Position numbers and translations under genes: made by a program. Shown here in pieces: positions 1 to 64,000 of a stretch of DNA of 64,000 nucleotides. The notes under the pieces are model-generated. The model was not told the origin of the DNA. It saw nothing but the letters and a program-made list of their open reading frames with translations, and did not search any database. Each line of letters opens with the position of its first letter. The stretch's first letter is position 1. Source of the stretch: Planctomycetota bacterium (GTDB lineage: Bacteria > Planctomycetota > Planctomycetia > Pirellulales > Lacipirellulaceae); the NCBI GenBank assembly GCA_029259945.1, contig JAJDEF010000026.1, positions 1-64,000 of the forward strand, given 5' to 3'.

Positions 1-510
1 AATCTCAAGATTATCGAAGAAGTACAGCAATGGGCGGCCATTCAAGACGGTCTGATAGGACGGATCTAAGAACGAGTTGACCAGTTCTTGATGGGTAATT
101 TGATTGCTGCCAAACCTTACACTCTCGACCACGAGAGAAAAGTCGATATCGCTTTTCTGAGTGCTATTCAAATACAGGTTACGTGATTGGTGTAATCCGC
201 TAGACGCTGGATACCAAATAAATGACCAGTAATCTATGCCGGCACGAACGGCAAAATTGATCTCTTGGTCCATGGTTGCTTGAGTCGTCGCATCGATATT
301 AACCGAATTCGGTCCTAGCACATCCGCATAGAAGGGAAGCTTGTTATGAAATTGATTAGGACTTAGGCTCGCATTCACTTCTGCGCCAACCGCATTGCCT
401 GAGCCGACCCAAGCATCCCAACGAATCACACCCACGTCGGGCGTGGTCTGAGCATAAGTGAGAGAAGGTGCGATGATCAAAAAAGCGACTAAGCAATATA
501 TCGTTTTCAT
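1..510 (-). CDS. Exported GH99/GH71-like hydrolase, 3' part cut by window edge
   Basis: The reading frame starts with ATG at 510 and runs off the left edge, so only the first 170 residues are visible. Residues 1-20 (MKTIYCLVAFLIIAPSLTYA) form a clear Sec signal peptide. The mature part has DVGVIRWDAWVG, FAVRAGIDYWSFIWYP and LNGRPLLYFF, the pattern seen in GH99-like/WbsX-like glycan hydrolases in which a TIM barrel is announced by a 'free-floating' Tyr-Trp strand and a G-[KR]-P-hydrophobic strand. The full-length protein at 35386-37416 has an analogous layout. Substrate cannot be read. Family assignment is inference from short motifs; gene reality is well supported by signal peptide and open frame. 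Confidence 0.7.
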   Translation of the reverse strand, partial: MKTIYCLVAFLIIAPSLTYAQTTPDVGVIRWDAWVGSGNAVGAEVNASLSPNQFHNKLPFYADVLGPNSVNIDATTQATMDQEINFAVRAGIDYWSFIWYPASSGLHQSRNLYLNSTQKSDIDFSLVVESVRFGSNQITHQELVNSFLDPSYQTVLNGRPLLYFFDNLEI

Positions 511-559
511 AAAACCACATGTCCTTTGCGCCAGCCAGTTGCCTTAGCGACGGTCCTAG

Positions 560-988
560 TTACTTTGTCACAAGGTCAAAATTTAATTCGGAGGCGCCAG
601 AAAGTGAGGCTTCTACAGTAAGCGTTGTATTCTTGTTGTATTTCGGCGGAACCTGTTCTTTAATGCCCATCAAGCCCCCAGGCATCTCTGGACTTAGCGT
701 AGAGATGCTCACCTTGTACATGCCTGGTTCAATGCCGTCCCTGAGTTCGGAATATCGCAGATAATAATAACCATCCTCATCTGTTCTCGCTGCTGCTCCG
801 CGTCGACCCGTTCCATCCGCGTCCCTGAAGGCTAAGTGAGCGTGCGCTAAGGGCAATCCGTCGAGGGTCACGAGACCGTTAAGGTGAACTAGCTTGGGCC
901 CGTCCTGTCCACAACCAGAAACAACAACAGCCATCACAAGAAGTATCCACGCGATAGCCGGTGAGGCGCTTGGCAATCGTCTCGTCAT
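560..988 (-). CDS. Small lipoprotein with carboxypeptidase-regulatory-like domain
   Basis: 142 residues from the ATG at 988, which is preceded by GGAGAACTTTA and gives a proper signal peptide; a longer frame to 1021 exists but adds a non-signal extension. The leader ends in a lipobox (VVVSGC), so the protein is probably a lipoprotein. The mature part is a single beta-sandwich of the carboxypeptidase-regulatory type: LNGLVTLDGLPLAHAHLAF, then a GYYYLRY strand and a PGMYKVSI strand. Such small lipoproteins commonly follow DUF1559 genes in planctomycetes, and this one lies 106 bases downstream of a DUF1559 gene on the same strand. Function unknown. Confidence 0.75.
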   Translation of the reverse strand: MTRRLPSASPAIAWILLVMAVVVSGCGQDGPKLVHLNGLVTLDGLPLAHAHLAFRDADGTGRRGAAARTDEDGYYYLRYSELRDGIEPGMYKVSISTLSPEMPGGLMGIKEQVPPKYNKNTTLTVEASLSGASELNFDLVTK

Positions 989-1094
989 TAAAGTTCTCCG
1001 ATAACGTTCCGGTATGTCCAATTGAACAAGTGTCGTTAGTATCGCTTATTTGCCCGATTGTTGGCTATTGCAAGAGCGCTCGCAAAGAGCCGTA

Positions 1095-2144
1095 CTAGTC
1101 GTCGGCAACTACCTCTTCTCCAGCGATGGTAGACAACCCTTGATAGGTATTCAGATTAATCGAGTCGTTCAAATAGTGAACCGAACCATCCACAAAAAGA
1201 AAATTCGCCCCGCTAGGATGCAAGCTGGACATATCCAGACCGCTAAGCGGCGAATTCATTGGCGTGAAAGCATCTGCCGTTACTGAGGTAGTTCCCCAAA
1301 AAGCACTATTGGCGCCTAACCAGATTGCCCCTACCGAAGGAGCCCACCCCTCGCCTGTGGAAGTGACGGGTTCACCATCCCAGTAGCGCTCACCGACGGC
1401 AAACGTGTTGCTGGTGCCATCTGTGATATTCCTCAACCGCCGCTTGCTGCCGGCATAAAACAATCCCAGGTCACTCGGCGTTTCGGCGTAACCTCGACCA
1501 TAAATCTCGGGGGGGGGGTCGCGGTCTGCGAGAAGAGTTATCATTTGGCTAATCCAAGAAGGGAAGGTGCCCGACACAGCGACGTAGCTATTTTTGCCTG
1601 CCTCGGTCAATAGCGGATTCGCTACTATCTCACACGTGACAATGCGGTCGCTCGGATCGGTGGGGCAAAGGTACGCGCTAATGACTGTCTGCTTAATCTC
1701 CTCGGGCAGTCCCCAGATGCCCGTGCCCGTGGTGGGCGGGTGAGACCGGTCATTCGGATCACCCACGACGCTCATGATTTGATCGTGCAGCGCAGTCTGC
1801 TCGAGGTAAGGAAGACAATAGACGGCCCATCCAACACCACGCATACTGCCGTTTCCAAACTCTCCCGAAAATACTTGATAGTCCCAGCCGGGCGGGAAAA
1901 AGCCTTTGGAGTCGTGGTGCATATGCAGCGCTAGGCCGATTTGCTTCATGTTATTTGTACACTGCGACCGTCGGGCAGCTTCGCGCGCTGCCTGAATCGC
2001 TGGAAGCAAAAGCCCAACAAGAACACCGATAATCGCGATCACGACAAGAAGCTCTACCAAGGTAAAGGCGTTGCTCTGCACGCTCGCCGCGACCCTTCCC
2101 CGACTAAAAGAGGTTGATTGCAGCCTCGAATCTGCCTCGTACAT
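1095..2144 (-). CDS. DUF1559 protein with type II/IV pseudopilin N-terminus
   Basis: 349 residues. Residues 27-46 contain the prepilin-type cleavage and methylation site FTLVELLVVIAIIGVLVGLL followed by the family hallmark AAREAARRSQC and KQIGLALHMHHD. The C-terminal end shows the conserved FLFVDGSVHYLND element. DUF1559 proteins are greatly expanded in planctomycetes and are thought to be secreted or fibre-forming major-pilin-like proteins; the precise role is not established. A lipoprotein gene with a carboxypeptidase-regulatory fold lies just downstream, as for the second DUF1559 gene at 29837-30955. Start ATG at 2144 is accepted because the 26-residue leader before FTLVE is a normal prepilin leader length. 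Confidence 0.9.
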   Translation of the reverse strand: MYEADSRLQSTSFSRGRVAASVQSNAFTLVELLVVIAIIGVLVGLLLPAIQAAREAARRSQCTNNMKQIGLALHMHHDSKGFFPPGWDYQVFSGEFGNGSMRGVGWAVYCLPYLEQTALHDQIMSVVGDPNDRSHPPTTGTGIWGLPEEIKQTVISAYLCPTDPSDRIVTCEIVANPLLTEAGKNSYVAVSGTFPSWISQMITLLADRDPPPEIYGRGYAETPSDLGLFYAGSKRRLRNITDGTSNTFAVGERYWDGEPVTSTGEGWAPSVGAIWLGANSAFWGTTSVTADAFTPMNSPLSGLDMSSLHPSGANFLFVDGSVHYLNDSINLNTYQGLSTIAGEEVVADD

Positions 2145-2252
2145 AAATTTGCTCTTTCTGTTTCTTGAATCACAGACGACGGAGGGCTGACCGTGGCATC
2201 GCTGCCCACGACACCACGGCCAGTTCCATTCTCTCCGTTTCGGGAGCCTCGC

Positions 2253-3290
2253 TTAGTCTCGCAATCGGCGGCGAGTCGATAAGACGACTATACCAAACGC
2301 TGCAAGTAGTATCGACGTTGGCTCTGGAACGGCGGCTGCAGCTCCTGCTGCCACCCCAGGCCCTGCAACCGTGCCGTAGTTGGCCAACCAAGTGTTAAGA
2401 TCCGTTGAAGACAGCGGCGCTGGTGATTCCCCGCGTTGCCACTTGAGAAAATCTCTTCCGGTCACTTTGCCATTGCCGGTAAAATCACCGGGAACCGCAG
2501 CCACAGAGAATATTTCCAACGTGCGAATTGTTCCCACCGAGGAAGCGACCATCAGAACTGTACCGCCGGTAGAGGAGGATATAATCCCTGCATCAATCCA
2601 AAGATCGACCTGACCCTGCCAATTTAGCCAGTCCACTGGATCTGCTAAATCCTGAGTGTCTGTTATTTTACCACCACCCGCAGCGAAGTCTTTGGTGAAG
2701 TCGATTCCACTTGTTGGACTGCCTCCCGCAAGGTCGATGATAATCCCGCTGGTGTTGAGATTCCCTCCGTCAATGATGGCGTTGCCCGTGCCAGGAGTTT
2801 CCCACCATTTGGGCAGGCCTAAGATGCCGGCGTTAAAGGTGCCGCCATTCATGAGAAGCCGACCCGCACCACCCACGCTACCGAGCAAAGTCCAGTTATT
2901 TGCGGCAGTACCAACATTGACTGTTCCAGAGTTCATAACAAAGTCGGCAGCGATCCCAGCAGTTTCACCAATGTAAATTTCGTTCCGAATGTTCAGAGTT
3001 CCTCCGTCCATCGTAATCGTGGCTGTTTGTGGTGTTCCACCAAAATTCGGGCCGAGTCGAATGTTGTTGACTTCAATCGTTTGAGCAGCAGTAATGACCG
3101 GGAAATTCAGAACCCAGTTGCCATTACGGACATCCGCCCAGTCAGTGCTGATGGGGACAAGGGAAGAATCCCAGTTGCCCGAGTTCGTCCAGTCGGTGTC
3201 AGCTGCCCCATTCCAAAAAGTACTAAGAGCAGCAGCAGTGTTGGTAACAAAGGCCAAGACTAAAAGCGACAGTAACAATTTCTTACACAC
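2253..3290 (-). CDS. PEP-CTERM protein with beta-helix-like G/N-rich body and dockerin-like repeat
   Basis: 345 residues from a GTG at 3290. This start is chosen because it is preceded by GGTGGAGGA at good spacing and its first residues (VCKKLLLSLLVLAF) align with the paralogue at 3549-4397. The body has the autotransporter-like pattern TxxGNWDSS, MDGGTLNI, MNSGTVNV and MNGGTFNAG, suggesting a right-handed beta-helix. Then comes a dockerin-like/EF-hand segment (DFTGNGKVTGRDFLKWQRG) and a C-terminal sorting tag VPEPTSILL, a hydrophobic stretch and RRR. The tag predicts export and exosortase processing. Function is unknown; the pairing with the paralogue suggests a structural surface role. Confidence 0.85.
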   Translation of the reverse strand: MCKKLLLSLLVLAFVTNTAAALSTFWNGAADTDWTNSGNWDSSLVPISTDWADVRNGNWVLNFPVITAAQTIEVNNIRLGPNFGGTPQTATITMDGGTLNIRNEIYIGETAGIAADFVMNSGTVNVGTAANNWTLLGSVGGAGRLLMNGGTFNAGILGLPKWWETPGTGNAIIDGGNLNTSGIIIDLAGGSPTSGIDFTKDFAAGGGKITDTQDLADPVDWLNWQGQVDLWIDAGIISSSTGGTVLMVASSVGTIRTLEIFSVAAVPGDFTGNGKVTGRDFLKWQRGESPAPLSSTDLNTWLANYGTVAGPGVAAGAAAAVPEPTSILLAAFGIVVLSTRRRLRD

Positions 3291-3491
3291 TAGAGAATCC
3301 TCCACCATTAGGAAAGTAAAACGATATTGCACAGCTCAGCCACATCACAACTCGAAAAACCGCGACCTTGTTTTGCCCTCCTGAGAGGAGAAACCTCCTC
3401 GGACCCCAACACAAGACCTGGGACTATATTGTTCGTATCTGCTAGTTTCCTTCCGTGCCACTCAGCAAGTCACACCTTAAGCTACATCGAC

Positions 3492-3508
3492 CCGCCCCAA
3501 TGGGGCGG
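3492..3508. other. GC-rich stem-loop between the tandem PEP-CTERM genes
   Basis: CCGCCCC, loop AAT, GGGGCGG: a perfect 7-bp stem. It lies downstream of the gene ending at 3549 and upstream of the gene starting at 3290. There is no T tract in either direction, so it is not a textbook intrinsic terminator; it may act as a 3'-end stabiliser or a Rho-assisted stop. Confidence 0.4.
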
Positions 3509-3548
3509 ACCGATGTCCACAATCTTCGCTAATAGTGTGTCCGCCCTA

Positions 3549-4397
3549 TCAACGACGCCTGCGTAACATTAAGCCACCCACCGCAAACAACGCCATGGTC
3601 ATGGTCATTGGTTCAGGAACAGCTACAGAGGATATTAGCGTGGTACGAACTGAACCCGCTGAGGAAAAGCTCGCCTGAACCGTACCGCCGGTTGAGGTGG
3701 AGATAATCCCTGTGCCAATCCAGAGGTTGATCTGGTCCTGCCAATTGGTCCAGTCCACTGGATCCGTCAGGTCTTGAGTGTCTGTCACCAAACCACCACC
3801 AGCGGCGAGGTCTTTGGTAAAGTCGATTCCACTGGTGGGACTATTACCTAAAAAGTCTATCAGTATCCCGTTGGTGTTAAGATTGCCGCCGTCAACGAAG
3901 GCGTTACCAGTGCTGCTGCCAGTAGCTCCGAACCAATTAGGTAGGCCTAAGGTGCCAGCATTAAAGGTACCACCATTCATGAAAAGCTGACCTGGCGTAT
4001 CGCTACCGACTGCAGTAAATCCAGAGACATTAGCAACACCACTGTTCATAATGATATCAGCGCCGCCAGAACCGGCATCACCAGCACGGATATCCGAAAC
4101 ATTCAAAGTTCCTCCGTTCAATGTTATCGAAGGTGTTTGAGTTCCAAATCCTGGATTCATTCGGATGGTGCCGCCAGAAGCTGTTTGCCCCGTACTAACT
4201 ACAGGAAAAAACGTAACAAAACCGTCGCTGCGAATATCCAAGAAATCGCCGGCGACGGGCGGGGCGGCTGAACCGTTCCAGTTTTGTCCATCTGTCCAGT
4301 CATTTGATATCGTTCCAGTCCATGTCATCACAGCAGCATGGACGCTACCACTGATTAAGACCAACACTAAAAGCGACAGTAACAATCTTTTGCACAT
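3549..4397 (-). CDS. PEP-CTERM protein, tandem paralogue of the gene at 2253-3290
   Basis: 282 residues; ATG at 4397 preceded by GGAGGGAATTAGCT. Residues 1-21 are a signal peptide (MCKRLLLSLLVLVLISGSVHA). The body matches the neighbour block by block: W-T-D-G-Q-N-W, LNGGTLNVSDI, MNSGVANVSGF, MNGGTFNAGTLGLPNWF, GGNLNTNGILIDFLG, SGIDFTKDLAAGGG and TDTQDLTDPVDW are nearly identical in both. It lacks the dockerin-like segment present in the neighbour and goes straight to VAVPEPMTMTM plus a short hydrophobic stretch and RRRR, a PEP-CTERM tag. The two genes arose by tandem duplication. Molecular function unknown. Confidence 0.87.
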   Translation of the reverse strand: MCKRLLLSLLVLVLISGSVHAAVMTWTGTISNDWTDGQNWNGSAAPPVAGDFLDIRSDGFVTFFPVVSTGQTASGGTIRMNPGFGTQTPSITLNGGTLNVSDIRAGDAGSGGADIIMNSGVANVSGFTAVGSDTPGQLFMNGGTFNAGTLGLPNWFGATGSSTGNAFVDGGNLNTNGILIDFLGNSPTSGIDFTKDLAAGGGLVTDTQDLTDPVDWTNWQDQINLWIGTGIISTSTGGTVQASFSSAGSVRTTLISSVAVPEPMTMTMALFAVGGLMLRRRR

Positions 4398-4973
4398 TAG
4401 CTAATTCCCTCCACAATTAAGAAAAGTAAACGCTGTTACGGTTTTAGAACCTGATAGGATTTCAATCCCCAAGTTCTGCTTTCATTTTAATCTAGAAATC
4501 ACGATGGTCAATAATTTCGGCGCCATACATGCCCCTCGTTATGCGACAATCTTTCGCTAAGTGCGTCGCGGCAGACCCATCTGCCGCCGTGCTATTCTAT
4601 GTGGCTATAGAAGAGTTTTTTTATTACCGAGAGAGCGTCTGGGTGTGCCGCCGAGCCCTTCGAGGGAGGGGGATATCCACAAGACATTAGCTTATAACCC
4701 ACAATATGCGACACTTTTTGGGCAAAAATTTTTGTACGGGACTAGTGCGATAGCCTTGTACTTTTGGAATTTGCAACTGTTATCAATGAGTACCGTGAAC
4801 ACCCTAAACAGCTATCGAACGGGCTTTGGGAAGTCGTCACCCTGGGGTCACAGGCCCCACCAAGCTGCTCCGCCCCGACGGTGGTGTCACCAATTATTAA
4901 ACCACACAAGAAACGAGCAATAGGCAACGCCCAACCCAAAAAACGCACCTGCATCTCCTTAATCGGACTCGTG
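4398..4973. other. Gene-free interval of about 575 bases
   Basis: This separates the start of the PEP-CTERM gene at 4397 from the end of rhaT. It must hold the promoter for the two tandem PEP-CTERM genes. Short reading frames in it have no ribosome-binding site or recognisable motif and I do not call them. I see no repeat, RNA gene or clear terminator. Confidence 0.5.
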
Positions 4974-6023
4974 TCATGGACTGCTCAGGTAGTTTCCGCC
5001 GCCGATCACCATGGTCGAAACGATCAGCGTGAAAATGCCGCCCCAGACAAGCGATTTTGTGCGTTGGCTTGTACCGCGCCACTCATGAAAGGCAATCCCC
5101 CATAAGTTGCTGAACACAATAATGAAGGCCATGTGAATCGACCAGGATGAGAAATCGAATTTCTCGCCCAGCTTGGTCGTCCCCATGCCGTAAAAGAAAA
5201 ACTGGCCATACCAGATCACCCCAGCCAGCGCTGACAGGATGTAGTTGAGCGTCTGCTTTGTTGCAGGTCCGGTCACGTAGTCCTTGAAACTACGGTTTCG
5301 AACATTAAGAAAAACGCACCAAATCACGTTACTTATCAATCCACCCGTGAGTACGACAACCAGCACGGCGTTGTTCGAGTAAATTGGGGACGCACCATGG
5401 GCGATCGCCAGTTCGGCAATCGGCTTGCCGGCTGCTAAGCCAAAGGCGAAGCAGGCGCTGAGAATACCTGCGATTGCCGCCACAGCAAAACCTTTGCCTA
5501 ACGCAAACTCGCTTACAGCAGCCCTCTTTTCCTCTTCGGTCAGCTCACGCTCTTTGCTTATTCCAGCCCAGCCACATAGACCGATCCCGCCCAAACAGAG
5601 GATGACTCCACCGAGAATCACGATCCCCGAAGTGGTGGACAGAACCGTGCCGATTTCTCCTCTCGCGATGGGTGGCACCAGTGTTCCAAATACCATGCAG
5701 AACCCGAGCGCGACTGAGTAGCCGAGCGCCATTCCGAGGTATCGTACCGACAACCCAAAGGTGAGATTACCCACACCCCAAAGGATCCCAAAGAGAATGC
5801 ACAATGCCCATGCCCTGCCAAAGCTGGCCGCCAGCACACCGAAGAGATCGGGAGTGGTGAGCAGCGCCACTCCCCAAGGAGCCACAAACCACGCCGCCAG
5901 TCCCATCACCAACCAGTAGCTTTCCCACGACCACTGGCGGACTTTTTTCAACGGGGCATAAAAACTGCCTGCGGCAAAACCGCCAATGGCATGCAGGAGA
6001 ATCCCAAGAGCCGGATTGGTCAT
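4974..6023 (-). CDS. rhaT: L-rhamnose-proton symporter
   Basis: 349 residues, the length usual for RhaT (about 344). It is hydrophobic throughout with about ten membrane helices. Characteristic stretches are GGFAAGSFYAPLKKV near the N-terminus, WGVGNLTFGLSVRYLGMALG in the second quarter and IWYGQFFFYGMGTTKLGE followed by SSWSIHMAFIIVFSNLWG near the C-terminus, all features of the RhaT family (drug/metabolite transporter superfamily) that imports L-rhamnose with protons. The start codon overlaps the stop of the AraC-family gene (ATGA at 6020-6023), so the two are translationally coupled. The context of three alpha-L-rhamnosidases nearby supports rhamnose as the substrate. Confidence 0.93.
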   Translation of the reverse strand: MTNPALGILLHAIGGFAAGSFYAPLKKVRQWSWESYWLVMGLAAWFVAPWGVALLTTPDLFGVLAASFGRAWALCILFGILWGVGNLTFGLSVRYLGMALGYSVALGFCMVFGTLVPPIARGEIGTVLSTTSGIVILGGVILCLGGIGLCGWAGISKERELTEEEKRAAVSEFALGKGFAVAAIAGILSACFAFGLAAGKPIAELAIAHGASPIYSNNAVLVVVLTGGLISNVIWCVFLNVRNRSFKDYVTGPATKQTLNYILSALAGVIWYGQFFFYGMGTTKLGEKFDFSSWSIHMAFIIVFSNLWGIAFHEWRGTSQRTKSLVWGGIFTLIVSTMVIGGGNYLSSP

Positions 6024-6985
6024 TCGGTCGTGTCTCCGTAATCGATAGTTTCAGTCGTATTTCCCTTGGCTGGCAAGCGAGTGCGAGCACGATAAGCACT
6101 CGGCGAACATCCTACTTTGGTAACCATCAGTCTTCGCAGGCGTTCGTGAGCTCGAAATCCAGCCAGATAGGCCACCGACTTTACCGGCAGGTTCGTCTCT
6201 GTCAACAGTCGCTTTGCCCGAGAAAGTCGGCAGCGATTGATTTCATCGAGAACGCTGTGCCCAAGAGTTGCCAACATTCTCCGCTCAAGGGTCCGTCGTG
6301 TAGTAGGCAGCTGTGCCACCAGTTGATCGACAGACAATGGGCGGTGGCTTCGAGTCCAAATGACATCTAAGGCGCGATTCACCAGCACGTCATCCACATC
6401 GCGATTCCCCTGTGTATCGGGCTTCGTGGAGGCCTCTTTACACCCCCCCGTAAGATCGATCGCAAGCGACAATAACTCCAACGCGTTGATGCTAAGTAAC
6501 GGTGAATGGTGAGTCGGATCGTCATGGATTTTGGCCAAAGTCCGTTCGAAAATGCTAATTATTAAACCGCTATCGTCTACCTGTAACGTCGCTTGTGCAG
6601 GGCAAATCAATTCGTTTTCGTACAACCGATGTACGAATTCACCGTGTAACGAGATCCAACGTTCGGTCCATCCTGTTGACTCTAAAGGTCGGTAGCGGTG
6701 CCATACCCCCGGAAAGAGCAGGATGAGCGTGTCACCATTGATTTCGACAAGACCTGTCGGCTTCGACTCGAATTGACCTCGACCATCCGTAATAAGGATG
6801 ATTTGAAACTCTGGAAGTTCACGTCCCGATTTCCACGAGAACTGGTAGATTCCAGGGTGTTCTTCGGGCGGATAGTGCTGCCCAGGATGGATTTTTCCAT
6901 AGCCAGAGCCAGTCATATAGAGCCCTAGCTCCATGTCGCGATTTTCGATCGGCAAGTAGTGGTAGAACCCGTCGTAGCTAGACAT
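6020..6985 (-). CDS. AraC-family transcriptional regulator
   Basis: 321 residues. The N-terminal half is a cupin-type sensor domain (GQFESKPTGLVEINGDTL, FPGVWHRYRPLE). The C-terminal third is an AraC/XylS double helix-turn-helix: VDQLVAQLPTTRRTLERRM for the first and VKSVAYLAGFRAHERLRRLM plus GCSPSAYRAR for the second. It is the upstream gene of a two-gene operon with rhaT (4-base overlap), so it is the likely rhamnose-responsive activator of rhaT and perhaps of nearby rhamnosidases. That target assignment is inference. The sensor has the length and layout of RhaS/XylR-type regulators. Confidence 0.92.
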   Translation of the reverse strand: MSSYDGFYHYLPIENRDMELGLYMTGSGYGKIHPGQHYPPEEHPGIYQFSWKSGRELPEFQIILITDGRGQFESKPTGLVEINGDTLILLFPGVWHRYRPLESTGWTERWISLHGEFVHRLYENELICPAQATLQVDDSGLIISIFERTLAKIHDDPTHHSPLLSINALELLSLAIDLTGGCKEASTKPDTQGNRDVDDVLVNRALDVIWTRSHRPLSVDQLVAQLPTTRRTLERRMLATLGHSVLDEINRCRLSRAKRLLTETNLPVKSVAYLAGFRAHERLRRLMVTKVGCSPSAYRARTRLPAKGNTTETIDYGDTTE

Positions 6986-7633
6986 TCTCAGTTTCTAGAC
7001 CGCCACTAATTGGCTGTTGAGGTAACCCCAAAAACCGAAAAGCTTAATGAGGTGTAAAATCCCGCAAGAATCTAGCCTATCAGCAACACAAGAGAACTGC
7101 AAAGTTGTTTTCGGTGAACGGTATTATTGGAGTAAAGCGTGCAGCAGGCAGGCTTGCATGAGAAGTCATGCTGAACAACTATCTTGCCCTTCTTACACTT
7201 CTGCCCCGCGTGGACACTCAGTTCTACAGAGGTTCTTAGATAGGCTCTGCTGCTACCCCCGGCCGGTATCCGTCAATCTTGGGCCATCGCAGTTGAACAC
7301 TCTCGGGGGTCGTCAATTAGCACGGGATTCTTCTGAACGACCTTAGACTGTTCGATAACTAACAGTTCGACAATTAGTGGTCCGTGTCGTAAATACGCTA
7401 CCCCCTTTTTTCAAAGGCCCGTGCAATTTGTTTGTTAAGTGAATTAAGGGAATGGACTCACCTCGAAAATAGTGAGGGGTAAAACACTTGCTCGGGTTTT
7501 ACTGGTGGAATATACTGTCTCGTATCTTGTTTTTCTTGTCTGAAATTTGAGGATCACCTTACAAATTAACTTTTGGCGAAGAACCTTGGCAATGCCTAGC
7601 ATTTTCGTTGAAGCAAGCGGAGACACCTAGATA
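6986..7633. other. Divergent intergenic region, about 650 bases
   Basis: This lies between the AraC-family gene (leftward) and the exported endonuclease/phosphatase-like gene (rightward), so it should hold both promoters. An inverted repeat ACTGTT-8 bases-AACAGT is present at 7347-7366 and could be a regulator site. A reading frame at 7047-7346 has no family signal, no ribosome-binding site and a biased composition, so it is not called. Confidence 0.4.
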
Positions 7634-8683
7634 ATGACACCTCGAACGACGAAGCTCAGTGGTTTTGATTTGGTTCTTTTACTTGGCACGGTGCTATGCC
7701 TCCCGGGAATAGGATTTGCCGCGCAGTCGGGTAGCTTCTCTGTTCTCACTTACAACGTCGCTGGCCTTCCCGGTGGATTTTCCTCAACCACACCGGAAGT
7801 CAATAACGCTCTAATGAGCCCGCTCCTCAACGCTTTCGATCTGGTCGCGGTGCAGGAAGATTTTGGATTCCACGACGACTTGATTTCTCAAGTCACCCAC
7901 CCGCATCTCAGTATCAAGGACACGAGCGACAGCCTGATAGGCATCGCTGCCGGAGTGCCACCGGGCTTGGGAGACGGTCTCAATCGCATGTCGGACAGCC
8001 CGTTCACCGACTTCCAACGAGTCACATGGGATACCTGCTCGGGAGTACTGACAAACGGCTCGGATTGTCTAGCGCCAAAGGGTTTCTCGGTAGGGCGGCA
8101 CGAGATCGCGCCCGGCCTCTTCGTCGACATGTATAACCTTCATACCGACTCGGGGGCTCCTCAAGTGGACATTGATGCCCGCCAAGTCCAACTTCGCCAG
8201 CTCGACACTTTCATTGGGACTTTTTCCAATAACAATGCGGTAATCGTCATGGGTGACACAAACAGCTTTTTCACGCGCAATGGCGACATCCTACCCGAGT
8301 TCCTCCAGAATACCGGGCTGCAAGACGTCTGGGTGGAAATCGTTCTAGGTGGAACTGCTCCATCCGTTGGGCCGAGACTCAACACCTGTGCCGAAAACGG
8401 GATGAGCGGCAGCGATTGTGAGCAAAAAGACAAAATCTTTTTCCGAAGTGGAACAAGTGTCGAATTGGTGCCAACCAGCTATAACGTGCCGAGCGCTATT
8501 TTCTCGGACGCTCTTGGTGCGCCCCTCTCAGATCACGAACCGGTCACCGCAACCTTTGCGTTTTCTACCATCCCCGAGCCAGGGAGCGCCTCGCTGTTGT
8601 TGATAGGCTGCCTCCTGTTGGTTGCAATCCTTTCCAGGGCAGGATGGCGTTCAATGCGCGCCAAAAAAATTTACTCTGCATAG
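7634..8683 (+). CDS. Exported endonuclease/exonuclease/phosphatase-fold enzyme with PEP-CTERM tag
   Basis: 349 residues; signal peptide about residues 1-30 ending FAAQS. The EEP fold (DNase I, sphingomyelinase, inositol phosphatases) is shown by its four catalytic motifs in order: LTYNVAG (Asn), LVAVQED (Glu), VIVMGDTNSF (Asp/Asn) and LSDHEPV (Asp-His). After the domain comes IPEPGSASLLLIG, a hydrophobic stretch and RAGWR, a PEP-CTERM sorting tag. Several cysteines (DTCSG, DCLAP, NTCAEN, DCEQKD) suggest disulfides, which fits an exported protein. The likely chemistry is phosphodiester or phosphomonoester hydrolysis outside the cytoplasm; the substrate cannot be read. It is monocistronic or leads the rhamnosidase gene 105 bases downstream. 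Confidence 0.88.
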   Translation: MTPRTTKLSGFDLVLLLGTVLCLPGIGFAAQSGSFSVLTYNVAGLPGGFSSTTPEVNNALMSPLLNAFDLVAVQEDFGFHDDLISQVTHPHLSIKDTSDSLIGIAAGVPPGLGDGLNRMSDSPFTDFQRVTWDTCSGVLTNGSDCLAPKGFSVGRHEIAPGLFVDMYNLHTDSGAPQVDIDARQVQLRQLDTFIGTFSNNNAVIVMGDTNSFFTRNGDILPEFLQNTGLQDVWVEIVLGGTAPSVGPRLNTCAENGMSGSDCEQKDKIFFRSGTSVELVPTSYNVPSAIFSDALGAPLSDHEPVTATFAFSTIPEPGSASLLLIGCLLLVAILSRAGWRSMRAKKIYSA

Positions 8684-8788
8684 CATCTGCAACAGAGTCT
8701 TTCGACGAACTTCTACTTGGCTGGTGAATACAACTCCTACCGTCTTCCTGTTTTTCTAATGGCACCACCTATTTGCTCTATTTAGCTT

Positions 8789-11374
8789 ATGACGAAAACC
8801 ATTGTAACGCTCCAGGCTTTCTTGCTGGTAGCTCATTGTTTTCTGATTACTTCGGCTACCGCTAACGTCCCTACGGAGTTGCGGTGCGAGTACCTCGTCA
8901 ACCCATTAGGAATCGATGTCGTTCGGCCGAGGTTCTCGTGGAAGCTCCGCGCAAGCGAACCCGATTTGCAAGAGGTCGGTCAGTCGACATATCAAGTTTT
9001 AGTCGCGTCGAGTCGCGAGATTCTCGATCGGGGCGAGGGGGATCGGTGGAATAGTAAAACTGTCAAATCCACAAAGTCTGTCCATGTGGAATACGATGGC
9101 CAGACTCTCGCTTACGGCAATGCGTGTTACTGGAAAGTTCGGGTCACGGATCGAAATGGAGTTCAATCCAACTGGAGTCCTCCGGCGAGCTTCACGGTGG
9201 GCCCCATTGATCTCTCGGATTGGAGTGCAAAATGGATTGGAGCGGAGTCGGGAAATACCAACGGATCTTATCTTGCGTTTGAAAACACCTTTCAACTTTC
9301 GACACAGCCCCAACGTGCGCTCGCCTACATTACATCACTCGGATACCACGAGCTTTTTATCAACGGCAAAAAAGTGAGCGACTGCGTGTTAGCACCGTCT
9401 ATCTCGGACTATAGCAAACGTGCTCGGTACGTGACGTACGATCTCACGTCACATCTCCAAACAGGCGCGAATCGAATCACGATTCGAGCGGCGCCAGGAT
9501 GGGCCTCGTTTCCACGATTTGGTCAGACTAGGCACCCGCTAATCCGCTGCCAAGTCGACATCCAACATACCGACGGGACGACGGTTCGCATTGAAACAGA
9601 CGAGTCATGGCAAACGTTGTATACAGGCAGCAAGCAGCTCGATCGCTGGGTCAAGGAGCACTATGCTGCCGAACGACAAGAAGAGAAGATGGAGCCCACT
9701 GCGACCAAAGTATTTGAAATACCTCTCAATATATCAGCAGAGAAAGTCGAGCCGAATCGTTTATTTGAGTTGCTCGAACCCGTCGAAATTTCAAAGCGAG
9801 ACACAGGTTGGAGAATTGATTTTAGACGACAGTTTACGGGCTGGCTCGAGGTGCCGCTCGAGGCCCCAGCCGGCACCGTCGTGGATCTTCGCATTTCAGA
9901 ACGAAAGGACGAGGACGTCTCGTACAACCAGAAAATCCAAGTGGTGGTTCCAGCGAGCGGTTCAACACGATTTCGACACCGCTTCAACTATGTTTCTGGT
10001 CGGTGGCTTACGATTGATGGACCAGTCAAGCGTCCCGAGAATGTCCGCGCGTACCTAGTCCATACCGACTATCCTCAGCTCACGGAGTTTCGTTGTTCTA
10101 ATGATCTGTTGAACCGCATTCACGATACAACCATGTGGACGTTTCGTTGCTTGAGTGTGGGGGGGTACGTCGTCGATTGCTCTCATCGCGAACGCCTCGG
10201 TTACGGCGGCGATGCTCATGCAACCATCCCGACGGGATTGTCTCACTTCGGCCTCGGGGCGTTCTACACGAAGTGGCTGGAGGACTGGCGCGACGTGCAG
10301 ACTGCCGACGGCAACATTCCCGACACAGCCCCCACCCATGAGGCCGGCGGCGGACCTGCTTGGAGCGGCGTCGTAATTCAGCTCCCGTGGAGGTTGTACA
10401 TCCATTATGGTGACCTGCAAGTGCTTGAGAAAAACTGGCCGATGATGGTTCGATGGCTGAGTTTCATTGACACCAAAACGCGAGACGGTTTGCTACAGCA
10501 TTATGGTGACGAAAAGTGGGGATTCCTTGGCGATTGGGTACCGCCTGGGCGAAAACAATCGCCAGCAGCCCGAGTGGACGATCGCTCCACACTATTTTTC
10601 AACAATTGCTACTGGCTTTGGAGCGTACAAACCGCAGCAAAAATCGCCGAAGTCCTGGGGAAGTCGGATGAAGTAGAGCGACTGCAACAGCAGGCGGATA
10701 AAATTCGTAAACGAGTTCACCAAGAGTTTTGGGATCCGGAACGCGGGGTTTATGCAAACGGCGAACAACCCTACCTAGCATTTCCTCTGCTGATCGGACT
10801 GCCCCCCGAAGAGTTGCGACCGCAAATCGAGAAGCAGCTAGAGCATGCGATTCTCGTTCAAGACAAAGGTCACATTAACGCTGGCATTCACGGACACGTC
10901 TTGCTGCTCGACTATCTAACCCGTGCAGGCCGATCGGACTTGGCTTTCGAGATGATCAATAAGACGACCTACCCGAGCTGGGGGCACATGTTCGAGAACG
11001 GTGCGACCACGATCTGGGAACAATGGGATGGCGAAGAATCCCGATGCCACAGTTCGTTCTTGGGAGTCGGCGCCTGGTTCATTCGGGGGCTAGCCGGCAT
11101 CGTACCCGATCCATTACAGCCCGGGTACGAACATTTCTTTGTCAAGCCGCAAGTTTGTGGTGACGTAACTTCATGCGATGCTTCTTACGAATCGATCCGA
11201 GGTCGGATCGAAAGCCATTGGCAACTCGAGGCCGGAATTCTGAAACTCACTGTCCTTGTGCCGCCTAATACAACCGCTACAGTGCAGTTGCCAGATGGCG
11301 ACACCTGGATTGACCATCACGTAGGATCGGGAAGACACCAATTCACGACCGCCTTGCCGACAACCAACCAATAG
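8789..11374 (+). CDS. Alpha-L-rhamnosidase, GH78
   Basis: 861 residues with a signal peptide (residues 1-26). The N-terminal beta-sandwich begins with the GH78 hallmark ELRCEYLVNPLGIDVVRPRFSW. The catalytic (alpha/alpha)6 barrel carries DCSHRERLGYGGDAH near residue 461, which includes the general-acid Glu region of the family, and later the ATTIWEQWDGEESRCHSSF block near residue 740. The C-terminal beta-sandwich has DASYESIRGRIESHW. The enzyme removes terminal alpha-L-rhamnose from polysaccharides or glycosides, here probably in the periplasm. The next gene (PIG-L deacetylase) follows after 10 bases, so they form an operon. A paralogue is at 22567-25500. Confidence 0.95.
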   Translation: MTKTIVTLQAFLLVAHCFLITSATANVPTELRCEYLVNPLGIDVVRPRFSWKLRASEPDLQEVGQSTYQVLVASSREILDRGEGDRWNSKTVKSTKSVHVEYDGQTLAYGNACYWKVRVTDRNGVQSNWSPPASFTVGPIDLSDWSAKWIGAESGNTNGSYLAFENTFQLSTQPQRALAYITSLGYHELFINGKKVSDCVLAPSISDYSKRARYVTYDLTSHLQTGANRITIRAAPGWASFPRFGQTRHPLIRCQVDIQHTDGTTVRIETDESWQTLYTGSKQLDRWVKEHYAAERQEEKMEPTATKVFEIPLNISAEKVEPNRLFELLEPVEISKRDTGWRIDFRRQFTGWLEVPLEAPAGTVVDLRISERKDEDVSYNQKIQVVVPASGSTRFRHRFNYVSGRWLTIDGPVKRPENVRAYLVHTDYPQLTEFRCSNDLLNRIHDTTMWTFRCLSVGGYVVDCSHRERLGYGGDAHATIPTGLSHFGLGAFYTKWLEDWRDVQTADGNIPDTAPTHEAGGGPAWSGVVIQLPWRLYIHYGDLQVLEKNWPMMVRWLSFIDTKTRDGLLQHYGDEKWGFLGDWVPPGRKQSPAARVDDRSTLFFNNCYWLWSVQTAAKIAEVLGKSDEVERLQQQADKIRKRVHQEFWDPERGVYANGEQPYLAFPLLIGLPPEELRPQIEKQLEHAILVQDKGHINAGIHGHVLLLDYLTRAGRSDLAFEMINKTTYPSWGHMFENGATTIWEQWDGEESRCHSSFLGVGAWFIRGLAGIVPDPLQPGYEHFFVKPQVCGDVTSCDASYESIRGRIESHWQLEAGILKLTVLVPPNTTATVQLPDGDTWIDHHVGSGRHQFTTALPTTNQ

Positions 11375-11384
11375 GATCGTTTGC

Positions 11385-12149
11385 GTGGACACATTGCAAC
11401 CCAATCGAAAAGTAGCCCTGGCTTTTTTTGCACATCCTGACGATGCCGAATTCTTATGTGCGGGAACGCTCATTCGGCTATCCGACGCCGGGTGGGAAGT
11501 ACATATAGCAACGGCAACCGCCGGTGATTGTGGCACGATGACGCTCCCGGCCGAAGAGATTTCTGCCATCCGACGCCAAGAGGCATCTTCCGCAGCCAAA
11601 TTGATCAACGCTACGTACCACTGCCTGGAAGAATTCGACGTCCAAGTTGTGTTTGACAAGGCAACGAACCGCAAGACGATCGACCTGTTTCGACGCATCG
11701 CACCCTCTGTCGTGTTCACGCACCCACGTTACGATTACATGATCGATCACGAACAGGTACACCAACTGGCCCGCAGCGCCGCGTTTAGCTACTCAATTCC
11801 AAACGCCTCCTCTTTTCCGTTAGTCGAGGGTTCGCAGGTTCCATGGTTGTATTACTGCGATGCAATGGAGGGGATCGACCCTTACACAGGCAACCCGATC
11901 CGCCCGCCGGTTTGTGTCGATACGACTGCTGAAATGCAACGCAAGATCGAAATGCTTGCCTGCCACGCTTCGCAGAGAGAGTGGCTGCGCGAGCATCACG
12001 GCATGGACGAGTACATCGAGGCGATGAAGCGTCATAGTTCAATCCGAGGTCAACAGCACGGAGTCGAACATGCCGAAGCGTTTGCACTACATGCCGGGCA
12101 CCCGTTTCCTCAGGCAGATCTTCTTGGCCAGTTGCTTGGAAGAGAGTAA
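11385..12149 (+). CDS. PIG-L/LmbE-family zinc-dependent deacetylase
   Basis: 254 residues from GTG at 11385, 10 bases after the GH78 stop. The first motif is AHPDDAE at residues 16-22, the metal-binding motif of the family, and the second metal-binding His pair sits in DHEQVH near residue 121. Members deacetylate N-acetylglucosamine-containing small molecules (GPI precursors, mycothiol, bacillithiol, antibiotics). No signal peptide, so cytoplasmic. Placement in a rhamnosidase operon suggests it removes an acetyl group from a breakdown product of the glycan; that is inference. LmbE-like genes are frequent in planctomycete polysaccharide loci. Confidence 0.9.
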   Translation: MDTLQPNRKVALAFFAHPDDAEFLCAGTLIRLSDAGWEVHIATATAGDCGTMTLPAEEISAIRRQEASSAAKLINATYHCLEEFDVQVVFDKATNRKTIDLFRRIAPSVVFTHPRYDYMIDHEQVHQLARSAAFSYSIPNASSFPLVEGSQVPWLYYCDAMEGIDPYTGNPIRPPVCVDTTAEMQRKIEMLACHASQREWLREHHGMDEYIEAMKRHSSIRGQQHGVEHAEAFALHAGHPFPQADLLGQLLGRE

Positions 12150-12253
12150 CCTTATGAAATTGCTTTGTCTCTCATAGAACCCGAAAGACCTCGCCCCCAC
12201 GAATCGGGGAAGAGGAATTAGAATTAGGCACTTAATCTATAGGACGGTCGATT

Positions 12254-13357
12254 ATGTGGAAATGGCTTACGCTTTTTAGTGTGCCGTTTATGTGGGTGGT
12301 CACATGGTCCGCCAGCATTGAAGCTACGGAGCAGCGATTACTTTATGTAGCAACGCCCGGCATCCGCGATTATTTAGAATATGGCGGACACGGATTGCTT
12401 GTATTCGACATCGACCAAGGACACAAATTTGTCAAGCGCTTTCCGATCGGCGGCGTTGACGAGGACGGAAAACCGATAAATACAAAAGGGATTTGCGCCT
12501 CTACGGAAACAAAGCGAATCCATATCAGCACAAAAGTTTCGCTAATGTGCCTCGACATGATGACGGGCAAGATGTTGTGGGAACGCAAATACGACAAGGG
12601 CTGCGACCGAATGGCGTTGTCACCCGATGGAAAAATCCTTTATTTACCCTCTTACTACGAAGACCAGTGGTACGTGTTGAACGCCATGACAGGCGACGAA
12701 CTTACTCGAATCACCCACGATTCCCGTGCGCATAACACGGTTTACGGACTGGACGGGAAATGGTGTTATTTGGCTGGGCTCGGTTCGCCGATTCTAGCTG
12801 TAACAGACACCTCGACGCACACCATCGACCGTAGGATCGGCCCATTCTCTCAGAACATCCGTCCGTTCACCATCAACGGAAAGCAGACACTTGTTTTCGC
12901 CTGTGTTAACGATTGTCTTGGTTTTGAGATAGGAGACTTGAAGACAGGCAAGATACTGCATCGCGTGGAGGTTCAAGGCTTTGAGAAAGGGGATGTCAAG
13001 CGACATAGCTGCCCAGCACATGGCATTGGGATGACACCCGACGAAAGGGAAATTTGGATTTGCGATGCGAGCAATCGACATTTACATATCTTCGATGCGA
13101 CCGTTATGCCCCCCAGGCAACTAGCAAGCATCCAATGTCGAGGCGAGCCGGGCTGGATCACTTTCAGTATCGATGGCAAGCTCGCTTATCCCTCGTCGGG
13201 GGATGTGATCGACGTGAAAACTCGTCAAGTCATTGCCCAACTGACTGATGAAAAAGGTCGTGCCGTTGGTAGTGAAAAAATTCTAGAAATCGATTGGGAC
13301 GGTAACACGCCAGTTCGAGCAGGAAATCAGTTTGGTGTGGGGTATGTGACCGAATAG
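12254..13357 (+). CDS. Exported beta-propeller (YncE-like) protein
   Basis: 367 residues with a signal peptide (about residues 1-24, ending in IEATEQR). Repeated blade signatures are visible: KMLWERKYDKGCDRMALSP and DGKILYLPS, then LNAMTGDELTRI, DGKWCYLAGLG, RPFTINGKQTLVFACVND and GIGMTPDEREIWICDASNRHLHIFD. This is the YVTN/YncE-type or PQQ-like seven-bladed propeller layout. No catalytic residues can be proposed; such propellers bind ligands or cofactors outside the cytoplasm. It follows the PIG-L gene by 104 bases on the same strand and may be in the same transcription unit, although a CCCC-ACGAATC-GGGG hairpin lies between them. Confidence 0.82.
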   Translation: MWKWLTLFSVPFMWVVTWSASIEATEQRLLYVATPGIRDYLEYGGHGLLVFDIDQGHKFVKRFPIGGVDEDGKPINTKGICASTETKRIHISTKVSLMCLDMMTGKMLWERKYDKGCDRMALSPDGKILYLPSYYEDQWYVLNAMTGDELTRITHDSRAHNTVYGLDGKWCYLAGLGSPILAVTDTSTHTIDRRIGPFSQNIRPFTINGKQTLVFACVNDCLGFEIGDLKTGKILHRVEVQGFEKGDVKRHSCPAHGIGMTPDEREIWICDASNRHLHIFDATVMPPRQLASIQCRGEPGWITFSIDGKLAYPSSGDVIDVKTRQVIAQLTDEKGRAVGSEKILEIDWDGNTPVRAGNQFGVGYVTE

Positions 13358-13372
13358 GACCAATATCCCAGA

Positions 13373-14677
13373 CTATTGTTCTGGTGATGCAAGCTGCTGA
13401 CATTCGATCACCAAACAACCCCCTGGGCCCAGTTGCCACTGCGAAAGGTCTTTGCCGCTCGATTTTTGTCGGGCTTCAAGGGAAGCGATCACCGTGAAAG
13501 GCTGCCAGTTGCCCGTGGGTCCGATCGTGATGGCAGCTCCTTTGGAATAGCTGTTGTTGGCAATCACCACACGCCGGCGGTCGCCACGCACAAATGTTCC
13601 AACAACTAGCTTGGTGTTTGCTCCGCCCATGGTTAAACATGGCGACTGGCTGCCATCCTGCAACGTTCCGTTTTCGTAGTGGGCAATGAATTTATTATCC
13701 CAACCCACAAGTTCATTTCCTGCCTCTCGCAAGAAATGATTGGCCTCGCGAACCACATCGTACATTGGCGTGCGTTTACCATCTTGGGAAATCATACCGC
13801 CGATATTTTGCTCGGTTACAAAGTCTTCTCCCGCTTCGTTGACTGGGATACCATGCGAGGGTGGGGGGGTCCAGTAAGTGAACCAAGTAACGCCTCGTGC
13901 GCCATACGCCAAAACCGTACTAACTTGCCAGAACACTTCCGAACGATTTGGAATCCGCAAATAATCTTTAATCCCCTCGCTTTGTAAGCAGATCCAGAAC
14001 GGGATGTTTGCCAGTCGCGATTCGTTACGAATCACATTCAAGTCGTCATACCAGCCAGTATCATCTAGCCCAGATATCAGAAAAGGATAGTGGTCGTAGC
14101 TGAGAATCTGAGGCTTCACCGTCTGTATGAAACGATGCACATACGCTCTAAAATCTTCAAAGCCCAACTGATTGGGACTGCCGTAACCAGGAAATAGGTT
14201 GATCAAAACTAGATGTGCTGGATCGGCCTGGTGCATTCGTCGTGAAGTGGAGGCGAGTTCTTCGAAGTAGTCGGGACTCGGTTCATCGCAGACAAAATAT
14301 CCCAACAAGGCCGGGTGATCGCGGTAGTCGGAAGTCACCGCGTCAATAAGCGATTGATCGATTTTCCTTCGAGCTTCCTTGTGCCAAGGCAAAATACGTA
14401 GGTCGGTGGCAATCACGCGAAGTCCGACTTTTTCCGCCAAATCTAATACTCGGCTATACGATTTGCGATCCCAGGCTCCCATGCCGGGAGTGATCGCATC
14501 GAATCCAGCGTTGACGATCTCTCGATAGCGCTCGATATTTGCCTGCTCAGGAGGCGGGGCAGGGTAGGCGATCACCAAGAACTCATTCGTAACCTGCGGT
14601 GCCAGCGGCTGTTCTCCTTGTACTACTGCGGCCCGTAATGACAGGACTGCAGCGAGTAGGGGAAAAATTGCTTTCAT
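13373..14677 (-). CDS. Exported TIM-barrel glycoside hydrolase (clan GH-A-like)
   Basis: 434 residues from ATG at 14677; the longer frame to 14728 is rejected because the signal peptide (MKAIFPLLAAVLSLRAAVVQG) begins at this ATG. Two glutamates are placed as in clan GH-A retaining hydrolases: E132 in GYFVCDEPSPD (acid/base) and E234 in WICLQSEG (nucleophile). Other barrel strands are visible as GFDAITPGMGAWD, VGLRVIATD, QILSYDHYP and RGVTWFTYW. A small C-terminal beta domain (LVVGTFVRGDRRRVVIANN) follows. The gene converges with the propeller gene upstream. Substrate unknown; a role in the same polysaccharide degradation is likely. Confidence 0.75.
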   Translation of the reverse strand: MKAIFPLLAAVLSLRAAVVQGEQPLAPQVTNEFLVIAYPAPPPEQANIERYREIVNAGFDAITPGMGAWDRKSYSRVLDLAEKVGLRVIATDLRILPWHKEARRKIDQSLIDAVTSDYRDHPALLGYFVCDEPSPDYFEELASTSRRMHQADPAHLVLINLFPGYGSPNQLGFEDFRAYVHRFIQTVKPQILSYDHYPFLISGLDDTGWYDDLNVIRNESRLANIPFWICLQSEGIKDYLRIPNRSEVFWQVSTVLAYGARGVTWFTYWTPPPSHGIPVNEAGEDFVTEQNIGGMISQDGKRTPMYDVVREANHFLREAGNELVGWDNKFIAHYENGTLQDGSQSPCLTMGGANTKLVVGTFVRGDRRRVVIANNSYSKGAAITIGPTGNWQPFTVIASLEARQKSSGKDLSQWQLGPGGCLVIECQQLASPEQ

Positions 14678-15534
14678 CTCGAAAAAATCCTTGGCTTCGC
14701 CCGGAGGGCTGGAGTGGATACGCTTCACAATTCACATCTCGATTGAGAAATGCATGGTCGGGCAACAAATGGGACTACCTCGCGTACAACACTAAACACG
14801 ATCGAGACAGATAAAAGTATTGTCGCATAGGGTTTCAACCGGCTACATGAATCGGGACTTCCCATTTGGATGTACTCGGAACTGCTCAAGGCTCAAAACT
14901 TTGCCCATTGTAACAGCTTGCCAAAGTGAGGCAACTTATTGTCACTACGCTGGGCCTAAGACTCCTGCGTCAGTTATCGACATCCAATGAGACCCGTTCG
15001 CCAGAAGCTTCATCCACCATTTTGGCTGAACCGAAAAATGAGTGGCCAATCAGCGGCAAAAACGAATTGAAGTGGTCCGCTCAATCCGCTGACGGAACCC
15101 TTCTACCGTACAAGAGCTACTTCATCGTGAGCGAAGGCTTTCGTCCGAAGCTCACAAAATTTCCAAACCTACCGGTTTTCTAGCCCGTAGCAGTTGAGTT
15201 TGGAAATGCCGGCCAATATACTACATATTCCCGATTGGCGGACGAGACGGCAACCGATGTACGGGCCTGATAAAACTACACCCTGCGACATCTCGATGTC
15301 GTAGATGCGACTGACCTTTCGGATCAGGTTCCGACGTTAAAAGCCTTACCAGCGCGATCAATATCGACTCACAGTATTTGATTACCCACACGAAATAGTA
15401 CACCTACAATCTATCCATCTTATCTGCCGTGCTGAGTATTGAAAGGCGAGCAATAGCGGCATTTTAGCGGTACTTGGATAGGCTCTTCATGCCGTAACGG
15501 CGATACGAAAATACAAAAAAGAATTGAGGTAACG
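14678..15534. other. Divergent intergenic region, about 860 bases
   Basis: This holds promoters for the leftward TIM-barrel hydrolase and the rightward isomerase operon. A perfect short palindrome GCCGT-A-ACGGC sits at 15490-15500, about 35 bases before the isomerase start, at a place where an operator or leader hairpin could act. GAGGTAACG just before 15535 is the ribosome-binding site that decides the GTG start. An 85-codon frame at 14926-15183 shows no family signal and is not called. Confidence 0.45.
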
Positions 15535-17043
15535 GTGGACGTCTTTGAACCAGTCAAGCCTGCGAAACGCCCAAGAATTGGTTTGTATTCCCTTGGCCAT
15601 CCACACTATTGGAATCAGTTCGAAGGTCTGCTCGACCGCCTGCTTGGCTACAACCGTTTCATAGCCAAGCGTCTTGAGACGTGGGGCGATGTGTGCAACG
15701 CTGGCATGGTTGACAATCAGGCCAGTGCGTTGCAAACAGCGCAGAATTTCAACGCGGAGAACGTTGATCTCATCTTTTGCCACGCCGCTACCTACGCCAT
15801 GAGTGCTTCACATATCGACATTGCCAACCACTGCGGCCGACCGGTTGTCGTGCTCAATCTCCAGCCAACAGCGGCGATGAACTACGAAAAGACGACCACT
15901 GGTGAGTGGCTTGCCCATTGTGTCGGATGTTGCGTTCCGGAGATTGCCAATGCTTTCAACCGTAGTAACATCGACTTTCATCTGGTTTCCGGCCTGCTTG
16001 GTTTGAATGAGACACCCGCCTGCTCGCTGGCTAACGAAGTGACTGATAAGCATCCTGAGGCGATCGAAGCTTGGCGACAAATCGAGCAGTGGGTCAAGGC
16101 CGCCAGCGCCCTCCGCACCTTGCGCGAAGGCCGCATGGGTTTTCTGGGCCACACCTATCCCGGCATGCTAGACATGTACAGCGACTTCACAATGATTCAA
16201 GCTCAAACGGGGATGCATGTCGAAATTTTAGAAATGTGCGATTTAGCCAAAGTGGTCGAATCGGTTACCGAAAGTGAAAAGCAAGCAAAGCTTGACGAGA
16301 TCAAGCAGATGTTTGTCATTAGCGAAGACTCGCCTGCTGACCCGTTGGCATGCAAGCCCAAGCCTGAACAGTTGGAAATTGCCTGTCGGGTTGCCGTGGC
16401 GCAAGAGAAATTAGTGCGAGAGTATGATCTCGATGCGCTAACCTACTATTATCGTGGGTTGGACAGAAACGAGCATGAGCAACTCCAGGAAGCGTTCATC
16501 CTTGGTCACTCGCTGCTAACGGCCAAGGGGATTCCCTGTAGCGGCGAAGGCGACATGAAAACCGCCATCGCAATGAAAGTGAGCGACATCTTGGGCGTGG
16601 GGGGTAGTTTCTGCGAAATCGTTGCAACCGACTACGACCGCGATACCATTATTCTCGGACATGATGGGCCGTTTCACATCGCCATCGCCGGCGAAAAACC
16701 GGTCCTCCGTGGCATGGGTCTCTACCATGGCAAATGGGGAACGGGGGTGTCGGTCGAGGCCACGGTACAAAAAGGTCCTGTCACGCTGCTGAATGTTACG
16801 CAAACTGGCGATGGTCGACTCCGTACCATTGTCAACCAAGGCGAGGCAATCGAAGCTCCCACCCTAAAGATCGGCAACACGATGACTCATGTTCGTTTTG
16901 CGAAAAAGCCCACCCCTTTCATGAACGAATGGTTCGCCTTGGCTCCGACTCACCATTGCGCGATGAGCGTTGGCAACAACGCCGAAGCTTTTCAGAAAGT
17001 GGCCACCATGATGGATTGGCCTTGCGAATCGGTTTGCCTGTGA
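15535..17043 (+). CDS. L-fucose/L-arabinose isomerase family protein
   Basis: 502 residues from a GTG preceded by GAGG. The layout is that of AraA/FucI-like ketol isomerases: an N-terminal Rossmann-like domain (RPRIGLYSLGHPHYWNQF, VDLIFCHAATYAMSA, GRPVVVLNLQPT), a middle domain (GRMGFLGHTYPGMLDMYSD), metal-binding acidic and His residues (GEGDMKTAIAMK; GHDGPFHIA) and a C-terminal beta barrel (KGPVTLLNVTQTGDGRL). The family interconverts aldoses and ketoses with Mn2+. In this rhamnose-oriented neighbourhood it may isomerise L-rhamnose, L-fucose or L-arabinose released by the hydrolases; which one cannot be read. It is followed after 56 bases by the M28-like gene. Confidence 0.88.
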   Translation: MDVFEPVKPAKRPRIGLYSLGHPHYWNQFEGLLDRLLGYNRFIAKRLETWGDVCNAGMVDNQASALQTAQNFNAENVDLIFCHAATYAMSASHIDIANHCGRPVVVLNLQPTAAMNYEKTTTGEWLAHCVGCCVPEIANAFNRSNIDFHLVSGLLGLNETPACSLANEVTDKHPEAIEAWRQIEQWVKAASALRTLREGRMGFLGHTYPGMLDMYSDFTMIQAQTGMHVEILEMCDLAKVVESVTESEKQAKLDEIKQMFVISEDSPADPLACKPKPEQLEIACRVAVAQEKLVREYDLDALTYYYRGLDRNEHEQLQEAFILGHSLLTAKGIPCSGEGDMKTAIAMKVSDILGVGGSFCEIVATDYDRDTIILGHDGPFHIAIAGEKPVLRGMGLYHGKWGTGVSVEATVQKGPVTLLNVTQTGDGRLRTIVNQGEAIEAPTLKIGNTMTHVRFAKKPTPFMNEWFALAPTHHCAMSVGNNAEAFQKVATMMDWPCESVCL

Positions 17044-17099
17044 GTTGCTTAGGGATGTTGATTCAGAAAATATCTCAAACAGATTGATCGGTACCCCCC

Positions 17100-18506
17100 A
17101 TGCTCGATTGGATTCGTGAGATTGTCGCCTTCGGTATACGCCGGCCTGGGTCGCCCGAGGGGCTTGCGGTTGAGCAATATCTAGAAGGCCTGTTTCGACA
17201 ATTTGGCTTGCAAGAGGTTCACCGCGAGCCCGTACCGGTTCACCATTGGGCCCCTGAGCAGACAGATCTCTACTTCGCTCGAGACCAAGCGATTCCCTGT
17301 TGTGCGGTGCCATACACTGCCTGGACATCCGTCGAAGGGATTCAGGCATCAACCGTTTACCTCGGTGATGGATCAGCGGACGACTTCGAGCGTGTCGACT
17401 TGAAAGGCAAAGTGGCCGTGGTCGATCTGCGGTTCGGCGACCTCTCTGCGGCAGCATTGAAATCTGAGGCGCACTTCGTTTATGACCCGAACCAGACAGT
17501 ACCCGACGGACCGTTGCACACAGCAACTTGGCTCATCGAAAATTTTGCCGCCTACTACGAGGCCGAGCGCCGCGGCGCAATCGGACTTGTCGGTATACTC
17601 CGTGATTCGCCGGCCGACGGCCCAGAGCAATACGTCCCTTACGACGGGTACCTGAAGGGGCTCCCGGCAGTTTGGGTTGGTAGAGAATCTGCTGAAGTAG
17701 TCATCGAGCACGCGCAACGTGGTGACCGCGTCTGTCTCAAAAGCGTCGGGACAACCCACGACGTCGATTCACACAACATTGTCGGCACCATTCCAGGCAC
17801 GGGGGATGAGTCGATCATCCTCACTTCCCATCACGATGCGCCTTGGGCCTCAGCAGTGGAAGATGCTTCAGGGCTGGCCGTACTCCTCTGGTTGGCACAA
17901 CACTTCAGCCGTGAGCCGAGGAAGCTGCAGCGAAATCTCGTCTTTGTTATTTCCTCGGGCCATTTTCACGGTGGTGTTGGGAACCGTGTGTTTGTCGAGC
18001 GACATCGCAATGGCCTACTGAAGAAAACCGTGGCTGCGTTTGGCATCGAACACATTGCCGAGGAAGTAGAAGCCGACGAGCAAGGCGGATATCGACTGAC
18101 CGGCAGACCGGAGCTTCGGGTGATGTTCGTCGACCAGAACCCCTGTTTGCTTGGTCTGGTGCGCGAGGCAGTCGAAAACTGGAATCTTGATCGGACGTTG
18201 GCAGTCGATCCTTATCTTTTTGGACCTGAGCCACCGTGTGACTCGGCACCATTCTTTACGGCTGGAATCCCATCGGTCTGTCACATCAGCGGGCCGCTTT
18301 ACTTGCTGGATCCACAGGACACGATCGACAAAGTACGTGCGGAAGACCTACCGCGGGTTGCCGGGATTTTTCAGCAGCTGACCGAAGCGGTGGACGGAAC
18401 CCCAGCATTCGAGTTGGAACAGGGCCTGACGCGCCACCGCAACGATCCACTACCTCCTGCGCCACCCTGGTTCCAGTCGCCCGAAAACTATCCTCGCCCC
18501 TCGTGA
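17100..18506 (+). CDS. M28-family metallopeptidase-like protein lacking the usual catalytic Glu pair
   Basis: 468 residues, no signal peptide. A PA-like insert (about residues 85-215) is followed by the M28 core. Metal ligands are partly recognisable: H245 and D246 in LTSHHDAPW, and D255 in EDASGLAVLL. The final DPQDTIDKV matches the family's DTxDxV end. However, where active M28 enzymes have Gly-Glu-Glu the sequence is SSGHFHGGVG (286-294), so the catalytic base is missing or replaced by His. It may be an inactive homologue or have a different hydrolytic role. It sits in an operon with the isomerase, which is unusual for an aminopeptidase and suggests a role in sugar-derivative metabolism. 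Confidence 0.8.
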   Translation: MLDWIREIVAFGIRRPGSPEGLAVEQYLEGLFRQFGLQEVHREPVPVHHWAPEQTDLYFARDQAIPCCAVPYTAWTSVEGIQASTVYLGDGSADDFERVDLKGKVAVVDLRFGDLSAAALKSEAHFVYDPNQTVPDGPLHTATWLIENFAAYYEAERRGAIGLVGILRDSPADGPEQYVPYDGYLKGLPAVWVGRESAEVVIEHAQRGDRVCLKSVGTTHDVDSHNIVGTIPGTGDESIILTSHHDAPWASAVEDASGLAVLLWLAQHFSREPRKLQRNLVFVISSGHFHGGVGNRVFVERHRNGLLKKTVAAFGIEHIAEEVEADEQGGYRLTGRPELRVMFVDQNPCLLGLVREAVENWNLDRTLAVDPYLFGPEPPCDSAPFFTAGIPSVCHISGPLYLLDPQDTIDKVRAEDLPRVAGIFQQLTEAVDGTPAFELEQGLTRHRNDPLPPAPPWFQSPENYPRPS

Positions 18507-18586
18507 TTGCGAGCTAGAGATAGCCCAAGATAGACGGCTACCTCTCATCAGGGTAGTTCTCTATCGAGTCTCTATGCCTGCCATTC

Positions 18587-21500
18587 CTATTCCACTTCTG
18601 CATGTTCCAAAACACGTAACGTGACTGGCCCCGTGAGCCCGGCAGGTAGCAGTGGTGCGTCCTTAGTAACCACGTCCTTGGCTAGAAAAGTAAACCGCTG
18701 GGCGCGTGGCAATTTCGCATCGCCGACGAGCCGATTGTTCCACGGGTTCACCACCTCGATCTCCAGCAAGTTGTCACCAGGCTGAACTGCCTTGGTTACG
18801 TCCAGGTGCCATGGCGCAAGCCAAAGCGTGCCAAGGTCCAACCCGTTGAGTCGCACCGCAGCCAAGTCGTGAACTTCTCCCAGGTCGAGGCGAAGATGTT
18901 TGCCTTGCATTGATTCTGGCAGTGTAAAAGTTTTTCGGTAGCGCGCTGTGCCTGAATAGTGCTGGATGCCTTTCTCTGGTCGCTGTGTCCAGTCTTCAAG
19001 ACGTTCGAAAGACACCCGCTCGGGCGCACCCCAGCCTGGGGTGAATGCAACTTCCCACGGGCCAGTGATCTGAACTGGAGCAGGCACGGATCCCAGCTGC
19101 AGTCGATGCGTGCTCCCGTCGGCGGTTTGTATGGAGTAGCTGCCAGGAAGACCGTCCATTGCTTCAATCGAGCCACTCTTACTGATTGTGAATTGCATCT
19201 CCTCGGTATCGTGCAAATTCGGTTCTTGTGAATCGTATAATAACTTGTCGTTACGTTTCACCGAAACAATGCGATTCGAGGACTTTGCATCTTTCTGGAA
19301 TACGACGAAAACCGAACCATGAGGCCCCAACCGAAGCGGCATACGGATCACGTTATCTGCGAGATCGTAAATCGCGGGGGACTCAATCTGACCCGAGTGT
19401 GGCCACCAATACTCGGGTGCCTTCTTATCCACACGGAAACTTGCGGTCGTCACCACTTCGTGGGGATGTGGATTCGCAACAAAATATATCTGCGTATCAC
19501 CAACGATGCGGCGTGTATGACGCAGCGAAACATCGCTAGTAAAAGCGGGGGAGATATCCATGTCTCCAAAGACTTCATCGAGACTTTTCCCCCAAATAAC
19601 CTTTCCTTTCCCCAAACGATGCTCGCCAAATTTCGCTCCACTCGCATCGCCCCACATCTCTGCAGCGAGTTCTTGCACAGCTTTATCACTGTGAGGATAG
19701 TTATGCAAACTGGGCGAACGAGATGGCGGCGGGCCAAGTATCGTAGCGCCAGCTTTCACCAAGTCACGCAAACTACGTAACACGGCCGGGCGCATCGTTG
19801 GCCACTCCGGCAGCACTAACAGTCGATAGCTCGCACCGTGCGGCAGTGTCAACAGCCCATTGTGGACACCTAGTTTCTCCTGGAGAATTTCTGCGTTGAT
19901 ATAGTCAAAGTCGTACCCCGGCGGTAAAGAAGGTTGCTGAAGCCCCGTCATTTTTGGTGTGTCTTCACCAATGAAATAGGCCACGTCGGCAGCTCGTGTA
20001 CCTTGTTGCAACATAAAACAGCTGCGTCGCAAGTAATCAAACCACGTCTTCTGGGCGTCGAACCACGTGTTATGACGATTGAACTCTGTACCGAACCACG
20101 CATTGACCCCCGGTTTGCGATCCTCCCATGGTTGGTGGATATAAACATGAAGAATATAATGGTTGACACCTTCGCAGAACGCCCAATCACCTCGGGCTTT
20201 CATGCCTGAAGGCACCGTTCGGAAGGGGGGGCCACCTGTAAACGCCTCAACGGACGCCCTTGGTTTGCCATAAGTGTTTGCACAAGATGATGCCGCTCGG
20301 CACTCAATCGACCCGAGATCTCCGGTCAGCCAGAACTCGCCAGCAATTCGGTCGGACTGTCCCCCATATTGCAGGAACTCGGCAGGATATCCCCAGTGGC
20401 CGTAGTTCTCCAGCCAAAGTTGTAGACCCTGCTCATCGCAAAGATCACGAAGCCCCCCGACATAGTCGGTTGCTATGCGATCTGCCACCAAGCGTCGCAA
20501 ATCCCAAAGGAAACGCTCTGATTGATCTGCACTACCAATCACGCGGCCCGTCAACACGGGCAACCAGGGCACCGGGTCATAGTCATAAGTTTCTCGAAAG
20601 CTCTCGGCAAACCCATCGGTCCAATTCTGAGAGCCGACTTCGTAACTATCGGCCACAACCGTCTTGAAGGCCTGACGATCTGAGGCAGGGATCTGCTTTA
20701 GCAAGTGCCCAATGTAGGCGTCAAAATGTGTCTTGGCCGCTTCGCGACTCATTTTGTCGATCTCCAATCCGACAGCTTCCGGCGAAGCAGGTGCGTTTTT
20801 CTCCCCCGTTGTTGTCATCCCGGTGCGGAGAATAACCCAATCGCCCGGCGGCACATCCCAACGTAACGTCCCATCTGCTGCAAGCTGATTGGTCAAGTTA
20901 AGCACCTGACCTGGAGCGACCGCGAACTCAGGCGAATCGAGTTCGGCTTGTGCTGGCCAGAGATAAGTATCCCCCCTCGGGAGCGGAGTCGGATGCATCT
21001 TGCCGAGTTGCTTTTCTACGAAAGATTCGAGCCGGGCGGCAGTCGACAGATTGATCTCTGCTAAAGCGGCTTGACCACGGATATCGGTGAGCAAAAGACG
21101 AAAACGCTGGCTCTTGATTGGCGCAAACGATATGGCTACCGGCCCACGAGGCATCGGACCGACGGAAATCTTCATGTTCGAGCGGTCGAACGGGAAACTG
21201 CGTACCGTGCGAAACTGTCCGTCGTTATCTGCGACTTGCAACTGGCATTGGGCGGCCCAAGCCGTCTCACCAGGGACGATAGTAATGCTCCGGGCTGTGT
21301 GCTGAGTGTCCCATTGCAATTCGATAACCAAAGGTTCCTTACCCTGCCCGACGCCAGTAGGCACGTCCACCACCGTGTCCGGTTTGTTATCGATTAGCCT
21401 CTCTGTATTCTCGAGTGCTGGCGTGCAAATTACTTTTGGCCGATTTCCTGCATTCGAATCGATATCGGTTGGCAGAGCCGGGAACGCAACCAGCGCGATA

Positions 21501-22048
21501 TCTTGAAAAGGCTCTCGGGGTTTCAATAATTTTTTCTCAAAACGAGTCGGACCAGTCACGCGAGTCTCAGAAGAGACAAGAAATCGCATGGCCTGTTCCG
21601 GCTTAACCCAAGGTCCTCCCGATTGGCTCCACCCGGGGCTATTAAACATGCCAATTTCCACGCCGAAGCGTCCCCCTTCGCGGATGGCATGTTCGACAAG
21701 CTCCCACCAAGAGTCGCTAAGCACCTTCACCTTACCGGCAGGAATGTCGTCGAGAAAAATATTGCCGATAAAAGCCTCACCTATGCCAACGCGAGCCATC
21801 GCCTCTAGGTCGCGGGTAATACCCTCTTTCGAGATATTGTCGCTGATCCAATACCAGTAGCAGCCTGGCTTTGCCGATTTGGGTGGATTGTGAAAACCCT
21901 CTTCGAGACCACCCGGCACTGCCTCGGAAATTTCAGATGATGTCTCTCCAGCAGCCAGATGCCCCACGATGGAAATCGCGAGCAGTAAATTGAAAATGCA
22001 AAAGAGAGAACGCACGGGAACACATCGATGTAAAAACATAGGAGTCAT
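18587..22048 (-). CDS. Alpha-L-rhamnosidase, GH106
   Basis: 1153 residues, within the usual GH106 length. The signal peptide is followed by the family start FHNPPKSAKPGCYWYWISDNISKEGITRDLEAM, the first strand-helix of the catalytic TIM barrel. A conserved acidic block is ADSYEVGSQNW near residue 466. The C-terminal 130 residues are a GH2-type sugar-binding jelly roll (YRKTFTLPES, HDLAAVRLNGLDLGTLW, LEIEVVNPWNN). GH106 enzymes cut alpha-L-rhamnose linkages in rhamnogalacturonan-type or ulvan-type side chains. The upstream region contains the ATAAACGTTTAT palindrome shared with the LacI gene, so it is a likely target of that regulator. ATG at 22048 is used; ATG at 22039 is also possible. Confidence 0.93.
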   Translation of the reverse strand: MTPMFLHRCVPVRSLFCIFNLLLAISIVGHLAAGETSSEISEAVPGGLEEGFHNPPKSAKPGCYWYWISDNISKEGITRDLEAMARVGIGEAFIGNIFLDDIPAGKVKVLSDSWWELVEHAIREGGRFGVEIGMFNSPGWSQSGGPWVKPEQAMRFLVSSETRVTGPTRFEKKLLKPREPFQDIALVAFPALPTDIDSNAGNRPKVICTPALENTERLIDNKPDTVVDVPTGVGQGKEPLVIELQWDTQHTARSITIVPGETAWAAQCQLQVADNDGQFRTVRSFPFDRSNMKISVGPMPRGPVAISFAPIKSQRFRLLLTDIRGQAALAEINLSTAARLESFVEKQLGKMHPTPLPRGDTYLWPAQAELDSPEFAVAPGQVLNLTNQLAADGTLRWDVPPGDWVILRTGMTTTGEKNAPASPEAVGLEIDKMSREAAKTHFDAYIGHLLKQIPASDRQAFKTVVADSYEVGSQNWTDGFAESFRETYDYDPVPWLPVLTGRVIGSADQSERFLWDLRRLVADRIATDYVGGLRDLCDEQGLQLWLENYGHWGYPAEFLQYGGQSDRIAGEFWLTGDLGSIECRAASSCANTYGKPRASVEAFTGGPPFRTVPSGMKARGDWAFCEGVNHYILHVYIHQPWEDRKPGVNAWFGTEFNRHNTWFDAQKTWFDYLRRSCFMLQQGTRAADVAYFIGEDTPKMTGLQQPSLPPGYDFDYINAEILQEKLGVHNGLLTLPHGASYRLLVLPEWPTMRPAVLRSLRDLVKAGATILGPPPSRSPSLHNYPHSDKAVQELAAEMWGDASGAKFGEHRLGKGKVIWGKSLDEVFGDMDISPAFTSDVSLRHTRRIVGDTQIYFVANPHPHEVVTTASFRVDKKAPEYWWPHSGQIESPAIYDLADNVIRMPLRLGPHGSVFVVFQKDAKSSNRIVSVKRNDKLLYDSQEPNLHDTEEMQFTISKSGSIEAMDGLPGSYSIQTADGSTHRLQLGSVPAPVQITGPWEVAFTPGWGAPERVSFERLEDWTQRPEKGIQHYSGTARYRKTFTLPESMQGKHLRLDLGEVHDLAAVRLNGLDLGTLWLAPWHLDVTKAVQPGDNLLEIEVVNPWNNRLVGDAKLPRAQRFTFLAKDVVTKDAPLLPAGLTGPVTLRVLEHAEVE

Positions 22049-22566
22049 CCTGTGGAACCTAAAAAAATCGCGTGATGTTAAAATGTCTAAAAATGATCCA
22101 CGAGGATCGAATTAAGCAGCGTTCGGCCTCGAACCATCAGCGGAACTGATTGCATCGATTAGCTGATCACCCATCTTTAATTTCGTCAAAATAATCGCTG
22201 CATCCTGTGTGCCTGCCAGCCGAGCGAGAACGATCAACCCTCATCTAAAACCTTAAGCGAAGAGTCGAGTGCTACAGAGCACACAAACGCCGGCGGCCTA
22301 CTCATTCGGTATAAACGTTTATTCTAACCGTTTTCGACACGAATGTAACTGCCTTCTCATGCTCATGGGATCAAAAATACCTCTTCGCCATATATGGGCA
22401 GATCGCAGTTGATCGAAGGTTTCGGCCTGTTTCCAAAGTGGTTTCAGGAGTTTCACAGTGCTGTCGATCTGGCGATCGAATTTCTGACCAGTAGCACAAA
22501 GCATAGTTTGCTTCTCGGGCACCTTACGCAACCGTAGATGCGGCTTGGCAAGTTAAGTGCACCGCA
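22049..22566. other. Intergenic region before the GH106 gene, about 520 bases
   Basis: This lies between the GH78 stop (22567, leftward) and the GH106 start (22048, leftward). It contains the perfect palindrome described separately at 22311-22322, about 265 bases before the GH106 start. No gene or RNA is recognisable; a 70-codon frame at 22319-22531 is not supported. Confidence 0.5.
22311..22322. promoter_or_regulatory. Candidate LacI-family operator, copy 1
   Basis: ATAAACGTTTAT, a perfect 12-bp palindrome with the central CG typical of LacI/GalR-family operators (compare the AAACGTTT core of PurR sites). An identical 12-mer with the same following bases (TTCTAACC here, TTCAACC there) occurs at 33959-33970 before the LacI-family gene. 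Its position upstream of the GH106 rhamnosidase suggests that gene is under the regulator's control. Confidence 0.6.
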
Positions 22567-25500
22567 TCATTGTGTCTCCGAGGCGAGCGAGTGCGTCTGC
22601 CACAGGGAGTCGAACTCGTACTTCCCAGATTGCACATCCATGACAACGACACCTCCGCTCTCCTTGATGAACTCAACCCCCGTAGCTTGAGCAATCGATT
22701 CCCCGTTCACCCTAACACTCTTTAGATTCTGCGCGGGCAAATAAACGGTTGCTTTGGTATTTGTGGGGATAGTCGCCCGTAAAACAAAGCGGCCTTCCTC
22801 AAGCCGCCAACTCGATTCAATACGACCACGAATCGAGTCGTAGGACGCTCTTACCCAATGGATCGGATCACGTTTAGGATTGCTACCTGGCGAAGGCGGT
22901 GAAGGTCGCAGAATGATGTGACGATAACCCGGATCCTGCGTTTGTATTCCAGCAAGACTTTCAAACATCCACTGGCAAACTGCACCAAAAGCGTAATGTG
23001 AAAAGGAATTCATCGCCGCATTATGGCGTCCAAAACCGTCCTTTTTGGTATAGCTGTCCCATCGCTCCCAAATAGTCGTTGCGCCCTGATCGACCTCGTA
23101 GCCCCACGAGGGGAACTCGTGGCTCTGTAATAACAATGTTGCGAGATCATGATGTCCCGTGGCCGAGAGTGCCGGCAGCACCGCAGAGGTACCAAGAAAC
23201 CCCGTTGACATACGATTGCCGTTAGCCTGTATCTTCGTGGCTAACCTGTCGCTCAAAGAAGCTTGCTGATCGGCGGGAACCAGTTGGCCGTAAAATGCCA
23301 GGGCGTAAGCGGTTTGAGTATCGACGGAGAGTCGACCGTCTGACTGAATATACTTTCTGGCAAAGGCCGACTTAATGTTTGCCAACAATTCGCGATACCT
23401 ATTTGCTTCTTCACTACGTCCGATGGCATCGGCCATTTCAGCCATCAGACGCGTGGACACGGCAAAGTAGACAGAATCGATGAAATGCAACGGCGTACTC
23501 TCGCCCTGCGCTAGCCAGTCTCCCCAATTGTTTCCATGATCGATGCCAAGATAATTTTCGCTAGTACGCTGTCGCCATTGCATGAACTTAGTCATTGGTT
23601 CCCAGCACTGTTCTATCACACGAGTATCGCCGTAAGCTCGCCAGATTGTCCACGGACAAATTACACCGGCGTCGGCCCATGCGGTCCCAAAGTCCCAACC
23701 GTGTTGAAACGGAAAGGGGGCGTAACCAGGGAAAGCGCCGCTAGGACGCTGCGACTCCATCAACTCGCGAAGCCATTTGGTAAAAAATGCGCTGACATCT
23801 GCGTTCAATGTTGCTGAAGCCACATAAACCTGGGCATCACCGGTCCAGCCCATCCGCTCATCTCGCTGAGGACAATCGGTGGGCACATCTATGAAGTTGG
23901 CCCGCTGAGTCCAAATGATATTTTTATACAACTGATTGATCGTGGGATCTGAGCACTCAAAGCTACTGACCAGCGGCGTATCACTGTGGAGCACAAGCCC
24001 GGTGATCGTGTCTTTCTGTGGCTCGTCAGGTAAGTTAGAAACCTCCACATACCGAAAACCATGAAATGTGAAGCGTGGCGTAAAAACCTCGCCATCTGGT
24101 TCCCCTTTGCAAACGTAGCTATCTTGAGCTCGTGCTTTCCGTAAGTTTTCTGTCATCAATCGTCCGTCTGGATGAAGCATTTCACCAAACCGGAGACCGA
24201 CACGATGGCCCCGGGGGCCAGTAATCTTTAGCTTGGCAACCCCCGCAATATTCTGGCCCAAATCGAAAATGTAGGTACCCTCGCCTTGTTCGGTGACCTC
24301 GACGCACGGAATCTCCTGAATCACTCGTACAGGAACACCTGGAAATGCCTCAAGGCGGCGGCGATTAAAACCAAGGTAATTTGGTCTTGCTCGGATCTTC
24401 GGTGGCTCACCTTGCTTATTAGGATTGTTATACTCATAAAAATTGGCTTCTGGATCGCCGTTCTCCTCGGCACGAATTGCATGTTCCCAGCCACTGTCGT
24501 CATACCCGACTTCGGTCCAACCTTCCGTCAGTTTGGTCGCATCGAAGGTTTCCCCCATCAATAAGTCCGCCTCACGAATCGGACCTTCACCAGTAACGCG
24601 CCACGTGCTATCTGAATTAATGGTTACTCGGGTACCATCGACGTACTCGATTTCGAGTTGCACCATTACCGAGGGCGTCTTACCGTATGTGTATCGTCCA
24701 ACCTGTTCGGTTCCGAGACGCTCCAGCAAACCGAATCCCAGGTATCCGCTATACCAACCGTCTGCAACCCAGGTTCCAATCGCATTTTTACCCTGCTTAA
24801 GCAGACGGGTGACGTCGTATACCTGATAGTACGCCCGCTGGCGGTAATCCGACCAACCTGGGGCAAACAACGCATCGCCAACACGATTGCCGTTGAGATG
24901 CAACTCGTAAATACCAAAGGCGGTTGCGTATACGGTCGCTCGTCGCACCGCCTTGTCGACAGAAATTTCTTTCCGATACTGACGGGCGGCTGGCAAGAAA
25001 AGTTCTTCACGGTTTGTAAATACAGGCGATTCGTCACGATAGCTAATATATCCTGCGGTCCATTGTGAATTGCCGAGAAGTCCCACGGTCCACAAGGCGG
25101 GCTCACTCCACGGCGAGACCCTTTGGTGTCGATCCCAGACGCGCACTTTCCAGTAGCAAGCACAGCGAGATTGCAATGGTGCGCCATCGTACGCGATATT
25201 TACAGACTCGCTGCTTGCTACTTTTCCAGAGTCCCACAGATCACCTTCGTTGTTCGTCAGCCGTTCTTTCGATGTGGCAACAAGAATCTGATAGGCGGAT
25301 TGAAACTGCCCATTCTCTGCAGACTGGAGTCGCCAAATGAGCCTCGGGTGCAATTCGTCGATTCCAAGAGGATTAACTCGATATTCACAGCGCAAGCCCA
25401 ACACCTCGAGTCCGGCAGCATGAATAGTCGAGCATCTGAGAACTCCCACCGACAGGACAACTCCCAAGATGACAGTCAAAAGGCTTATTTTTTTTGGCAC
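22567..25500 (-). CDS. Alpha-L-rhamnosidase, GH78 (second copy)
   Basis: 977 residues from GTG at 25500, chosen because GGAGTTACAAC lies just before it and a clean signal peptide (PKKISLLTVILGVVLSVGVL) starts there. The family start LGLRCEYRVNPLGIDELHPRLIWRL is present. The Bac_rhamnosid beta-sandwich domains include YELHLNGNRVGDALFAPGW. The catalytic barrel has DCPQRDERMGWTGDAQV near residue 540 (general acid Glu) and ATTIWERWD near residue 808. The C-terminal domain has VRASYDSIRGRIESSW. Substrate is rhamnose-capped glycan. Compared with the copy at 8789 it has extra domains at the N-terminal side and a more canonical active-site block, so the two are divergent paralogues rather than recent duplicates. 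Confidence 0.95.
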   Translation of the reverse strand: MPKKISLLTVILGVVLSVGVLRCSTIHAAGLEVLGLRCEYRVNPLGIDELHPRLIWRLQSAENGQFQSAYQILVATSKERLTNNEGDLWDSGKVASSESVNIAYDGAPLQSRCACYWKVRVWDRHQRVSPWSEPALWTVGLLGNSQWTAGYISYRDESPVFTNREELFLPAARQYRKEISVDKAVRRATVYATAFGIYELHLNGNRVGDALFAPGWSDYRQRAYYQVYDVTRLLKQGKNAIGTWVADGWYSGYLGFGLLERLGTEQVGRYTYGKTPSVMVQLEIEYVDGTRVTINSDSTWRVTGEGPIREADLLMGETFDATKLTEGWTEVGYDDSGWEHAIRAEENGDPEANFYEYNNPNKQGEPPKIRARPNYLGFNRRRLEAFPGVPVRVIQEIPCVEVTEQGEGTYIFDLGQNIAGVAKLKITGPRGHRVGLRFGEMLHPDGRLMTENLRKARAQDSYVCKGEPDGEVFTPRFTFHGFRYVEVSNLPDEPQKDTITGLVLHSDTPLVSSFECSDPTINQLYKNIIWTQRANFIDVPTDCPQRDERMGWTGDAQVYVASATLNADVSAFFTKWLRELMESQRPSGAFPGYAPFPFQHGWDFGTAWADAGVICPWTIWRAYGDTRVIEQCWEPMTKFMQWRQRTSENYLGIDHGNNWGDWLAQGESTPLHFIDSVYFAVSTRLMAEMADAIGRSEEANRYRELLANIKSAFARKYIQSDGRLSVDTQTAYALAFYGQLVPADQQASLSDRLATKIQANGNRMSTGFLGTSAVLPALSATGHHDLATLLLQSHEFPSWGYEVDQGATTIWERWDSYTKKDGFGRHNAAMNSFSHYAFGAVCQWMFESLAGIQTQDPGYRHIILRPSPPSPGSNPKRDPIHWVRASYDSIRGRIESSWRLEEGRFVLRATIPTNTKATVYLPAQNLKSVRVNGESIAQATGVEFIKESGGVVVMDVQSGKYEFDSLWQTHSLASETQ

Positions 25501-25853
25501 GTTGTAACTCCTTCGAGTGCAAAACACAGAACCATACACCAATATTTTTCGCGATGCCGCGGTTTTCTGAAAGAAACGCGGGCAGGCATTTTGGCAAAAT
25601 GCTCTGAGAACGAATTATGCGTAAATAACAAAATCCCCAAAATCGAACATGAGATGCTTCGCTTCCTAGGCACCTTGTAATCGATTATCCAGAACATCCT
25701 CAAGAAAGAAAGGCATCAAACCGAGTCCTAGAAGCGTTTCAAAACTCCAAAAAGGCATCCCATAGGCGGAGGTTTTCGTAACGAAAGTGGGTTTTGAAAC
25801 CGGCTGTAAACGCGGGAGTGGCACTAGGGACGAGTCTCTCAAAGCTCACGCGT
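25501..25853. other. Intergenic region upstream of GH78, about 350 bases
   Basis: Promoter region for the GH78 gene. It is AT-rich with no recognisable operator, hairpin or gene. The ATAAACGTTTAT palindrome found elsewhere is not present here. Confidence 0.4.
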
Positions 25854-27950
25854 TCACGGAGCAGAACTAGCAATCATGTCCTCGACTTTTCCAGTGAGGC
25901 TCCCGAGTAGCAGGGTGTCGGTCATGTCTAGGTGCATAGAGAAATCATAAAGGCCCTCGGTGATATCCTTATCGTCCTGGCTATCAGGGGCGATATTCTG
26001 AAAAACTAACAGTTGGCTCACGGGACTGACTGGAATCCGGATTTTGCTGTCCTGGCGAACCATCATCGTTTGGTCAACGACCGCAGTTTCACTTCTCTTC
26101 GAAAGTGCAAATCTCCCGATGACGTTGAAGAACGCATCATGGTCAAGGGGAAACGTCGGCACTGACTCTGACGCGATTAAAACGGTTGCTGGCGATAGAC
26201 TGTCGTCGACCGATTGAAACGTCCCAGAAGCAAGTACCTCTACACTGGTTGCCGACTGACCAACGGAGACTTGAGACGCCCCCCCCGAGCCTGCACCGAA
26301 GTTTTGTTGCCACATCAAGAAATCGTGGCCGTCCACATCCGCATCGCCGTCTGCGTCGCCATCAGAGCGAACTGCACCACTAGGTATGCCAAAGCCTTCT
26401 TGCCAATGATTTAAATCCTTGGCATCGGTAATACCATCGAGATTAAAGTCCGCCGGCCCGATGTCCAAGAGAACATTGACAATCTGTGGACGATAAGACC
26501 ACAAAGGATTCTGGTTGCCGAGGCTTGTGGCGGAGAATGCCGTTGAGGGAATGGTTTGCAGCACCGATTGGTTCAAGATGCCCCCCCACTCATTTCGGAA
26601 AAAACCGCCGTCAAACACGCGATCGACGGCCAGTTCTTCGCTCAGAATTTCTTCTTGGACCTGCCATTGCCCCCCTCCACCCCAAACATTTGCGGCTGGC
26701 AGAGACGCAATTTGCAGAGCCGACGAGATGAAGTTGGGATTATCCGTTGGGTTCGGATGCATGTTTCGAATGATCCAGAAAACATCCCGCCCGGCGTCGA
26801 ACATCACGGCTCCGCCGTGATTGACCGGATCGGGACTGCCGTCGAATTTTGTCAACCCCGAGGTCGTTAGCGCCATCTCAGGTTGAACAGTAATTGGATT
26901 ACTGGCCGAGGATAGGTCCAACACTTGACGATACGTGTGCGGAATCTGCCCTGGGAGTTGGCGGGTGTACACGAGCATTACCGTTCCACCTCCAACTGAA
27001 GTCGCTGACGGTTGCCCAACACCCCAGGCGTCGCGTTCGCCAACGCCTACACTCACCAACGGCGCGTCGACACTTACTTTCACCCACGGGCCGTCCAAAG
27101 ACTGAGCGAGCGCCAATCCGATTTGATTGACACCTCCACTCGGAGTGGTACCGTCTGCACCAAGATAGAACATTGCGTAACTGTAGTTCGTCGATTGATA
27201 GCTGAACTGACCTCTTGTAATCGATGGGTCGCCTACATGACGATCATCCCATGCTCCATTGGCGCCAGGACCGATCGCGGTTTGGTCGTTTCCCCAAGTC
27301 CACTCTCCATTGACAAGTGTTCCTCGCCGCATGATGACATGATCTGTCACGTCGCCACTATTCGGGTTGGCGCTGTTAAAGGTGTACCTCGTGTCGCCGA
27401 TCTCTATCCCCGCCGTCGCATATCGATACTTCTGCGCACCTATCCCTCCCACATCTGACCAATCGATCCAATCGAGTCCACGACGCGCCGACTTAACCAC
27501 TAGCGGTGTCAACTCTGCAGGGGTGACGCCTGCGAGCACGATTGTCTGATTGTTTGAAAGTCGTATCTCAGCCCCCGACGGTGTTGCAATAACGTCGTAG
27601 TAAACCTCCGCGTTAAACGGAGCAAACGACAAGCGATCCCCGTCTAGGACATTGAAGTCCTGGATGGTGTCCCGTGCTTCCCTCTCCGGCTCGAATAAGA
27701 ATAAGTCTGCACCAGCATCGCCATAGAGAAAGTCGTTGCCATCGCCACTCCAGAGCTGGTCGTCACCATCTCCGCCCCGGAGGATGTCGTCGTTGGCTAA
27801 CCCCCAGAGACGATCATCGCCACCCAGTCCGAAAACAGAATCGCCTTGCGGTGTCCCGAATAGATCCTCTCCAAAGTCTGTACCGATGATCGAAGCCATC
27901 AGATTGCGGCACTCCAGTCGTTCGAAAGTCAGTCTCCGTCGGTTGCTCAT
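25854..27950 (-). CDS. Surface protein: N-terminal sorting motif, RTX-like repeats, beta-propeller glycosidase-like domain, dockerin repeats
   Basis: 698 residues. The N-terminus (RRLTFERLECRNLMAS) is the planctomycete 'LExRxLM' sorting motif found on large secreted proteins instead of a normal signal peptide. Residues 30-85 hold RTX-like Ca-binding repeats (GLGGDDRLWGLANDD, GGDGDDQLWSGDGND). The central part resembles five-bladed propeller glycosidases (DDRHVGDPSI, GLALAQSLDGPWVKV, WGVGQPSATSVGGGTVMLVY), so it could bind or cut a glycan; I cannot confirm catalytic residues. Around residues 500-550 is a dockerin-like Ca-binding pair (DFNLDGITDAKDLNHW, DGDADVDGHDFLMWQQNFG). Probably cell-surface or secreted. 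Confidence 0.8.
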   Translation of the reverse strand: MSNRRRLTFERLECRNLMASIIGTDFGEDLFGTPQGDSVFGLGGDDRLWGLANDDILRGGDGDDQLWSGDGNDFLYGDAGADLFLFEPEREARDTIQDFNVLDGDRLSFAPFNAEVYYDVIATPSGAEIRLSNNQTIVLAGVTPAELTPLVVKSARRGLDWIDWSDVGGIGAQKYRYATAGIEIGDTRYTFNSANPNSGDVTDHVIMRRGTLVNGEWTWGNDQTAIGPGANGAWDDRHVGDPSITRGQFSYQSTNYSYAMFYLGADGTTPSGGVNQIGLALAQSLDGPWVKVSVDAPLVSVGVGERDAWGVGQPSATSVGGGTVMLVYTRQLPGQIPHTYRQVLDLSSASNPITVQPEMALTTSGLTKFDGSPDPVNHGGAVMFDAGRDVFWIIRNMHPNPTDNPNFISSALQIASLPAANVWGGGGQWQVQEEILSEELAVDRVFDGGFFRNEWGGILNQSVLQTIPSTAFSATSLGNQNPLWSYRPQIVNVLLDIGPADFNLDGITDAKDLNHWQEGFGIPSGAVRSDGDADGDADVDGHDFLMWQQNFGAGSGGASQVSVGQSATSVEVLASGTFQSVDDSLSPATVLIASESVPTFPLDHDAFFNVIGRFALSKRSETAVVDQTMMVRQDSKIRIPVSPVSQLLVFQNIAPDSQDDKDITEGLYDFSMHLDMTDTLLLGSLTGKVEDMIASSAP

Positions 27951-27998
27951 ACGGTTGTATTCACAAGTTCTGGGAGTGGTACCGTGACAGACAGAGAG

Positions 27999-29039
27999 TT
28001 ACCTTGCTTCTACAGCATCACAGGGGGGTTGGCTTGAAAGGTAAGTAAAAGCCTCTTTCACACGCGTGATTTGTTGGGGCGTGACGGTAAAGTAACGGTG
28101 CAATCCCTTTGCATCTTCTTCAAAATGCGTAACACCTTCGTCATCAATAGACAGGCGACCCGGCAGAGAGAGACCAAAGTAGCCGCGAGTCGGTCGTACT
28201 GCCTGCAAGACGGACGTAAGATCCCAGGTGGGGCGATTGTGCGGCGGCGGCATAAAATGCTCGTAAGCTTCTGCCACAGGATGATGCGCCACGTAACCAA
28301 AATCCTGCTGAATACTCTCGGCGGGATACTCGATGTTGCGGCCTATTTCAAAACCGCTGAAGTCAATGGGCGTCGGCCATTGGTCGACTAACTTTTGAGC
28401 AGCGGCGATATCGTTGACAACGTTCGCCTCTCTGTGCCTTGGAATCGCTTTCCCAAAATAGCCAGCCATGACTTGTAACTTCCGCACCTTCCGACGCACG
28501 AGATCTCGACCGTTGTCTTCTGAAAAAGAATCGGGCCCCGAGTCCAAAAGACGAGCCAGATTCGTCGAGACCCCCACCTGGACGATCACCACCGATTCAT
28601 CAGGCTGCGCGGACAGCACTTCTCGCAAGACACTTATCGCGTCAGGCGCCCGCTCACCACCGGCATAACGATTCGGATATCGCAACTTTGCCCCATCCTT
28701 AACCGCTGCCAGCGGTAGAAACTTGCCTACCTCTGGCTTCACCCCATCAAGAACAAGGCCTATCGGGATGTTGCCCCGTCCGTAGAATCGATTGACTGCA
28801 TCAACATACGCGGCGGCTAGCGGATGATCTTTCGTAACAGTGACCGCCAACAGCGAACACTCCCCGCGAGATTCTAGCGCGTGAATGATCGCCAGCGCTA
28901 GGGCGTCGTCGACGTCATTTCCCATGTCGGTGTCGAAGATAAGCCTGACGGGGCCCGCATCGGCCTGTGGACTCGCAGCTGCGGCGACTTGCACCGCACA
29001 CACCAAGCCAAGGCTCAGATGTAGAATTGTATGTAGCAA
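27999..29039 (-). CDS. Exported inosine/uridine-preferring nucleoside hydrolase family protein
   Basis: 346 residues from a TTG at 29039, chosen because GAGAGG stands seven bases before it; a TTG at 29057 is the alternative. A signal peptide (LHTILHLSLGLVCAVQVAAAA) precedes the catalytic Ca-binding motif RLIFDTDMGNDVDDALALAI (DxDxxxDDxxAL), the hallmark of nucleoside hydrolases. These cut the N-glycosidic bond of ribonucleosides. Further family features are VVIVQVGVSTNLARLL and a late Asp/His region. Export is typical for planctomycete members, which may act on other glycosides. It lies 48 bases before (downstream on the minus strand) the RTX/propeller gene. Confidence 0.9.
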   Translation of the reverse strand: MLHTILHLSLGLVCAVQVAAAASPQADAGPVRLIFDTDMGNDVDDALALAIIHALESRGECSLLAVTVTKDHPLAAAYVDAVNRFYGRGNIPIGLVLDGVKPEVGKFLPLAAVKDGAKLRYPNRYAGGERAPDAISVLREVLSAQPDESVVIVQVGVSTNLARLLDSGPDSFSEDNGRDLVRRKVRKLQVMAGYFGKAIPRHREANVVNDIAAAQKLVDQWPTPIDFSGFEIGRNIEYPAESIQQDFGYVAHHPVAEAYEHFMPPPHNRPTWDLTSVLQAVRPTRGYFGLSLPGRLSIDDEGVTHFEEDAKGLHRYFTVTPQQITRVKEAFTYLSSQPPCDAVEAR

Positions 29040-29159
29040 AAGATTTCCTCTCCCCAAAATTCATCGCCTACACAAAACACCTTAGGTGCCGCCTCAAGTT
29101 CACGTGCAATCGCTAGCACGAACTTTACCGCTGCTCAAACGTCACTCCGACACCTGTGG

Positions 29160-29825
29160 CTAATCTCCCGTCAAACGAAAAAAGTAATTTGGAACCGCAT
29201 TCGGAACCACCTCGGTCCCCAACATCGTATCCACATTGTAACGACTCTCGACGGTTTCTTTTCCATTTTTCATCCGCGATATTCGGACTCGATACAGCCC
29301 GCAGCAAACGCCCGAAATGCGAGGGCTGGGGCGAAACTCCTCTGCTACGGTCATTGACGCAACGCCATCCGTACCAGTCACTCCGGTCGCCATGTGCAAC
29401 GCATCTCCCAAAAAAGGCTCCGGTTCAAAAGTGACCTTCGCCCCGGCCAACGGCAGTCCGTTTTTCGCCGTCACGCGACAGTACGCAGGCATAATCGCCA
29501 CTCGGCTCTCCTGCCAGAAGTTGATCCGCGAGGCAAGCTCCTGCTGACTAATGATGCCATTGCCATCCTTATCGATATCGGCTCGCGCCGCGAACAACGA
29601 GGGCACTGTCTGCAATTCGTTTTCGTCCAGCGCCGCATCGCCATTCGTATCGTGCGCTGCCATCGCAGCTGATGCGGCGGCTGCACTGTCGAGGGTCGGC
29701 GGCTCCAGCCGTGCCGCCCGATGCGAGCAGCCAACCGCAGTGCCAAGCAAACAAACCCCAACGTAAAACGTCGTTCGTTTGGTAACCAAGGCGAGTAAAC
29801 CTCCATTGAAATAGTAAGCCTTCAT
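29160..29825 (-). CDS. Lipoprotein with EF-hand pair and carboxypeptidase-regulatory-like domain
   Basis: 221 residues from ATG at 29825; a GTG at 29840 that overlaps the DUF1559 stop (GTGA) is also possible. The lipobox is GTAVGC. Two EF-hand loops follow: DTNGDAALDENEL and DIDKDGNGIISQQEL, both with full calcium-ligand spacing. The C-terminal half is a beta-sandwich (AKNGLPLAGAKVTFEPE, GTDGVASMTV, GLYRVRI). The gene is directly downstream of and near-coupled to a DUF1559 gene, repeating the arrangement at 560-2144. Probably a calcium-binding outer-membrane or periplasmic lipoprotein of unknown function. Confidence 0.8.
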   Translation of the reverse strand: MKAYYFNGGLLALVTKRTTFYVGVCLLGTAVGCSHRAARLEPPTLDSAAAASAAMAAHDTNGDAALDENELQTVPSLFAARADIDKDGNGIISQQELASRINFWQESRVAIMPAYCRVTAKNGLPLAGAKVTFEPEPFLGDALHMATGVTGTDGVASMTVAEEFRPSPRISGVCCGLYRVRISRMKNGKETVESRYNVDTMLGTEVVPNAVPNYFFRLTGD

Positions 29826-29836
29826 TTTATTGTCCG

Positions 29837-30955
29837 TCACAGTTCTCTGTCCACCACTTCGGCGTCGTTGCGACTGCCTAGCCAGCGGTGCGTCGCGGCA
29901 TCAATATCGTAACTAATGGTTTGAACCGACCCGTCGCACATGACCATGTGCCACGACGCTGCATGGGCGCTGCCGAACGACCAAAGCAGAGGCACGCCGG
30001 GTATGTCTTGCTGTGGCAGCAGAACACGTTTGCCCGGGTCCGCTAAATCAAAATCATTGGGATCCGAAATGTCCGTCACCCATGAAACCGTGTCAAAGTC
30101 GTCACCGCAGAACATGGTATGGTCATCGGAAACATCCCGTATGCCACCGTTCCCACCATCGTAAAAGTCTGGATTGAGGTACTTTTCGCCAACCATGTAC
30201 GTGTTAGAGGTGCCATCGGTAATGCTTCGCAGCCGCACTTCGCTAGCTTGATAAAGCACGCCCGTGGATAGTTCTTTTATCTTTGCATGATTCCCCACTC
30301 CCCAGGGTATGCCGCTAAATCCGCGATTTGGTGTCGGCCCGCCAGTGGCAAATAAGGCCAATACATCTCCGCCATTCGCGGTATAATCGCAACGATTCAT
30401 CATCGGCACCTCGTCAAAACTGAGGGCGTTGTAAGCGAGCGTTCCACCGGCGAGGTTAACAGGAAACGTGGAAACGAGTGCCGTCGTACGACGCGATGGG
30501 CAATTAAAAATGGAGAGGGGCGTCTCGGCGGCTTGTTTATTGCCTTCCTTCTGAGCCTCGGTAATGACGTCAGGTTGGCCGTCGCTATTGAGATTGTAAA
30601 GCGATTGCTGTTCTATGTAGGGCAACAAGCTGTAGATCCAACTACCTGGTTGCGACTCACCCGATCCGCGATCGGCGTCGCCCCACCAGCGGTGGCCCCA
30701 GCCTGCGGATGGCAGAAAACGTTGCGTATCCTCGTGTAACAACCACGCAAGTCCGATGTTCTTCAGATTGTTTTTGCATTGCGAGCGACGCGCGGCCTCG
30801 CGAGCCGCCTGCACCGCAGGCAGCAATAGCGACACCAACACGCCAATAATCGCAATGACCACCAGCAGTTCAACGAGAGTAAAACCCGGCCGTGGGCAGC
30901 GCTTTGCGGCGCCCCAACAGTCCACAGGTTTTCTCTTGGAATGGTTGCCTATCAT
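29837..30955 (-). CDS. DUF1559 protein with pseudopilin N-terminus (second copy)
   Basis: 372 residues; ATG at 30955 preceded by AGGAGTTACTGAG. The prepilin-type site FTLVELLVVIAIIGVLVSLL begins at residue 25, followed by AAREAARRSQCKNN and IGLAWLLHED. The C-terminal HMVMCDGSVQTISYDID is the family's end motif. Role as for the first DUF1559 gene: probable fibre or surface protein processed by prepilin peptidase. The stop overlaps a possible GTG start of the EF-hand lipoprotein. Confidence 0.9.
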   Translation of the reverse strand: MIGNHSKRKPVDCWGAAKRCPRPGFTLVELLVVIAIIGVLVSLLLPAVQAAREAARRSQCKNNLKNIGLAWLLHEDTQRFLPSAGWGHRWWGDADRGSGESQPGSWIYSLLPYIEQQSLYNLNSDGQPDVITEAQKEGNKQAAETPLSIFNCPSRRTTALVSTFPVNLAGGTLAYNALSFDEVPMMNRCDYTANGGDVLALFATGGPTPNRGFSGIPWGVGNHAKIKELSTGVLYQASEVRLRSITDGTSNTYMVGEKYLNPDFYDGGNGGIRDVSDDHTMFCGDDFDTVSWVTDISDPNDFDLADPGKRVLLPQQDIPGVPLLWSFGSAHAASWHMVMCDGSVQTISYDIDAATHRWLGSRNDAEVVDREL

Positions 30956-31002
30956 CTCAGTAACTCCTCTTGAGCCGTTCCCAAAAAATCAAAGCCCGCG
31001 AC

Positions 31003-32814
31003 CTAGCACCATCGCCTGCGTTGGGTTGCCCCAACCAAAACTGCGATCAGACCTAACAAAGCCGACGTGGGCTCGGGAACCGAGGTCGATGCGTTGCTAA
31101 CGGCCGGAATTGGGACTCCAAACTTGTCGATCCAGATCGCAAGATCGGCAGCGTTGACGCTGGCATCGAGATTGGCATCTCCATCTTTTCGCCTAGGTTT
31201 TCCCGTGGGCAGCAGGCCTTTGCCCCTCTGCCATTCGAGGAAATCGCTGCCGTCCACATCGTTATCGCCATCGAAGTCTGCAATTGGCTCGGGGACAGGC
31301 AGAACAAAATTTGCCGCTGCGAGCGCCTCATCGGATACCGCGAATCCGTAAAACACACCGTCCCATTCGTCTACCGCCGAGTAACCTACGTTGCCTAACC
31401 GAAATAGCGAGGTGCTATTCATGTCCGTAGCAGACAAGTTAATGTTGCCGACGAAATGACCATCGTAAAACAAACTTGTCTGACCGGTTGGTTGGTCGAA
31501 GACAAGGGCTACATGATGCGTCAACTCGCCTAGCCCTTCGACTGGGGCGTACCAAGGATGATCGACGAAAGTGTTATCCGAAAATGTGCCTGGCATATTG
31601 ATGCCTAATGATCTTTCGGCAGGATCCGTGCCGAGAAACACAATGTCGTTAGTGCTAAAAACGCTTGCCGAGGTGCCAATGATTGGTGCAAACCCAGACG
31701 GGTTCGAGTAATTCACAGTCGCCTCGATCGTAAAATCTGTGGTCAGTGCGTTGATCGAAAGGGGCGTTTCCACGTAACTCGTGACTGCGTCGTCAATGAC
31801 GCTGAGTCCGCCGCCTGAGACCCAGCCTTCGGAGGCATTGAAGCTTCCGGCCCCAGCCGAAGTATTCGTAAAGCCAACCAGTGTGCCATCATTAGCAGAA
31901 CCGCTGGCAGCTAAATTCGTGACCGTCGTTCCGCTACCGTTGCTGAAGTCGTAGAGCAACTGCGTGCTAGCCTGACTGCCATTAGTCAGGGCAAAGCTGC
32001 CCGGAGCAAGCGCTGTCGTGGAGATCGCAACGCCAGAATAGATGCCGTCCCATTGCTGAGCCGTATCGAAGCCGACATTTCCTATCCGAAACTTGCTCGC
32101 CGCCGATGCAAGCGTTGGGTCGAGGCCGAAATCTGTAGTCCGGGTGCCTTGAGACACATTGTCGAAAAAGAGTTCTACGGTATCAGTCGCTAGAGTATAG
32201 GTCATCGCGACATGATGCGGGGTCGGATCTGGAGAAGTGAAACTCTTACGCCAAGGCTGTGGAATACCAGGGAGTTGACCGGCGTTGCCGGCTCCCGGGG
32301 AGGTCCCATCGGGCAGACGCGTTTCAAAACCAATGCCTCCATCGGCAATTCCGGAGAAGAAGACATTGTCTCCATCAGCAAACGTTGGCGTATTACTACC
32401 AACCGCAGGCGACCACCCCACAGGTGTGTCATTGCTGGCAAGGTACTCAACGGTAAAACTTTTACCGGCTACGGAGTTGAGCGCAAGCGAAGTCTCCACA
32501 AAGCTTCGATGGTTGTCTTCCAACATGCTCAAGCCGCCGCCGGAAACCCATCCCTCGGTGACGTTAAACACGCCTCCGCCAGCGGACGTATCGGTAAAGT
32601 TTGTCACGGTCCCGTGATTTCCAAGACCACTTAAATCTGTCACGGTGCTGCCGCTGCCATTGCTGAAGTCATAATGCACTAGATTCACAGCCCAAGCCGG
32701 AATGCTAAGAGTTGCGAACCACAAGGCTCCCGTAAGCAATACCGCCGCCCGTACAGTCTGACGACCTAACCGACCTAACATAGACGGCCCCGAGTGATGA
32801 TGAATGGCGTTCAT
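31003..32814 (-). CDS. Double LamG-domain protein with dockerin repeats and PEP-CTERM tag
   Basis: 603 residues from ATG at 32814, which is preceded by GGAG; a TTG at 32829 is upstream. The signal peptide ends near WAVNLVHYDF. Two LamG/concanavalin-like domains are tandem: each begins YDFSNGSG followed by TVTNL or TVTDL, has an HHVA[ML] strand and a FRxGNVG strand (about residues 45-270 and 280-500). Then two dockerin-like repeats (DFDGDNDVDGSDFLEW; DGDANLDASVNAADLAIW) and the PEP-CTERM tag VPEPTSALLGLI...RRR. Likely surface glycan binding. It shares the YxFSxGSG-LamG unit with the next gene upstream. Confidence 0.87.
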   Translation of the reverse strand: MNAIHHHSGPSMLGRLGRQTVRAAVLLTGALWFATLSIPAWAVNLVHYDFSNGSGSTVTDLSGLGNHGTVTNFTDTSAGGGVFNVTEGWVSGGGLSMLEDNHRSFVETSLALNSVAGKSFTVEYLASNDTPVGWSPAVGSNTPTFADGDNVFFSGIADGGIGFETRLPDGTSPGAGNAGQLPGIPQPWRKSFTSPDPTPHHVAMTYTLATDTVELFFDNVSQGTRTTDFGLDPTLASAASKFRIGNVGFDTAQQWDGIYSGVAISTTALAPGSFALTNGSQASTQLLYDFSNGSGTTVTNLAASGSANDGTLVGFTNTSAGAGSFNASEGWVSGGGLSVIDDAVTSYVETPLSINALTTDFTIEATVNYSNPSGFAPIIGTSASVFSTNDIVFLGTDPAERSLGINMPGTFSDNTFVDHPWYAPVEGLGELTHHVALVFDQPTGQTSLFYDGHFVGNINLSATDMNSTSLFRLGNVGYSAVDEWDGVFYGFAVSDEALAAANFVLPVPEPIADFDGDNDVDGSDFLEWQRGKGLLPTGKPRRKDGDANLDASVNAADLAIWIDKFGVPIPAVSNASTSVPEPTSALLGLIAVLVGATQRRRWC

Positions 32815-32956
32815 TGTGTCTTGCTCCAAATAGTTCAGGAATTGTCGAACGATAAAACACTAGCGCCCCGCGGTCTGCCGCGACCTACAGACCTAAGGAC
32901 GACCGCCGGCGCGTTGCTCCGGACCGCGCCAGCGACCTAGCCTAAAACAATCTCTT

Positions 32957-33850
32957 CTACTGAGGCATCCGGCCTCGCCGACGAGCCATCAGACCAACAA
33001 GACCTACACCGATAAGTGCTAGTGACGTCGGCTCGGGAATAATGACAAAACTTCCAGGTGCCAGTGCCGTATTCGAGATAGCCACCGCGTGCATGACGCC
33101 ATCCCATTGCTGAGGGCCTGCAGAAGAACCTAGAAAACGGAAATTTCCAGCCGCAGCGGCAACATTCGTCGTCGGCAAGTTTACTGGGCCGGGGCTAATA
33201 AAGTCGGGGGTGCTTGTGAGCACCCCATCCGTGTAAACTCTCACATCGCCTCCTGTAGGAAACGTTGGCGTGTAGGTCACAACGATGTGATGCACATCAC
33301 TTGACGTACCGAGATTCCATGGCTGCAAGCCCGGACCGGGTACGCTGCTATTTACATCACCCGGCAAACGTGACTCCAGGCCTATGTTGTCTCGCCGTCC
33401 GATAACAAACAGATTGGCAAAGTTATTAAAGGGTGCCGAGCCTGAAATCGCTGGTGCAAAGGAATTGGCCGTGCCTGCGGTTCCTGCGTCCGGAGCCGTG
33501 AAAGACGCCAGGTACTCTAAGGTGAACGGCCCACTCCCCAATGCGTTAAGTGCCAACGGCGTATCCACGAAACTCGCGACCGCGTCTTCCAGGGTACTTA
33601 GCCCGCCGCCCGAGACCCAACCTTCGGATGCGGCGAAGACTCCCGCCCCGGCGCTGGTGTTCAAAAAGCCTACGAGCGTACCGCCATTGCCGTTGCCGCT
33701 GAGATCGGTCACGGTGGTTCCGCTACCATCGCCGAAGTTATAGTGCAATAGCGTCGCTGCGTTGGCCGTTGATGCCATAATCGTCGCGCAGAAAAGCGCC
33801 AGACCGGCTGACCTTACGACCAGCCCCAAACGTGTGGAAACGTCTTTCAT
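32957..33850 (-). CDS. LamG-domain PEP-CTERM protein
   Basis: 297 residues; ATG at 33850 with GGAAG before it. Signal peptide about residues 1-31 (ending ANA). One LamG-type domain: LLHYNFGDGSGTTVTDLSGNGN, then SEGWVSGGG, DVHHIVVTYTP, GNFRFLGSSAGPQQWDGV. It ends in IIPEPTSLALIGVGLVGLM and RRR, a PEP-CTERM sorting tag. The domain is a relative of the two in the downstream gene, so the pair is a duplication. The promoter side holds the ATAAACGTTTAT palindrome at 33959-33970, so it may be co-regulated with the divergent LacI gene. Confidence 0.87.
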   Translation of the reverse strand: MKDVSTRLGLVVRSAGLALFCATIMASTANAATLLHYNFGDGSGTTVTDLSGNGNGGTLVGFLNTSAGAGVFAASEGWVSGGGLSTLEDAVASFVDTPLALNALGSGPFTLEYLASFTAPDAGTAGTANSFAPAISGSAPFNNFANLFVIGRRDNIGLESRLPGDVNSSVPGPGLQPWNLGTSSDVHHIVVTYTPTFPTGGDVRVYTDGVLTSTPDFISPGPVNLPTTNVAAAAGNFRFLGSSAGPQQWDGVMHAVAISNTALAPGSFVIIPEPTSLALIGVGLVGLMARRRGRMPQ

Positions 33851-33958
33851 GAGACTTCCAGCCTTTCAAAAAAGCCACGTTCGCCAAGTAAAGTAGTAAC
33901 AACTCACACAGCCGACGTCCTGTCTGGAAGGTGGCGCCGCAGTCCAGCGTAACAAAGG

Positions 33959-33970
33959 ATAAACGTTTAT
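33959..33970. promoter_or_regulatory. Candidate LacI-family operator, copy 2
   Basis: ATAAACGTTTAT, identical to the copy at 22311-22322 and followed by the same TTC-AACC. It lies 230 bases before the LacI-family start and about 110 bases before the leftward LamG/PEP-CTERM gene, a typical position for autoregulation plus divergent control. Confidence 0.65.
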
Positions 33971-33986
33971 TCAACCATTTATTCGT

Positions 33987-33992
33987 TATAAT
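33987..33992 (+). promoter_or_regulatory. -10-like element TATAAT, rightward
   Basis: TATAAT 16 bases after the operator-like palindrome; no good -35, since the position is occupied by the palindrome's right half. Consistent with a promoter for the LacI-family gene that would be blocked when the operator is bound. Weak evidence on its own. Confidence 0.35.
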
Positions 33993-34197
33993 CCAAAAAA
34001 TCTAACCTATCCCCAGGGAGGAGGGGGTTCAACGCAGCCGAATTGCTACCCAGCAGGTATTTGTTCTTATTATGCAGACTGCAGGCATAAAAGAAGTTAT
34101 CATGGAGCAGGCACAGACGCCGAATCGACTCGACCCGATCCACCGCGGTCATATTCGACTACGGCCAGATAAGCCCCTCCGAAAGGGGATGAGAAAT

Positions 34198-35220
34198 ATG
34201 CAAAAGCCAACACTTCACTCGATTGCTAAGTACCTGGATACGTCAACCTGCACGATATCGCGCGTGCTAAATGGCAAAGGGTCGCAGTATCGTATCGCTG
34301 AAGCGACACAAGAACGAATCCTTAACTATGTTAAGAAAATTAACTATAGGCCGAACGTTGCCGCTCAAAGCCTACGATTAAATCGTACGCGTGAAGTGGG
34401 ACTGATTCTGCCCGATTTCGCTAATCCGTTTTACACCAACGTTGCCAAATACGTTGCCACCGAAGCGCGCAAGCGCAACTACTCTGTCCAAATCATCGAG
34501 ACCGAAGATGATACGAAAACAGAAATTGATGCGATCTCTCATATGTTGCATTGCCGCGTCGAGGGTCTGATCGTCTGGCCTGTCGGCCTTGAGTCCAAAC
34601 ACTTCCGAGATCTCGCCAGTAACGCACCGCCAATAGTGTTAGTTGACCGTTGTTTTCCTGATCTTAAGCTTTCGCAAGTCACGGTCGATAACGCCTTGTC
34701 GTCAGAAATAGCGACGAACCACCTATTAGACTTTGGGCACCGTGAGATCGCCTGTTTTCAAGGCTTGGAGCACACGGCGACAAGTGAAGATCGGGTGGAG
34801 GGCTACCGTCGAGCACTCACCGCAAGGGGAATTGGTGTTGATGATTCGCTTATTATTGGGGACAGCTTTACTCAGTCTAGTGGTTATCGGTCGGTCGGAC
34901 AATTGTTGGCCTCCCGACCTTCAGTCTCAGCAGTCTTTTCTTTGAGCAACCAGATTACCTTGGGCGCGCTCCGCGCCTTTGCCGAACGAGGACTGAACGT
35001 CCCAGACGACATCTCGATGGTGTCGTTCGATGAGATTGACGGCGTCGAATTCTTTGCGACGCCGTTGACCGTCATCTCACAGCCGATTGCGGAAATCGGG
35101 CGAAGAGCCACTGAAGTGCTGTTCGAAAAAATTGACGGCAACGACTCTTGCAAAGAGCAATATCAGCTCTTACCTGCGAATTTGATCAGTCGGAGTAGCG
35201 TGAAACTATTCGCCCAATAG
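34198..35220 (+). CDS. LacI-family transcriptional regulator
   Basis: 340 residues from ATG at 34198 (AGGGG nine bases before it), the usual family length; an in-frame ATG at 34072 would add 42 residues with no recognisable domain. The N-terminal helix-turn-helix is LHSIAKYLDTSTCTISRVLNGKGSQYRIAEATQERI, and the hinge is NYRPNVAAQSLR. The effector domain is a periplasmic-binding-protein fold with VGLILPDFANPFYTNV, VEGLIVWPVG, TVDNALSSEIATNHLLDFGHREIA and ISMVSFDEID. It is placed between PEP-CTERM/LamG genes and GH genes and probably controls glycan use. The shared palindromes at 22311 and 33959 are the proposed operators. Confidence 0.93.
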   Translation: MQKPTLHSIAKYLDTSTCTISRVLNGKGSQYRIAEATQERILNYVKKINYRPNVAAQSLRLNRTREVGLILPDFANPFYTNVAKYVATEARKRNYSVQIIETEDDTKTEIDAISHMLHCRVEGLIVWPVGLESKHFRDLASNAPPIVLVDRCFPDLKLSQVTVDNALSSEIATNHLLDFGHREIACFQGLEHTATSEDRVEGYRRALTARGIGVDDSLIIGDSFTQSSGYRSVGQLLASRPSVSAVFSLSNQITLGALRAFAERGLNVPDDISMVSFDEIDGVEFFATPLTVISQPIAEIGRRATEVLFEKIDGNDSCKEQYQLLPANLISRSSVKLFAQ

Positions 35221-35309
35221 GCTATCCCTTCCTGGAATAACTTTAAGTTTCAGGTATGACGATCCTATTTGGCCATCAAGTCCAAGGGGGCGGAGGTGGC
35301 CTTTCTTAA

Positions 35310-35371
35310 TTTGTCTGACTGCGCATGACAAAACCCGTTGCAAGGCAACAAGTCTTTATAGAGGGCTAACG
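35310..35371. repeat. Dispersed intergenic repeat, copy 1 (REP-like)
   Basis: TCTGACTGCGCATGACAAAA followed by CCCGTTGC-AAG-GCAAC and, after a short spacer, GGGCTAACGT. The same unit with two substitutions (TCTGATTGCGCAAGAC) lies at 61564-61610, also between genes. The GTTGC/GCAAC inverted repeat can form a hairpin. It lies in the convergent gap between the LacI gene and the GH99-like gene, where 3'-end elements are expected. Confidence 0.6.
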
Positions 35372-35385
35372 TACTTGATACGCAC

Positions 35386-37416
35386 CTACTTTTCCGGCGA
35401 CACGGCTTTTTGCCCTCTCAGGGATTCGCTCCAGATACAGCGATAATTGAAACGTCGGTTCGGGGCACTGTCGCCATGGGTGCAGAGGGAGATGGGCTCC
35501 TTCAGGTCAACCGGATTGTCGCACCAGTGGAAATCGAAACGGAGCGCATCCGAGGTCAAGCCGACAGCCTTTCGAGGAACAATCAGTTCGAGCTTGTTTC
35601 CTGAAGCTCGGTACGACAGCTTCGCCTGTTCCACCCATGGCAGCCCAGGGGAATCAGGCGCATGGCGCATCAGCGTGGTCGTTCCCGCGTCCGCCACCCG
35701 CTTGTTGATCAGAAAGTCATAACCGCACCACCCCGTGTCGTGATTCTGGTCAGCGTCGATGAGCAACAGCATCCAGTTGTTTCCCGTATGCGACGTCATT
35801 GGCTCGGCCGTCTCCGCGTAGAAGAACAAATGTTCTGCGTCCACCGCGACCTTGCAGGTCACGATGTCGTTGCGTCCGGAGTCATTCTGGTACCGAACGC
35901 CAGCGTAGCCAGGATAGTCACGATGAAATGTGTCTCCCGCCGTGTCCCGGTACTCCACGGCAACACCGGCCCAATCCGAGAAGTCGCCGTCCACGGTGAT
36001 CCGAGACAAACCCACCGACTCGGGGATCGGACGGCCCCCTTTGTAACGCCGGATGTTCTGGGCCATCTGCATGTAATAGTTGTCCGTGTATCCACCCTTC
36101 ATAGGCTGGATGCACCGATTGAACTCAGCATTGTATTGATCGACGAACCGGTAGGTGCTGTCGCGACGCAGAAATCGATAGGTTTGGCCCTTAGGCGGAT
36201 GGTACTTGCCGGCTGTCCATTCGTTCCAATCATTGATGTAGAGAAACCTTGGGTCCGCCGCAATCGCTTCGTCCCACCGCTCTTGAAAATAGATGCCATA
36301 GCCTTCCGGATTTTTGACTTTTTTATCAAGCCAGGGAACAAAAGTCGGAACCGGCGTATCCTGCTCGTTCAGTTCCGGTTCGCCATGCTCGCGAGTCCAA
36401 GACTTTCCGACCAGACTCGTAGGATGCTGCGCGGGTGTGACGGCCGCCTCTTCCTTTCGGCCTAAGTGCGTAGAGACAAGGGTCTCCGGCCGCATCGCCT
36501 TGACCCGCTCGTCGCCCAAGTCGTATCCGAAGCTCCAGTTATCTTCGGTGCCGATGAAACGTTTGCCAGCCCATTCGTAATACCCCCACCACATGGTTCG
36601 GAGCGTGAAGAAATCCTTCACTTCCTTTGTGTAATCCTGGTAGAATTCCTGCGCGAAATCGGGATTGCCGAAGTGCGGATGGTCCGAATCGGTTCCGGCT
36701 GCGGGATCGTAATGCGGGTTCGGATGTTTTGTTACGGGGCCGTTGGCGTCGACTGTCGGCCTACCGTTGTAGAGAAGCAGCGGCTTCCCGTCCCAATGGA
36801 ACCAGATATCCTCGTACTTCCTCTCCTTGTAGATTTTGTCGTACAGGTCTTGCACAACGGTGATTGCGGGCCCGTTGAACGACCAAAAACAGAATCGGGG
36901 GACCCGGTTTCCTTCAGCTTTCATTTGCTGCATCACTGAAAAGAGAACATCCCACTCGTCCCAATAGCGAACCGCGTTGGTGACGTCCATCACCAGGACA
37001 TCGACGCCTGCGTCGGCCAGCATCGACATATCTTTTCGGATCACATAGTTATCCTTGCTCAGGAAGTAGCCCAGTTCTGGCTCTCCCCAATGGTAGGATC
37101 TGCCGCTCCAAAGCGGGTGTCCCGCATCCAGCCGGGCCGCCGGGTCGCCGGCGAGGACGCGAGTCACGTTAGACGTGTAGGGACTCGCGAGCTTCGCCTG
37201 AATGTCACGATGCCAGGTAATATAAAATATGCCGACCACTCGCTGTTGGTCCCGTTTGACCGGCCCCACTTCGGCGAAACCAGGCATCGTCCTGCCCAGC
37301 GCATCGGTCGCCACCCATGTGTCGGGGTAGATGTCACGGAGCGGCGGCTCGTCCGCACTGCTGACACCCGGTGCAAGAGACATGGCCAGAAATAGCAAGA
37401 GGATACGATTGTTCAA
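35386..37416 (-). CDS. Exported GH71/GH99-like hydrolase with C-terminal CBM9-like domain
   Basis: 676 residues from a TTG preceded by AGGAGACTTTC. Signal peptide residues 1-21 (ending VSSA). The N-terminal 480 residues form a GH99-like/GH71-like barrel: GIFYITWHRDIQ, DAGVDVLVMDVTNAVRYWDEW, GKPLLLYNGRPT and RFLYINDWNEWTAGKYHPP (the DWNEW acid block is typical of these families). Residues about 490-676 are a CBM9/DOMON-like beta-sandwich (ITVDGDFSDWAGV, LFFYAETAEPM, LLIDADQNHDTGW). Likely acts on alpha-linked mannan or related glycans outside the cytoplasm; the substrate is inference. It is related in layout to the truncated gene at 1-510. Confidence 0.82.
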   Translation of the reverse strand: MNNRILLLFLAMSLAPGVSSADEPPLRDIYPDTWVATDALGRTMPGFAEVGPVKRDQQRVVGIFYITWHRDIQAKLASPYTSNVTRVLAGDPAARLDAGHPLWSGRSYHWGEPELGYFLSKDNYVIRKDMSMLADAGVDVLVMDVTNAVRYWDEWDVLFSVMQQMKAEGNRVPRFCFWSFNGPAITVVQDLYDKIYKERKYEDIWFHWDGKPLLLYNGRPTVDANGPVTKHPNPHYDPAAGTDSDHPHFGNPDFAQEFYQDYTKEVKDFFTLRTMWWGYYEWAGKRFIGTEDNWSFGYDLGDERVKAMRPETLVSTHLGRKEEAAVTPAQHPTSLVGKSWTREHGEPELNEQDTPVPTFVPWLDKKVKNPEGYGIYFQERWDEAIAADPRFLYINDWNEWTAGKYHPPKGQTYRFLRRDSTYRFVDQYNAEFNRCIQPMKGGYTDNYYMQMAQNIRRYKGGRPIPESVGLSRITVDGDFSDWAGVAVEYRDTAGDTFHRDYPGYAGVRYQNDSGRNDIVTCKVAVDAEHLFFYAETAEPMTSHTGNNWMLLLIDADQNHDTGWCGYDFLINKRVADAGTTTLMRHAPDSPGLPWVEQAKLSYRASGNKLELIVPRKAVGLTSDALRFDFHWCDNPVDLKEPISLCTHGDSAPNRRFNYRCIWSESLRGQKAVSPEK

Positions 37417-37805
37417 GAAAGTCTCCTGAGGAGCTAGTGGTTCAGTTTGTAAAAACGGGAATCGTGAACTCCTGAGGGTGAGCTAAACTCTAGACTATCA
37501 ATTTCGCTCAAAATGTCCAACGGAGACAAAACAACTGAACAATCGCAGATGCATTGGGGCAAGCACCGGTCGTTCTTCCTGCCACCCATCCTAAGGTTCG
37601 TATGCTGATCAACCATCAAGTCCAAAACAAAACAAGGACATCAAGGGCCAAGCTGAGGAAGGGATAAATGCCTAGCCTGCACTTTCGATCGGTTTTTGTC
37701 GCTGATCGACATTTTGAGAAGGCAAGGGCGAAGGCGACGCGGCACTCAAAGTAGTGTGACGTCCCAGTTAGCCGAAGTGGCCGTAAGGTCGAGGAGTTCA
37801 AGAGA
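37417..37805. other. Gene-free interval between the glycan region and the cytochrome region
   Basis: About 390 bases, carrying the promoter for the GH99-like gene on the left and the 3' flank of the pentaheme cytochrome on the right. Several very short reading frames have no support. No repeat or RNA gene recognised. Confidence 0.4.
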
Positions 37806-39272
37806 TTAACGGACTTCGATTACCACGTTGGTCTGGGTCATTTCGGTGATCGTCGGGCGGAATGCATCCTCTCCCATCACTTCGTCAACGACATGCGGAG
37901 CCACCGAGCGATAGAGCAGCTTGGCCTCAACCGATAAGGGTCCTACAACCTCGGCGGGCAGCTGGGTGATAATCGTTTCCCGTACAGCGCCTTTGGGTGG
38001 AATGGACCGCTGCCGAAGAAAGCGGCTCATTTCCCAAGGCTTGGCTGTAGGCCGACCTTCGGCGTCAACCGCCACGGCACCGAACCAGATGGCATCGGAT
38101 GGTAGTTCGCCATGCTCGTCTAATTCGCCGGTTCGAAACAGCGTGCGGCCGTTGGCATCGAGCACCTTCAAATCGACCCACATCTGCCTTAGCTCTGTCA
38201 CACCTGTAGGAATATTGTGGCCTGCCGCCACATTATGAACGGACATCTCGATGCGAAGTTCCTGCCCTGGGGTGCATTGCTTCGGCCCGACCACTTCGAT
38301 ACGTGCCGCGCTCTTCAGTCTCGCTACTGCCATTTTGGCGTGAAGCGGTCCATGAGTTAGGCGATTTGCGTCTACATTGGCTCCGACGAAATAATGTGGA
38401 TGGATATCTCGTTCTGGTCCTTTCGCAGCCGATTGTCCAACGCGAACCACGGGCTCTAGCGTCTCGGCGACGCGGACTGCATCCTCAACACTGTTCATGT
38501 GGCAGTGCTGACATTGGATCCCTCGCTCGGCATAAATACTGTCTTTCCACTCCTGGTAAGTATTCTCGATCGTTAGGCCGTTCACGGGATGAATCACCGT
38601 GTGGCAACTAGCACAATACTCGGACGTTGAGTAAAACGCTTTTTTCTCGCTGGCGTGTAAGCGGTTAGTTTTTGCCTTTTCATAATCTCCGAATTTTGTG
38701 AGCCCCGGCTCTAAAACAAAGGAAGCATTGCCCTCCTGTTGCCAAGGCCCTTCATGGCCGGTCAAAGACGATATCTGATGACAAACGTCACACGTCACGC
38801 CACCTTTGATCTCTTCAGGCAATTCTGCGTCAGGAGTATGGAGTATCATCTCCGTGACAACACCTGCCGGCGCGTGGCATCCTGAGCAGAAGGTATACAT
38901 CGCGTCGCCGGCTTCTGCTTGTGCTAATAAAGCGAATTGCCGATACAGGGGATCCTCGTGAGAAGCCGAATGAAAGGAGCCTAGAAATTCCTCCCCCACT
39001 CGTTGATGGCAAGTAATGCAAGTTTCATTGGAAAGAAAGAACGTCGGATCAGCAATCTCGCCATCGGCTGTGCGAATCTGAGTTAATCCATATTGTCCCT
39101 GGCGCGAGGCCGTAGGTTCTTGACTCCACGACCACACAGCACTGGCCACTGAAATTACTGCTAGCAGAGCAAGAGAAGCAAACCGTGTAAGAAAACGCAC
39201 ATTCTGCCTCGGTTGTTTGAGCAAAGTTTGTTTTTGCGCAATGGCGGTAAGCGGGCTATCGAAAGACAGCAT
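37806..39272 (-). CDS. Pentaheme c-type cytochrome (c554-like)
   Basis: 488 residues from ATG at 39272; the longer frame opens with a TTG at 39353 without a good ribosome site. A hydrophobic segment (FLTRFASLALLAVISVASAVW) is a signal peptide or an N-terminal membrane anchor. Five haem-attachment sites are visible in order: CITCH, CSGCH, CDVCH, CASCH and CQHCH. Distal His-rich stretches (SFHSASHEDP, DIHPHYFVG) offer axial ligands. The C-terminal third is a beta-sandwich (QELRIEMSVHNVAAGHNIPTGV) as in cytochrome c554-related multihaem proteins. It is transcribed divergently from the 14-heme/porin operon, so it is a likely periplasmic electron carrier of the same system. Confidence 0.9.
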   Translation of the reverse strand: MLSFDSPLTAIAQKQTLLKQPRQNVRFLTRFASLALLAVISVASAVWSWSQEPTASRQGQYGLTQIRTADGEIADPTFFLSNETCITCHQRVGEEFLGSFHSASHEDPLYRQFALLAQAEAGDAMYTFCSGCHAPAGVVTEMILHTPDAELPEEIKGGVTCDVCHQISSLTGHEGPWQQEGNASFVLEPGLTKFGDYEKAKTNRLHASEKKAFYSTSEYCASCHTVIHPVNGLTIENTYQEWKDSIYAERGIQCQHCHMNSVEDAVRVAETLEPVVRVGQSAAKGPERDIHPHYFVGANVDANRLTHGPLHAKMAVARLKSAARIEVVGPKQCTPGQELRIEMSVHNVAAGHNIPTGVTELRQMWVDLKVLDANGRTLFRTGELDEHGELPSDAIWFGAVAVDAEGRPTAKPWEMSRFLRQRSIPPKGAVRETIITQLPAEVVGPLSVEAKLLYRSVAPHVVDEVMGEDAFRPTITEMTQTNVVIEVR

Positions 39273-39666
39273 CACTGCATCGGAAATATGGTATTGCGAT
39301 TGCGATAATCTACCCTGGTCTGTACTTGTGGCAATAACTTGAAGTGGTCTCAAGCGGTCGGCAATGGACTAATGCTAGCAATCCGAATGAGTGAAACTCC
39401 AACAACCATTTAAGCAGGTAACAGGCTCAAGTTACTAGGCCACCGCTTTTTCATAGAGCATGTGCCTTGCAACATGTCCCGTAGCGTCTCCAGCTTTACT
39501 CAAAAGAACGTCAGCCGCAGAATCACCTTAAATTACTCGAATTAGCTCAAGCTTGCGGCTGGCTTGGGCGAAATATCAATATAATCCTAAAAGCCTTCCC
39601 AGCTTGCCTTTCAAATCTGGAGAGGTTGCCAGGCCGTTGCAGGCCTCGCGTAGCGGAAACTTAGCG
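39273..39666. other. Divergent control region of the multihaem cytochromes
   Basis: About 390 bases shared by the pentaheme gene (left) and the 14-heme gene (right). It contains an 8-bp inverted repeat CAGCCGCA (39512-39519) and TGCGGCTG (39554-39561) with a 34-base spacer, which may be an operator or leader structure. An upstream TTG at 39553 would extend the 14-heme protein by 38 residues with no signal-peptide character. Confidence 0.45.
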
Positions 39667-41193
39667 ATGCAAGATAAGACTCCTAATACGAAGTGCTACC
39701 AGCGTACCAAAACATCGGTGTTTATTGGGCTGGGCGGCACTTGGTTTCTAATTTCCTTTGTTGTGTCCTGTAAATCGATGAATGACGTTTCTCATATTGA
39801 GCAAGCAAGAGTCGACTCGGGCTGGCCGAGGGCCAATGATTCTTGGGAGGCGAAAAGCTTTCCTTTACTGACGGCTGAGGTTCCTACGATTTCCAACGCC
39901 GAGTATGTGAACGATGATAAGCTATGCGCAGTATGTCACGATACCTATGTCCATGCGTTTGGAAATAATGTTCACCGAAAAGAGAGTTGCGAAGCTTGCC
40001 ACGGCCCAGCAAGTCGACATCTAGATACTCGGGGCAAAGATCCTGGATCCATACTCAGTTTCCACAAAATGTCGCCTGCCCAACGCTCTGAAGTGTGCGC
40101 TAAGTGCCATGAGCAGGACGCCTGTGCACCGGGACACGAGTGGCGTCGATCAGTCCATGCGCACCGGGGAGTTGCTTGCACCGATTGCCATGTCCAGAAT
40201 CATTACAACGTTCCGTCAGGTACACCAAAGATAACTCCCACACCTATTGCCATGGAATCGTTCCCCAAAGATTGGAGAATCCAACTCGCAAGTGCAATCT
40301 CTGCCAATGATGAGCAGAAAGAAGAGAAAAACGATTTGCCATCGCTCCGAGGGACTTCAAAAAATTTGGGAGCTATTGCACCAACCGTATGCTACCAGTG
40401 CCATGACGAAAAGTATGAGCTTGAGGAAGTCGCCCACCCTCATCAGATTCATGGTCCCAATAGTTTAAACTGTACGTCGTGCCACAACTCTCACGGCAAT
40501 GTCTTGGCGACATCGAGAAAAGAGTTATGTCTTCAATGCCATGACGGAACATCGCCAAACGCGGCATGGCACTCTTCTACGCACGATCTGGAAGGGGTCG
40601 CATGCACTGATTGCCACAACCCGCATCCTAACACAAGCGTCCAGCGTGTTGTAAATGTCAGACACACCTCCATAAACCGGCCTCATCGACTCCCTATGTC
40701 GGTGAACGAACCAGAGGCGTGCTACAAATGCCATCCAAAAATCCTGGGGCTTACAGGTCTTCCTTCGCATCATCCGATCAAAGAAGGAAAAGTGACTTGC
40801 TCCGATTGTCACGATGCGCATGGGCAAGCCGAAGGGAACCTCAAAGAGCCGACGTTGAACATGGTCTGTTACAAATGTCACGCAGACAAACAGGGGCCCT
40901 TTGCATACGAACATCCACCAGTGACAGAGGATTGCTCCATTTGCCATGAACCGCATGGCACGGTGGCCAATAACCTGCTTCGACAGCCGCCTTCGTTCTT
41001 GTGTCTGCGATGCCATGTGGGGCACCGGGTCGACCCAAGTACGGGCGATCACCTTGGCGGCCTCCCGGCGATTGACATTGATAATAATCCCGCGCTGCGT
41101 CCAGCGTTCTACAGCGACTGCACGCAGTGCCACGATCAGATTCACGGAAGCGATCATCCATCGCAGCACCGAGCCGGTGCATTGTTAAGGTAA
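39667..41193 (+). CDS. 14-heme c-type cytochrome with lipoprotein signal
   Basis: 508 residues from ATG at 39667. The leader (TSVFIGLGGTWFLISFVVSC) ends in a lipobox (VVSC), so it should be lipid-anchored. Fourteen CXXCH sites are counted: CAVCH, CEACH, CAKCH, CTDCH, CYQCH, CTSCH, CLQCH, CTDCH, CYKCH, CSDCH, CYKCH, CSICH, CLRCH and CTQCH, with many extra His for bis-His ligation (HQIHGP, HHP, HAH). Repeats of about 30 residues with CxxCHxxHG resemble the MtrA/DmsE/PioA type, but with more haems than the usual ten. It is followed after 75 bases by an MtrB/PioB-like barrel, so it is probably the wire threaded through the porin. Confidence 0.92.
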   Translation: MQDKTPNTKCYQRTKTSVFIGLGGTWFLISFVVSCKSMNDVSHIEQARVDSGWPRANDSWEAKSFPLLTAEVPTISNAEYVNDDKLCAVCHDTYVHAFGNNVHRKESCEACHGPASRHLDTRGKDPGSILSFHKMSPAQRSEVCAKCHEQDACAPGHEWRRSVHAHRGVACTDCHVQNHYNVPSGTPKITPTPIAMESFPKDWRIQLASAISANDEQKEEKNDLPSLRGTSKNLGAIAPTVCYQCHDEKYELEEVAHPHQIHGPNSLNCTSCHNSHGNVLATSRKELCLQCHDGTSPNAAWHSSTHDLEGVACTDCHNPHPNTSVQRVVNVRHTSINRPHRLPMSVNEPEACYKCHPKILGLTGLPSHHPIKEGKVTCSDCHDAHGQAEGNLKEPTLNMVCYKCHADKQGPFAYEHPPVTEDCSICHEPHGTVANNLLRQPPSFLCLRCHVGHRVDPSTGDHLGGLPAIDIDNNPALRPAFYSDCTQCHDQIHGSDHPSQHRAGALLR

Positions 41194-41268
41194 ACGAGAG
41201 AGTGAGAATCGCCACGCTGCAATGATCAGCGTAACACGGCAAAGAGATGTTATTGGGAAGGGGAAACG

Positions 41269-43530
41269 GTGCAAAAGCGTACGATCATCGTTGCGACTGC
41301 GCTAGCTTTGCTTACGGGGGCTGCGGGTGCAGAAACAGCACGCCTGTCCGCTCCCAGCGAGGCATCCCAGCCCAAGGGCCGCGTTCTGCAACCCTCCCCA
41401 ACATCGGCCAACGGCGTCTGGCTCGACAAGTTCGCTGTTGCTTCTAACGAGCAAACGCCGCAGCCAACAGACAAAAATAGCTCGGCTGACTTTGATGTGG
41501 AAAATCTTCATGCTTGGGTGATCATCACAGACACCGATGAACACCTCGTGACTGACACAACTCCAGAAGTAGAATCCGTCGCTTACTGCTCAGATAACTA
41601 CCCGTTTTATTGTCAAACAGAATCGCCGCATTCGTTCCATCGTAGCAAAGCTACTAGGGGCACACCTTACGGGCTCGCTTTGCGCGGAGGTTGGTGGGAC
41701 ATCCAAACGAGCGGAAGCAAGACGAAAATAGGGGAGTACCAAAGTTTGCAATCGTCAGAATTCTGGGACGCCGATGGGCTTTACACTGACGGACGCAAAA
41801 CGATTAACTTCTCTGCGACCGGCTTAGACTCGGAAGCAACCGATGCGAGATTGAGATACTTCGGACCGAGAGTGTCTGCAGATGTAGAGTATCAACGTTT
41901 TTTGCGACGGCTGGATCACGATCCACTGGCAGGGATGACCGATTTTCAGCAGCAGCCGCCGGGCGGCGTGTTCGTCATCAAGGAGGATCTGAATGTAGGC
42001 GAGGATTATGCAATACGCGTGCAGGAGGTCAAAGCAAACTTCAAAGGCGATCTAACGAAAAACCTCAAATGGCGGCTTGGCATTTGGGGAATGCGGAAAC
42101 ATGGCGAACGGCAAGTGAACGCCATGGCGCACTGTTTTAACCATCCAAGTGACACGGATATCGGTGGAAACCCCGTGTTTGGCATTTCCTGCCACGTGTT
42201 GACCCAACGACAAAAAATCGATTGGGTCACAACTGAGATCGAACCGGCGATCGAAGCAACGTTAGGATCAGCGAAGATCGAATATGCTCGGACAATGCGA
42301 ACGTTTAATCAAAACGATCAAGTAACGACCCGTCCATACGACAATTTTGGCTTTAACGGCGATCTGCCGTATGCGGTGGTTCCAGAGAACTTCACCGAAA
42401 TTGACCGAGTGAAAGCCAACGTGCTCCTGCTACCTAACTGGGATGTTTACTCCCAATACTACACCGGAAACACCAAAAATAAATTCCGCAATACCAATCG
42501 CAGGCTTTGGGGCTTCGATCTACGAACGACCATTCGGTCGAACGGCGGAGCATCGCTGACTGGCTTTGCGAAGAAAAATGTTCAGACCGGCCAGATTCCA
42601 TCTGTACTGCTACCGGAAGAAAACATTGCGGACCTACTCGCCCCGATTAACTATGACCAAACCACGGCAGGAATCAAAGGACGCTGGCGACCTTTCTACG
42701 GCGACCGCTCGTGGCGACGTGGACTTCGGCTGTCGGGAGGTTTCGAATACCGTGGACTCTCGCGAGAAAATGCGGTTTTTACCGAAGACACTACGACAGT
42801 GAACCAGTCGCAGACGACGGCCTATCTTGCGCGCGTTCGCGCCTCGATGAAGTGGCACCCTGCTATTGAATCCCACGCTCGCTACCGCCTGGGACTCATC
42901 GACGATCCACTATTTGGAATAGCAAAGAACGGGGAAACCAACACAGCTCTTCCGACGGAGGAGCATCTTTTCGAAATCGGTGGCACCTGGACACCGGCAG
43001 ACAATTTCCTGCTCACTGGAACCTTTGGCTTTGAGGACCGATCAAACACTTCAGGCGTCAGCAACTTCCAAGAAAATGACCATCCGATTGTCGTTACGGC
43101 TTGGTATGCACCGGTGCCTCGCTGGACATTCTCAGGCGGTCTAGCTTTCTTTTCCAAATCTATCGACCAGGACATTAAGCTTGGTGCGTTAAGCGACACG
43201 CTCACTTCAAGCTGGAACTACAGAGGGCAGAGTGACGTGGTCAATATTGGCTCGACCTACGCCTGGAGCGACTGCTTGACCTTCTCTGGAGGCTTCGAGT
43301 TTGTTCGTGGGAGCAACGGATTCGCAGCGCCGGGTGTTCCCTTCGATTTATCTCAATACTCAGACGTGCTCGTGGAAACCTCGCGATGGACAGCGGGTCT
43401 TGACTACCAGATTTGCAATGGGTGGGACCTCTTTTTTCGATACCAGTTTTTCGACTACGAAGATAAAACGCAAAACATCAATAGCGGCACAGCTAACATG
43501 CTCTTAACGGGAATTAACGCCATTTTTTAG
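41269..43530 (+). CDS. MtrB/PioB-like outer-membrane beta-barrel porin
   Basis: 753 residues from GTG at 41269 with AGGGGAAACG before it. Signal peptide residues 1-21 (QKRTIIVATALALLTGAAGAE). The rest is rich in alternating amphipathic strands with aromatic ends, such as RWRPFYGDRSW, LRLSGGFEYRG, ARVRASMKWHPAIESHARYRLGL, LLTGTFGFEDRS and WTFSGGLAFFSKS; it ends NMLLTGINAIF with a C-terminal Phe, as outer-membrane barrels do. Length and strand pattern (about 26 strands) match MtrB/PioB, the sheath for a multihaem cytochrome crossing the outer membrane. The adjacent 14-heme gene supports this. The N-terminal CXXC of classic MtrB is not seen, so PioB-like is the closer call. Confidence 0.82.
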   Translation: MQKRTIIVATALALLTGAAGAETARLSAPSEASQPKGRVLQPSPTSANGVWLDKFAVASNEQTPQPTDKNSSADFDVENLHAWVIITDTDEHLVTDTTPEVESVAYCSDNYPFYCQTESPHSFHRSKATRGTPYGLALRGGWWDIQTSGSKTKIGEYQSLQSSEFWDADGLYTDGRKTINFSATGLDSEATDARLRYFGPRVSADVEYQRFLRRLDHDPLAGMTDFQQQPPGGVFVIKEDLNVGEDYAIRVQEVKANFKGDLTKNLKWRLGIWGMRKHGERQVNAMAHCFNHPSDTDIGGNPVFGISCHVLTQRQKIDWVTTEIEPAIEATLGSAKIEYARTMRTFNQNDQVTTRPYDNFGFNGDLPYAVVPENFTEIDRVKANVLLLPNWDVYSQYYTGNTKNKFRNTNRRLWGFDLRTTIRSNGGASLTGFAKKNVQTGQIPSVLLPEENIADLLAPINYDQTTAGIKGRWRPFYGDRSWRRGLRLSGGFEYRGLSRENAVFTEDTTTVNQSQTTAYLARVRASMKWHPAIESHARYRLGLIDDPLFGIAKNGETNTALPTEEHLFEIGGTWTPADNFLLTGTFGFEDRSNTSGVSNFQENDHPIVVTAWYAPVPRWTFSGGLAFFSKSIDQDIKLGALSDTLTSSWNYRGQSDVVNIGSTYAWSDCLTFSGGFEFVRGSNGFAAPGVPFDLSQYSDVLVETSRWTAGLDYQICNGWDLFFRYQFFDYEDKTQNINSGTANMLLTGINAIF

Positions 43531-44120
43531 CTGGAGTTTGCCAAAGAAGTCTTCCTTCTAGCTAACGCGTCGATCGAACTTACCCGGCGATTTACTGGCT
43601 GCGTTTGAAAAATCCCTACCCGGTGAAGATTCTCTCACATCTACAGGGGGGAGGTCAGCCTTGGACCGACGACGCTCGGCTTGATGATCACCCGTTCATC
43701 CCTGGAGGAAAAGTGCGGCATCGAGTTGCATCTTCCTGAATTTATCGACGTGGTTTACGCCGTGCATCATGTGAAGAGTGATCCCTACTTGAAGCCACTC
43801 TACGAACGCATTTCTACATTGCCGTGAAAGCATGACCAGTGAGCTGCCTTTGGCCGCTTAAGTATCTCCGTTAGCTGTCGAGACTATTGAGACTGTCGAT
43901 CACAGACACAAACATGAGAACTCCGATCAAGTTTCGTAAAGTATTTCCAATATTGATCGTGGCTATTGACAAAACGAAGACAATGATAGAATCAGGCCTA
44001 CTAGGATTCGTTTGCCCGCGCAAGGCAAAAACGGAATCAAGGATCTTTATGTTGTTCGCGGGGTAGGGGATCAGTTCGTAGGAGTTCCATAGAGTTGCCG
44101 TTATTAAGGAGTGCACACGA
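43531..44120. other. Intergenic region with possible gene remnant and promoter, about 590 bases
   Basis: Between the porin stop and the Rieske start. At 43684-43827 a 47-codon frame ends LPEFIDVVYAVHHVKSDPYL plus 11 residues and looks protein-like; an adjacent frame upstream (YWLRLKNPYPVKILSH) also does, suggesting the frameshifted remains of one gene. Unrecognised. A sigma70-like TTGACA (43966-43971) with TAGAAT (43987-43992) lies 130 bases before the Rieske gene. Confidence 0.4.
43966..43992 (+). promoter_or_regulatory. Sigma70-like promoter candidate for the Rieske/cyt b operon
   Basis: TTGACA, 15-base spacer, TAGAAT. The -35 is a perfect match; the spacer is two bases shorter than the optimum. 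Located about 130 bases upstream of the Rieske gene on the correct strand. Confidence 0.35.
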
Positions 44121-44600
44121 ATGGAGGGCAGCTGCGACAAGTCTGATAAGTGTCCTCGACGCTCGTGGTTAGTTCGTGTGCTTGTGGGCATGAACCTGGT
44201 CGCCATCGGTAGCTTGCTGTACCCGATCACGCGATTTCTGAGACCTCGCCGAGGTACGCGGCATGGAACGCTTAACGTAGTCGCACCTTTTCGCGTCGAT
44301 CAATTGCGGCCTGATGCGGATGGCGAGTGGCCTGCGCCATTTGAATTTGCGGGGAAACCATGCGTACTAGTACGCACCTCCGACGGAGAAATCAAAGCAT
44401 TCAACGCGATCTGTACGCATACCGATTGCACGGTGAAGTGCCGTCCCGAAGAGGGAGATATCTTCTGCAGTTGCCACGGCGGGGTTTATGACTTGAATGG
44501 TCAGAACGTGTCAGGGCCACCTCCCAGGCCGCTCGAGGCATACAAGGTGATTCTCCGAGGGAAACCCGGGCGGGAGGAAATCATTGTCTCGCGCACCTGA
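44121..44600 (+). CDS. Rieske [2Fe-2S] protein of a bc-type complex
   Basis: 159 residues; AAGGAG stands nine bases before the ATG. An N-terminal membrane helix (LVRVLVGMNLVAIGSLLYPI, residues 17-36) anchors the periplasmic cluster domain. Box I is C98-T-H100-x-x-C103 and box II is C116-S-C118-H119-G, giving the two Cys and two His ligands plus the disulfide pair. It accepts an electron from quinol at the Qo site of cytochrome b and passes it on to a c-type haem. The following cytochrome b gene overlaps its end by 17 bases, so they are an operon and surely one complex. Confidence 0.95.
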   Translation: MEGSCDKSDKCPRRSWLVRVLVGMNLVAIGSLLYPITRFLRPRRGTRHGTLNVVAPFRVDQLRPDADGEWPAPFEFAGKPCVLVRTSDGEIKAFNAICTHTDCTVKCRPEEGDIFCSCHGGVYDLNGQNVSGPPPRPLEAYKVILRGKPGREEIIVSRT

Positions 44601-45855
44601 AAAACCCAATGACTCACCAGCCACACGCCCTGGCCTTCGAGATTTTTTCTATGACCGCATGGGAATGAGCGTTGCGGCTGGCCTCGCAGCCAAGAAGAAA
44701 GTTCCCATTCACCGCAGCACGCCCTTCTACTTCCTTGGGGGCATGGCGCTGTTTTTATTCGTCATCCAGATAGTCAGTGGCGTATTACTGTCTTTGTACT
44801 ACAAGCCGTCTCCGGATCAAGCTTTCGAGAGCGTTCAGGCGTTTATGACGGAGGTCGACTTCGGTTGGCTCATTCGCTCTGTTCACTCCTGGGCCGCAAA
44901 TCTATTGATTGGCATTCTTTTTTTGCATCTCTTGACCGCCTATATGATGCGGGCATATCGTCGACCCCGCGAACTTACCTGGGCGACTGGCATCCTGCTG
45001 TTAGCGCTGTTTATGGCCTTTGGGTTCAGTGGTTATTTACTTCCGTGGAACCAGTTGGCATTTTTTGCGACTCGCGTGGGGACCGCCTTGGTGGGAGTGC
45101 TTCCCGTCGTTGGTCAAGATCTTTTGTTGCTCGCACGTGGAGGGGAAAATGTCACCGGTGACACGCTTAGCCGTTTTTACGCCCTTCATGTGGCCATCTT
45201 ACCTTTACTGACGCTGGCGATGCTGGGATTCCACTTGTTCCTTGTGCAACACCATGGAATGAGCGTTCCCGACCGAGAAGCTCTACGCCTCGGAGGATCC
45301 GAGCGTCTTCCCACCATGCCATTTGTTCCCGACTTTCTCTTGCGAGATGCGGTTGGCTGGTATCTCGTATTAGGTATCTTGGCAGCGCTGGCAGCGCTCT
45401 TTCCTTGGGAACTAGGAGAAAAGGCCGCGCCCTTCAGTTCGGCTCCCGAGGGAATCAAACCGGAGTGGTACTTCTTGTTCATGTTTCAGGCGCTAAAGCA
45501 GTTACCCGGCCACATCTTGGGCATAGAAGGTGAACTGCTGGGAGTCCTGTTTTTCGGCTGTGCTGGGCTAGTGATCTTTCTGATTCCTGTTTTAGACCGA
45601 GGACAAATCAGCCGACTAGTGCTAAATATCCTAGCCGCGTTGGCCGTGGTTTTCTTCATTGTCATGACCGCATGGGGTTATTTCGACAAGGGCAGTTTGA
45701 GGTTGATCCTGGGAGCATCTCTATTTCTTGGAGTGCTGTCGCTGGCGATCTCGTTTTCGGATCGCGGGACACTGGTCAGGCGAATTCTCTGGATGCTTAC
45801 TGCGTTGGCCACTTTGTTGCTAATCATCGGTATCTCCCAGGAACTGTACCAATGA
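44584..45855 (+). CDS. Cytochrome b (fused b6/subunit IV type) of a bc-type complex
   Basis: 423 residues from a TTG at 44584; GGAGGAAATCA just before it decides this start, which overlaps the Rieske gene. Haem b ligands are H101/H115 on one helix pair (13 residues between) and H202/H217 (14 between), the b6f-like spacing. The Qo-site motif is PEWYF at 293-297. About eight or more membrane helices cover both the b6 part and the subunit-IV part in one chain. The protein oxidises quinol and splits its two electrons between Rieske and the low-potential haem chain. Its stop overlaps the ATG of the nine-heme cytochrome, which probably replaces cytochrome c1. Confidence 0.95.
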   Translation: MSRAPEKPNDSPATRPGLRDFFYDRMGMSVAAGLAAKKKVPIHRSTPFYFLGGMALFLFVIQIVSGVLLSLYYKPSPDQAFESVQAFMTEVDFGWLIRSVHSWAANLLIGILFLHLLTAYMMRAYRRPRELTWATGILLLALFMAFGFSGYLLPWNQLAFFATRVGTALVGVLPVVGQDLLLLARGGENVTGDTLSRFYALHVAILPLLTLAMLGFHLFLVQHHGMSVPDREALRLGGSERLPTMPFVPDFLLRDAVGWYLVLGILAALAALFPWELGEKAAPFSSAPEGIKPEWYFLFMFQALKQLPGHILGIEGELLGVLFFGCAGLVIFLIPVLDRGQISRLVLNILAALAVVFFIVMTAWGYFDKGSLRLILGASLFLGVLSLAISFSDRGTLVRRILWMLTALATLLLIIGISQELYQ

Positions 45856-47210
45856 ATGCACTTCCCAGATGTCTTGTGGCAATCGCGCTCAGTTCTTCCG
45901 TAGCATTCTCCGTTGCGGCGCAGGAAGATGCCCCGAATGAACCTCCTGCAGAGGAAACCGCCGCTTTCGAGACGCTGACAGAGGATTACTCCTGTATGTT
46001 TTGCCACGGCAAGACGGGCACGCTTTCGGGGACAGAAAAAAACCAGCATTTGATTGTGACTAAGGAAGATCTTGTCGTTGATATCCATTGGCAAAAGGGG
46101 CTTCGTTGCCACGATTGTCACGGTGGCAGCCCTGCACTTGATGATTTCACAGATCATCGGAATGATCCGAGTTTCCGATCCCTCGCATCGCCGCAAGATA
46201 TCCCGGTTTTCTGTGGCCACTGCCACTCGAACGCTCAGTACATGAGTCGCTTCCGGCCTTCTCCCAGGGTCGACCAGGAGTCGGAATATTGGACCAGCGG
46301 TCATGGGAAACGACTCCAGCAGACGGGAGACGTAAAGGTGGCTACCTGTGTCTCCTGCCACGGCGGCCACAACATTCGAGCCGTCGATGACTTGGAATCC
46401 CTCGTGTACCCGACGCAAGTGGCCAAGACCTGCGCCACCTGCCATTCAGATGCAGAGCTAATGGAAGGTCGAGAATATCATGGTCGCTCATTCGGTCATC
46501 AACAATTCGAGCTATGGAGTAAAAGTGTGCATGCCCACGCCATGATGGAAAAGGGCGATTTGAGTGCTGCCACCTGCAACGATTGCCATGGCAATCACGG
46601 CGCTGTCCCGCAAGATGTCGATTCGCTGGCTAATGCATGCGGCACTTGTCATGTCAAAGTGGCCAAATTGTTCGCTACGACCAAAATGAAACATCAATTC
46701 GAAAAAACCGATCTCCCCGGCTGCGCCACCTGCCATGGCAACCACAAAATCCACTCTCCAACCGACGAGATGCTGGGAATGGCGGGCGGGGCCGTATGTG
46801 CCCGGTGCCATGAACAGGGTAAACACGGAGCTACGCTAGCTGGAGCTGAGATCGCCAAGCAAATGCATGACGAACTCGCTCAACTAGTGACTCAAATTAG
46901 TTCTGTTGGAGAAAAACTGGATAGAGCAGAGCGGCTGGGGATGGAGATTCGCGGACCCCGTTTTCGTTTACGAGATGCGAACGACGCCCTTACCAATGCG
47001 AGAACTCTTGTGCATAGCTTCGCAATCGAACCCGTGCAGCAGGCGGTCACCGAGGGACTAACCGTCACTTCAGAAGTCAATTCGGATGCAGAGGCAGCCT
47101 TGCAAGAACACACGATGCGACGTATTTGGCTGGGATTCTCACTCGTCCCAATCATTGCCGTCGTAACGTTGCTGCTGCTCTACATCCGAAGCATGCCTTC
47201 GACTAAGTAG
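45852..47210 (+). CDS. Nine-heme membrane-anchored cytochrome c, likely third subunit of the bc-type complex
   Basis: 452 residues from ATG at 45852, which overlaps the cyt b stop (ATGA) and has AGGAACTG upstream; a much longer in-frame extension inside cyt b is rejected. Signal peptide residues 1-22 (ending SVAAQ). Nine CXXCH sites: CMFCH, CHDCH, CGHCH, CVSCH, CATCH, CNDCH, CGTCH, CATCH and CARCH. After them comes a helical stretch and a C-terminal membrane anchor (IWLGFSLVPIIAVVTLLLLYI). Similar multihaem partners of Rieske/cyt b are known from anammox planctomycetes. The coupling argues for a quinol:multihaem-c oxidoreductase. Confidence 0.93.
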   Translation: MNALPRCLVAIALSSSVAFSVAAQEDAPNEPPAEETAAFETLTEDYSCMFCHGKTGTLSGTEKNQHLIVTKEDLVVDIHWQKGLRCHDCHGGSPALDDFTDHRNDPSFRSLASPQDIPVFCGHCHSNAQYMSRFRPSPRVDQESEYWTSGHGKRLQQTGDVKVATCVSCHGGHNIRAVDDLESLVYPTQVAKTCATCHSDAELMEGREYHGRSFGHQQFELWSKSVHAHAMMEKGDLSAATCNDCHGNHGAVPQDVDSLANACGTCHVKVAKLFATTKMKHQFEKTDLPGCATCHGNHKIHSPTDEMLGMAGGAVCARCHEQGKHGATLAGAEIAKQMHDELAQLVTQISSVGEKLDRAERLGMEIRGPRFRLRDANDALTNARTLVHSFAIEPVQQAVTEGLTVTSEVNSDAEAALQEHTMRRIWLGFSLVPIIAVVTLLLLYIRSMPSTK

Positions 47211-47247
47211 CCGGGAAGAACATCCTGCCTGCTAAAGACTCCCACGA

Positions 47248-47784
47248 TCACTCTTTGTCATAATCAAGGTGAGCTTTGTGTCTTTTGGCTTCGTGGCAGC
47301 TAATGCAAATGTTCCCTGGCTGAACCTTGTAGATCGAATCGCGAACTATTTGTTCCAATTCTGGAGTTATCTCTTCTTCCTCAACCGTTCGCAAAGCAAT
47401 TTTTGCATGCTCACTTCCTGGGCCATGGCACGCCTCGCACGATATGCTAGCCAGTGATTTTGTGGATGCATCTTTATACCCGGTCGGCGTACCAAAGCCT
47501 GTCGTATGACATTTCAGACAGGCTGCATCCTCCTGATACTTAGCAGGAAGTATCTCAAACGCTTTTGAGTGCTCGTCGGTTCTCCAGATGCGAAACTGGG
47601 GAAAGTGACAGGCGGCACATTTCTTCGTCCCGATGTATTCTTGATTGGGTGGTGGTGTCACAGCCACCTCCGCCACGCCAGAATCCGGTTTAGCTAGCAA
47701 CACAATAGCCAGTACTGCTAGGGAAAGCCCTAGAAGACTCGCCATAATCGTTCGACCATTCCTGCCTTGCCAGAGTGCACTCAT
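47248..47784 (-). CDS. Tetraheme c554-like cytochrome c with N-terminal anchor
   Basis: 178 residues from ATG at 47784, preceded by a strong AAAGGAGGTATTACG; a frame running on to 48141 has no such support. N-terminal helix (IMASLLGLSLAVLAIVLLA) is a signal anchor or signal peptide. Then YIGTKKCAACH, CLKCH, CEACH and CISCH: four haem sites with the c554-type spacing and start (YxGxxxCxxCHxxQxxIW). The gene stands opposite in direction between the bc-type complex and the ccm genes. Probable periplasmic electron shuttle of the same chain. Confidence 0.9.
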   Translation of the reverse strand: MSALWQGRNGRTIMASLLGLSLAVLAIVLLAKPDSGVAEVAVTPPPNQEYIGTKKCAACHFPQFRIWRTDEHSKAFEILPAKYQEDAACLKCHTTGFGTPTGYKDASTKSLASISCEACHGPGSEHAKIALRTVEEEEITPELEQIVRDSIYKVQPGNICISCHEAKRHKAHLDYDKE

Positions 47785-48117
47785 CGTAATACCTCCTTTA
47801 GTTACTAATGGGGGACTTGGGATGCTGCGTCGCATTCCAAGTGCTAGCTTGCCCCGAGAAACCCTCAGAAAATAGCGTGCTGTTCTAGATTTGCGTCTTC
47901 GGTAACTACCCTCAAATTTGTCGTCGGTTCTCCCTACAAACCCGTCTCGATGCAAGCGACTTTGACCCGATGCACCGGATTTGCTACTAATACCTGCCAC
48001 TTCCAGAACAGATCCTATGAGACCGTTCCACTCCATCATCTCTCTGGTCTCTGGATTACATTTTGCAATCCGCACAACCTCGTTGTATCTGATTGTCGCG
48101 ATGAGAGATAGGAGTCG
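47785..48117. other. Divergent region between the tetraheme cytochrome and ccmE
   Basis: About 330 bases holding both promoters. The long leftward open frame across it lacks any signal, and the strong ribosome-binding site at 47785-47800 marks the true cytochrome start. No operator is recognised. Confidence 0.45.
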
Positions 48118-48516
48118 ATGTCCATCATGACGCCAACACACAAACTTTTCTTAGGTGGGGTCGTGATTACTTTGGCTACAACGTATCTTGCCTACTTGGG
48201 CGCTTCTTCCAGTTGGCAGTTCTATGTATCCGTCGACGAATTAGTGGCTGACCCCAAGTTGTTTCACGATAGTCGCATCCGTATCAATGGGACCATTGCT
48301 CCCGACTCACTCCACATGACCCCAGATCGCTCCCAAGCATCTTTTGTCCTTCAGGGAGAGATTTCCGAACTCGACGTAAAGTGCTCCGGCCCTTTCCCTG
48401 ACAATCTCGCCGAGGGAATCGAGGTGGTCGTAGAAGGACGTATGCAAAGTAACCGTATCGTTCAAGGTAATAAAGTTCTTACACGTTGTGCAAGCAAGTA
48501 CTCCTCAGGTGGGTAG
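48118..48516 (+). CDS. ccmE: Cytochrome c maturation haem chaperone CcmE, Cys variant
   Basis: 132 residues. An N-terminal membrane helix (residues 8-28) is followed by an OB-fold (RIRINGTIAPDSLHM, SFVLQGEISELDVKCSG, GIEVVVEGRM). CcmE binds haem covalently and hands it to CcmF. The usual HxxxY is here C124-A-S-K-Y128 in VLTRCASKY: Cys instead of the haem-binding His, while Tyr is kept. CxxxY CcmE is known from some anaerobes and archaea that lack CcmH. The family is recognised by position, length and the VLTR/VLAK alignment to other CcmE. It heads the ccm gene set. Confidence 0.88.
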   Translation: MSIMTPTHKLFLGGVVITLATTYLAYLGASSSWQFYVSVDELVADPKLFHDSRIRINGTIAPDSLHMTPDRSQASFVLQGEISELDVKCSGPFPDNLAEGIEVVVEGRMQSNRIVQGNKVLTRCASKYSSGG

Positions 48517-48540
48517 TATTCGCAGACCGTCCGCTTAGGA

Positions 48541-50550
48541 ATGTGTAGAGTGACAATGCTTGTATTCGGACAAATCTGTTTGATGAGTGCCTTTGTCGCC
48601 TCCGGTTTCTCGGCGTTTGCCTCCTTTGCAGGCAGTAACGACGAGCGCCCTACACTCAGGAAATGTGCTCTCTATTCATCCGTCACGAGCCTCTTGCTGC
48701 TAACTTTCGTGATATTGATTTTGCTCCTTGCGCTGCTCACCAAGGACTTTCGCTTCGCCTACGTAGCACAATACTGTAGCCAACTATTGCCTTGGTACTA
48801 CGGCATGTCGGCGCTTTGGGTCGGACAGGCCGGCTCCTTGTTGTTGTGGGCATGGTTTCTGGGCTTGCTGACCATGCTATTCCGGCTCGTGACTTCGGAA
48901 AAAAATGGCTGGCTCAGGGAACGTGCCTTTGGTTTGCTGATGGGGAACTGCTGTTTCCTTGTCGCCGCGATGGTGTTTGCGGCTGATCCTATGGCCAAAA
49001 GTATCGCCATTCCAGCGAAAGGAGCAGGACTTAGCCCGTTACTACAGCACCCAGCAATGCTGATCCACCCTCCAATTATCTTCTTGGGTTACGCGGCTTG
49101 GGCTATTCCGTTCGCAATTATTTCTGCTGCGCTCATCAGCGGGCGTCTTGACGCGAGTTGGATCCAACAGGCCCGGTCTTGGGCGCTATTTGCCTGGGCA
49201 GTCCTTGGTGCCGGCGTACTCCTAGGGGCTGAGTGGGCCTACGAAGAATTGGGATGGGGGGGCTACTGGGGATGGGACCCCGTAGAAAATGGATCACTGA
49301 TTCCTTGGCTACTAGGCACCGCCTTCATGCACTCCTTGATGACTTGGCGGTGTCGAGGACTCATGAAGAAAACAACGGTTGCTTTGGCAATCGCTACATT
49401 TGCCATGTGTAACTTCGCAACTTTTCTTACTCGAAGTGGCATATTCAGCAGCCTCCACGCATTTAGTCAGTCGCCCATCGGCTGGCTCTTTCTTGCGATT
49501 ATGGTGGCGCTGGCGCTGATGGGCAGTTTCCTGATCTACCTGCGCAGCGCTGAACTGACAGCTGACAATCAGATTACCGCGTTTTTCAGTCGAGAGGCGA
49601 TGGTTGCCATGTCCACTATCGCGCTTCTGATATTAGCAATAGTTACTTGTTTGGGGACATTAAGTGTGGCGCTGTCCGATGCCATCGTAGGGTACAAAAT
49701 TACCGTTGGGCCTCCCTTCTATAACTACGTCTTGATACCTACTGGCCTGCTGGTGTTGTTGGCAACTGCTCTAGCGCCGCTACTGAGGTGGGGAGCTTCG
49801 CCAAACGCTGCGGAAAGAAAATTATTGCTCGGCTCTGCCGCTGTCGGAGGTTTTTCTTTGTTGGTTGCTGTCGTGTGGGGTGCCAAACACTTCATCTCGA
49901 TCGCGGTTACTGGGATTATCGTCTTCGCTATTATCGCAATCGTCGGCTCTCTGTTTTTGGACGCCCTGCAACGTTATCCAGACAACCACTGGTCTAGTCT
50001 ACTTCGATGCTTACGAGAGAAACGCAGACTCTACACGGGATTTTTAGTCCATCTCGGATTTTTCGCCTTGGCAATTGGCGTTACGGGGTCATCCTTGGGC
50101 GCTCGTCGTCATGAGGTCGAGCTGCAGCAAGGTCAGACGGTGAAGTGGGCTGGACGCTCGATCAGCTTGGTTGAGCTTGTTGAACGACAGCTTCCAGACA
50201 AGCTTGTCGCTGAAGCTGTCTTAGAGATCTCTCAAAAAGGTGAAGACCCTTACTACCTCTCGCCAGCGCAACACTTTCATCGACTTCAAAACGAATGGAC
50301 GACTGAAGTCGCTATTCGGTCTGGTTGGAGCGAGGATCTTTACGTCATTCTGCACGGTAGCGCAGAAGAAGGCCACGCCAGTCTTACGTTGGTCGAAAAC
50401 CCGATGATGCGATGGCTGTGGTTAGGAGGTGGAACAATGCTGCTCGGGGCCCTCATTTCGTTGTGGCCAGATCGCCGCCGCTCGATGGCTGGCGTGTTCT
50501 CTAAAACAAAGATAACCGCCTCTCGAAAAAGAAAAAAAATCGCCGCTTGA
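48541..50550 (+). CDS. ccmF: Cytochrome c haem lyase CcmF
   Basis: 669 residues, membrane protein with about 15 helices, normal CcmF length. Signature stretches: LLQHPAMLIHPPIIFLGYA (conserved His), the tryptophan-rich WGGYWGWDPVENGSLIPWLL (WWD domain, haem binding), and the C-terminal FLVHLGFFALAIGVTGSS. It receives haem from CcmE and ligates it to the CXXCH cysteines of apocytochromes. An ATG at 48556 is an alternative start. With more than 30 CXXCH motifs encoded in the window, a dedicated haem lyase is expected. Gap to ccmA is 19 bases. Confidence 0.95.
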   Translation: MCRVTMLVFGQICLMSAFVASGFSAFASFAGSNDERPTLRKCALYSSVTSLLLLTFVILILLLALLTKDFRFAYVAQYCSQLLPWYYGMSALWVGQAGSLLLWAWFLGLLTMLFRLVTSEKNGWLRERAFGLLMGNCCFLVAAMVFAADPMAKSIAIPAKGAGLSPLLQHPAMLIHPPIIFLGYAAWAIPFAIISAALISGRLDASWIQQARSWALFAWAVLGAGVLLGAEWAYEELGWGGYWGWDPVENGSLIPWLLGTAFMHSLMTWRCRGLMKKTTVALAIATFAMCNFATFLTRSGIFSSLHAFSQSPIGWLFLAIMVALALMGSFLIYLRSAELTADNQITAFFSREAMVAMSTIALLILAIVTCLGTLSVALSDAIVGYKITVGPPFYNYVLIPTGLLVLLATALAPLLRWGASPNAAERKLLLGSAAVGGFSLLVAVVWGAKHFISIAVTGIIVFAIIAIVGSLFLDALQRYPDNHWSSLLRCLREKRRLYTGFLVHLGFFALAIGVTGSSLGARRHEVELQQGQTVKWAGRSISLVELVERQLPDKLVAEAVLEISQKGEDPYYLSPAQHFHRLQNEWTTEVAIRSGWSEDLYVILHGSAEEGHASLTLVENPMMRWLWLGGGTMLLGALISLWPDRRRSMAGVFSKTKITASRKRKKIAA

Positions 50551-50569
50551 ATCGACTGCCTATAAAATC

Positions 50570-51286
50570 ATGCAAAGCATAGCAACCACAAACAATGATG
50601 CAATTCAAGCCGTTGGATTGTCGAAGAATTTCGATGACCATCCTGTGTTACGACAAATCAATCTGAAAGTCGCGACCGGTGAATCTGTTGCCATTATGGG
50701 CTCCAACGGGTCCGGGAAAACAACACTTTTGCGATGCCTCGCTGGAATGACTCGACTCAGCGCAGGCAAGCTATGGTGGCAGGGCAAGACTGCAAAGAAG
50801 GAGCCTGAAGCACGTCGGGAAATAGGCATGGTGGCCCATAAAAGCCAATTGTATCCCAACCTCACTTTAGAAGAGAACCTCCTGTTTGCTGCTCGAATGT
50901 GCCGCATCAATCGTCCCCGAAAGGAAGCTCACGATTGGCTCGATCGTACCGGCCTGTTGCCGGTTGCCAATTGGTTACCCGGCCGTATCTCTCACGGGAT
51001 GCGCCGCCGTGTTTCCGTGGCGCGCGGCTTAATTCACCAACCACGTCTTATTTTACTCGACGAGCCTTTCTCTGGGTTAGATCATGAAGGGCAAGCGTGG
51101 CTGGCAGAGTTGCTTTCAGACTTACAGAAGAAGAAACAAACCATTTGTTTTACAACTCACGACCTACAGCAAGTTCGCAACTGTGCCGACCGATTGTTTT
51201 ACTTGCAAGATGGCGTGCTTCAAGAGAGCCCCATAGAACACGATTTGGCTGCAAACCATCGCCCCCTACTGCGTGTAGCGTCTTAA
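50570..51286 (+). CDS. ccmA: ABC-type haem exporter ATPase CcmA
   Basis: 238 residues. Walker A GSNGSGKTTLLRC, a signature loop in RISHGMRRRVSVARGLIHQP, and Walker B LILLDEPFSGLD. The protein powers CcmAB-CcmCD so that haem can be released from the CcmC:CcmE complex. Adjacent ccmB starts eight bases after its stop. No ribosome-binding site of note. Confidence 0.93.
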   Translation: MQSIATTNNDAIQAVGLSKNFDDHPVLRQINLKVATGESVAIMGSNGSGKTTLLRCLAGMTRLSAGKLWWQGKTAKKEPEARREIGMVAHKSQLYPNLTLEENLLFAARMCRINRPRKEAHDWLDRTGLLPVANWLPGRISHGMRRRVSVARGLIHQPRLILLDEPFSGLDHEGQAWLAELLSDLQKKKQTICFTTHDLQQVRNCADRLFYLQDGVLQESPIEHDLAANHRPLLRVAS

Positions 51287-51294
51287 ACATCAAA

Positions 51295-51972
51295 ATGCAT
51301 ATTGCAACGCAACTTTATTGGATGGTCTGCAAGGACCTGGTATCCGAATATCGGGCTCGCCAGGTCTGGCCTGCGATGCTGATGTTAGGGGCCTTGGTAA
51401 CATTTTTATTTAGCGCACAGTTAGACATCGTTGTTGAGGAAAGATTTCGCATGCTCGGAATGCAAGCTTGGCTGGCTGTCTATTTTGCTGGCGTGCTCGC
51501 TCTCCACCAGACGTTTACGATGGAACACGGCGAGGATTGCTGGGACGCAATGCGTCTCTATCCCGTCGGTCCAGCGTGGATCTACGTAGCCAAGTTCGCC
51601 GTAAATTGCCTCGCCTTGTCGGCACTTCAAATGGTGGTTTTACCGTTGTTTGTCATCCTCACGGACGCTCCCTTGCTGAATCATCCGGGGCATATGATAT
51701 TCGTCGCCCTGTTAGGAAACATCGGCATTTCGTCGGTAGGCACATTGTTGGGTGGCTTATGGTCGTGTACTCGCCAAGGTGCCTCGGTGCTGGCTTTCCT
51801 AACATTGCCCTTGGTGATGCCTGTTATTTTAGCTGCATCAGAGGCAACAAGACTCCTGGCGGAGAGCGAAATCGGGCCCGAGTGGTGGCGTTGGGTTGGT
51901 CTGCTCGGAGTCTTTGCAGTAGTCTTTGTCACAGCGGGCATCCTGCTTTTCGAATTTCTCATCGAGGATTGA
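51295..51972 (+). CDS. ccmB: Haem exporter membrane subunit CcmB
   Basis: 225 residues from ATG at 51295; a longer frame starting inside ccmA is rejected. Six membrane helices. CcmB features: QLYWMVCKDLVSEYRARQVWP at the start, LGNIGISSVGTLLGGLW in the middle and PLVMPVILAASEATR after it. Permease partner of CcmA in the release of holo-CcmE. Confidence 0.92.
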   Translation: MHIATQLYWMVCKDLVSEYRARQVWPAMLMLGALVTFLFSAQLDIVVEERFRMLGMQAWLAVYFAGVLALHQTFTMEHGEDCWDAMRLYPVGPAWIYVAKFAVNCLALSALQMVVLPLFVILTDAPLLNHPGHMIFVALLGNIGISSVGTLLGGLWSCTRQGASVLAFLTLPLVMPVILAASEATRLLAESEIGPEWWRWVGLLGVFAVVFVTAGILLFEFLIED

Positions 51973-51976
51973 AATA

Positions 51977-52666
51977 ATGGCGTATCAAACAAAGATCGTC
52001 GGACTAAATAATCTCGTAAAACTTGTCGTGATTTGTCTACTCTTGGCATCTCTCGTGGCGGCCATGTCTCTTGCTCCTGAGGAAGAAACCATGGGGCAGG
52101 CGCAAAGGATTCTCTATGTTCACGTCTCGGTTGCGTGGTTGGGTTTGCTAGGATTTGCCGTTATGGGAGCTTCCTCGCTTGCCTACATGTTCCGTCGCAA
52201 TTTAGCTTGGGATCATTGGTCGCATGCTGCTAACGAAGTGGGGTGGCTTTGTAGTAGTTTGACCTTATTGACCGGCTCATTCTGGGCACATTCTGCTTGG
52301 GGGACATGGTGGTCGTGGGATCCTCGACTTACAACATCTTTCATCTTATGGGCGATTTACTCCAGCTGCTTTGTCATTCGCGGAAGCGTACATGAACCTC
52401 ACCAATGCGCGCGAATTACAAGCTCGTTAGCAATTCTCGGACTGTTGGATTTGCCGCTAGTCATTATGGCAACGAGATGGTTCCGAGGGATACATCCCGT
52501 GTCGCCAGAAATGGAGCCAATGATGTTGGCCACGCTTGTGCTAAATATCGTGGGTTTCACCGTTTTCTTTGGGGTGCTGTTCGCACGACGGCACAGCCAG
52601 TTGCTCTCAGAGAGATTATTGCAAGAGCTAGAGCTTCGTGTGATGGCAAAGAAGTCTGTTCTCTAA
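51977..52666 (+). CDS. ccmC: Haem handling protein CcmC
   Basis: 229 residues from ATG at 51977, four bases after the ccmB stop. Six membrane helices and the WWD haem-binding motif WGTWWSWDPRLTTSFILW. CcmC loads haem onto CcmE at the periplasmic face. The flanking His residues that hold haem are in ILYVHVSVAWLG and in the GIHPVSPEME loop. Order B-C is as in typical ccm operons. Confidence 0.95.
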   Translation: MAYQTKIVGLNNLVKLVVICLLLASLVAAMSLAPEEETMGQAQRILYVHVSVAWLGLLGFAVMGASSLAYMFRRNLAWDHWSHAANEVGWLCSSLTLLTGSFWAHSAWGTWWSWDPRLTTSFILWAIYSSCFVIRGSVHEPHQCARITSSLAILGLLDLPLVIMATRWFRGIHPVSPEMEPMMLATLVLNIVGFTVFFGVLFARRHSQLLSERLLQELELRVMAKKSVL

Positions 52667-52712
52667 ATTCGAAATGACTCAAACAACGATATTTCCAAAG
52701 AGGGTTTTTTAG

Positions 52713-52865
52713 ATGAGTACATTTATTACCACTTATGTAATCTTTTGGGCGGCTGTGGCGATTTACGTGCTCCAGCTAGGGAGCAGGCAGCGGAAGCTCC
52801 TCAATCGGCTATCGTTGCTGCAATTGCAGTGTTCTGGACAAGAGAAGGTTGAAAGCCTGAAATAG
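52713..52865 (+). CDS. ccmD: Small CcmD-like membrane protein
   Basis: 50 residues (MSTFITTYVIFWAAVAIYVL...), too short for the usual ORF cut-off. One N-terminal membrane helix followed by a basic, Leu-rich cytoplasmic tail (GSRQRKLLNRLSLLQLQ), the layout of CcmD, which stabilises CcmC and is needed for haem release. Its position 46 bases behind ccmC makes this very likely. An AGAGGG stands before the ATG. Confidence 0.8.
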   Translation: MSTFITTYVIFWAAVAIYVLQLGSRQRKLLNRLSLLQLQCSGQEKVESLK

Positions 52866-52944
52866 CTGTCTTAAGTGTTACAAGAAGTGCCATACGCTAT
52901 GTTGGCAGCAGGATGTCTTCAGTTTGTAGCGGAGTGATCGATCA

Positions 52945-53958
52945 ATGCTTCAACAAGGAACTACTGGCACGAATTCTGAGTTGCTGCAAACCGTTAAGTT
53001 CGACGCGCTGCTGATTCTCGCTTGTTTGATTGGAACCAGTACCGCGCTGGCCGATCATGGCGTCATTCGTGGAGTTGCGGTCAACGGCAGTCGTGACCAG
53101 TTGCCGACGAGTGGGGCAACTGTCATCTTACGCGCCCGACTCGAGGGGCAATTTATTGCCGTTCAAGAAACGACTACCGATTCTCGCGGTACGTTTCGAT
53201 TCGAGGGACTGCCCATCGACCCAGAAATCCAATACATTGCCGGTGCCAATCTTGGGGAAGTGCATTTTCCCGGACCACGTTTGAGGCTAACCTCTGATCA
53301 TGCACAAGCTGACGTTAAAATTGTGGTTCATGAGTCTGTGGCCGAACCCAACCCATTGGTAATTAGGCAACATGACATCCTCGTGCAACCACGAGCAGGC
53401 GCCATGGAAGTTACGGAAACCTTGCTCATCGATAATCCGTCGAACGTGTGCTACGTGGGCAAATCTTCGGCTGGGGCCGATCGCATCGTTACCCTAAGAC
53501 TGTCCATTCCGCCTGATTTCAATCGAATCACCTTTGAAAAAGAGTTTTTCGGAAGGCGATTTCTACTGATTGATGGAAAACTCCTGACAGGCATCCCTTG
53601 GCCGCCAGGTAGGCGCCAATTGAAATTTACCTATGTGTTGGCAGACGAGAAACGCCCGACTGTTTGGCAGCGCTCCGTAGATTTGCCCTGCTCTCATCTG
53701 CAATTGACCGTCAATACAGACCGACCGGCCGATGTTCAGTGCGATCTCAAAGCACTACGGACGACTTCCGAAGGGGCTGTGAGTTTCTCGACCACAGGAG
53801 CACCTTTGCCGACCGGTTATGAGATTTGTCTTCAGTTGGGCAGTTCGCCAATACCGATAATGGCCTACGGCCGATGGACTGCGATAGCTGTTCTAGGCGC
53901 ACTAGTTTATGGTACAAGTGTGTTCATGAATCGACCAAAACGGCCAAGAGACGGGTAG
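52945..53958 (+). CDS. Membrane protein with carboxypeptidase-regulatory-like domain
   Basis: 337 residues. Signal segment near residues 18-36 (FDALLILACLIGTSTALAD), then a carboxypeptidase-regulatory-like sandwich (GVIRGVAVNGSRD, PTSGATVILRARL, DSRGTFRFEGLP), another beta-domain and a C-terminal membrane helix (AYGRWTAIAVLGALVYGTSV). Such proteins with a C-terminal helix often sit next to cytochrome assembly and electron-transfer genes; the function is not known. It lies between ccmD and the sensor kinase (7-base gap), so it may be a periplasmic input partner for the kinase. That role is inference. Confidence 0.78.
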   Translation: MLQQGTTGTNSELLQTVKFDALLILACLIGTSTALADHGVIRGVAVNGSRDQLPTSGATVILRARLEGQFIAVQETTTDSRGTFRFEGLPIDPEIQYIAGANLGEVHFPGPRLRLTSDHAQADVKIVVHESVAEPNPLVIRQHDILVQPRAGAMEVTETLLIDNPSNVCYVGKSSAGADRIVTLRLSIPPDFNRITFEKEFFGRRFLLIDGKLLTGIPWPPGRRQLKFTYVLADEKRPTVWQRSVDLPCSHLQLTVNTDRPADVQCDLKALRTTSEGAVSFSTTGAPLPTGYEICLQLGSSPIPIMAYGRWTAIAVLGALVYGTSVFMNRPKRPRDG

Positions 53959-53965
53959 CCCGAAG

Positions 53966-55423
53966 ATGAAATTCTACTTGCGTCTGACTAAGCAGGTACT
54001 TCAGCTCTTCCGATGGATACTCTCTGTCCCACTCTTCTTCAAAATCATCGGCGTCGGGGTTCTAGTTGCTGCGGTTTTCGGAGGAATTACCCTACTGACT
54101 ACTCGGGATAGTACCGCGCGCACGTTGTATCTAGTGGCAGAGCAGCGGGCTGAGTCCGTAGCCCAAATACTCGCGATGAGCCTGGAAGGGCCAATGATCG
54201 CAAAAGATTCAACCTTGGTTAAAAAAAGGCTTCGCCTGACAAAGGAAATGTTTCCCGATATCCAGTACTTGGTGGTGCAAGATAGCGCATGGCGCATCAT
54301 AAGCCGTTTGCCTGACATGGGTCGGGCAGAAGCGATGCGTCTTCAAGAAGAAGACCCAGCCCAAGCCGGGGGGAAGGTTCAGGTCGCATTCAATCGCAAA
54401 AAGCTCGCTTTCGAGGTGACTGCTCCCATCGCCAACGGCCGGCTGGGAAACCTTCAACTAGGGATCACCGATCGGACGATTCGGACCCAATTAGCTGCGG
54501 TAACCCAGTCTCTGCTTTGGACACTTGCTCTGTGCGCTGCGATCGGCTCCGGCTTGGCTCTTTTGCTTACCTACGTGATGATCCATCCTATTCGCCATCT
54601 GGTCAAGGTGGCGAATCGGATTCGTGGCGGAGATTTCGAGGCCCGGGCCGATGTTTTCTCGGCAGATGAAATCGGACGTCTCGCTGTTGCTTTCAATCAA
54701 ATGGCTGAAGGTCTTCAAGGTTTTCGTCAAGAGGTTCACGAAAAAGAAAGGGTCCGTCTAGCTCTCATTGAAAAAATCGTGCGCACACAAGAAGAAGAAC
54801 GCAAAACCATCTCGCGAGAGCTGCACGATCAACTGGGGCAATCACTCTTGGCGTTAATGCTAATGGTCCAATCGTTGAGCAGCGAGAATCCAATTTCCGA
54901 TGATTCGATACAAAACATCGAACTCCAGATTCAGGGAGCACTTGAAGAAGTAAGACTTCTTGCCTGGGGAATGCGCCCCTGGGTGCTCGACGACTATGGG
55001 TTGGATAGAGCACTGTCGCGCCTTGTCGAAGAAATCTGCGATCATTCCCATCTTGCAATCGACTACCAGTATAGCGGCTCACCCGAATTAGGGCGGCTGC
55101 CATCGCGGATCGAAGTAACCCTCTATCGCATTGCCCAAGAGGCGATTGCTAACATCGTTCGACATGCCAACGCGACCCAATCCAGTGTCGTCGTATTCCA
55201 CCGTCGAAACGAGGTGATGTTGTTGGTCGAAGATAACGGATGTGGATTCAAAATCGATCCAACACAGCAGAACAGCGATAGTTGCCTTGGACTCATGGGA
55301 ATGAATGAGCGGGCTGCTTTGCTTGGAGGTAGCTGCGCTGTAGAATCAGTGCTAGAGAGAGGGACCGTAGTCCGAGTCAAAATTCCCTTGGAAGAATCTT
55401 TATCGTGTCTATCCGAATCCTAA
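53966..55423 (+). CDS. NarX/UhpB-type sensor histidine kinase
   Basis: 485 residues. Two membrane helices (about 22-44 and 184-207) bracket a periplasmic sensor of about 140 residues. A HAMP domain follows (HPIRHLVKVANRIRGGDFEARADV). The HisKA_3 dimerisation box is RKTISRELHDQLGQS with H287 as phosphorylation site, and a HATPase_c domain has NIVRHANAT, VEDNGCGF and GLMGMNERA. The response regulator overlaps its end by 19 bases. Located inside the cytochrome locus, it may sense redox state or an external electron acceptor. Confidence 0.94.
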   Translation: MKFYLRLTKQVLQLFRWILSVPLFFKIIGVGVLVAAVFGGITLLTTRDSTARTLYLVAEQRAESVAQILAMSLEGPMIAKDSTLVKKRLRLTKEMFPDIQYLVVQDSAWRIISRLPDMGRAEAMRLQEEDPAQAGGKVQVAFNRKKLAFEVTAPIANGRLGNLQLGITDRTIRTQLAAVTQSLLWTLALCAAIGSGLALLLTYVMIHPIRHLVKVANRIRGGDFEARADVFSADEIGRLAVAFNQMAEGLQGFRQEVHEKERVRLALIEKIVRTQEEERKTISRELHDQLGQSLLALMLMVQSLSSENPISDDSIQNIELQIQGALEEVRLLAWGMRPWVLDDYGLDRALSRLVEEICDHSHLAIDYQYSGSPELGRLPSRIEVTLYRIAQEAIANIVRHANATQSSVVVFHRRNEVMLLVEDNGCGFKIDPTQQNSDSCLGLMGMNERAALLGGSCAVESVLERGTVVRVKIPLEESLSCLSES

Positions 55424-56058
55424 TCGCAGACGACCACGCTGTTTTTCGTAGCGGGCTCAAAGCCTTGCTCGAAAAAGAGCCGGATCTAGAAGTCGTCGCT
55501 GAGGCTGGCGACGGGGTGGCTGCGGTTGAGGCGGTCAAGCGTCTCAAGTTCGACGTACTGCTGCTGGATCTCTCGATGCCAAAGCTGTCCGGTGCCCGAG
55601 TTGCTGAAATTGCCTTGAAAACAAGGCCGCACTTAGCAATTGTCGTGCTTACCATGCATGAGGATGAATACTACTTACAGGAGCTTTTCAAAATCGGAGC
55701 GCGAGCCTTCGTGCTAAAAAAGTCGACTGGCACCGAGCTAATTCAAGCGATTCGAGTGGTTCATCGGGGAGAACAGTTTGTCGATCCTGCGCTTGCAGGC
55801 CACATGATTTCTACCTATGTGGGGAACGCTCCCTCCAAAAAAGTTGATGGTAGGCTCGATCTACTCACTCCGCGTGAGCAGGAAGTTTGCACCTTGTTAG
55901 CCTATGGACACACGAACGCCGAAATCGCTGAAAAACTAATCATCTCTGAACGCACCGTTGAGTCCCACCGGACTCATCTCTTGGGCAAGCTCGATCTGAA
56001 GAGCCGCGCTGAGTTAGTACGATTTTCTATCGACCACGGACTGCTCAAGTCCAGTTAA
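55405..56058 (+). CDS. NarL/FixJ-family response regulator
   Basis: 217 residues from GTG at 55405, overlapping the kinase. Receiver domain residues 1-120: phosphoacceptor D55 in LLLDLSMPK, acidic pair D9-D10, and K in FVLKKSTGTE. The C-terminal LuxR-type helix-turn-helix is LTPREQEVCTLLAYGHTNAEIAEKL and IISERTVESHRTHLLGKL. Together with the upstream kinase it forms a complete two-component system. The paired dyads at 56159 and 56219 downstream are candidate binding sites. Confidence 0.95.
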   Translation: MSIRILIADDHAVFRSGLKALLEKEPDLEVVAEAGDGVAAVEAVKRLKFDVLLLDLSMPKLSGARVAEIALKTRPHLAIVVLTMHEDEYYLQELFKIGARAFVLKKSTGTELIQAIRVVHRGEQFVDPALAGHMISTYVGNAPSKKVDGRLDLLTPREQEVCTLLAYGHTNAEIAEKLIISERTVESHRTHLLGKLDLKSRAELVRFSIDHGLLKSS

Positions 56059-56155
56059 CCGTGGTTTCTACGTAGTCCTTACGTACTTTCTCCCCTCCAT
56101 TTTGCGCAAAAATAGCGATCTTCTCCGGACGAACTGGCTGGGGCTCCGCGAGTAA

Positions 56156-56177
56156 ACTTGTCTTAGACAGAGGAGTT
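56156..56177. repeat. 22-bp direct repeat, copy 1, with internal dyad
   Basis: ACTTGTCTTAGACAGAGGAG plus TT. Identical to the copy exactly 60 bases downstream. The core TGTC-TTA-GACA is an inverted repeat typical of a dimeric regulator site. Confidence 0.7.
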
Positions 56178-56215
56178 CCAGTTAACCGTGCCGATGAAGA
56201 ATAAGGGTAAGGGTT

Positions 56216-56237
56216 ACTTGTCTTAGACAGAGGAGTT
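56216..56237. repeat. 22-bp direct repeat, copy 2, with internal dyad
   Basis: Second identical copy, with TGTC-TTA-GACA at 56219-56229. Both lie on the promoter side of the PEP-CTERM cytochrome gene and just behind a two-component response regulator gene, so they are candidate operator sites. Confidence 0.7.
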
Positions 56238-56385
56238 GCCAGTCAACCACAACATTTCACTCGCAACCTTGGACATCGAAATTTACGAAAGGAGGTAGGT
56301 TGCGTTCCTCGGAGAGACAAGCCTTGTTATTGCAGTTTGAAACGTTGTAAGAAAGTTCCTTGATCAGAAAGAAAGTGAGAATGTC

Positions 56386-57078
56386 ATGAGAAACGTTATA
56401 CCAAAGACCATAGTCACTTTGATCATCTGCTTGTTAATGACTAACAATGTAGCCCAGGCGAAGCCCGGCTACGGGGTCAGTTGCAAAGGATGCCACGGTA
56501 CGGCTAACGCACCAAATCGCCCAGGTGCTTTGGACGTGCTCGGGGAAGGATTCCTGGATCTGGGGAATGGAAATCGCAATGACGGCAAGAACAGAGGTGC
56601 GATTCCGTTCTTCACCGTAGAGCCAGGTGGATCTATCGATCTGACCATGGAAGTTATTGACGGAAGTGATGTCTATTCAGTGGAACTGAAGCGTCTGGAC
56701 ATAGCGGCTGTATTGGGTCCAGCTACGGATTTCTTGACTGGCTTCACACCGGACGGTAGCTGGTTTGAACTAGGAGCTGAGCCGTACTACGCCGCTACTG
56801 GCGGATTCGTCGACGGAATCGACTGGACCAGTGGGCCTGTCGGCTTTAGCTACACTTTAGGAATTGATGCGTTTACACCTGAGAATACGTACGATCTGGA
56901 ATTTGCCGTCGCTGGTTTAGGAGCGCCAAGTAAGTTCTACGAGGATATGCACTTCTATCTGGTGGTGGAAAACGCGATCCCCGAGCCAAGTACGCTCGCG
57001 CTGGCTGGGCTTGGGATAATCGGCGTCTGCACTGGTTACTTGAAGAGACGTCGGCGCAGTGAACAGAAGCTAACCTGA
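56386..57078 (+). CDS. Monohaem c-type cytochrome with PEP-CTERM tag
   Basis: 230 residues. Signal peptide about residues 1-25 (ending VAQA). One haem site C33-K-G-C36-H37 at the very start of the mature protein, then a beta-rich domain (FFTVEPGGSIDLTMEVID; GFSYTLGIDAFTPENTYDLEF) resembling the Reeler-like domains often found after a CXXCH. It ends AIPEPSTLALAGLGIIGVCTGYLKRRRR, a PEP-CTERM tag. Thus a haem protein predicted to be handled by exosortase and displayed at the cell surface or in the envelope. The gene follows the two-component system and the 22-bp repeats, so it may be a regulated electron-transfer or sensory surface protein. Confidence 0.85.
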   Translation: MRNVIPKTIVTLIICLLMTNNVAQAKPGYGVSCKGCHGTANAPNRPGALDVLGEGFLDLGNGNRNDGKNRGAIPFFTVEPGGSIDLTMEVIDGSDVYSVELKRLDIAAVLGPATDFLTGFTPDGSWFELGAEPYYAATGGFVDGIDWTSGPVGFSYTLGIDAFTPENTYDLEFAVAGLGAPSKFYEDMHFYLVVENAIPEPSTLALAGLGIIGVCTGYLKRRRRSEQKLT

Positions 57079-57167
57079 GAGAAGGGCTTTCGGATCGCAG
57101 CCGGAGGCGACTTCGGCTGTGGTTCGGAATTGTGATAGTTAGGCGAAAGAACACAGGAGATTTAGCT

Positions 57168-58151
57168 ATGAAAAATTTTTTTAGAAGTCCACTGTTCGTC
57201 GCACTACTTGTTGTTTCAGCAGCCCTCATCCTACCACTACGATTAAGCTCGGATGCAACAGCGGAGATTGTGGGAAGCTTTGAACTAGGTATTGATCAAA
57301 ACCTCATCTATCTAAATGGCATTGCTAACAGAAAAAATCTTGCTGCGGCAATAACGGATGCAGAGGCAATCAATAACCAGCAACGAAAGAACTCTCTTGA
57401 AGATTCTTTAGAACGACTAATGGGAGAGGACTTGCGACGCACTGCCATGTCGAGATCTTTTACAAACACGATAATGGATAGAGAATATCCGGGTATGCTT
57501 TTATCTAACCAAGCTAGCTCGAATTCCAATATTACGAGCATAGAGATTCTTCTTTCAAAGCCGTTGACCAATTTTAGGTCATTTACAAATGGGGAATATT
57601 TACATGAAAGTGTTGCAAGTGGCGAGTACTACTATTTCCCGAACTTGCCTGAACTGACTAGAGAATATGTCGACCCCGACCAAATTCCAATAAGTGCTAA
57701 CATCTTCAACGACGGTAAAGGTTTGGCCGTGTCTTTTGGAAATGAAGGAATCCAGCCCGGTCGTGCAATGACATTTAATGTGTACTCCTCGATGGGAATA
57801 CAATTAGAGGACTTCTTTGACGAAGACTCCCAGATTACGGTTGTCTATGAGGATCCTCTGACGAACGACGTTGCATCAACGAGCGCCCTAAATCTAAGCG
57901 GCATTAACGTATTCAACGATGCTTTAATGGCTCAGCTCGCTGGAGGTATCAACGGCCGGAGTTTCCGTAAGTCGGTCGAGGCGTTTTCTTTTACGGCGTC
58001 GATCGGTGCGGTTTCAGAGCCAACGAGTACCATACCGTTTCCAGAGCCAACGAGTCTCATGCTGTTAAGTTGCGGGGTAGGGTGCTTAGCCAAGCGAAGT
58101 TGGCGTAACTATTTTTGCGAAAAACAATGTTCTTGCCTCGTTGAGGACTGA
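57168..58151 (+). CDS. PEP-CTERM protein of unknown function
   Basis: 327 residues from ATG at 57168, with AGGAGA eight bases before it; the frame start at 57132 is not supported. Signal peptide residues 1-31 (FFRSPLFVALLVVSAALIL...). The body has no recognised domain: a helical, Asn/Glu/Arg-rich part (residues 50-110), then a beta-rich part. It ends FPEPTSLMLLSCGVGCLAKRSWR with a further 14-residue Cys-containing tail (CEKQCSCLVED), so the tag is not exactly C-terminal, which is unusual. It is 90 bases behind the PEP-CTERM cytochrome and probably co-transcribed. Confidence 0.78.
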   Translation: MKNFFRSPLFVALLVVSAALILPLRLSSDATAEIVGSFELGIDQNLIYLNGIANRKNLAAAITDAEAINNQQRKNSLEDSLERLMGEDLRRTAMSRSFTNTIMDREYPGMLLSNQASSNSNITSIEILLSKPLTNFRSFTNGEYLHESVASGEYYYFPNLPELTREYVDPDQIPISANIFNDGKGLAVSFGNEGIQPGRAMTFNVYSSMGIQLEDFFDEDSQITVVYEDPLTNDVASTSALNLSGINVFNDALMAQLAGGINGRSFRKSVEAFSFTASIGAVSEPTSTIPFPEPTSLMLLSCGVGCLAKRSWRNYFCEKQCSCLVED

Positions 58152-58329
58152 GCGATTTCACACACTTGAAAAGATTTCGCTCGCAAACAGAAGGAGTTGA
58201 GACGATCGGGATTTTTCTTGGGCGGTGGCGGATGTTCCCGCGTCAGCCTCCGCCAAGTCCTGACCAAGTGACGCGATTTTTGCCCGATATCACCATGAAT
58301 CGGACCTGCTAGGGCTGAGAGGAATCAAC

Positions 58330-59847
58330 GTGGTGTTACGAAACAATCTCAGTACTACTGCTGTTAATCGAACAAGGGCAAGACGTCCGACGGACCGTAA
58401 GCCTCTGGTGGCCATCGTTGGCGGAGGTATCACTGGCTTGGCTGCCGCCCATCGACTCGTTGAGTTGGAACCGTCCATCCAAGTGAAACTACTCGAGGCA
58501 GGCCCTCGCCTAGGGGGCGTCTTGGATTCAGTCACACAGGACGGTTTTCTCCTGGAATGTGGTGCAGACAATTTTATTACCAGCTCACCCGAGATAATTG
58601 ATCTGTGTCGGCGCATCGGATTCGAGGATCAATTAGCCAGAACCAACCCCAGTTTGCGTCAGGCATTTGTCGTCAACAAGGGAAAACTATGCAAAATCCC
58701 ACAAGGTTTTGTGGTCATGGCGCCTAGCAAGATTTGGCCCATGATTACAACCCCTATCCTGAGTCCGCTGGGTAAGCTCCGGTTGGCATGGGAATACTTC
58801 GTTCGAACCAAAACGGAAAAAACTGAAGAAAGCCTTGCCGAGTTTTCCAAACGTCGATTCGGCCGAGAAGTATACGAACACCTCATCCAGCCGTTGGTCG
58901 GAAGCATTTATGCGACCGACCCCGATCAGCTTAGTCTCAAGGCAACGCTGCCGCAGTTTATCGAAATAGAACGAGAGCACGGCAGTTTGGTAAGGGGCGC
59001 TTTACGTCAGCATCCCAGGCAGCCAGCACAAAATGGCGCAAACAGTGGCGCTCCGTATAGCTTGTTCGTAGCGCCTCGAGGCGGCATGTCGACATTCGTC
59101 GAAGCGATTTCCGTTGAATTGCCTGAAGGAACTATTCAACTCAATTCTCCCGTAGAACATATCACGAAGAGTTCTAGCAACGGTTGGTACTTGTCGCTGG
59201 GAGGCGACCAACGTCGATCTCTCAAGGTAGATGCAGTTATTGTGGCAACACCTGCCACCTACGCCGCAGAGATGCTTTCGTCCGTCGATCACGAGATGAT
59301 CTTACAACTGAGAACGATTTCCTATTCGTCTTCCGCGATCGTCTCGCTTGGATATTTGCGAGAGCAAATTGCTCATCCGCTGGATGGGCTTGGTTTTGTC
59401 GTACCGTCGGTGGAATGCCGAAAAATCCTTTCCGGCACTTTTTCGAGCATCAAGTATCCAGGCCGCGCTCCTGAAGGCCACGTACTTATAAGGGTCTTTG
59501 TAGGCGGTCCCAATTTGTCTGATATTTGCAGTCTCTCAGACAAGAAGTTATGCACCATCGCGACCGACGAACTTCGCCAGTTGTTGGCGATCCACGGCCA
59601 GCCGACAACCCATCACATCAGTCGACATGCTACAGGGATGCCGCAATATCGCTTGAGACATGGTGATGTTGTCAAAAAAATCGAGTCGCGGACTGCAAAC
59701 CTGGCTGGCCTTGAATTGGCGGGCAATTCCTACCATGGCGTGGGAATTCCCAACTGTATTCAAAGCGGTGAACAAGCCGCCGAACGTGTTTTAGTGGAGC
59801 TTGGCGTATCCACCACCAAGGCAGCTAACAGACAATTAACTGGGTGA
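58330..59847 (+). CDS. hemG: Protoporphyrinogen/coproporphyrinogen III oxidase, HemG/HemY family
   Basis: 505 residues from GTG at 58330; GAGAGGAATCAAC lies just before it. FAD-binding GGGITGLAAAHRL near residue 36, and the HemY-family stretch GADNFITSSPEIIDLCRRIG. The C-terminal FAD end NSYHGVGIPNCIQSGEQAAERVL is typical. The enzyme performs the oxygen-dependent six-electron oxidation of protoporphyrinogen IX or coproporphyrinogen III late in haem synthesis. It starts a haem gene cluster directly after the cytochrome genes, consistent with a high demand for haem. Confidence 0.93.
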   Translation: MVLRNNLSTTAVNRTRARRPTDRKPLVAIVGGGITGLAAAHRLVELEPSIQVKLLEAGPRLGGVLDSVTQDGFLLECGADNFITSSPEIIDLCRRIGFEDQLARTNPSLRQAFVVNKGKLCKIPQGFVVMAPSKIWPMITTPILSPLGKLRLAWEYFVRTKTEKTEESLAEFSKRRFGREVYEHLIQPLVGSIYATDPDQLSLKATLPQFIEIEREHGSLVRGALRQHPRQPAQNGANSGAPYSLFVAPRGGMSTFVEAISVELPEGTIQLNSPVEHITKSSSNGWYLSLGGDQRRSLKVDAVIVATPATYAAEMLSSVDHEMILQLRTISYSSSAIVSLGYLREQIAHPLDGLGFVVPSVECRKILSGTFSSIKYPGRAPEGHVLIRVFVGGPNLSDICSLSDKKLCTIATDELRQLLAIHGQPTTHHISRHATGMPQYRLRHGDVVKKIESRTANLAGLELAGNSYHGVGIPNCIQSGEQAAERVLVELGVSTTKAANRQLTG

Positions 59848-59856
59848 CAAAAACCG

Positions 59857-60957
59857 ATGAATGCCTGGGACTACAAGTATGCCGACTTTGCTCACAGCCC
59901 GCTTATGTTTTACTACGAGGTGACGCAGGCCTGTGACCTCGTTTGCAAACACTGTCGTGCGTCTGCCCAGCCGAATGCAAACCCCACTGAACTCTCGACC
60001 GTGCAGTCTAAGGCCCTGATCGATCAGTTGATCGCATTTCCTCGGCCACCCGTGCTGGTCTTGACCGGTGGCGATCCGTTGAAAAGACCGGACCTTTTCG
60101 AGCTGATTCGTTACGCAACAGCGAAAAAGCTTCAGGTGGCTTTGACGCCCTCAGCAACGGCTTTGGCTACTTCTTCGGCTCTTCGCTCTGCACGCGAAGC
60201 AGGTGTGTCGCGATTGGGAATTAGCCTAGACGGCGCCGATGCGAAAACCCACGACGCATTTCGTGGTTGGCAAGGAAGCTTCGATCGCACGCTTAAAATG
60301 ATGGACAACGCAGTCGAATTGGGACTGGGAATACAAGTAAATACCACGATCACCCGTCGCAATTTTGAGCAAATCGATGACATCGCTGAACTGCTGGCAA
60401 TGCGTGGCATTGCCATGTGGTCGGTCTTCTTTCTGGTTCCCGTCGGACGAGGTGTTGAGGAAGAACGCATTTCAGCAGACGAGTGCGAAGTGGTCTTCGA
60501 ACATCTGTGGAGGCATGCGCAAAATCAGCCTTATGCTGTGAAGACAACCGAAGCCCCCCATTACCGCCGCTATGTTCTACAACAGCAAGGCAATCCCCAG
60601 TCGGCTCCCAACGCGCAAACGGGCCGTTCCGTGGGGCATCGGGCACCATTAGGAGCAGGGGATGGTAAAGGCGTTATGTTTGTCAGCCACACTGGGGAAA
60701 TCTATCCAGCCGGATTTTTGCCGTTGCTCTGCGGACGATTTCCGCTAGATTCCGTGGTGGATGTCTATCAGAACCATCCTATTTTTCGCGCCCTTCGCAA
60801 TCCCGACCGACTGAAAGGTAAGTGCGGCGACTGCGAATACCGCCGCGTCTGTGGCGGCAGCAGAAGTCGGGCCTATGCCGTGACTGGAGACCCCTTGGAG
60901 TCGGAGCCCGATTGCGTCTACCTGCCAACGCATACCCCGCAAGAGTGTGTGCTATGA
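59857..60957 (+). CDS. Radical SAM/SPASM protein, AhbD/NirJ-like
   Basis: 366 residues. The radical SAM cluster is C26-x3-C30-x2-C33 (TQACDLVCKHC). The barrel continues with VLTGGDPLKRPDLFELI and SRLGISLDGAD. A C-terminal SPASM-like cluster binds further Fe-S (GKCGDCEYRRVCGG, DCVYLP). Its closest families are the haem-associated AhbD/NirJ/TIGR04053 proteins, which decarboxylate or process Fe-coproporphyrin propionates. It lies nine bases behind the porphyrinogen oxidase gene, so a tetrapyrrole substrate is likely; the exact step is inference. Its stop overlaps the next ATG. Confidence 0.87.
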   Translation: MNAWDYKYADFAHSPLMFYYEVTQACDLVCKHCRASAQPNANPTELSTVQSKALIDQLIAFPRPPVLVLTGGDPLKRPDLFELIRYATAKKLQVALTPSATALATSSALRSAREAGVSRLGISLDGADAKTHDAFRGWQGSFDRTLKMMDNAVELGLGIQVNTTITRRNFEQIDDIAELLAMRGIAMWSVFFLVPVGRGVEEERISADECEVVFEHLWRHAQNQPYAVKTTEAPHYRRYVLQQQGNPQSAPNAQTGRSVGHRAPLGAGDGKGVMFVSHTGEIYPAGFLPLLCGRFPLDSVVDVYQNHPIFRALRNPDRLKGKCGDCEYRRVCGGSRSRAYAVTGDPLESEPDCVYLPTHTPQECVL

Positions 60958-61406
60958 AAAGGCGGCAATTTTCAGCAGGTGCAATTCCCACTCGGCAACG
61001 AGTCGCTCCAGCCGGTGGCTGCTGGAGCAAGGAAAGTAATCAGTCCGTCGAAGCCACTGATGAATCGGATTGCCATAGTCGAACCACAAAGATGCCCCTC
61101 ACTGAAGAAATAATCCTGGAAGAAACCGATCTCTTTGCTTCCGCTGCAGCGCACCGTGCCACCACCTTGGTAATCAACCGTCTCCGCCGAAGGCTGCATG
61201 CTCCCAAACAAGCCGAACTGGAGCGGTTGTTTCACAAACTCCCCCAACTGGACAATAGCAGCCGCACGGAAATCGAGCAATTTGCTGACCGGCTGGTGAA
61301 CAAAATGTTACACCCGCTGCTTGAATCGCTCAGCAACGCCTCGAAAAATGGCACCCCCACGGGACTTTTGGAATCGTTGAGGCGTCTATTCATGATAGAG
61401 GACTGA
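60954..61406 (+). CDS. Free-standing glutamyl-tRNA reductase dimerisation domain
   Basis: 150 residues from ATG at 60954, overlapping the radical SAM stop (ATGA). Residues about 65-150 match the C-terminal dimerisation domain of GluTR (HemA): a helix with VINRLRRRLHAPKQAELERL and then IEQFADRLVNKMLHPLLESL and LLESLRRLFMIED. The catalytic and NADPH-binding domains of HemA are absent. The first 50 residues have no recognised fold. It might be a regulator that pairs with the true GluTR, or a fission product of hemA. Its place behind hemG and the AhbD-like gene suggests control of tetrapyrrole flux. Confidence 0.78.
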   Translation: MKRRQFSAGAIPTRQRVAPAGGCWSKESNQSVEATDESDCHSRTTKMPLTEEIILEETDLFASAAAHRATTLVINRLRRRLHAPKQAELERLFHKLPQLDNSSRTEIEQFADRLVNKMLHPLLESLSNASKNGTPTGLLESLRRLFMIED

Positions 61407-61563
61407 TTGACTAGGCGAGGTCAGTACGACGTCGGTACGGCCTAAAGTTTTGGCCTAATAAGGATAATTCGGTAACTGTCGCGTCGACTCGAGGCTTATA
61501 CCAATATTTATTTTGCGGCTGACTTAGCATGATACTTGCCGGCAATTTTCGGTTTCGTTTGCT

Positions 61564-61610
61564 TTCTGATTGCGCAAGACAAAACCCGTTGCCGAACAAC
61601 GGGCTAGCGT
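61564..61610. repeat. Dispersed intergenic repeat, copy 2 (REP-like)
   Basis: TCTGATTGCGCAAGACAAAA, then CCCGTTG-CCGAA-CAACGGG (perfect 7-bp stem, 61585-61603) and GGGCTAGCGT. Matches the unit at 35310-35371 at all but a few positions. It is downstream of the GluTR-domain gene and near the tRNA. Confidence 0.65.
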
Positions 61611-61642
61611 CCTTTCGACCTCAATTGTCACAGTCGTCAGAG

Positions 61643-61724
61643 CGGAGGGCATGGGACTCGAACCCACAACCCCTTGCGGGGCACCTGAATTCCAATCAGG
61701 CCGCTAGCCATTCGCTTACCCTCC
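61643..61724 (-). tRNA. tRNA-Ser (anticodon GGA)
   Basis: 82 bases read on the minus strand. Acceptor GGAGGGT pairs with GCCCTCC at the 3' end (discriminator G; no CCA encoded). Anticodon stem CCTGA/TCAGG with loop TTGGAAT gives anticodon GGA (Ser, codons UCC/UCU). The long variable arm CCCC-GCAA-GGGG is the class II feature of tRNA-Ser. The T arm is GTGGG-TTCGAGT-CCCAT. The D arm is weak by eye. Confidence 0.92.
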
Positions 61725-61836
61725 GAACGCGAGTGCGTTGGACTTATCATAGAAATGGTGGGCCGCTGTGGCAACGGCGGTAGATCGGCTGCTGCACCCT
61801 GCCCAGTGTTTTTGGTTATCCACCTAGTTTCACCAA

Positions 61837-63129
61837 TCAGTCTGCCGTTTGGATAAGATTGACAAACTCATCGTTCGACTTGAACTTCGCCAGTTTGCTA
61901 GTCAGCTGCTCCATCGCATCGATATGGTGCATCGACGAAAGCGTCCGACGAAGCATGGTAGCCGCATGCAGTGTTTCTGGTGGCAGTAGTTTCTCCTCGC
62001 GTCGTGTGCCTGACTGCTCGATGTCGATCGAAGGCCAAACTCGGCGGTCTGCCAATTTGCGGTCCAGCACCAGCTCCATGTTCCCAGTGCCTTTGAACTC
62101 TTGGAAAATGAGTTCGTCCATACGGCTCCCGGTGTCGATCAGCGCCGTGCCAATGATCGTCAGCGATCCGCCTTCTTCAAATGCACGTGCCGTCGCAAAA
62201 AGTTTTTTGGGGATGTCCATCGCTTTGATGTCGACGCCACCACTCATCGTACGACCCGTGTTACCCACCCACTTATTGAATGCCCGAGCCAATCGAGTGA
62301 TCGAATCCATTAACATAAATACATCTTTGCCCATCTCGGCGAGTCGTTGGCAACGTGCGACGGTCAACTGCGATAGGCGAACGTGGCTTTCGACATCGTT
62401 GTCTAGGCTACTCGCGAAAACTTCGCCGCGAATGCTACGCCGCATGTCGGTCACTTCCTCGGGACGCTCGTCAATCAGTAACATGATCATCGAAACTTCA
62501 GGGTAGTTTTGCGAAACGGCGTTGCTGATTTGCTGCAGAAGCACCGTTTTACCTGTCCGAGGCGGAGCGACGATCAGCGCGCGTTGCCCCTTACCCAACG
62601 GGGTAAGCAGATCCATAACCCGTGTACTGATCGGCTCAGAACCAGTTTCTAATTGAAACCACTGCTCTGGAGTAATCGGGGTGAGCTGATCGAAAGTCTT
62701 GACATTCACGTAGTCTTCGGGGGCCATTCCGTCGACATCAAGAAGCTCTCGTAATCGAGGCCCTTGCTGCTTGCGATGTCTTTGAACCATGCCGTGAAGC
62801 AACAGGCCCTCTCGCAAGCCAAACTTTTCGATCATCGTCCCTGGAACAAATGGATCGGTGCGTTCACGATTAAAGTTAGCAGCCGGATCGCGTAAAAAAC
62901 CATAGCCGTTGGGGTGCATCTCCAACACGCCTGAACCAGGAACCAGCGGTAGTGGATCTCCACTTTCCTGGTAGTCGGGTTCGCGATTGCGATCTTGGTA
63001 ACGATTGCGGCGTCGGTTTCCACCTCGACCACCACCTTGGCGGTTCGAAGGACGCCCGTTGTTATTGTTATTATTGTTGTTGTTGTTTCGTCCGCGGTAT
63101 CGTCCGCCAGACCTTTGTTTTTTCGCCAT
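61837..63129 (-). CDS. rho: Transcription termination factor Rho with Asn/Gly/Arg-rich N-terminus
   Basis: 430 residues from ATG at 63129 (MAKKQRSGG); another ATG at 63141 lies four codons upstream with no better spacing. After the start comes a low-complexity stretch with ten consecutive Asn and then R/G/N repeats, a natural RNA-binding extension. Then the RNA-binding cold-shock-like domain (GVLEMHPNGYGFLRDP), Walker A APPRTGKT, Walker B LLIDERPEEVTD, and the R/Q-loops with SLDNDVESHV and SGGVDIKAM. The hexameric helicase pulls on C-rich RNA and stops transcription. Confidence 0.96.
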   Translation of the reverse strand: MAKKQRSGGRYRGRNNNNNNNNNNGRPSNRQGGGRGGNRRRNRYQDRNREPDYQESGDPLPLVPGSGVLEMHPNGYGFLRDPAANFNRERTDPFVPGTMIEKFGLREGLLLHGMVQRHRKQQGPRLRELLDVDGMAPEDYVNVKTFDQLTPITPEQWFQLETGSEPISTRVMDLLTPLGKGQRALIVAPPRTGKTVLLQQISNAVSQNYPEVSMIMLLIDERPEEVTDMRRSIRGEVFASSLDNDVESHVRLSQLTVARCQRLAEMGKDVFMLMDSITRLARAFNKWVGNTGRTMSGGVDIKAMDIPKKLFATARAFEEGGSLTIIGTALIDTGSRMDELIFQEFKGTGNMELVLDRKLADRRVWPSIDIEQSGTRREEKLLPPETLHAATMLRRTLSSMHHIDAMEQLTSKLAKFKSNDEFVNLIQTAD

Positions 63130-64000
63130 CAGAAGGTTCATCCTCACTTCGTCTTTTACAAAACACGTAGAACCATTACTCGCAGCAATAAGCACCTCGA
63201 GTGAATGTATTTTTGGGGCCAATCAACTTAGCCTGCTATCGCCACGGCCCCAACCTGAGTCCATCTAGCGACATCTCTTCGATCACATTTAGTAATTGAT
63301 CGTGCTCAACTAAAGCCGCCTGCAGCCAACTGTTACCCCATCGGTAGCTGGCAAACCGTCATGCCATATTCAGATGTTCTGGCAATCTGCTTGGCGTATC
63401 TTCCAAGACTCAAAAAAATTGAGGGGCTTGCAAGACACCTCTTTTCCAGGCCGCAAGCAACCCTGGTAAAAGTGTTTTTCTGTACTGTTGTAAGAGTGCA
63501 ACTAAGCTGAGGGGTACAAGCTGCTATCAAAACCGTCATTCGACGAACTGAGCTTCGACAAAAAACAGAGTCAAGACATCCCCACCCCAGAAACCGCCCT
63601 CCGTATGGCAAATCACTAGCACCTGTTCGGCATGCAAAACTCTTCGGCGAGAATCAGTCTTGTAAGACTTGCATGCACAATAGTGCAGCCAAAAAATCCG
63701 TAATTCCTACCCTACCAACGCGGCCAACCGCGATCGGTCTAGGGTTGCATTGAAAATTTCTCCGGCAAATCTGCCCTTGAACTATCGCTCCACAATATCG
63801 CGTAGCTTAGTAATCAAGGACGTCCGCCAAATTGCGCCCGACTCAAAAAAATGTCTCAAGGAGGGGCGGCCCGGTAGCCCTCGCACTGGTGTCAATCTGC
63901 TTATCCCTTAACGACACCCAAAGCGAAGAAACCAAACAAACGTGGCCTATAGAACCTGCCAATTCATAGCAGGGCTGTGAACTCATCGCCAATATTAGTC
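63130..64000. other. Gene-free region upstream of rho, about 870 bases
   Basis: This contains the rho promoter and a leader. Nothing else is recognised: the 92-codon frame at 63333-63611 (minus) has no family signal or ribosome-binding site. A long untranslated leader before rho would fit the known autoregulation of rho in other bacteria; this is speculation. Confidence 0.4.

Follow-up and report, generated by a model that had tools for sequence, protein, structure and literature searches.

A 14-heme MtrA-type lipoprotein cytochrome and an MtrB-fold barrel as a probable outer-membrane electron conduit in a planctomycete

Mtr-type conduits are used by some bacteria for electron exchange with minerals outside the cell. 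The locus described here raises the question of whether a planctomycete possesses such a conduit. It is located in a window of 64,000 nucleotides (the whole stretch of DNA that was analysed; contig JAJDEF010000026.1, assembly GCA_029259945.1). The first-pass annotation of this window had read two adjacent genes, a multiheme cytochrome and a beta-barrel, as a conduit for extracellular electron transfer or iron oxidation. The features of the locus are listed in Table 1. According to the results below, the pair very probably forms a two-protein outer-membrane electron conduit of the Mtr/Mto/Pio working type, serving extracellular electron transfer.

Table 1. Features of the locus, with positions in the window.
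Feature	Position	Strand	Basis
Elongated MtrA/DmsE-type 14-heme lipoprotein c-type cytochrome, 508 aa	39667..41193	+	Profiles, alignment, motif count
Codon of the lipobox cysteine (Cys35 of the cytochrome)	39769..39771	+	Sequence; conserved in all 11 aligned proteins
Outer-membrane beta-barrel, 753 aa, distant GSU2204-type, MtrB fold	41269..43530	+	Profiles, structure model, fold search
Rieske iron-sulphur protein, probable N-terminal membrane anchor	44121..44600	+	PF00355
Cytochrome b of a bc/b6f-type complex	44584..45855	+	PF00033, PF00032
Nonaheme cytochrome, C-terminus with a hydrophobic stretch; overlaps cytochrome b by ATGA	45852..47210	+	Motifs, co-occurrence
Cytochrome c554-type tetraheme protein; real start codon probably internal to the ORF	47248..48141	-	Several relatives carry a homologue close to the pair
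Cytochrome c maturation: ccmF, ABC ATPase (ccmA by position), ccmB, ccmC-type	48541..52666	+	PF16327, PF00005, PF03379, PF01578

The cytochrome contains exactly 14 CXXCH motifs, whereas its shuffled residues contain 0.15 on average and three at most (20,000 shuffles). The motifs are arranged in three groups, h1-4 at residues 87-171, h5-8 at 242-313 and h9-14 at 352-485. The predicted lipobox, read by eye, is FVVSC, and under a looser scan 25 of 27 cytochromes carry a site resembling a lipobox, the other two being missed. The motif count, the shuffles and the invariant Cys35 bear out the description of a 14-motif lipobox protein. The protein passes the model of the DmsE/MtrA family, TIGR03508, with 239.1 bits (cut-off 192.2), so that the profile check proposed for the cytochrome was positive. 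It gives 299 bits against NF041028, below the curated cut-off of 325. Both models match all 11 aligned cytochromes at E 1e-20 or better. The cytochrome also aligns, at E 8.9e-47, with the solved MtrA of the Mtr complex (6r2q, chain A). The AlphaFold model of the cytochrome (pLDDT 32) was unusable.

The barrel begins with GTG and has a C-terminal Phe (...NAIF), as annotated. The C-terminal residue is Phe, Tyr or Trp in 19 of 22 barrels and Arg in three; 24 were examined, and two cut by a contig end were left out. CXXCH is absent from 21 of the 24 barrel frames examined, including that of the window. In the structure model (mean pLDDT 68.6, pTM 0.57), 26 strands of at least eight residues were counted manually. 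Residues 1-134 are mostly unstructured, and no plug domain is visible. The best solved fold is MtrB (6r2q_B; E 7.7e-17, TM-score 0.67 by target, rmsd 7.3), and the second is a TonB-type receptor (E 1.1e-9). At the sequence level, NF041027 gives 165 bits (E 2.9e-48), below the curated cut-off of 350. The same model matches 12 of 12 aligned barrels, and its cut-off was exceeded in none of 147 genomes. The proposed check with PF11854 (MtrB/PioB) was negative for the window barrel and for its own genome; among four relatives' barrels one matched, below the cut-off. The barrel profile gave a probability of 4% against three MtrB-type barrels in hhalign, and its search of solved-structure sequences gave two matches too weak to convince, with MtrB not among them. 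Thus, the label 'MtrB/PioB-like' is valid for the fold but not for the sequence. The barrel lacks the marks of a TonB-dependent receptor: no Pfam family matched the barrel, its N-terminal part is mostly unstructured, and such receptors rank below MtrB. The annotation had named a TonB receptor or another porin family in place of MtrB as grounds for abandoning its reading; as MtrB is the best solved fold, with the receptor next, the receptor outcome did not occur.

The two genes are separated by 75 bases, as annotated, and GGGAAGGGG is located shortly upstream of the GTG. Both start codons match the starts of the relatives in the alignment, the latter being picked by hand. The barrel lies directly downstream of the cytochrome in 26 of 28 planctomycete loci, and the remaining two run into a contig edge. 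Conversely, the cytochrome lies directly upstream of the barrel in the window and in 10 of 11 relatives, the eleventh being cut by a contig end. The barrel was found in 12 of 196 related genomes, its own included. A phylum-wide draw of 392 genomes gave its own genome and one weak match, indicating that the module is rare. Promoter and terminator scans gave no more than shuffles. A divergent five-heme gene at 37806-39353 was never the best match in the regions of 11 relatives, some of which are short; it was therefore left out of the module.

The barrel could also be a transporter or TonB-type receptor located by chance beside a periplasmic multiheme, which would serve a periplasmic reductase. 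DmsE-type decahemes can serve other terminal reductases, and the lack of a Pfam family and the second rank of the TonB receptors would be in line with this arrangement. However, the E-value of MtrB is lower than that of the next fold by about seven orders of magnitude, no plug is visible in the model, and the NF041027 match and the conserved adjacency also argue against it. The window genes scanned in the vicinity of the pair include no terminal reductase. An arrangement with no conduit is improbable.

The 14 hemes and the lipoprotein signal had been pointed out as unusual, and both are real and conserved in relatives. Among 24 complete planctomycete genes, 20 encode 14 hemes and four encode 18-20 (18, 19 or 20), and four MtrA-type genes from other phyla encode 10 each. 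As the window is a single draft contig, the four extra hemes might be suspected to be an assembly artefact. This is contradicted by the 14-motif genes of other assemblies, and the chance of an artefact is negligible. Most of the 14-motif genes share the spacing 27-19-24/25 in the part that holds the extra hemes. The extra hemes are probably an added tetraheme unit, corresponding to h5-8, and the 19-heme form would fit a duplication of this unit. Local profiles place the extra hemes between heme 4 and heme 5 of MtrA, whereas a global MAFFT alignment with four decahemes places them at the N-terminus. The internal placement is provisionally preferred, because it agrees with the heme spacing and with CEACHGP at heme 2. 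The genome scan for cytochromes used two peptide patterns, at hemes 6 and 8, within the probable added unit; thus it could overlook any planctomycete decaheme that lacks the unit. The barrel-based search is free of this bias, and all 10 relatives with a visible cytochrome have at least 14 hemes. The peptide-pattern scan, which favours the unit, found no 14-heme MtrA-type protein outside planctomycetes.

The pair resembles MtrAB, MtoAB and PioAB of Shewanella, Sideroxydans and Rhodopseudomonas, in which an MtrA/DmsE-family cytochrome adjoins a 26-strand barrel, and the best solved matches of the two genes are the two matching chains of 6r2q. It differs from them in its lipoprotein signal, in a barrel outside PF11854, and in its 14 hemes against the ten of MtrA, MtoA and PioA (PMC4245776, PMC10654088). 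No MtrC/OmcA-type surface cytochrome was found in the own draft genome (TIGR03507, no match), unlike the three-part MtrCAB and like Mto and Pio. Compared via family models, the closest named proteins are GSU2203 (OmcK) and GSU2204 of Geobacter, since NF041028 and NF041027 are the best-scoring NCBIfam models; both proteins here fall under the curated cut-offs, and the cytochrome family model is named decaheme. A search of literature text for OmcK alongside 'planctomycet' found no co-mention, and OmcK is named seven times in PMC10553843. The planctomycete host, also listed as unusual, is real but not unprecedented, as planctomycete porin-cytochrome clusters have been reported (PMC10732223, PMC5566968, PMC4245776). 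The two-gene pcc cluster of Candidatus Kuenenia stuttgartiensis likewise has a porin, a periplasmic cytochrome of 12 or 14 hemes and no outer cytochrome (PMC4245776). According to its description, that cytochrome, together with the Anaeromyxobacter one, has 338-344 residues, in contrast to the MtrA-type protein of 508 residues here, and the same source describes Pcc proteins as phylogenetically unrelated to Mtr proteins (PMC4245776). The PCC4 clusters, with Planctomycetes in subgroup II, also combine a porin and periplasmic multihemes with no extracellular cytochrome, but as described they carry three such multihemes and a conserved five-helix inner-membrane protein (PMC5566968). Iron-reduction potential was called in four Planctomycetota MAGs of the Oslofjord tunnel, with porin-cytochrome complexes among the genes sought; the available text of that account does not describe the 14-heme form or the added unit (PMC10732223). 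We found the module in the deposited contigs of two Oslofjord MAGs, OFTM389 and OFTM151. The present host is congeneric with a published Bythopirellula MAG.

Downstream of the pair, a Rieske/cytochrome b/nonaheme operon may link the conduit to quinones. The nonaheme was found in five of the 196 genomes (own included), all among the 12 with the barrel. The probability of this co-occurrence by chance, unweighted and with kinship ignored, is 3.5e-7; it is 5.6e-6 without the own genome and 1.4e-4 when the weaker match of a further genome is also dropped. The operon order is kept in three other loci. In three relatives the operon and the pair are on different contigs, and seven of the 12 barrel-bearing genomes, which are drafts, lack the nonaheme at E 1e-20; thus the operon is not an obligatory partner. 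The ccm genes also occur near the pair in three relatives. Ten multihemes encoded close to the pair in relatives were selected. In four, the main membrane match is a NapC/NrfH-type part that exceeds the Pfam cut-off; five have a b561-type match, which exceeds it in one case.

We propose the following mechanism. The cytochrome would be an MtrA-type wire with the added tetraheme unit, tethered by an N-terminal lipid. By analogy with MtrA and MtrB, its C-terminal six-heme part would lie inside the 26-strand barrel, the last heme being exposed to the cell exterior. The Rieske/cytochrome b/nonaheme complex and the periplasmic tetraheme cytochrome would carry electrons between the quinone pool and this wire. 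Since the search for an MtrC-type surface cytochrome was negative, dissolved or small partners or a mineral surface would exchange electrons directly with the outer end, a mode also suggested for MtoAB and PioAB.

Electrons may flow in either direction. There is almost an even chance that the conduit works outward and acts in anaerobic respiration as the terminal reductase, with Fe(III), Mn(IV), humics or an electrode as the acceptor. The closest named families come from metal reducers, and b561- and NapC/NrfH-linked multihemes adjoin the pair in relatives. The transcripts of GSU2203 and GSU2204 increase with hematite and magnetite, which points to reduction (PMC4070692). However, no MtrC-like protein was found, and the same genes could run inward. 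Inward flow, from Fe(II) or another outside donor through the wire to nitrate or NO reduction, is a substantial possibility, which we place somewhat below even. The layout without MtrC resembles Fe(II)-oxidising clusters (PMC4245776), and the source of the nearest relatives is a biofilm that deposits iron and manganese. The own genome encodes a quinol-type NO reductase and a NarG that scores over the cut-off and has neighbours of the sizes expected for NarH, NarJ and NarI; it could apparently also respire nitrate, which favours inward flow and counts against the outward direction. Searches of this genome, which is 92% complete, for a cytochrome c or bd oxidase were negative, in keeping with either direction. 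Against inward flow as a firm reading, the sequence does not give the direction, and CbcL-type multihemes have been implicated in both (PMC6295460).

If the pair is a conduit, Mtr-type conduits extend to a phylum that goes unmentioned in the accessible part of the MtrCAB survey PMC8805035. The wires of 10, 14 and 18-20 hemes would be a natural series on one scaffold. With this series, the limit of heme-wire lengthening, the site of the added hemes, and the relation of wire length to periplasm width become testable. The planctomycete periplasm is broad and variable. Tentatively, and with rather less than even confidence, we suggest that a planctomycete lineage, chiefly Pirellulales, remodelled the ten-heme MtrA wire as a modular, lipid-tethered cable that varies in length through tetraheme duplication (14, 18, 19 and 20 hemes), perhaps in step with the periplasm. 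In some members a dedicated bc-type quinol:nonaheme oxidoreductase would be paired with the cable, and together they would form a complete, separate quinone-to-exterior route in nitrate-respiring planctomycetes. The pair would also provide a gene handle for iron or manganese cycling by non-anammox planctomycetes.

The 508-residue cytochrome contains the 14 CXXCH motifs and the lipobox (FVVSC, Cys35, N-terminal to the first heme) claimed in the first-pass annotation. After 20,000 shuffles of its residues, the maximum count of CXXCH was 3, as against the real 14. Beyond these motifs, 28 histidines are present, which would allow bis-His coordination of every heme. The proposed MtrA/DmsE profile check was passed (NCBIfam DmsE/MtrA family, 239.1 bits; cut-off 192.2), and the score against NCBIfam GSU2203, 299 bits, is just short of the 325 cut-off. 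A profile built from 11 homologues matches 6r2q chain A with an E-value of 8.9e-47. This chain is labelled otherwise in the results table, and was taken as MtrA because the entry is titled 'Structure of the Mtr complex' and the chain has 333 residues.

Coordinates of the genes discussed
Feature	Location	Position	Strand	Details
c-type multiheme cytochrome	Window	39667-41193	+	508 residues, 14 CXXCH motifs
Outer-membrane beta-barrel	Window	41269-43530	+	GTG start, 753 residues, C-terminal Phe, 75 bases after cytochrome
Nonaheme cytochrome	Window	45852-47210	+	Hydrophobic C-terminus
Divergent gene	Window	37806-39353	-	Five CXXCH motifs, weakly C554/ExtKL-like
Histidine kinase and LuxR-type response regulator	Window	53966-56058	+	One gene beyond cytochrome maturation genes
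9-, 12- and 11-heme proteins	L119 (genome G010)	9823-15501	-	Adjoin Rieske/cytochrome b/nonaheme operon
Second cytochrome b gene, then eight-heme protein	L099 (own genome, C21)	4865-7707		Eight-heme protein: partial match, 67.5 bits, to hydrazine dehydrogenase

The intergenic gap, start codon, length and terminal Phe claimed for the barrel were all confirmed, and we read its N-terminus as a probable Sec-type signal. No Pfam family matches the barrel, and the suggested MtrB/PioB check by PF11854 accordingly gave no match. NCBIfam GSU2204, classed as an MtrB/PioB-type barrel in a passage of a review (PMC13188914), matches all 12 aligned barrels; the E-value for the present barrel is 2.9e-48, yet the match is under the family cut-off. 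In the AlphaFold model, 26 strands are at least 8 residues long, and residues 8-134 are under pLDDT 50. The barrel might instead have been a TonB receptor. In Foldseek, a TonB receptor ranks second (E = 1.1e-9), whereas the top match is MtrB (6r2q_B; E = 7.7e-17, TM-score 0.67 by target, rmsd 7.3). According to the predicted model, we conclude that the barrel has the MtrB fold. A comparison of its profile with three MtrB-type barrels was negative, and a search of solved structures with the barrel profile gave no MtrB among its matches. Thus, 'MtrB/PioB-like' holds for the fold, but sequence kinship to MtrB itself is unproven.

The alignment with 6r2q chain A falls into two pieces, covering cytochrome hemes 2-4 and 9-14. 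About 160 unmatched residues with four hemes (242, 269, 288 and 313) lie between them. DmsE profile positions 3-105 align with residues 85-179, and positions 66-258 with residues 281-499. As these ranges overlap, the stretch of the profile corresponding to hemes 3-4 has two matches in the cytochrome, as expected of an added repeat. The MtrA-type genes of Burkholderiaceae, Kiloniellaceae and two Acidobacteriota (n = 4) encode 10 hemes each, and a PF11854 barrel adjoins all four. Global alignment with these decahemes places the extra hemes first, in disagreement with the internal position suggested by the local profile matches.

A contig scan gave 42 loci, 28 of them planctomycete by title; both of its peptide patterns fall in the probable tetraheme unit, which biases it to proteins having the unit. 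The cytochrome gene is complete in 24 of the 28, with 14 hemes in 20, 18 in one, 19 in two and 20 in one; of the remaining four, L071, L074 and L080 run into contig ends and L079 is split. In a barrel-based search without that bias, nine of ten relatives have 14 hemes and one has 19. L042, with 19 hemes and the same contig size and coordinates as L076, has two tandem units of spacing 27-19-24 that share 50% identity across 90 residues. The 18-heme form may have arisen separately from the 19-20-heme group. In the cytochrome tree, the planctomycetes form a single supported clade against the four decahemes (midpoint root, with a long-branch warning). Three further loci (L085, L086, L087), from one Poribacteria and two Desulfobacterales-type MAGs, contain paired 26-heme and 16-heme cytochromes with a very regular spacing of 23-30 residues.

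The barrel is present in 12 of 196 genomes, own included. Both the window and 10 of the 11 other genomes have a multiheme gene directly upstream of it; the eleventh, G195, is truncated by its contig end. Among the planctomycete loci, a same-strand barrel follows the cytochrome in 26 of 28, contig edges ending the other two. Pairwise distances of 24 cytochromes and their 24 barrels are correlated (Pearson 0.83, Spearman 0.61, without correction for species kinship). A phylum-wide draw of 392 genomes gave the barrel only in the own genome, plus one weak match.

Downstream of the pair are a Rieske protein, cytochrome b and the nonaheme, the last two genes sharing an ATGA overlap. Five of the 196 genomes, the own one among them, have a match to the nonaheme (E 1e-20), and all five are within the 12 barrel-bearing genomes; G024 matches more weakly, through a longer protein that includes a b561-type part. 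The other 7 of the 12 have no match at this threshold. The operon is kept in three loci (L119, L120, L121), on contigs other than those of the pair. In a hand-chosen set of ten multihemes near the pair in relatives, an NapC/NrfH-type part over cut-off is the main membrane match in four, and a b561-type match is found in five, one over cut-off. We infer that the quinone-linked partners differ between genomes while the outer-membrane pair is constant. By a rough count, two of the three L119 multihemes contain multiple hydrophobic helices, and L099 is another b/multiheme pairing. Around the pair in relatives, the divergent five-CXXCH gene never appears as a best hit. The order of the kinase and regulator relative to the maturation genes is identical in L034; they possibly regulate the cluster.

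Planctomycete porin-cytochrome clusters as such are already in print. Passages in the literature describe a two-gene cluster of Kuenenia (12 or 14 hemes, stated jointly with Anaeromyxobacter; PMC4245776), PCC4 clusters in Planctomycetes (PMC5566968) and porin-cytochrome calls in tunnel MAGs (PMC10732223); an MtrCAB survey reports three phyla, and its text is without the word planctomycet (PMC8805035). Literature searches, covering texts without supplements, found no description of a 14-heme MtrA-type form or of the tetraheme unit. Novelty is therefore confined to this variant.

The claimed planctomycete host is borne out by 'same genus' relatives: a G012 contig is identical to JAJDEE010000211.1 from MAG OFTM389, and the OFTM151 locus contains a stretch of G010. 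OFTM389 is given as a Bythopirellula in the tunnel MAG paper, which describes a biofilm with abundant iron and manganese oxides (PMC10732223). The own draft genome (3.48 Mb, 92% complete) encodes NarG over cut-off, with neighbours matching NarH, NarJ and NarI in size and order alone, and its sole COX1-family match is a quinol-type NO reductase. In this draft, where absence is weak evidence, neither CydA nor an MtrC/OmcA-type protein was found, and the COX1 and CydA searches gave no oxygen reductase. Its contigs C12, C22 and C38 (L102, L109, L111) hold, besides the NarG-type nitrate reductase and this NO reductase, a distant cluster of the type II DMSO-reductase family. The gene content fits anaerobic respiration and is compatible with either direction of electron transfer: Fe(III)/Mn(IV) could accept electrons outside the cell, or Fe(II) could supply them inward for nitrate reduction.
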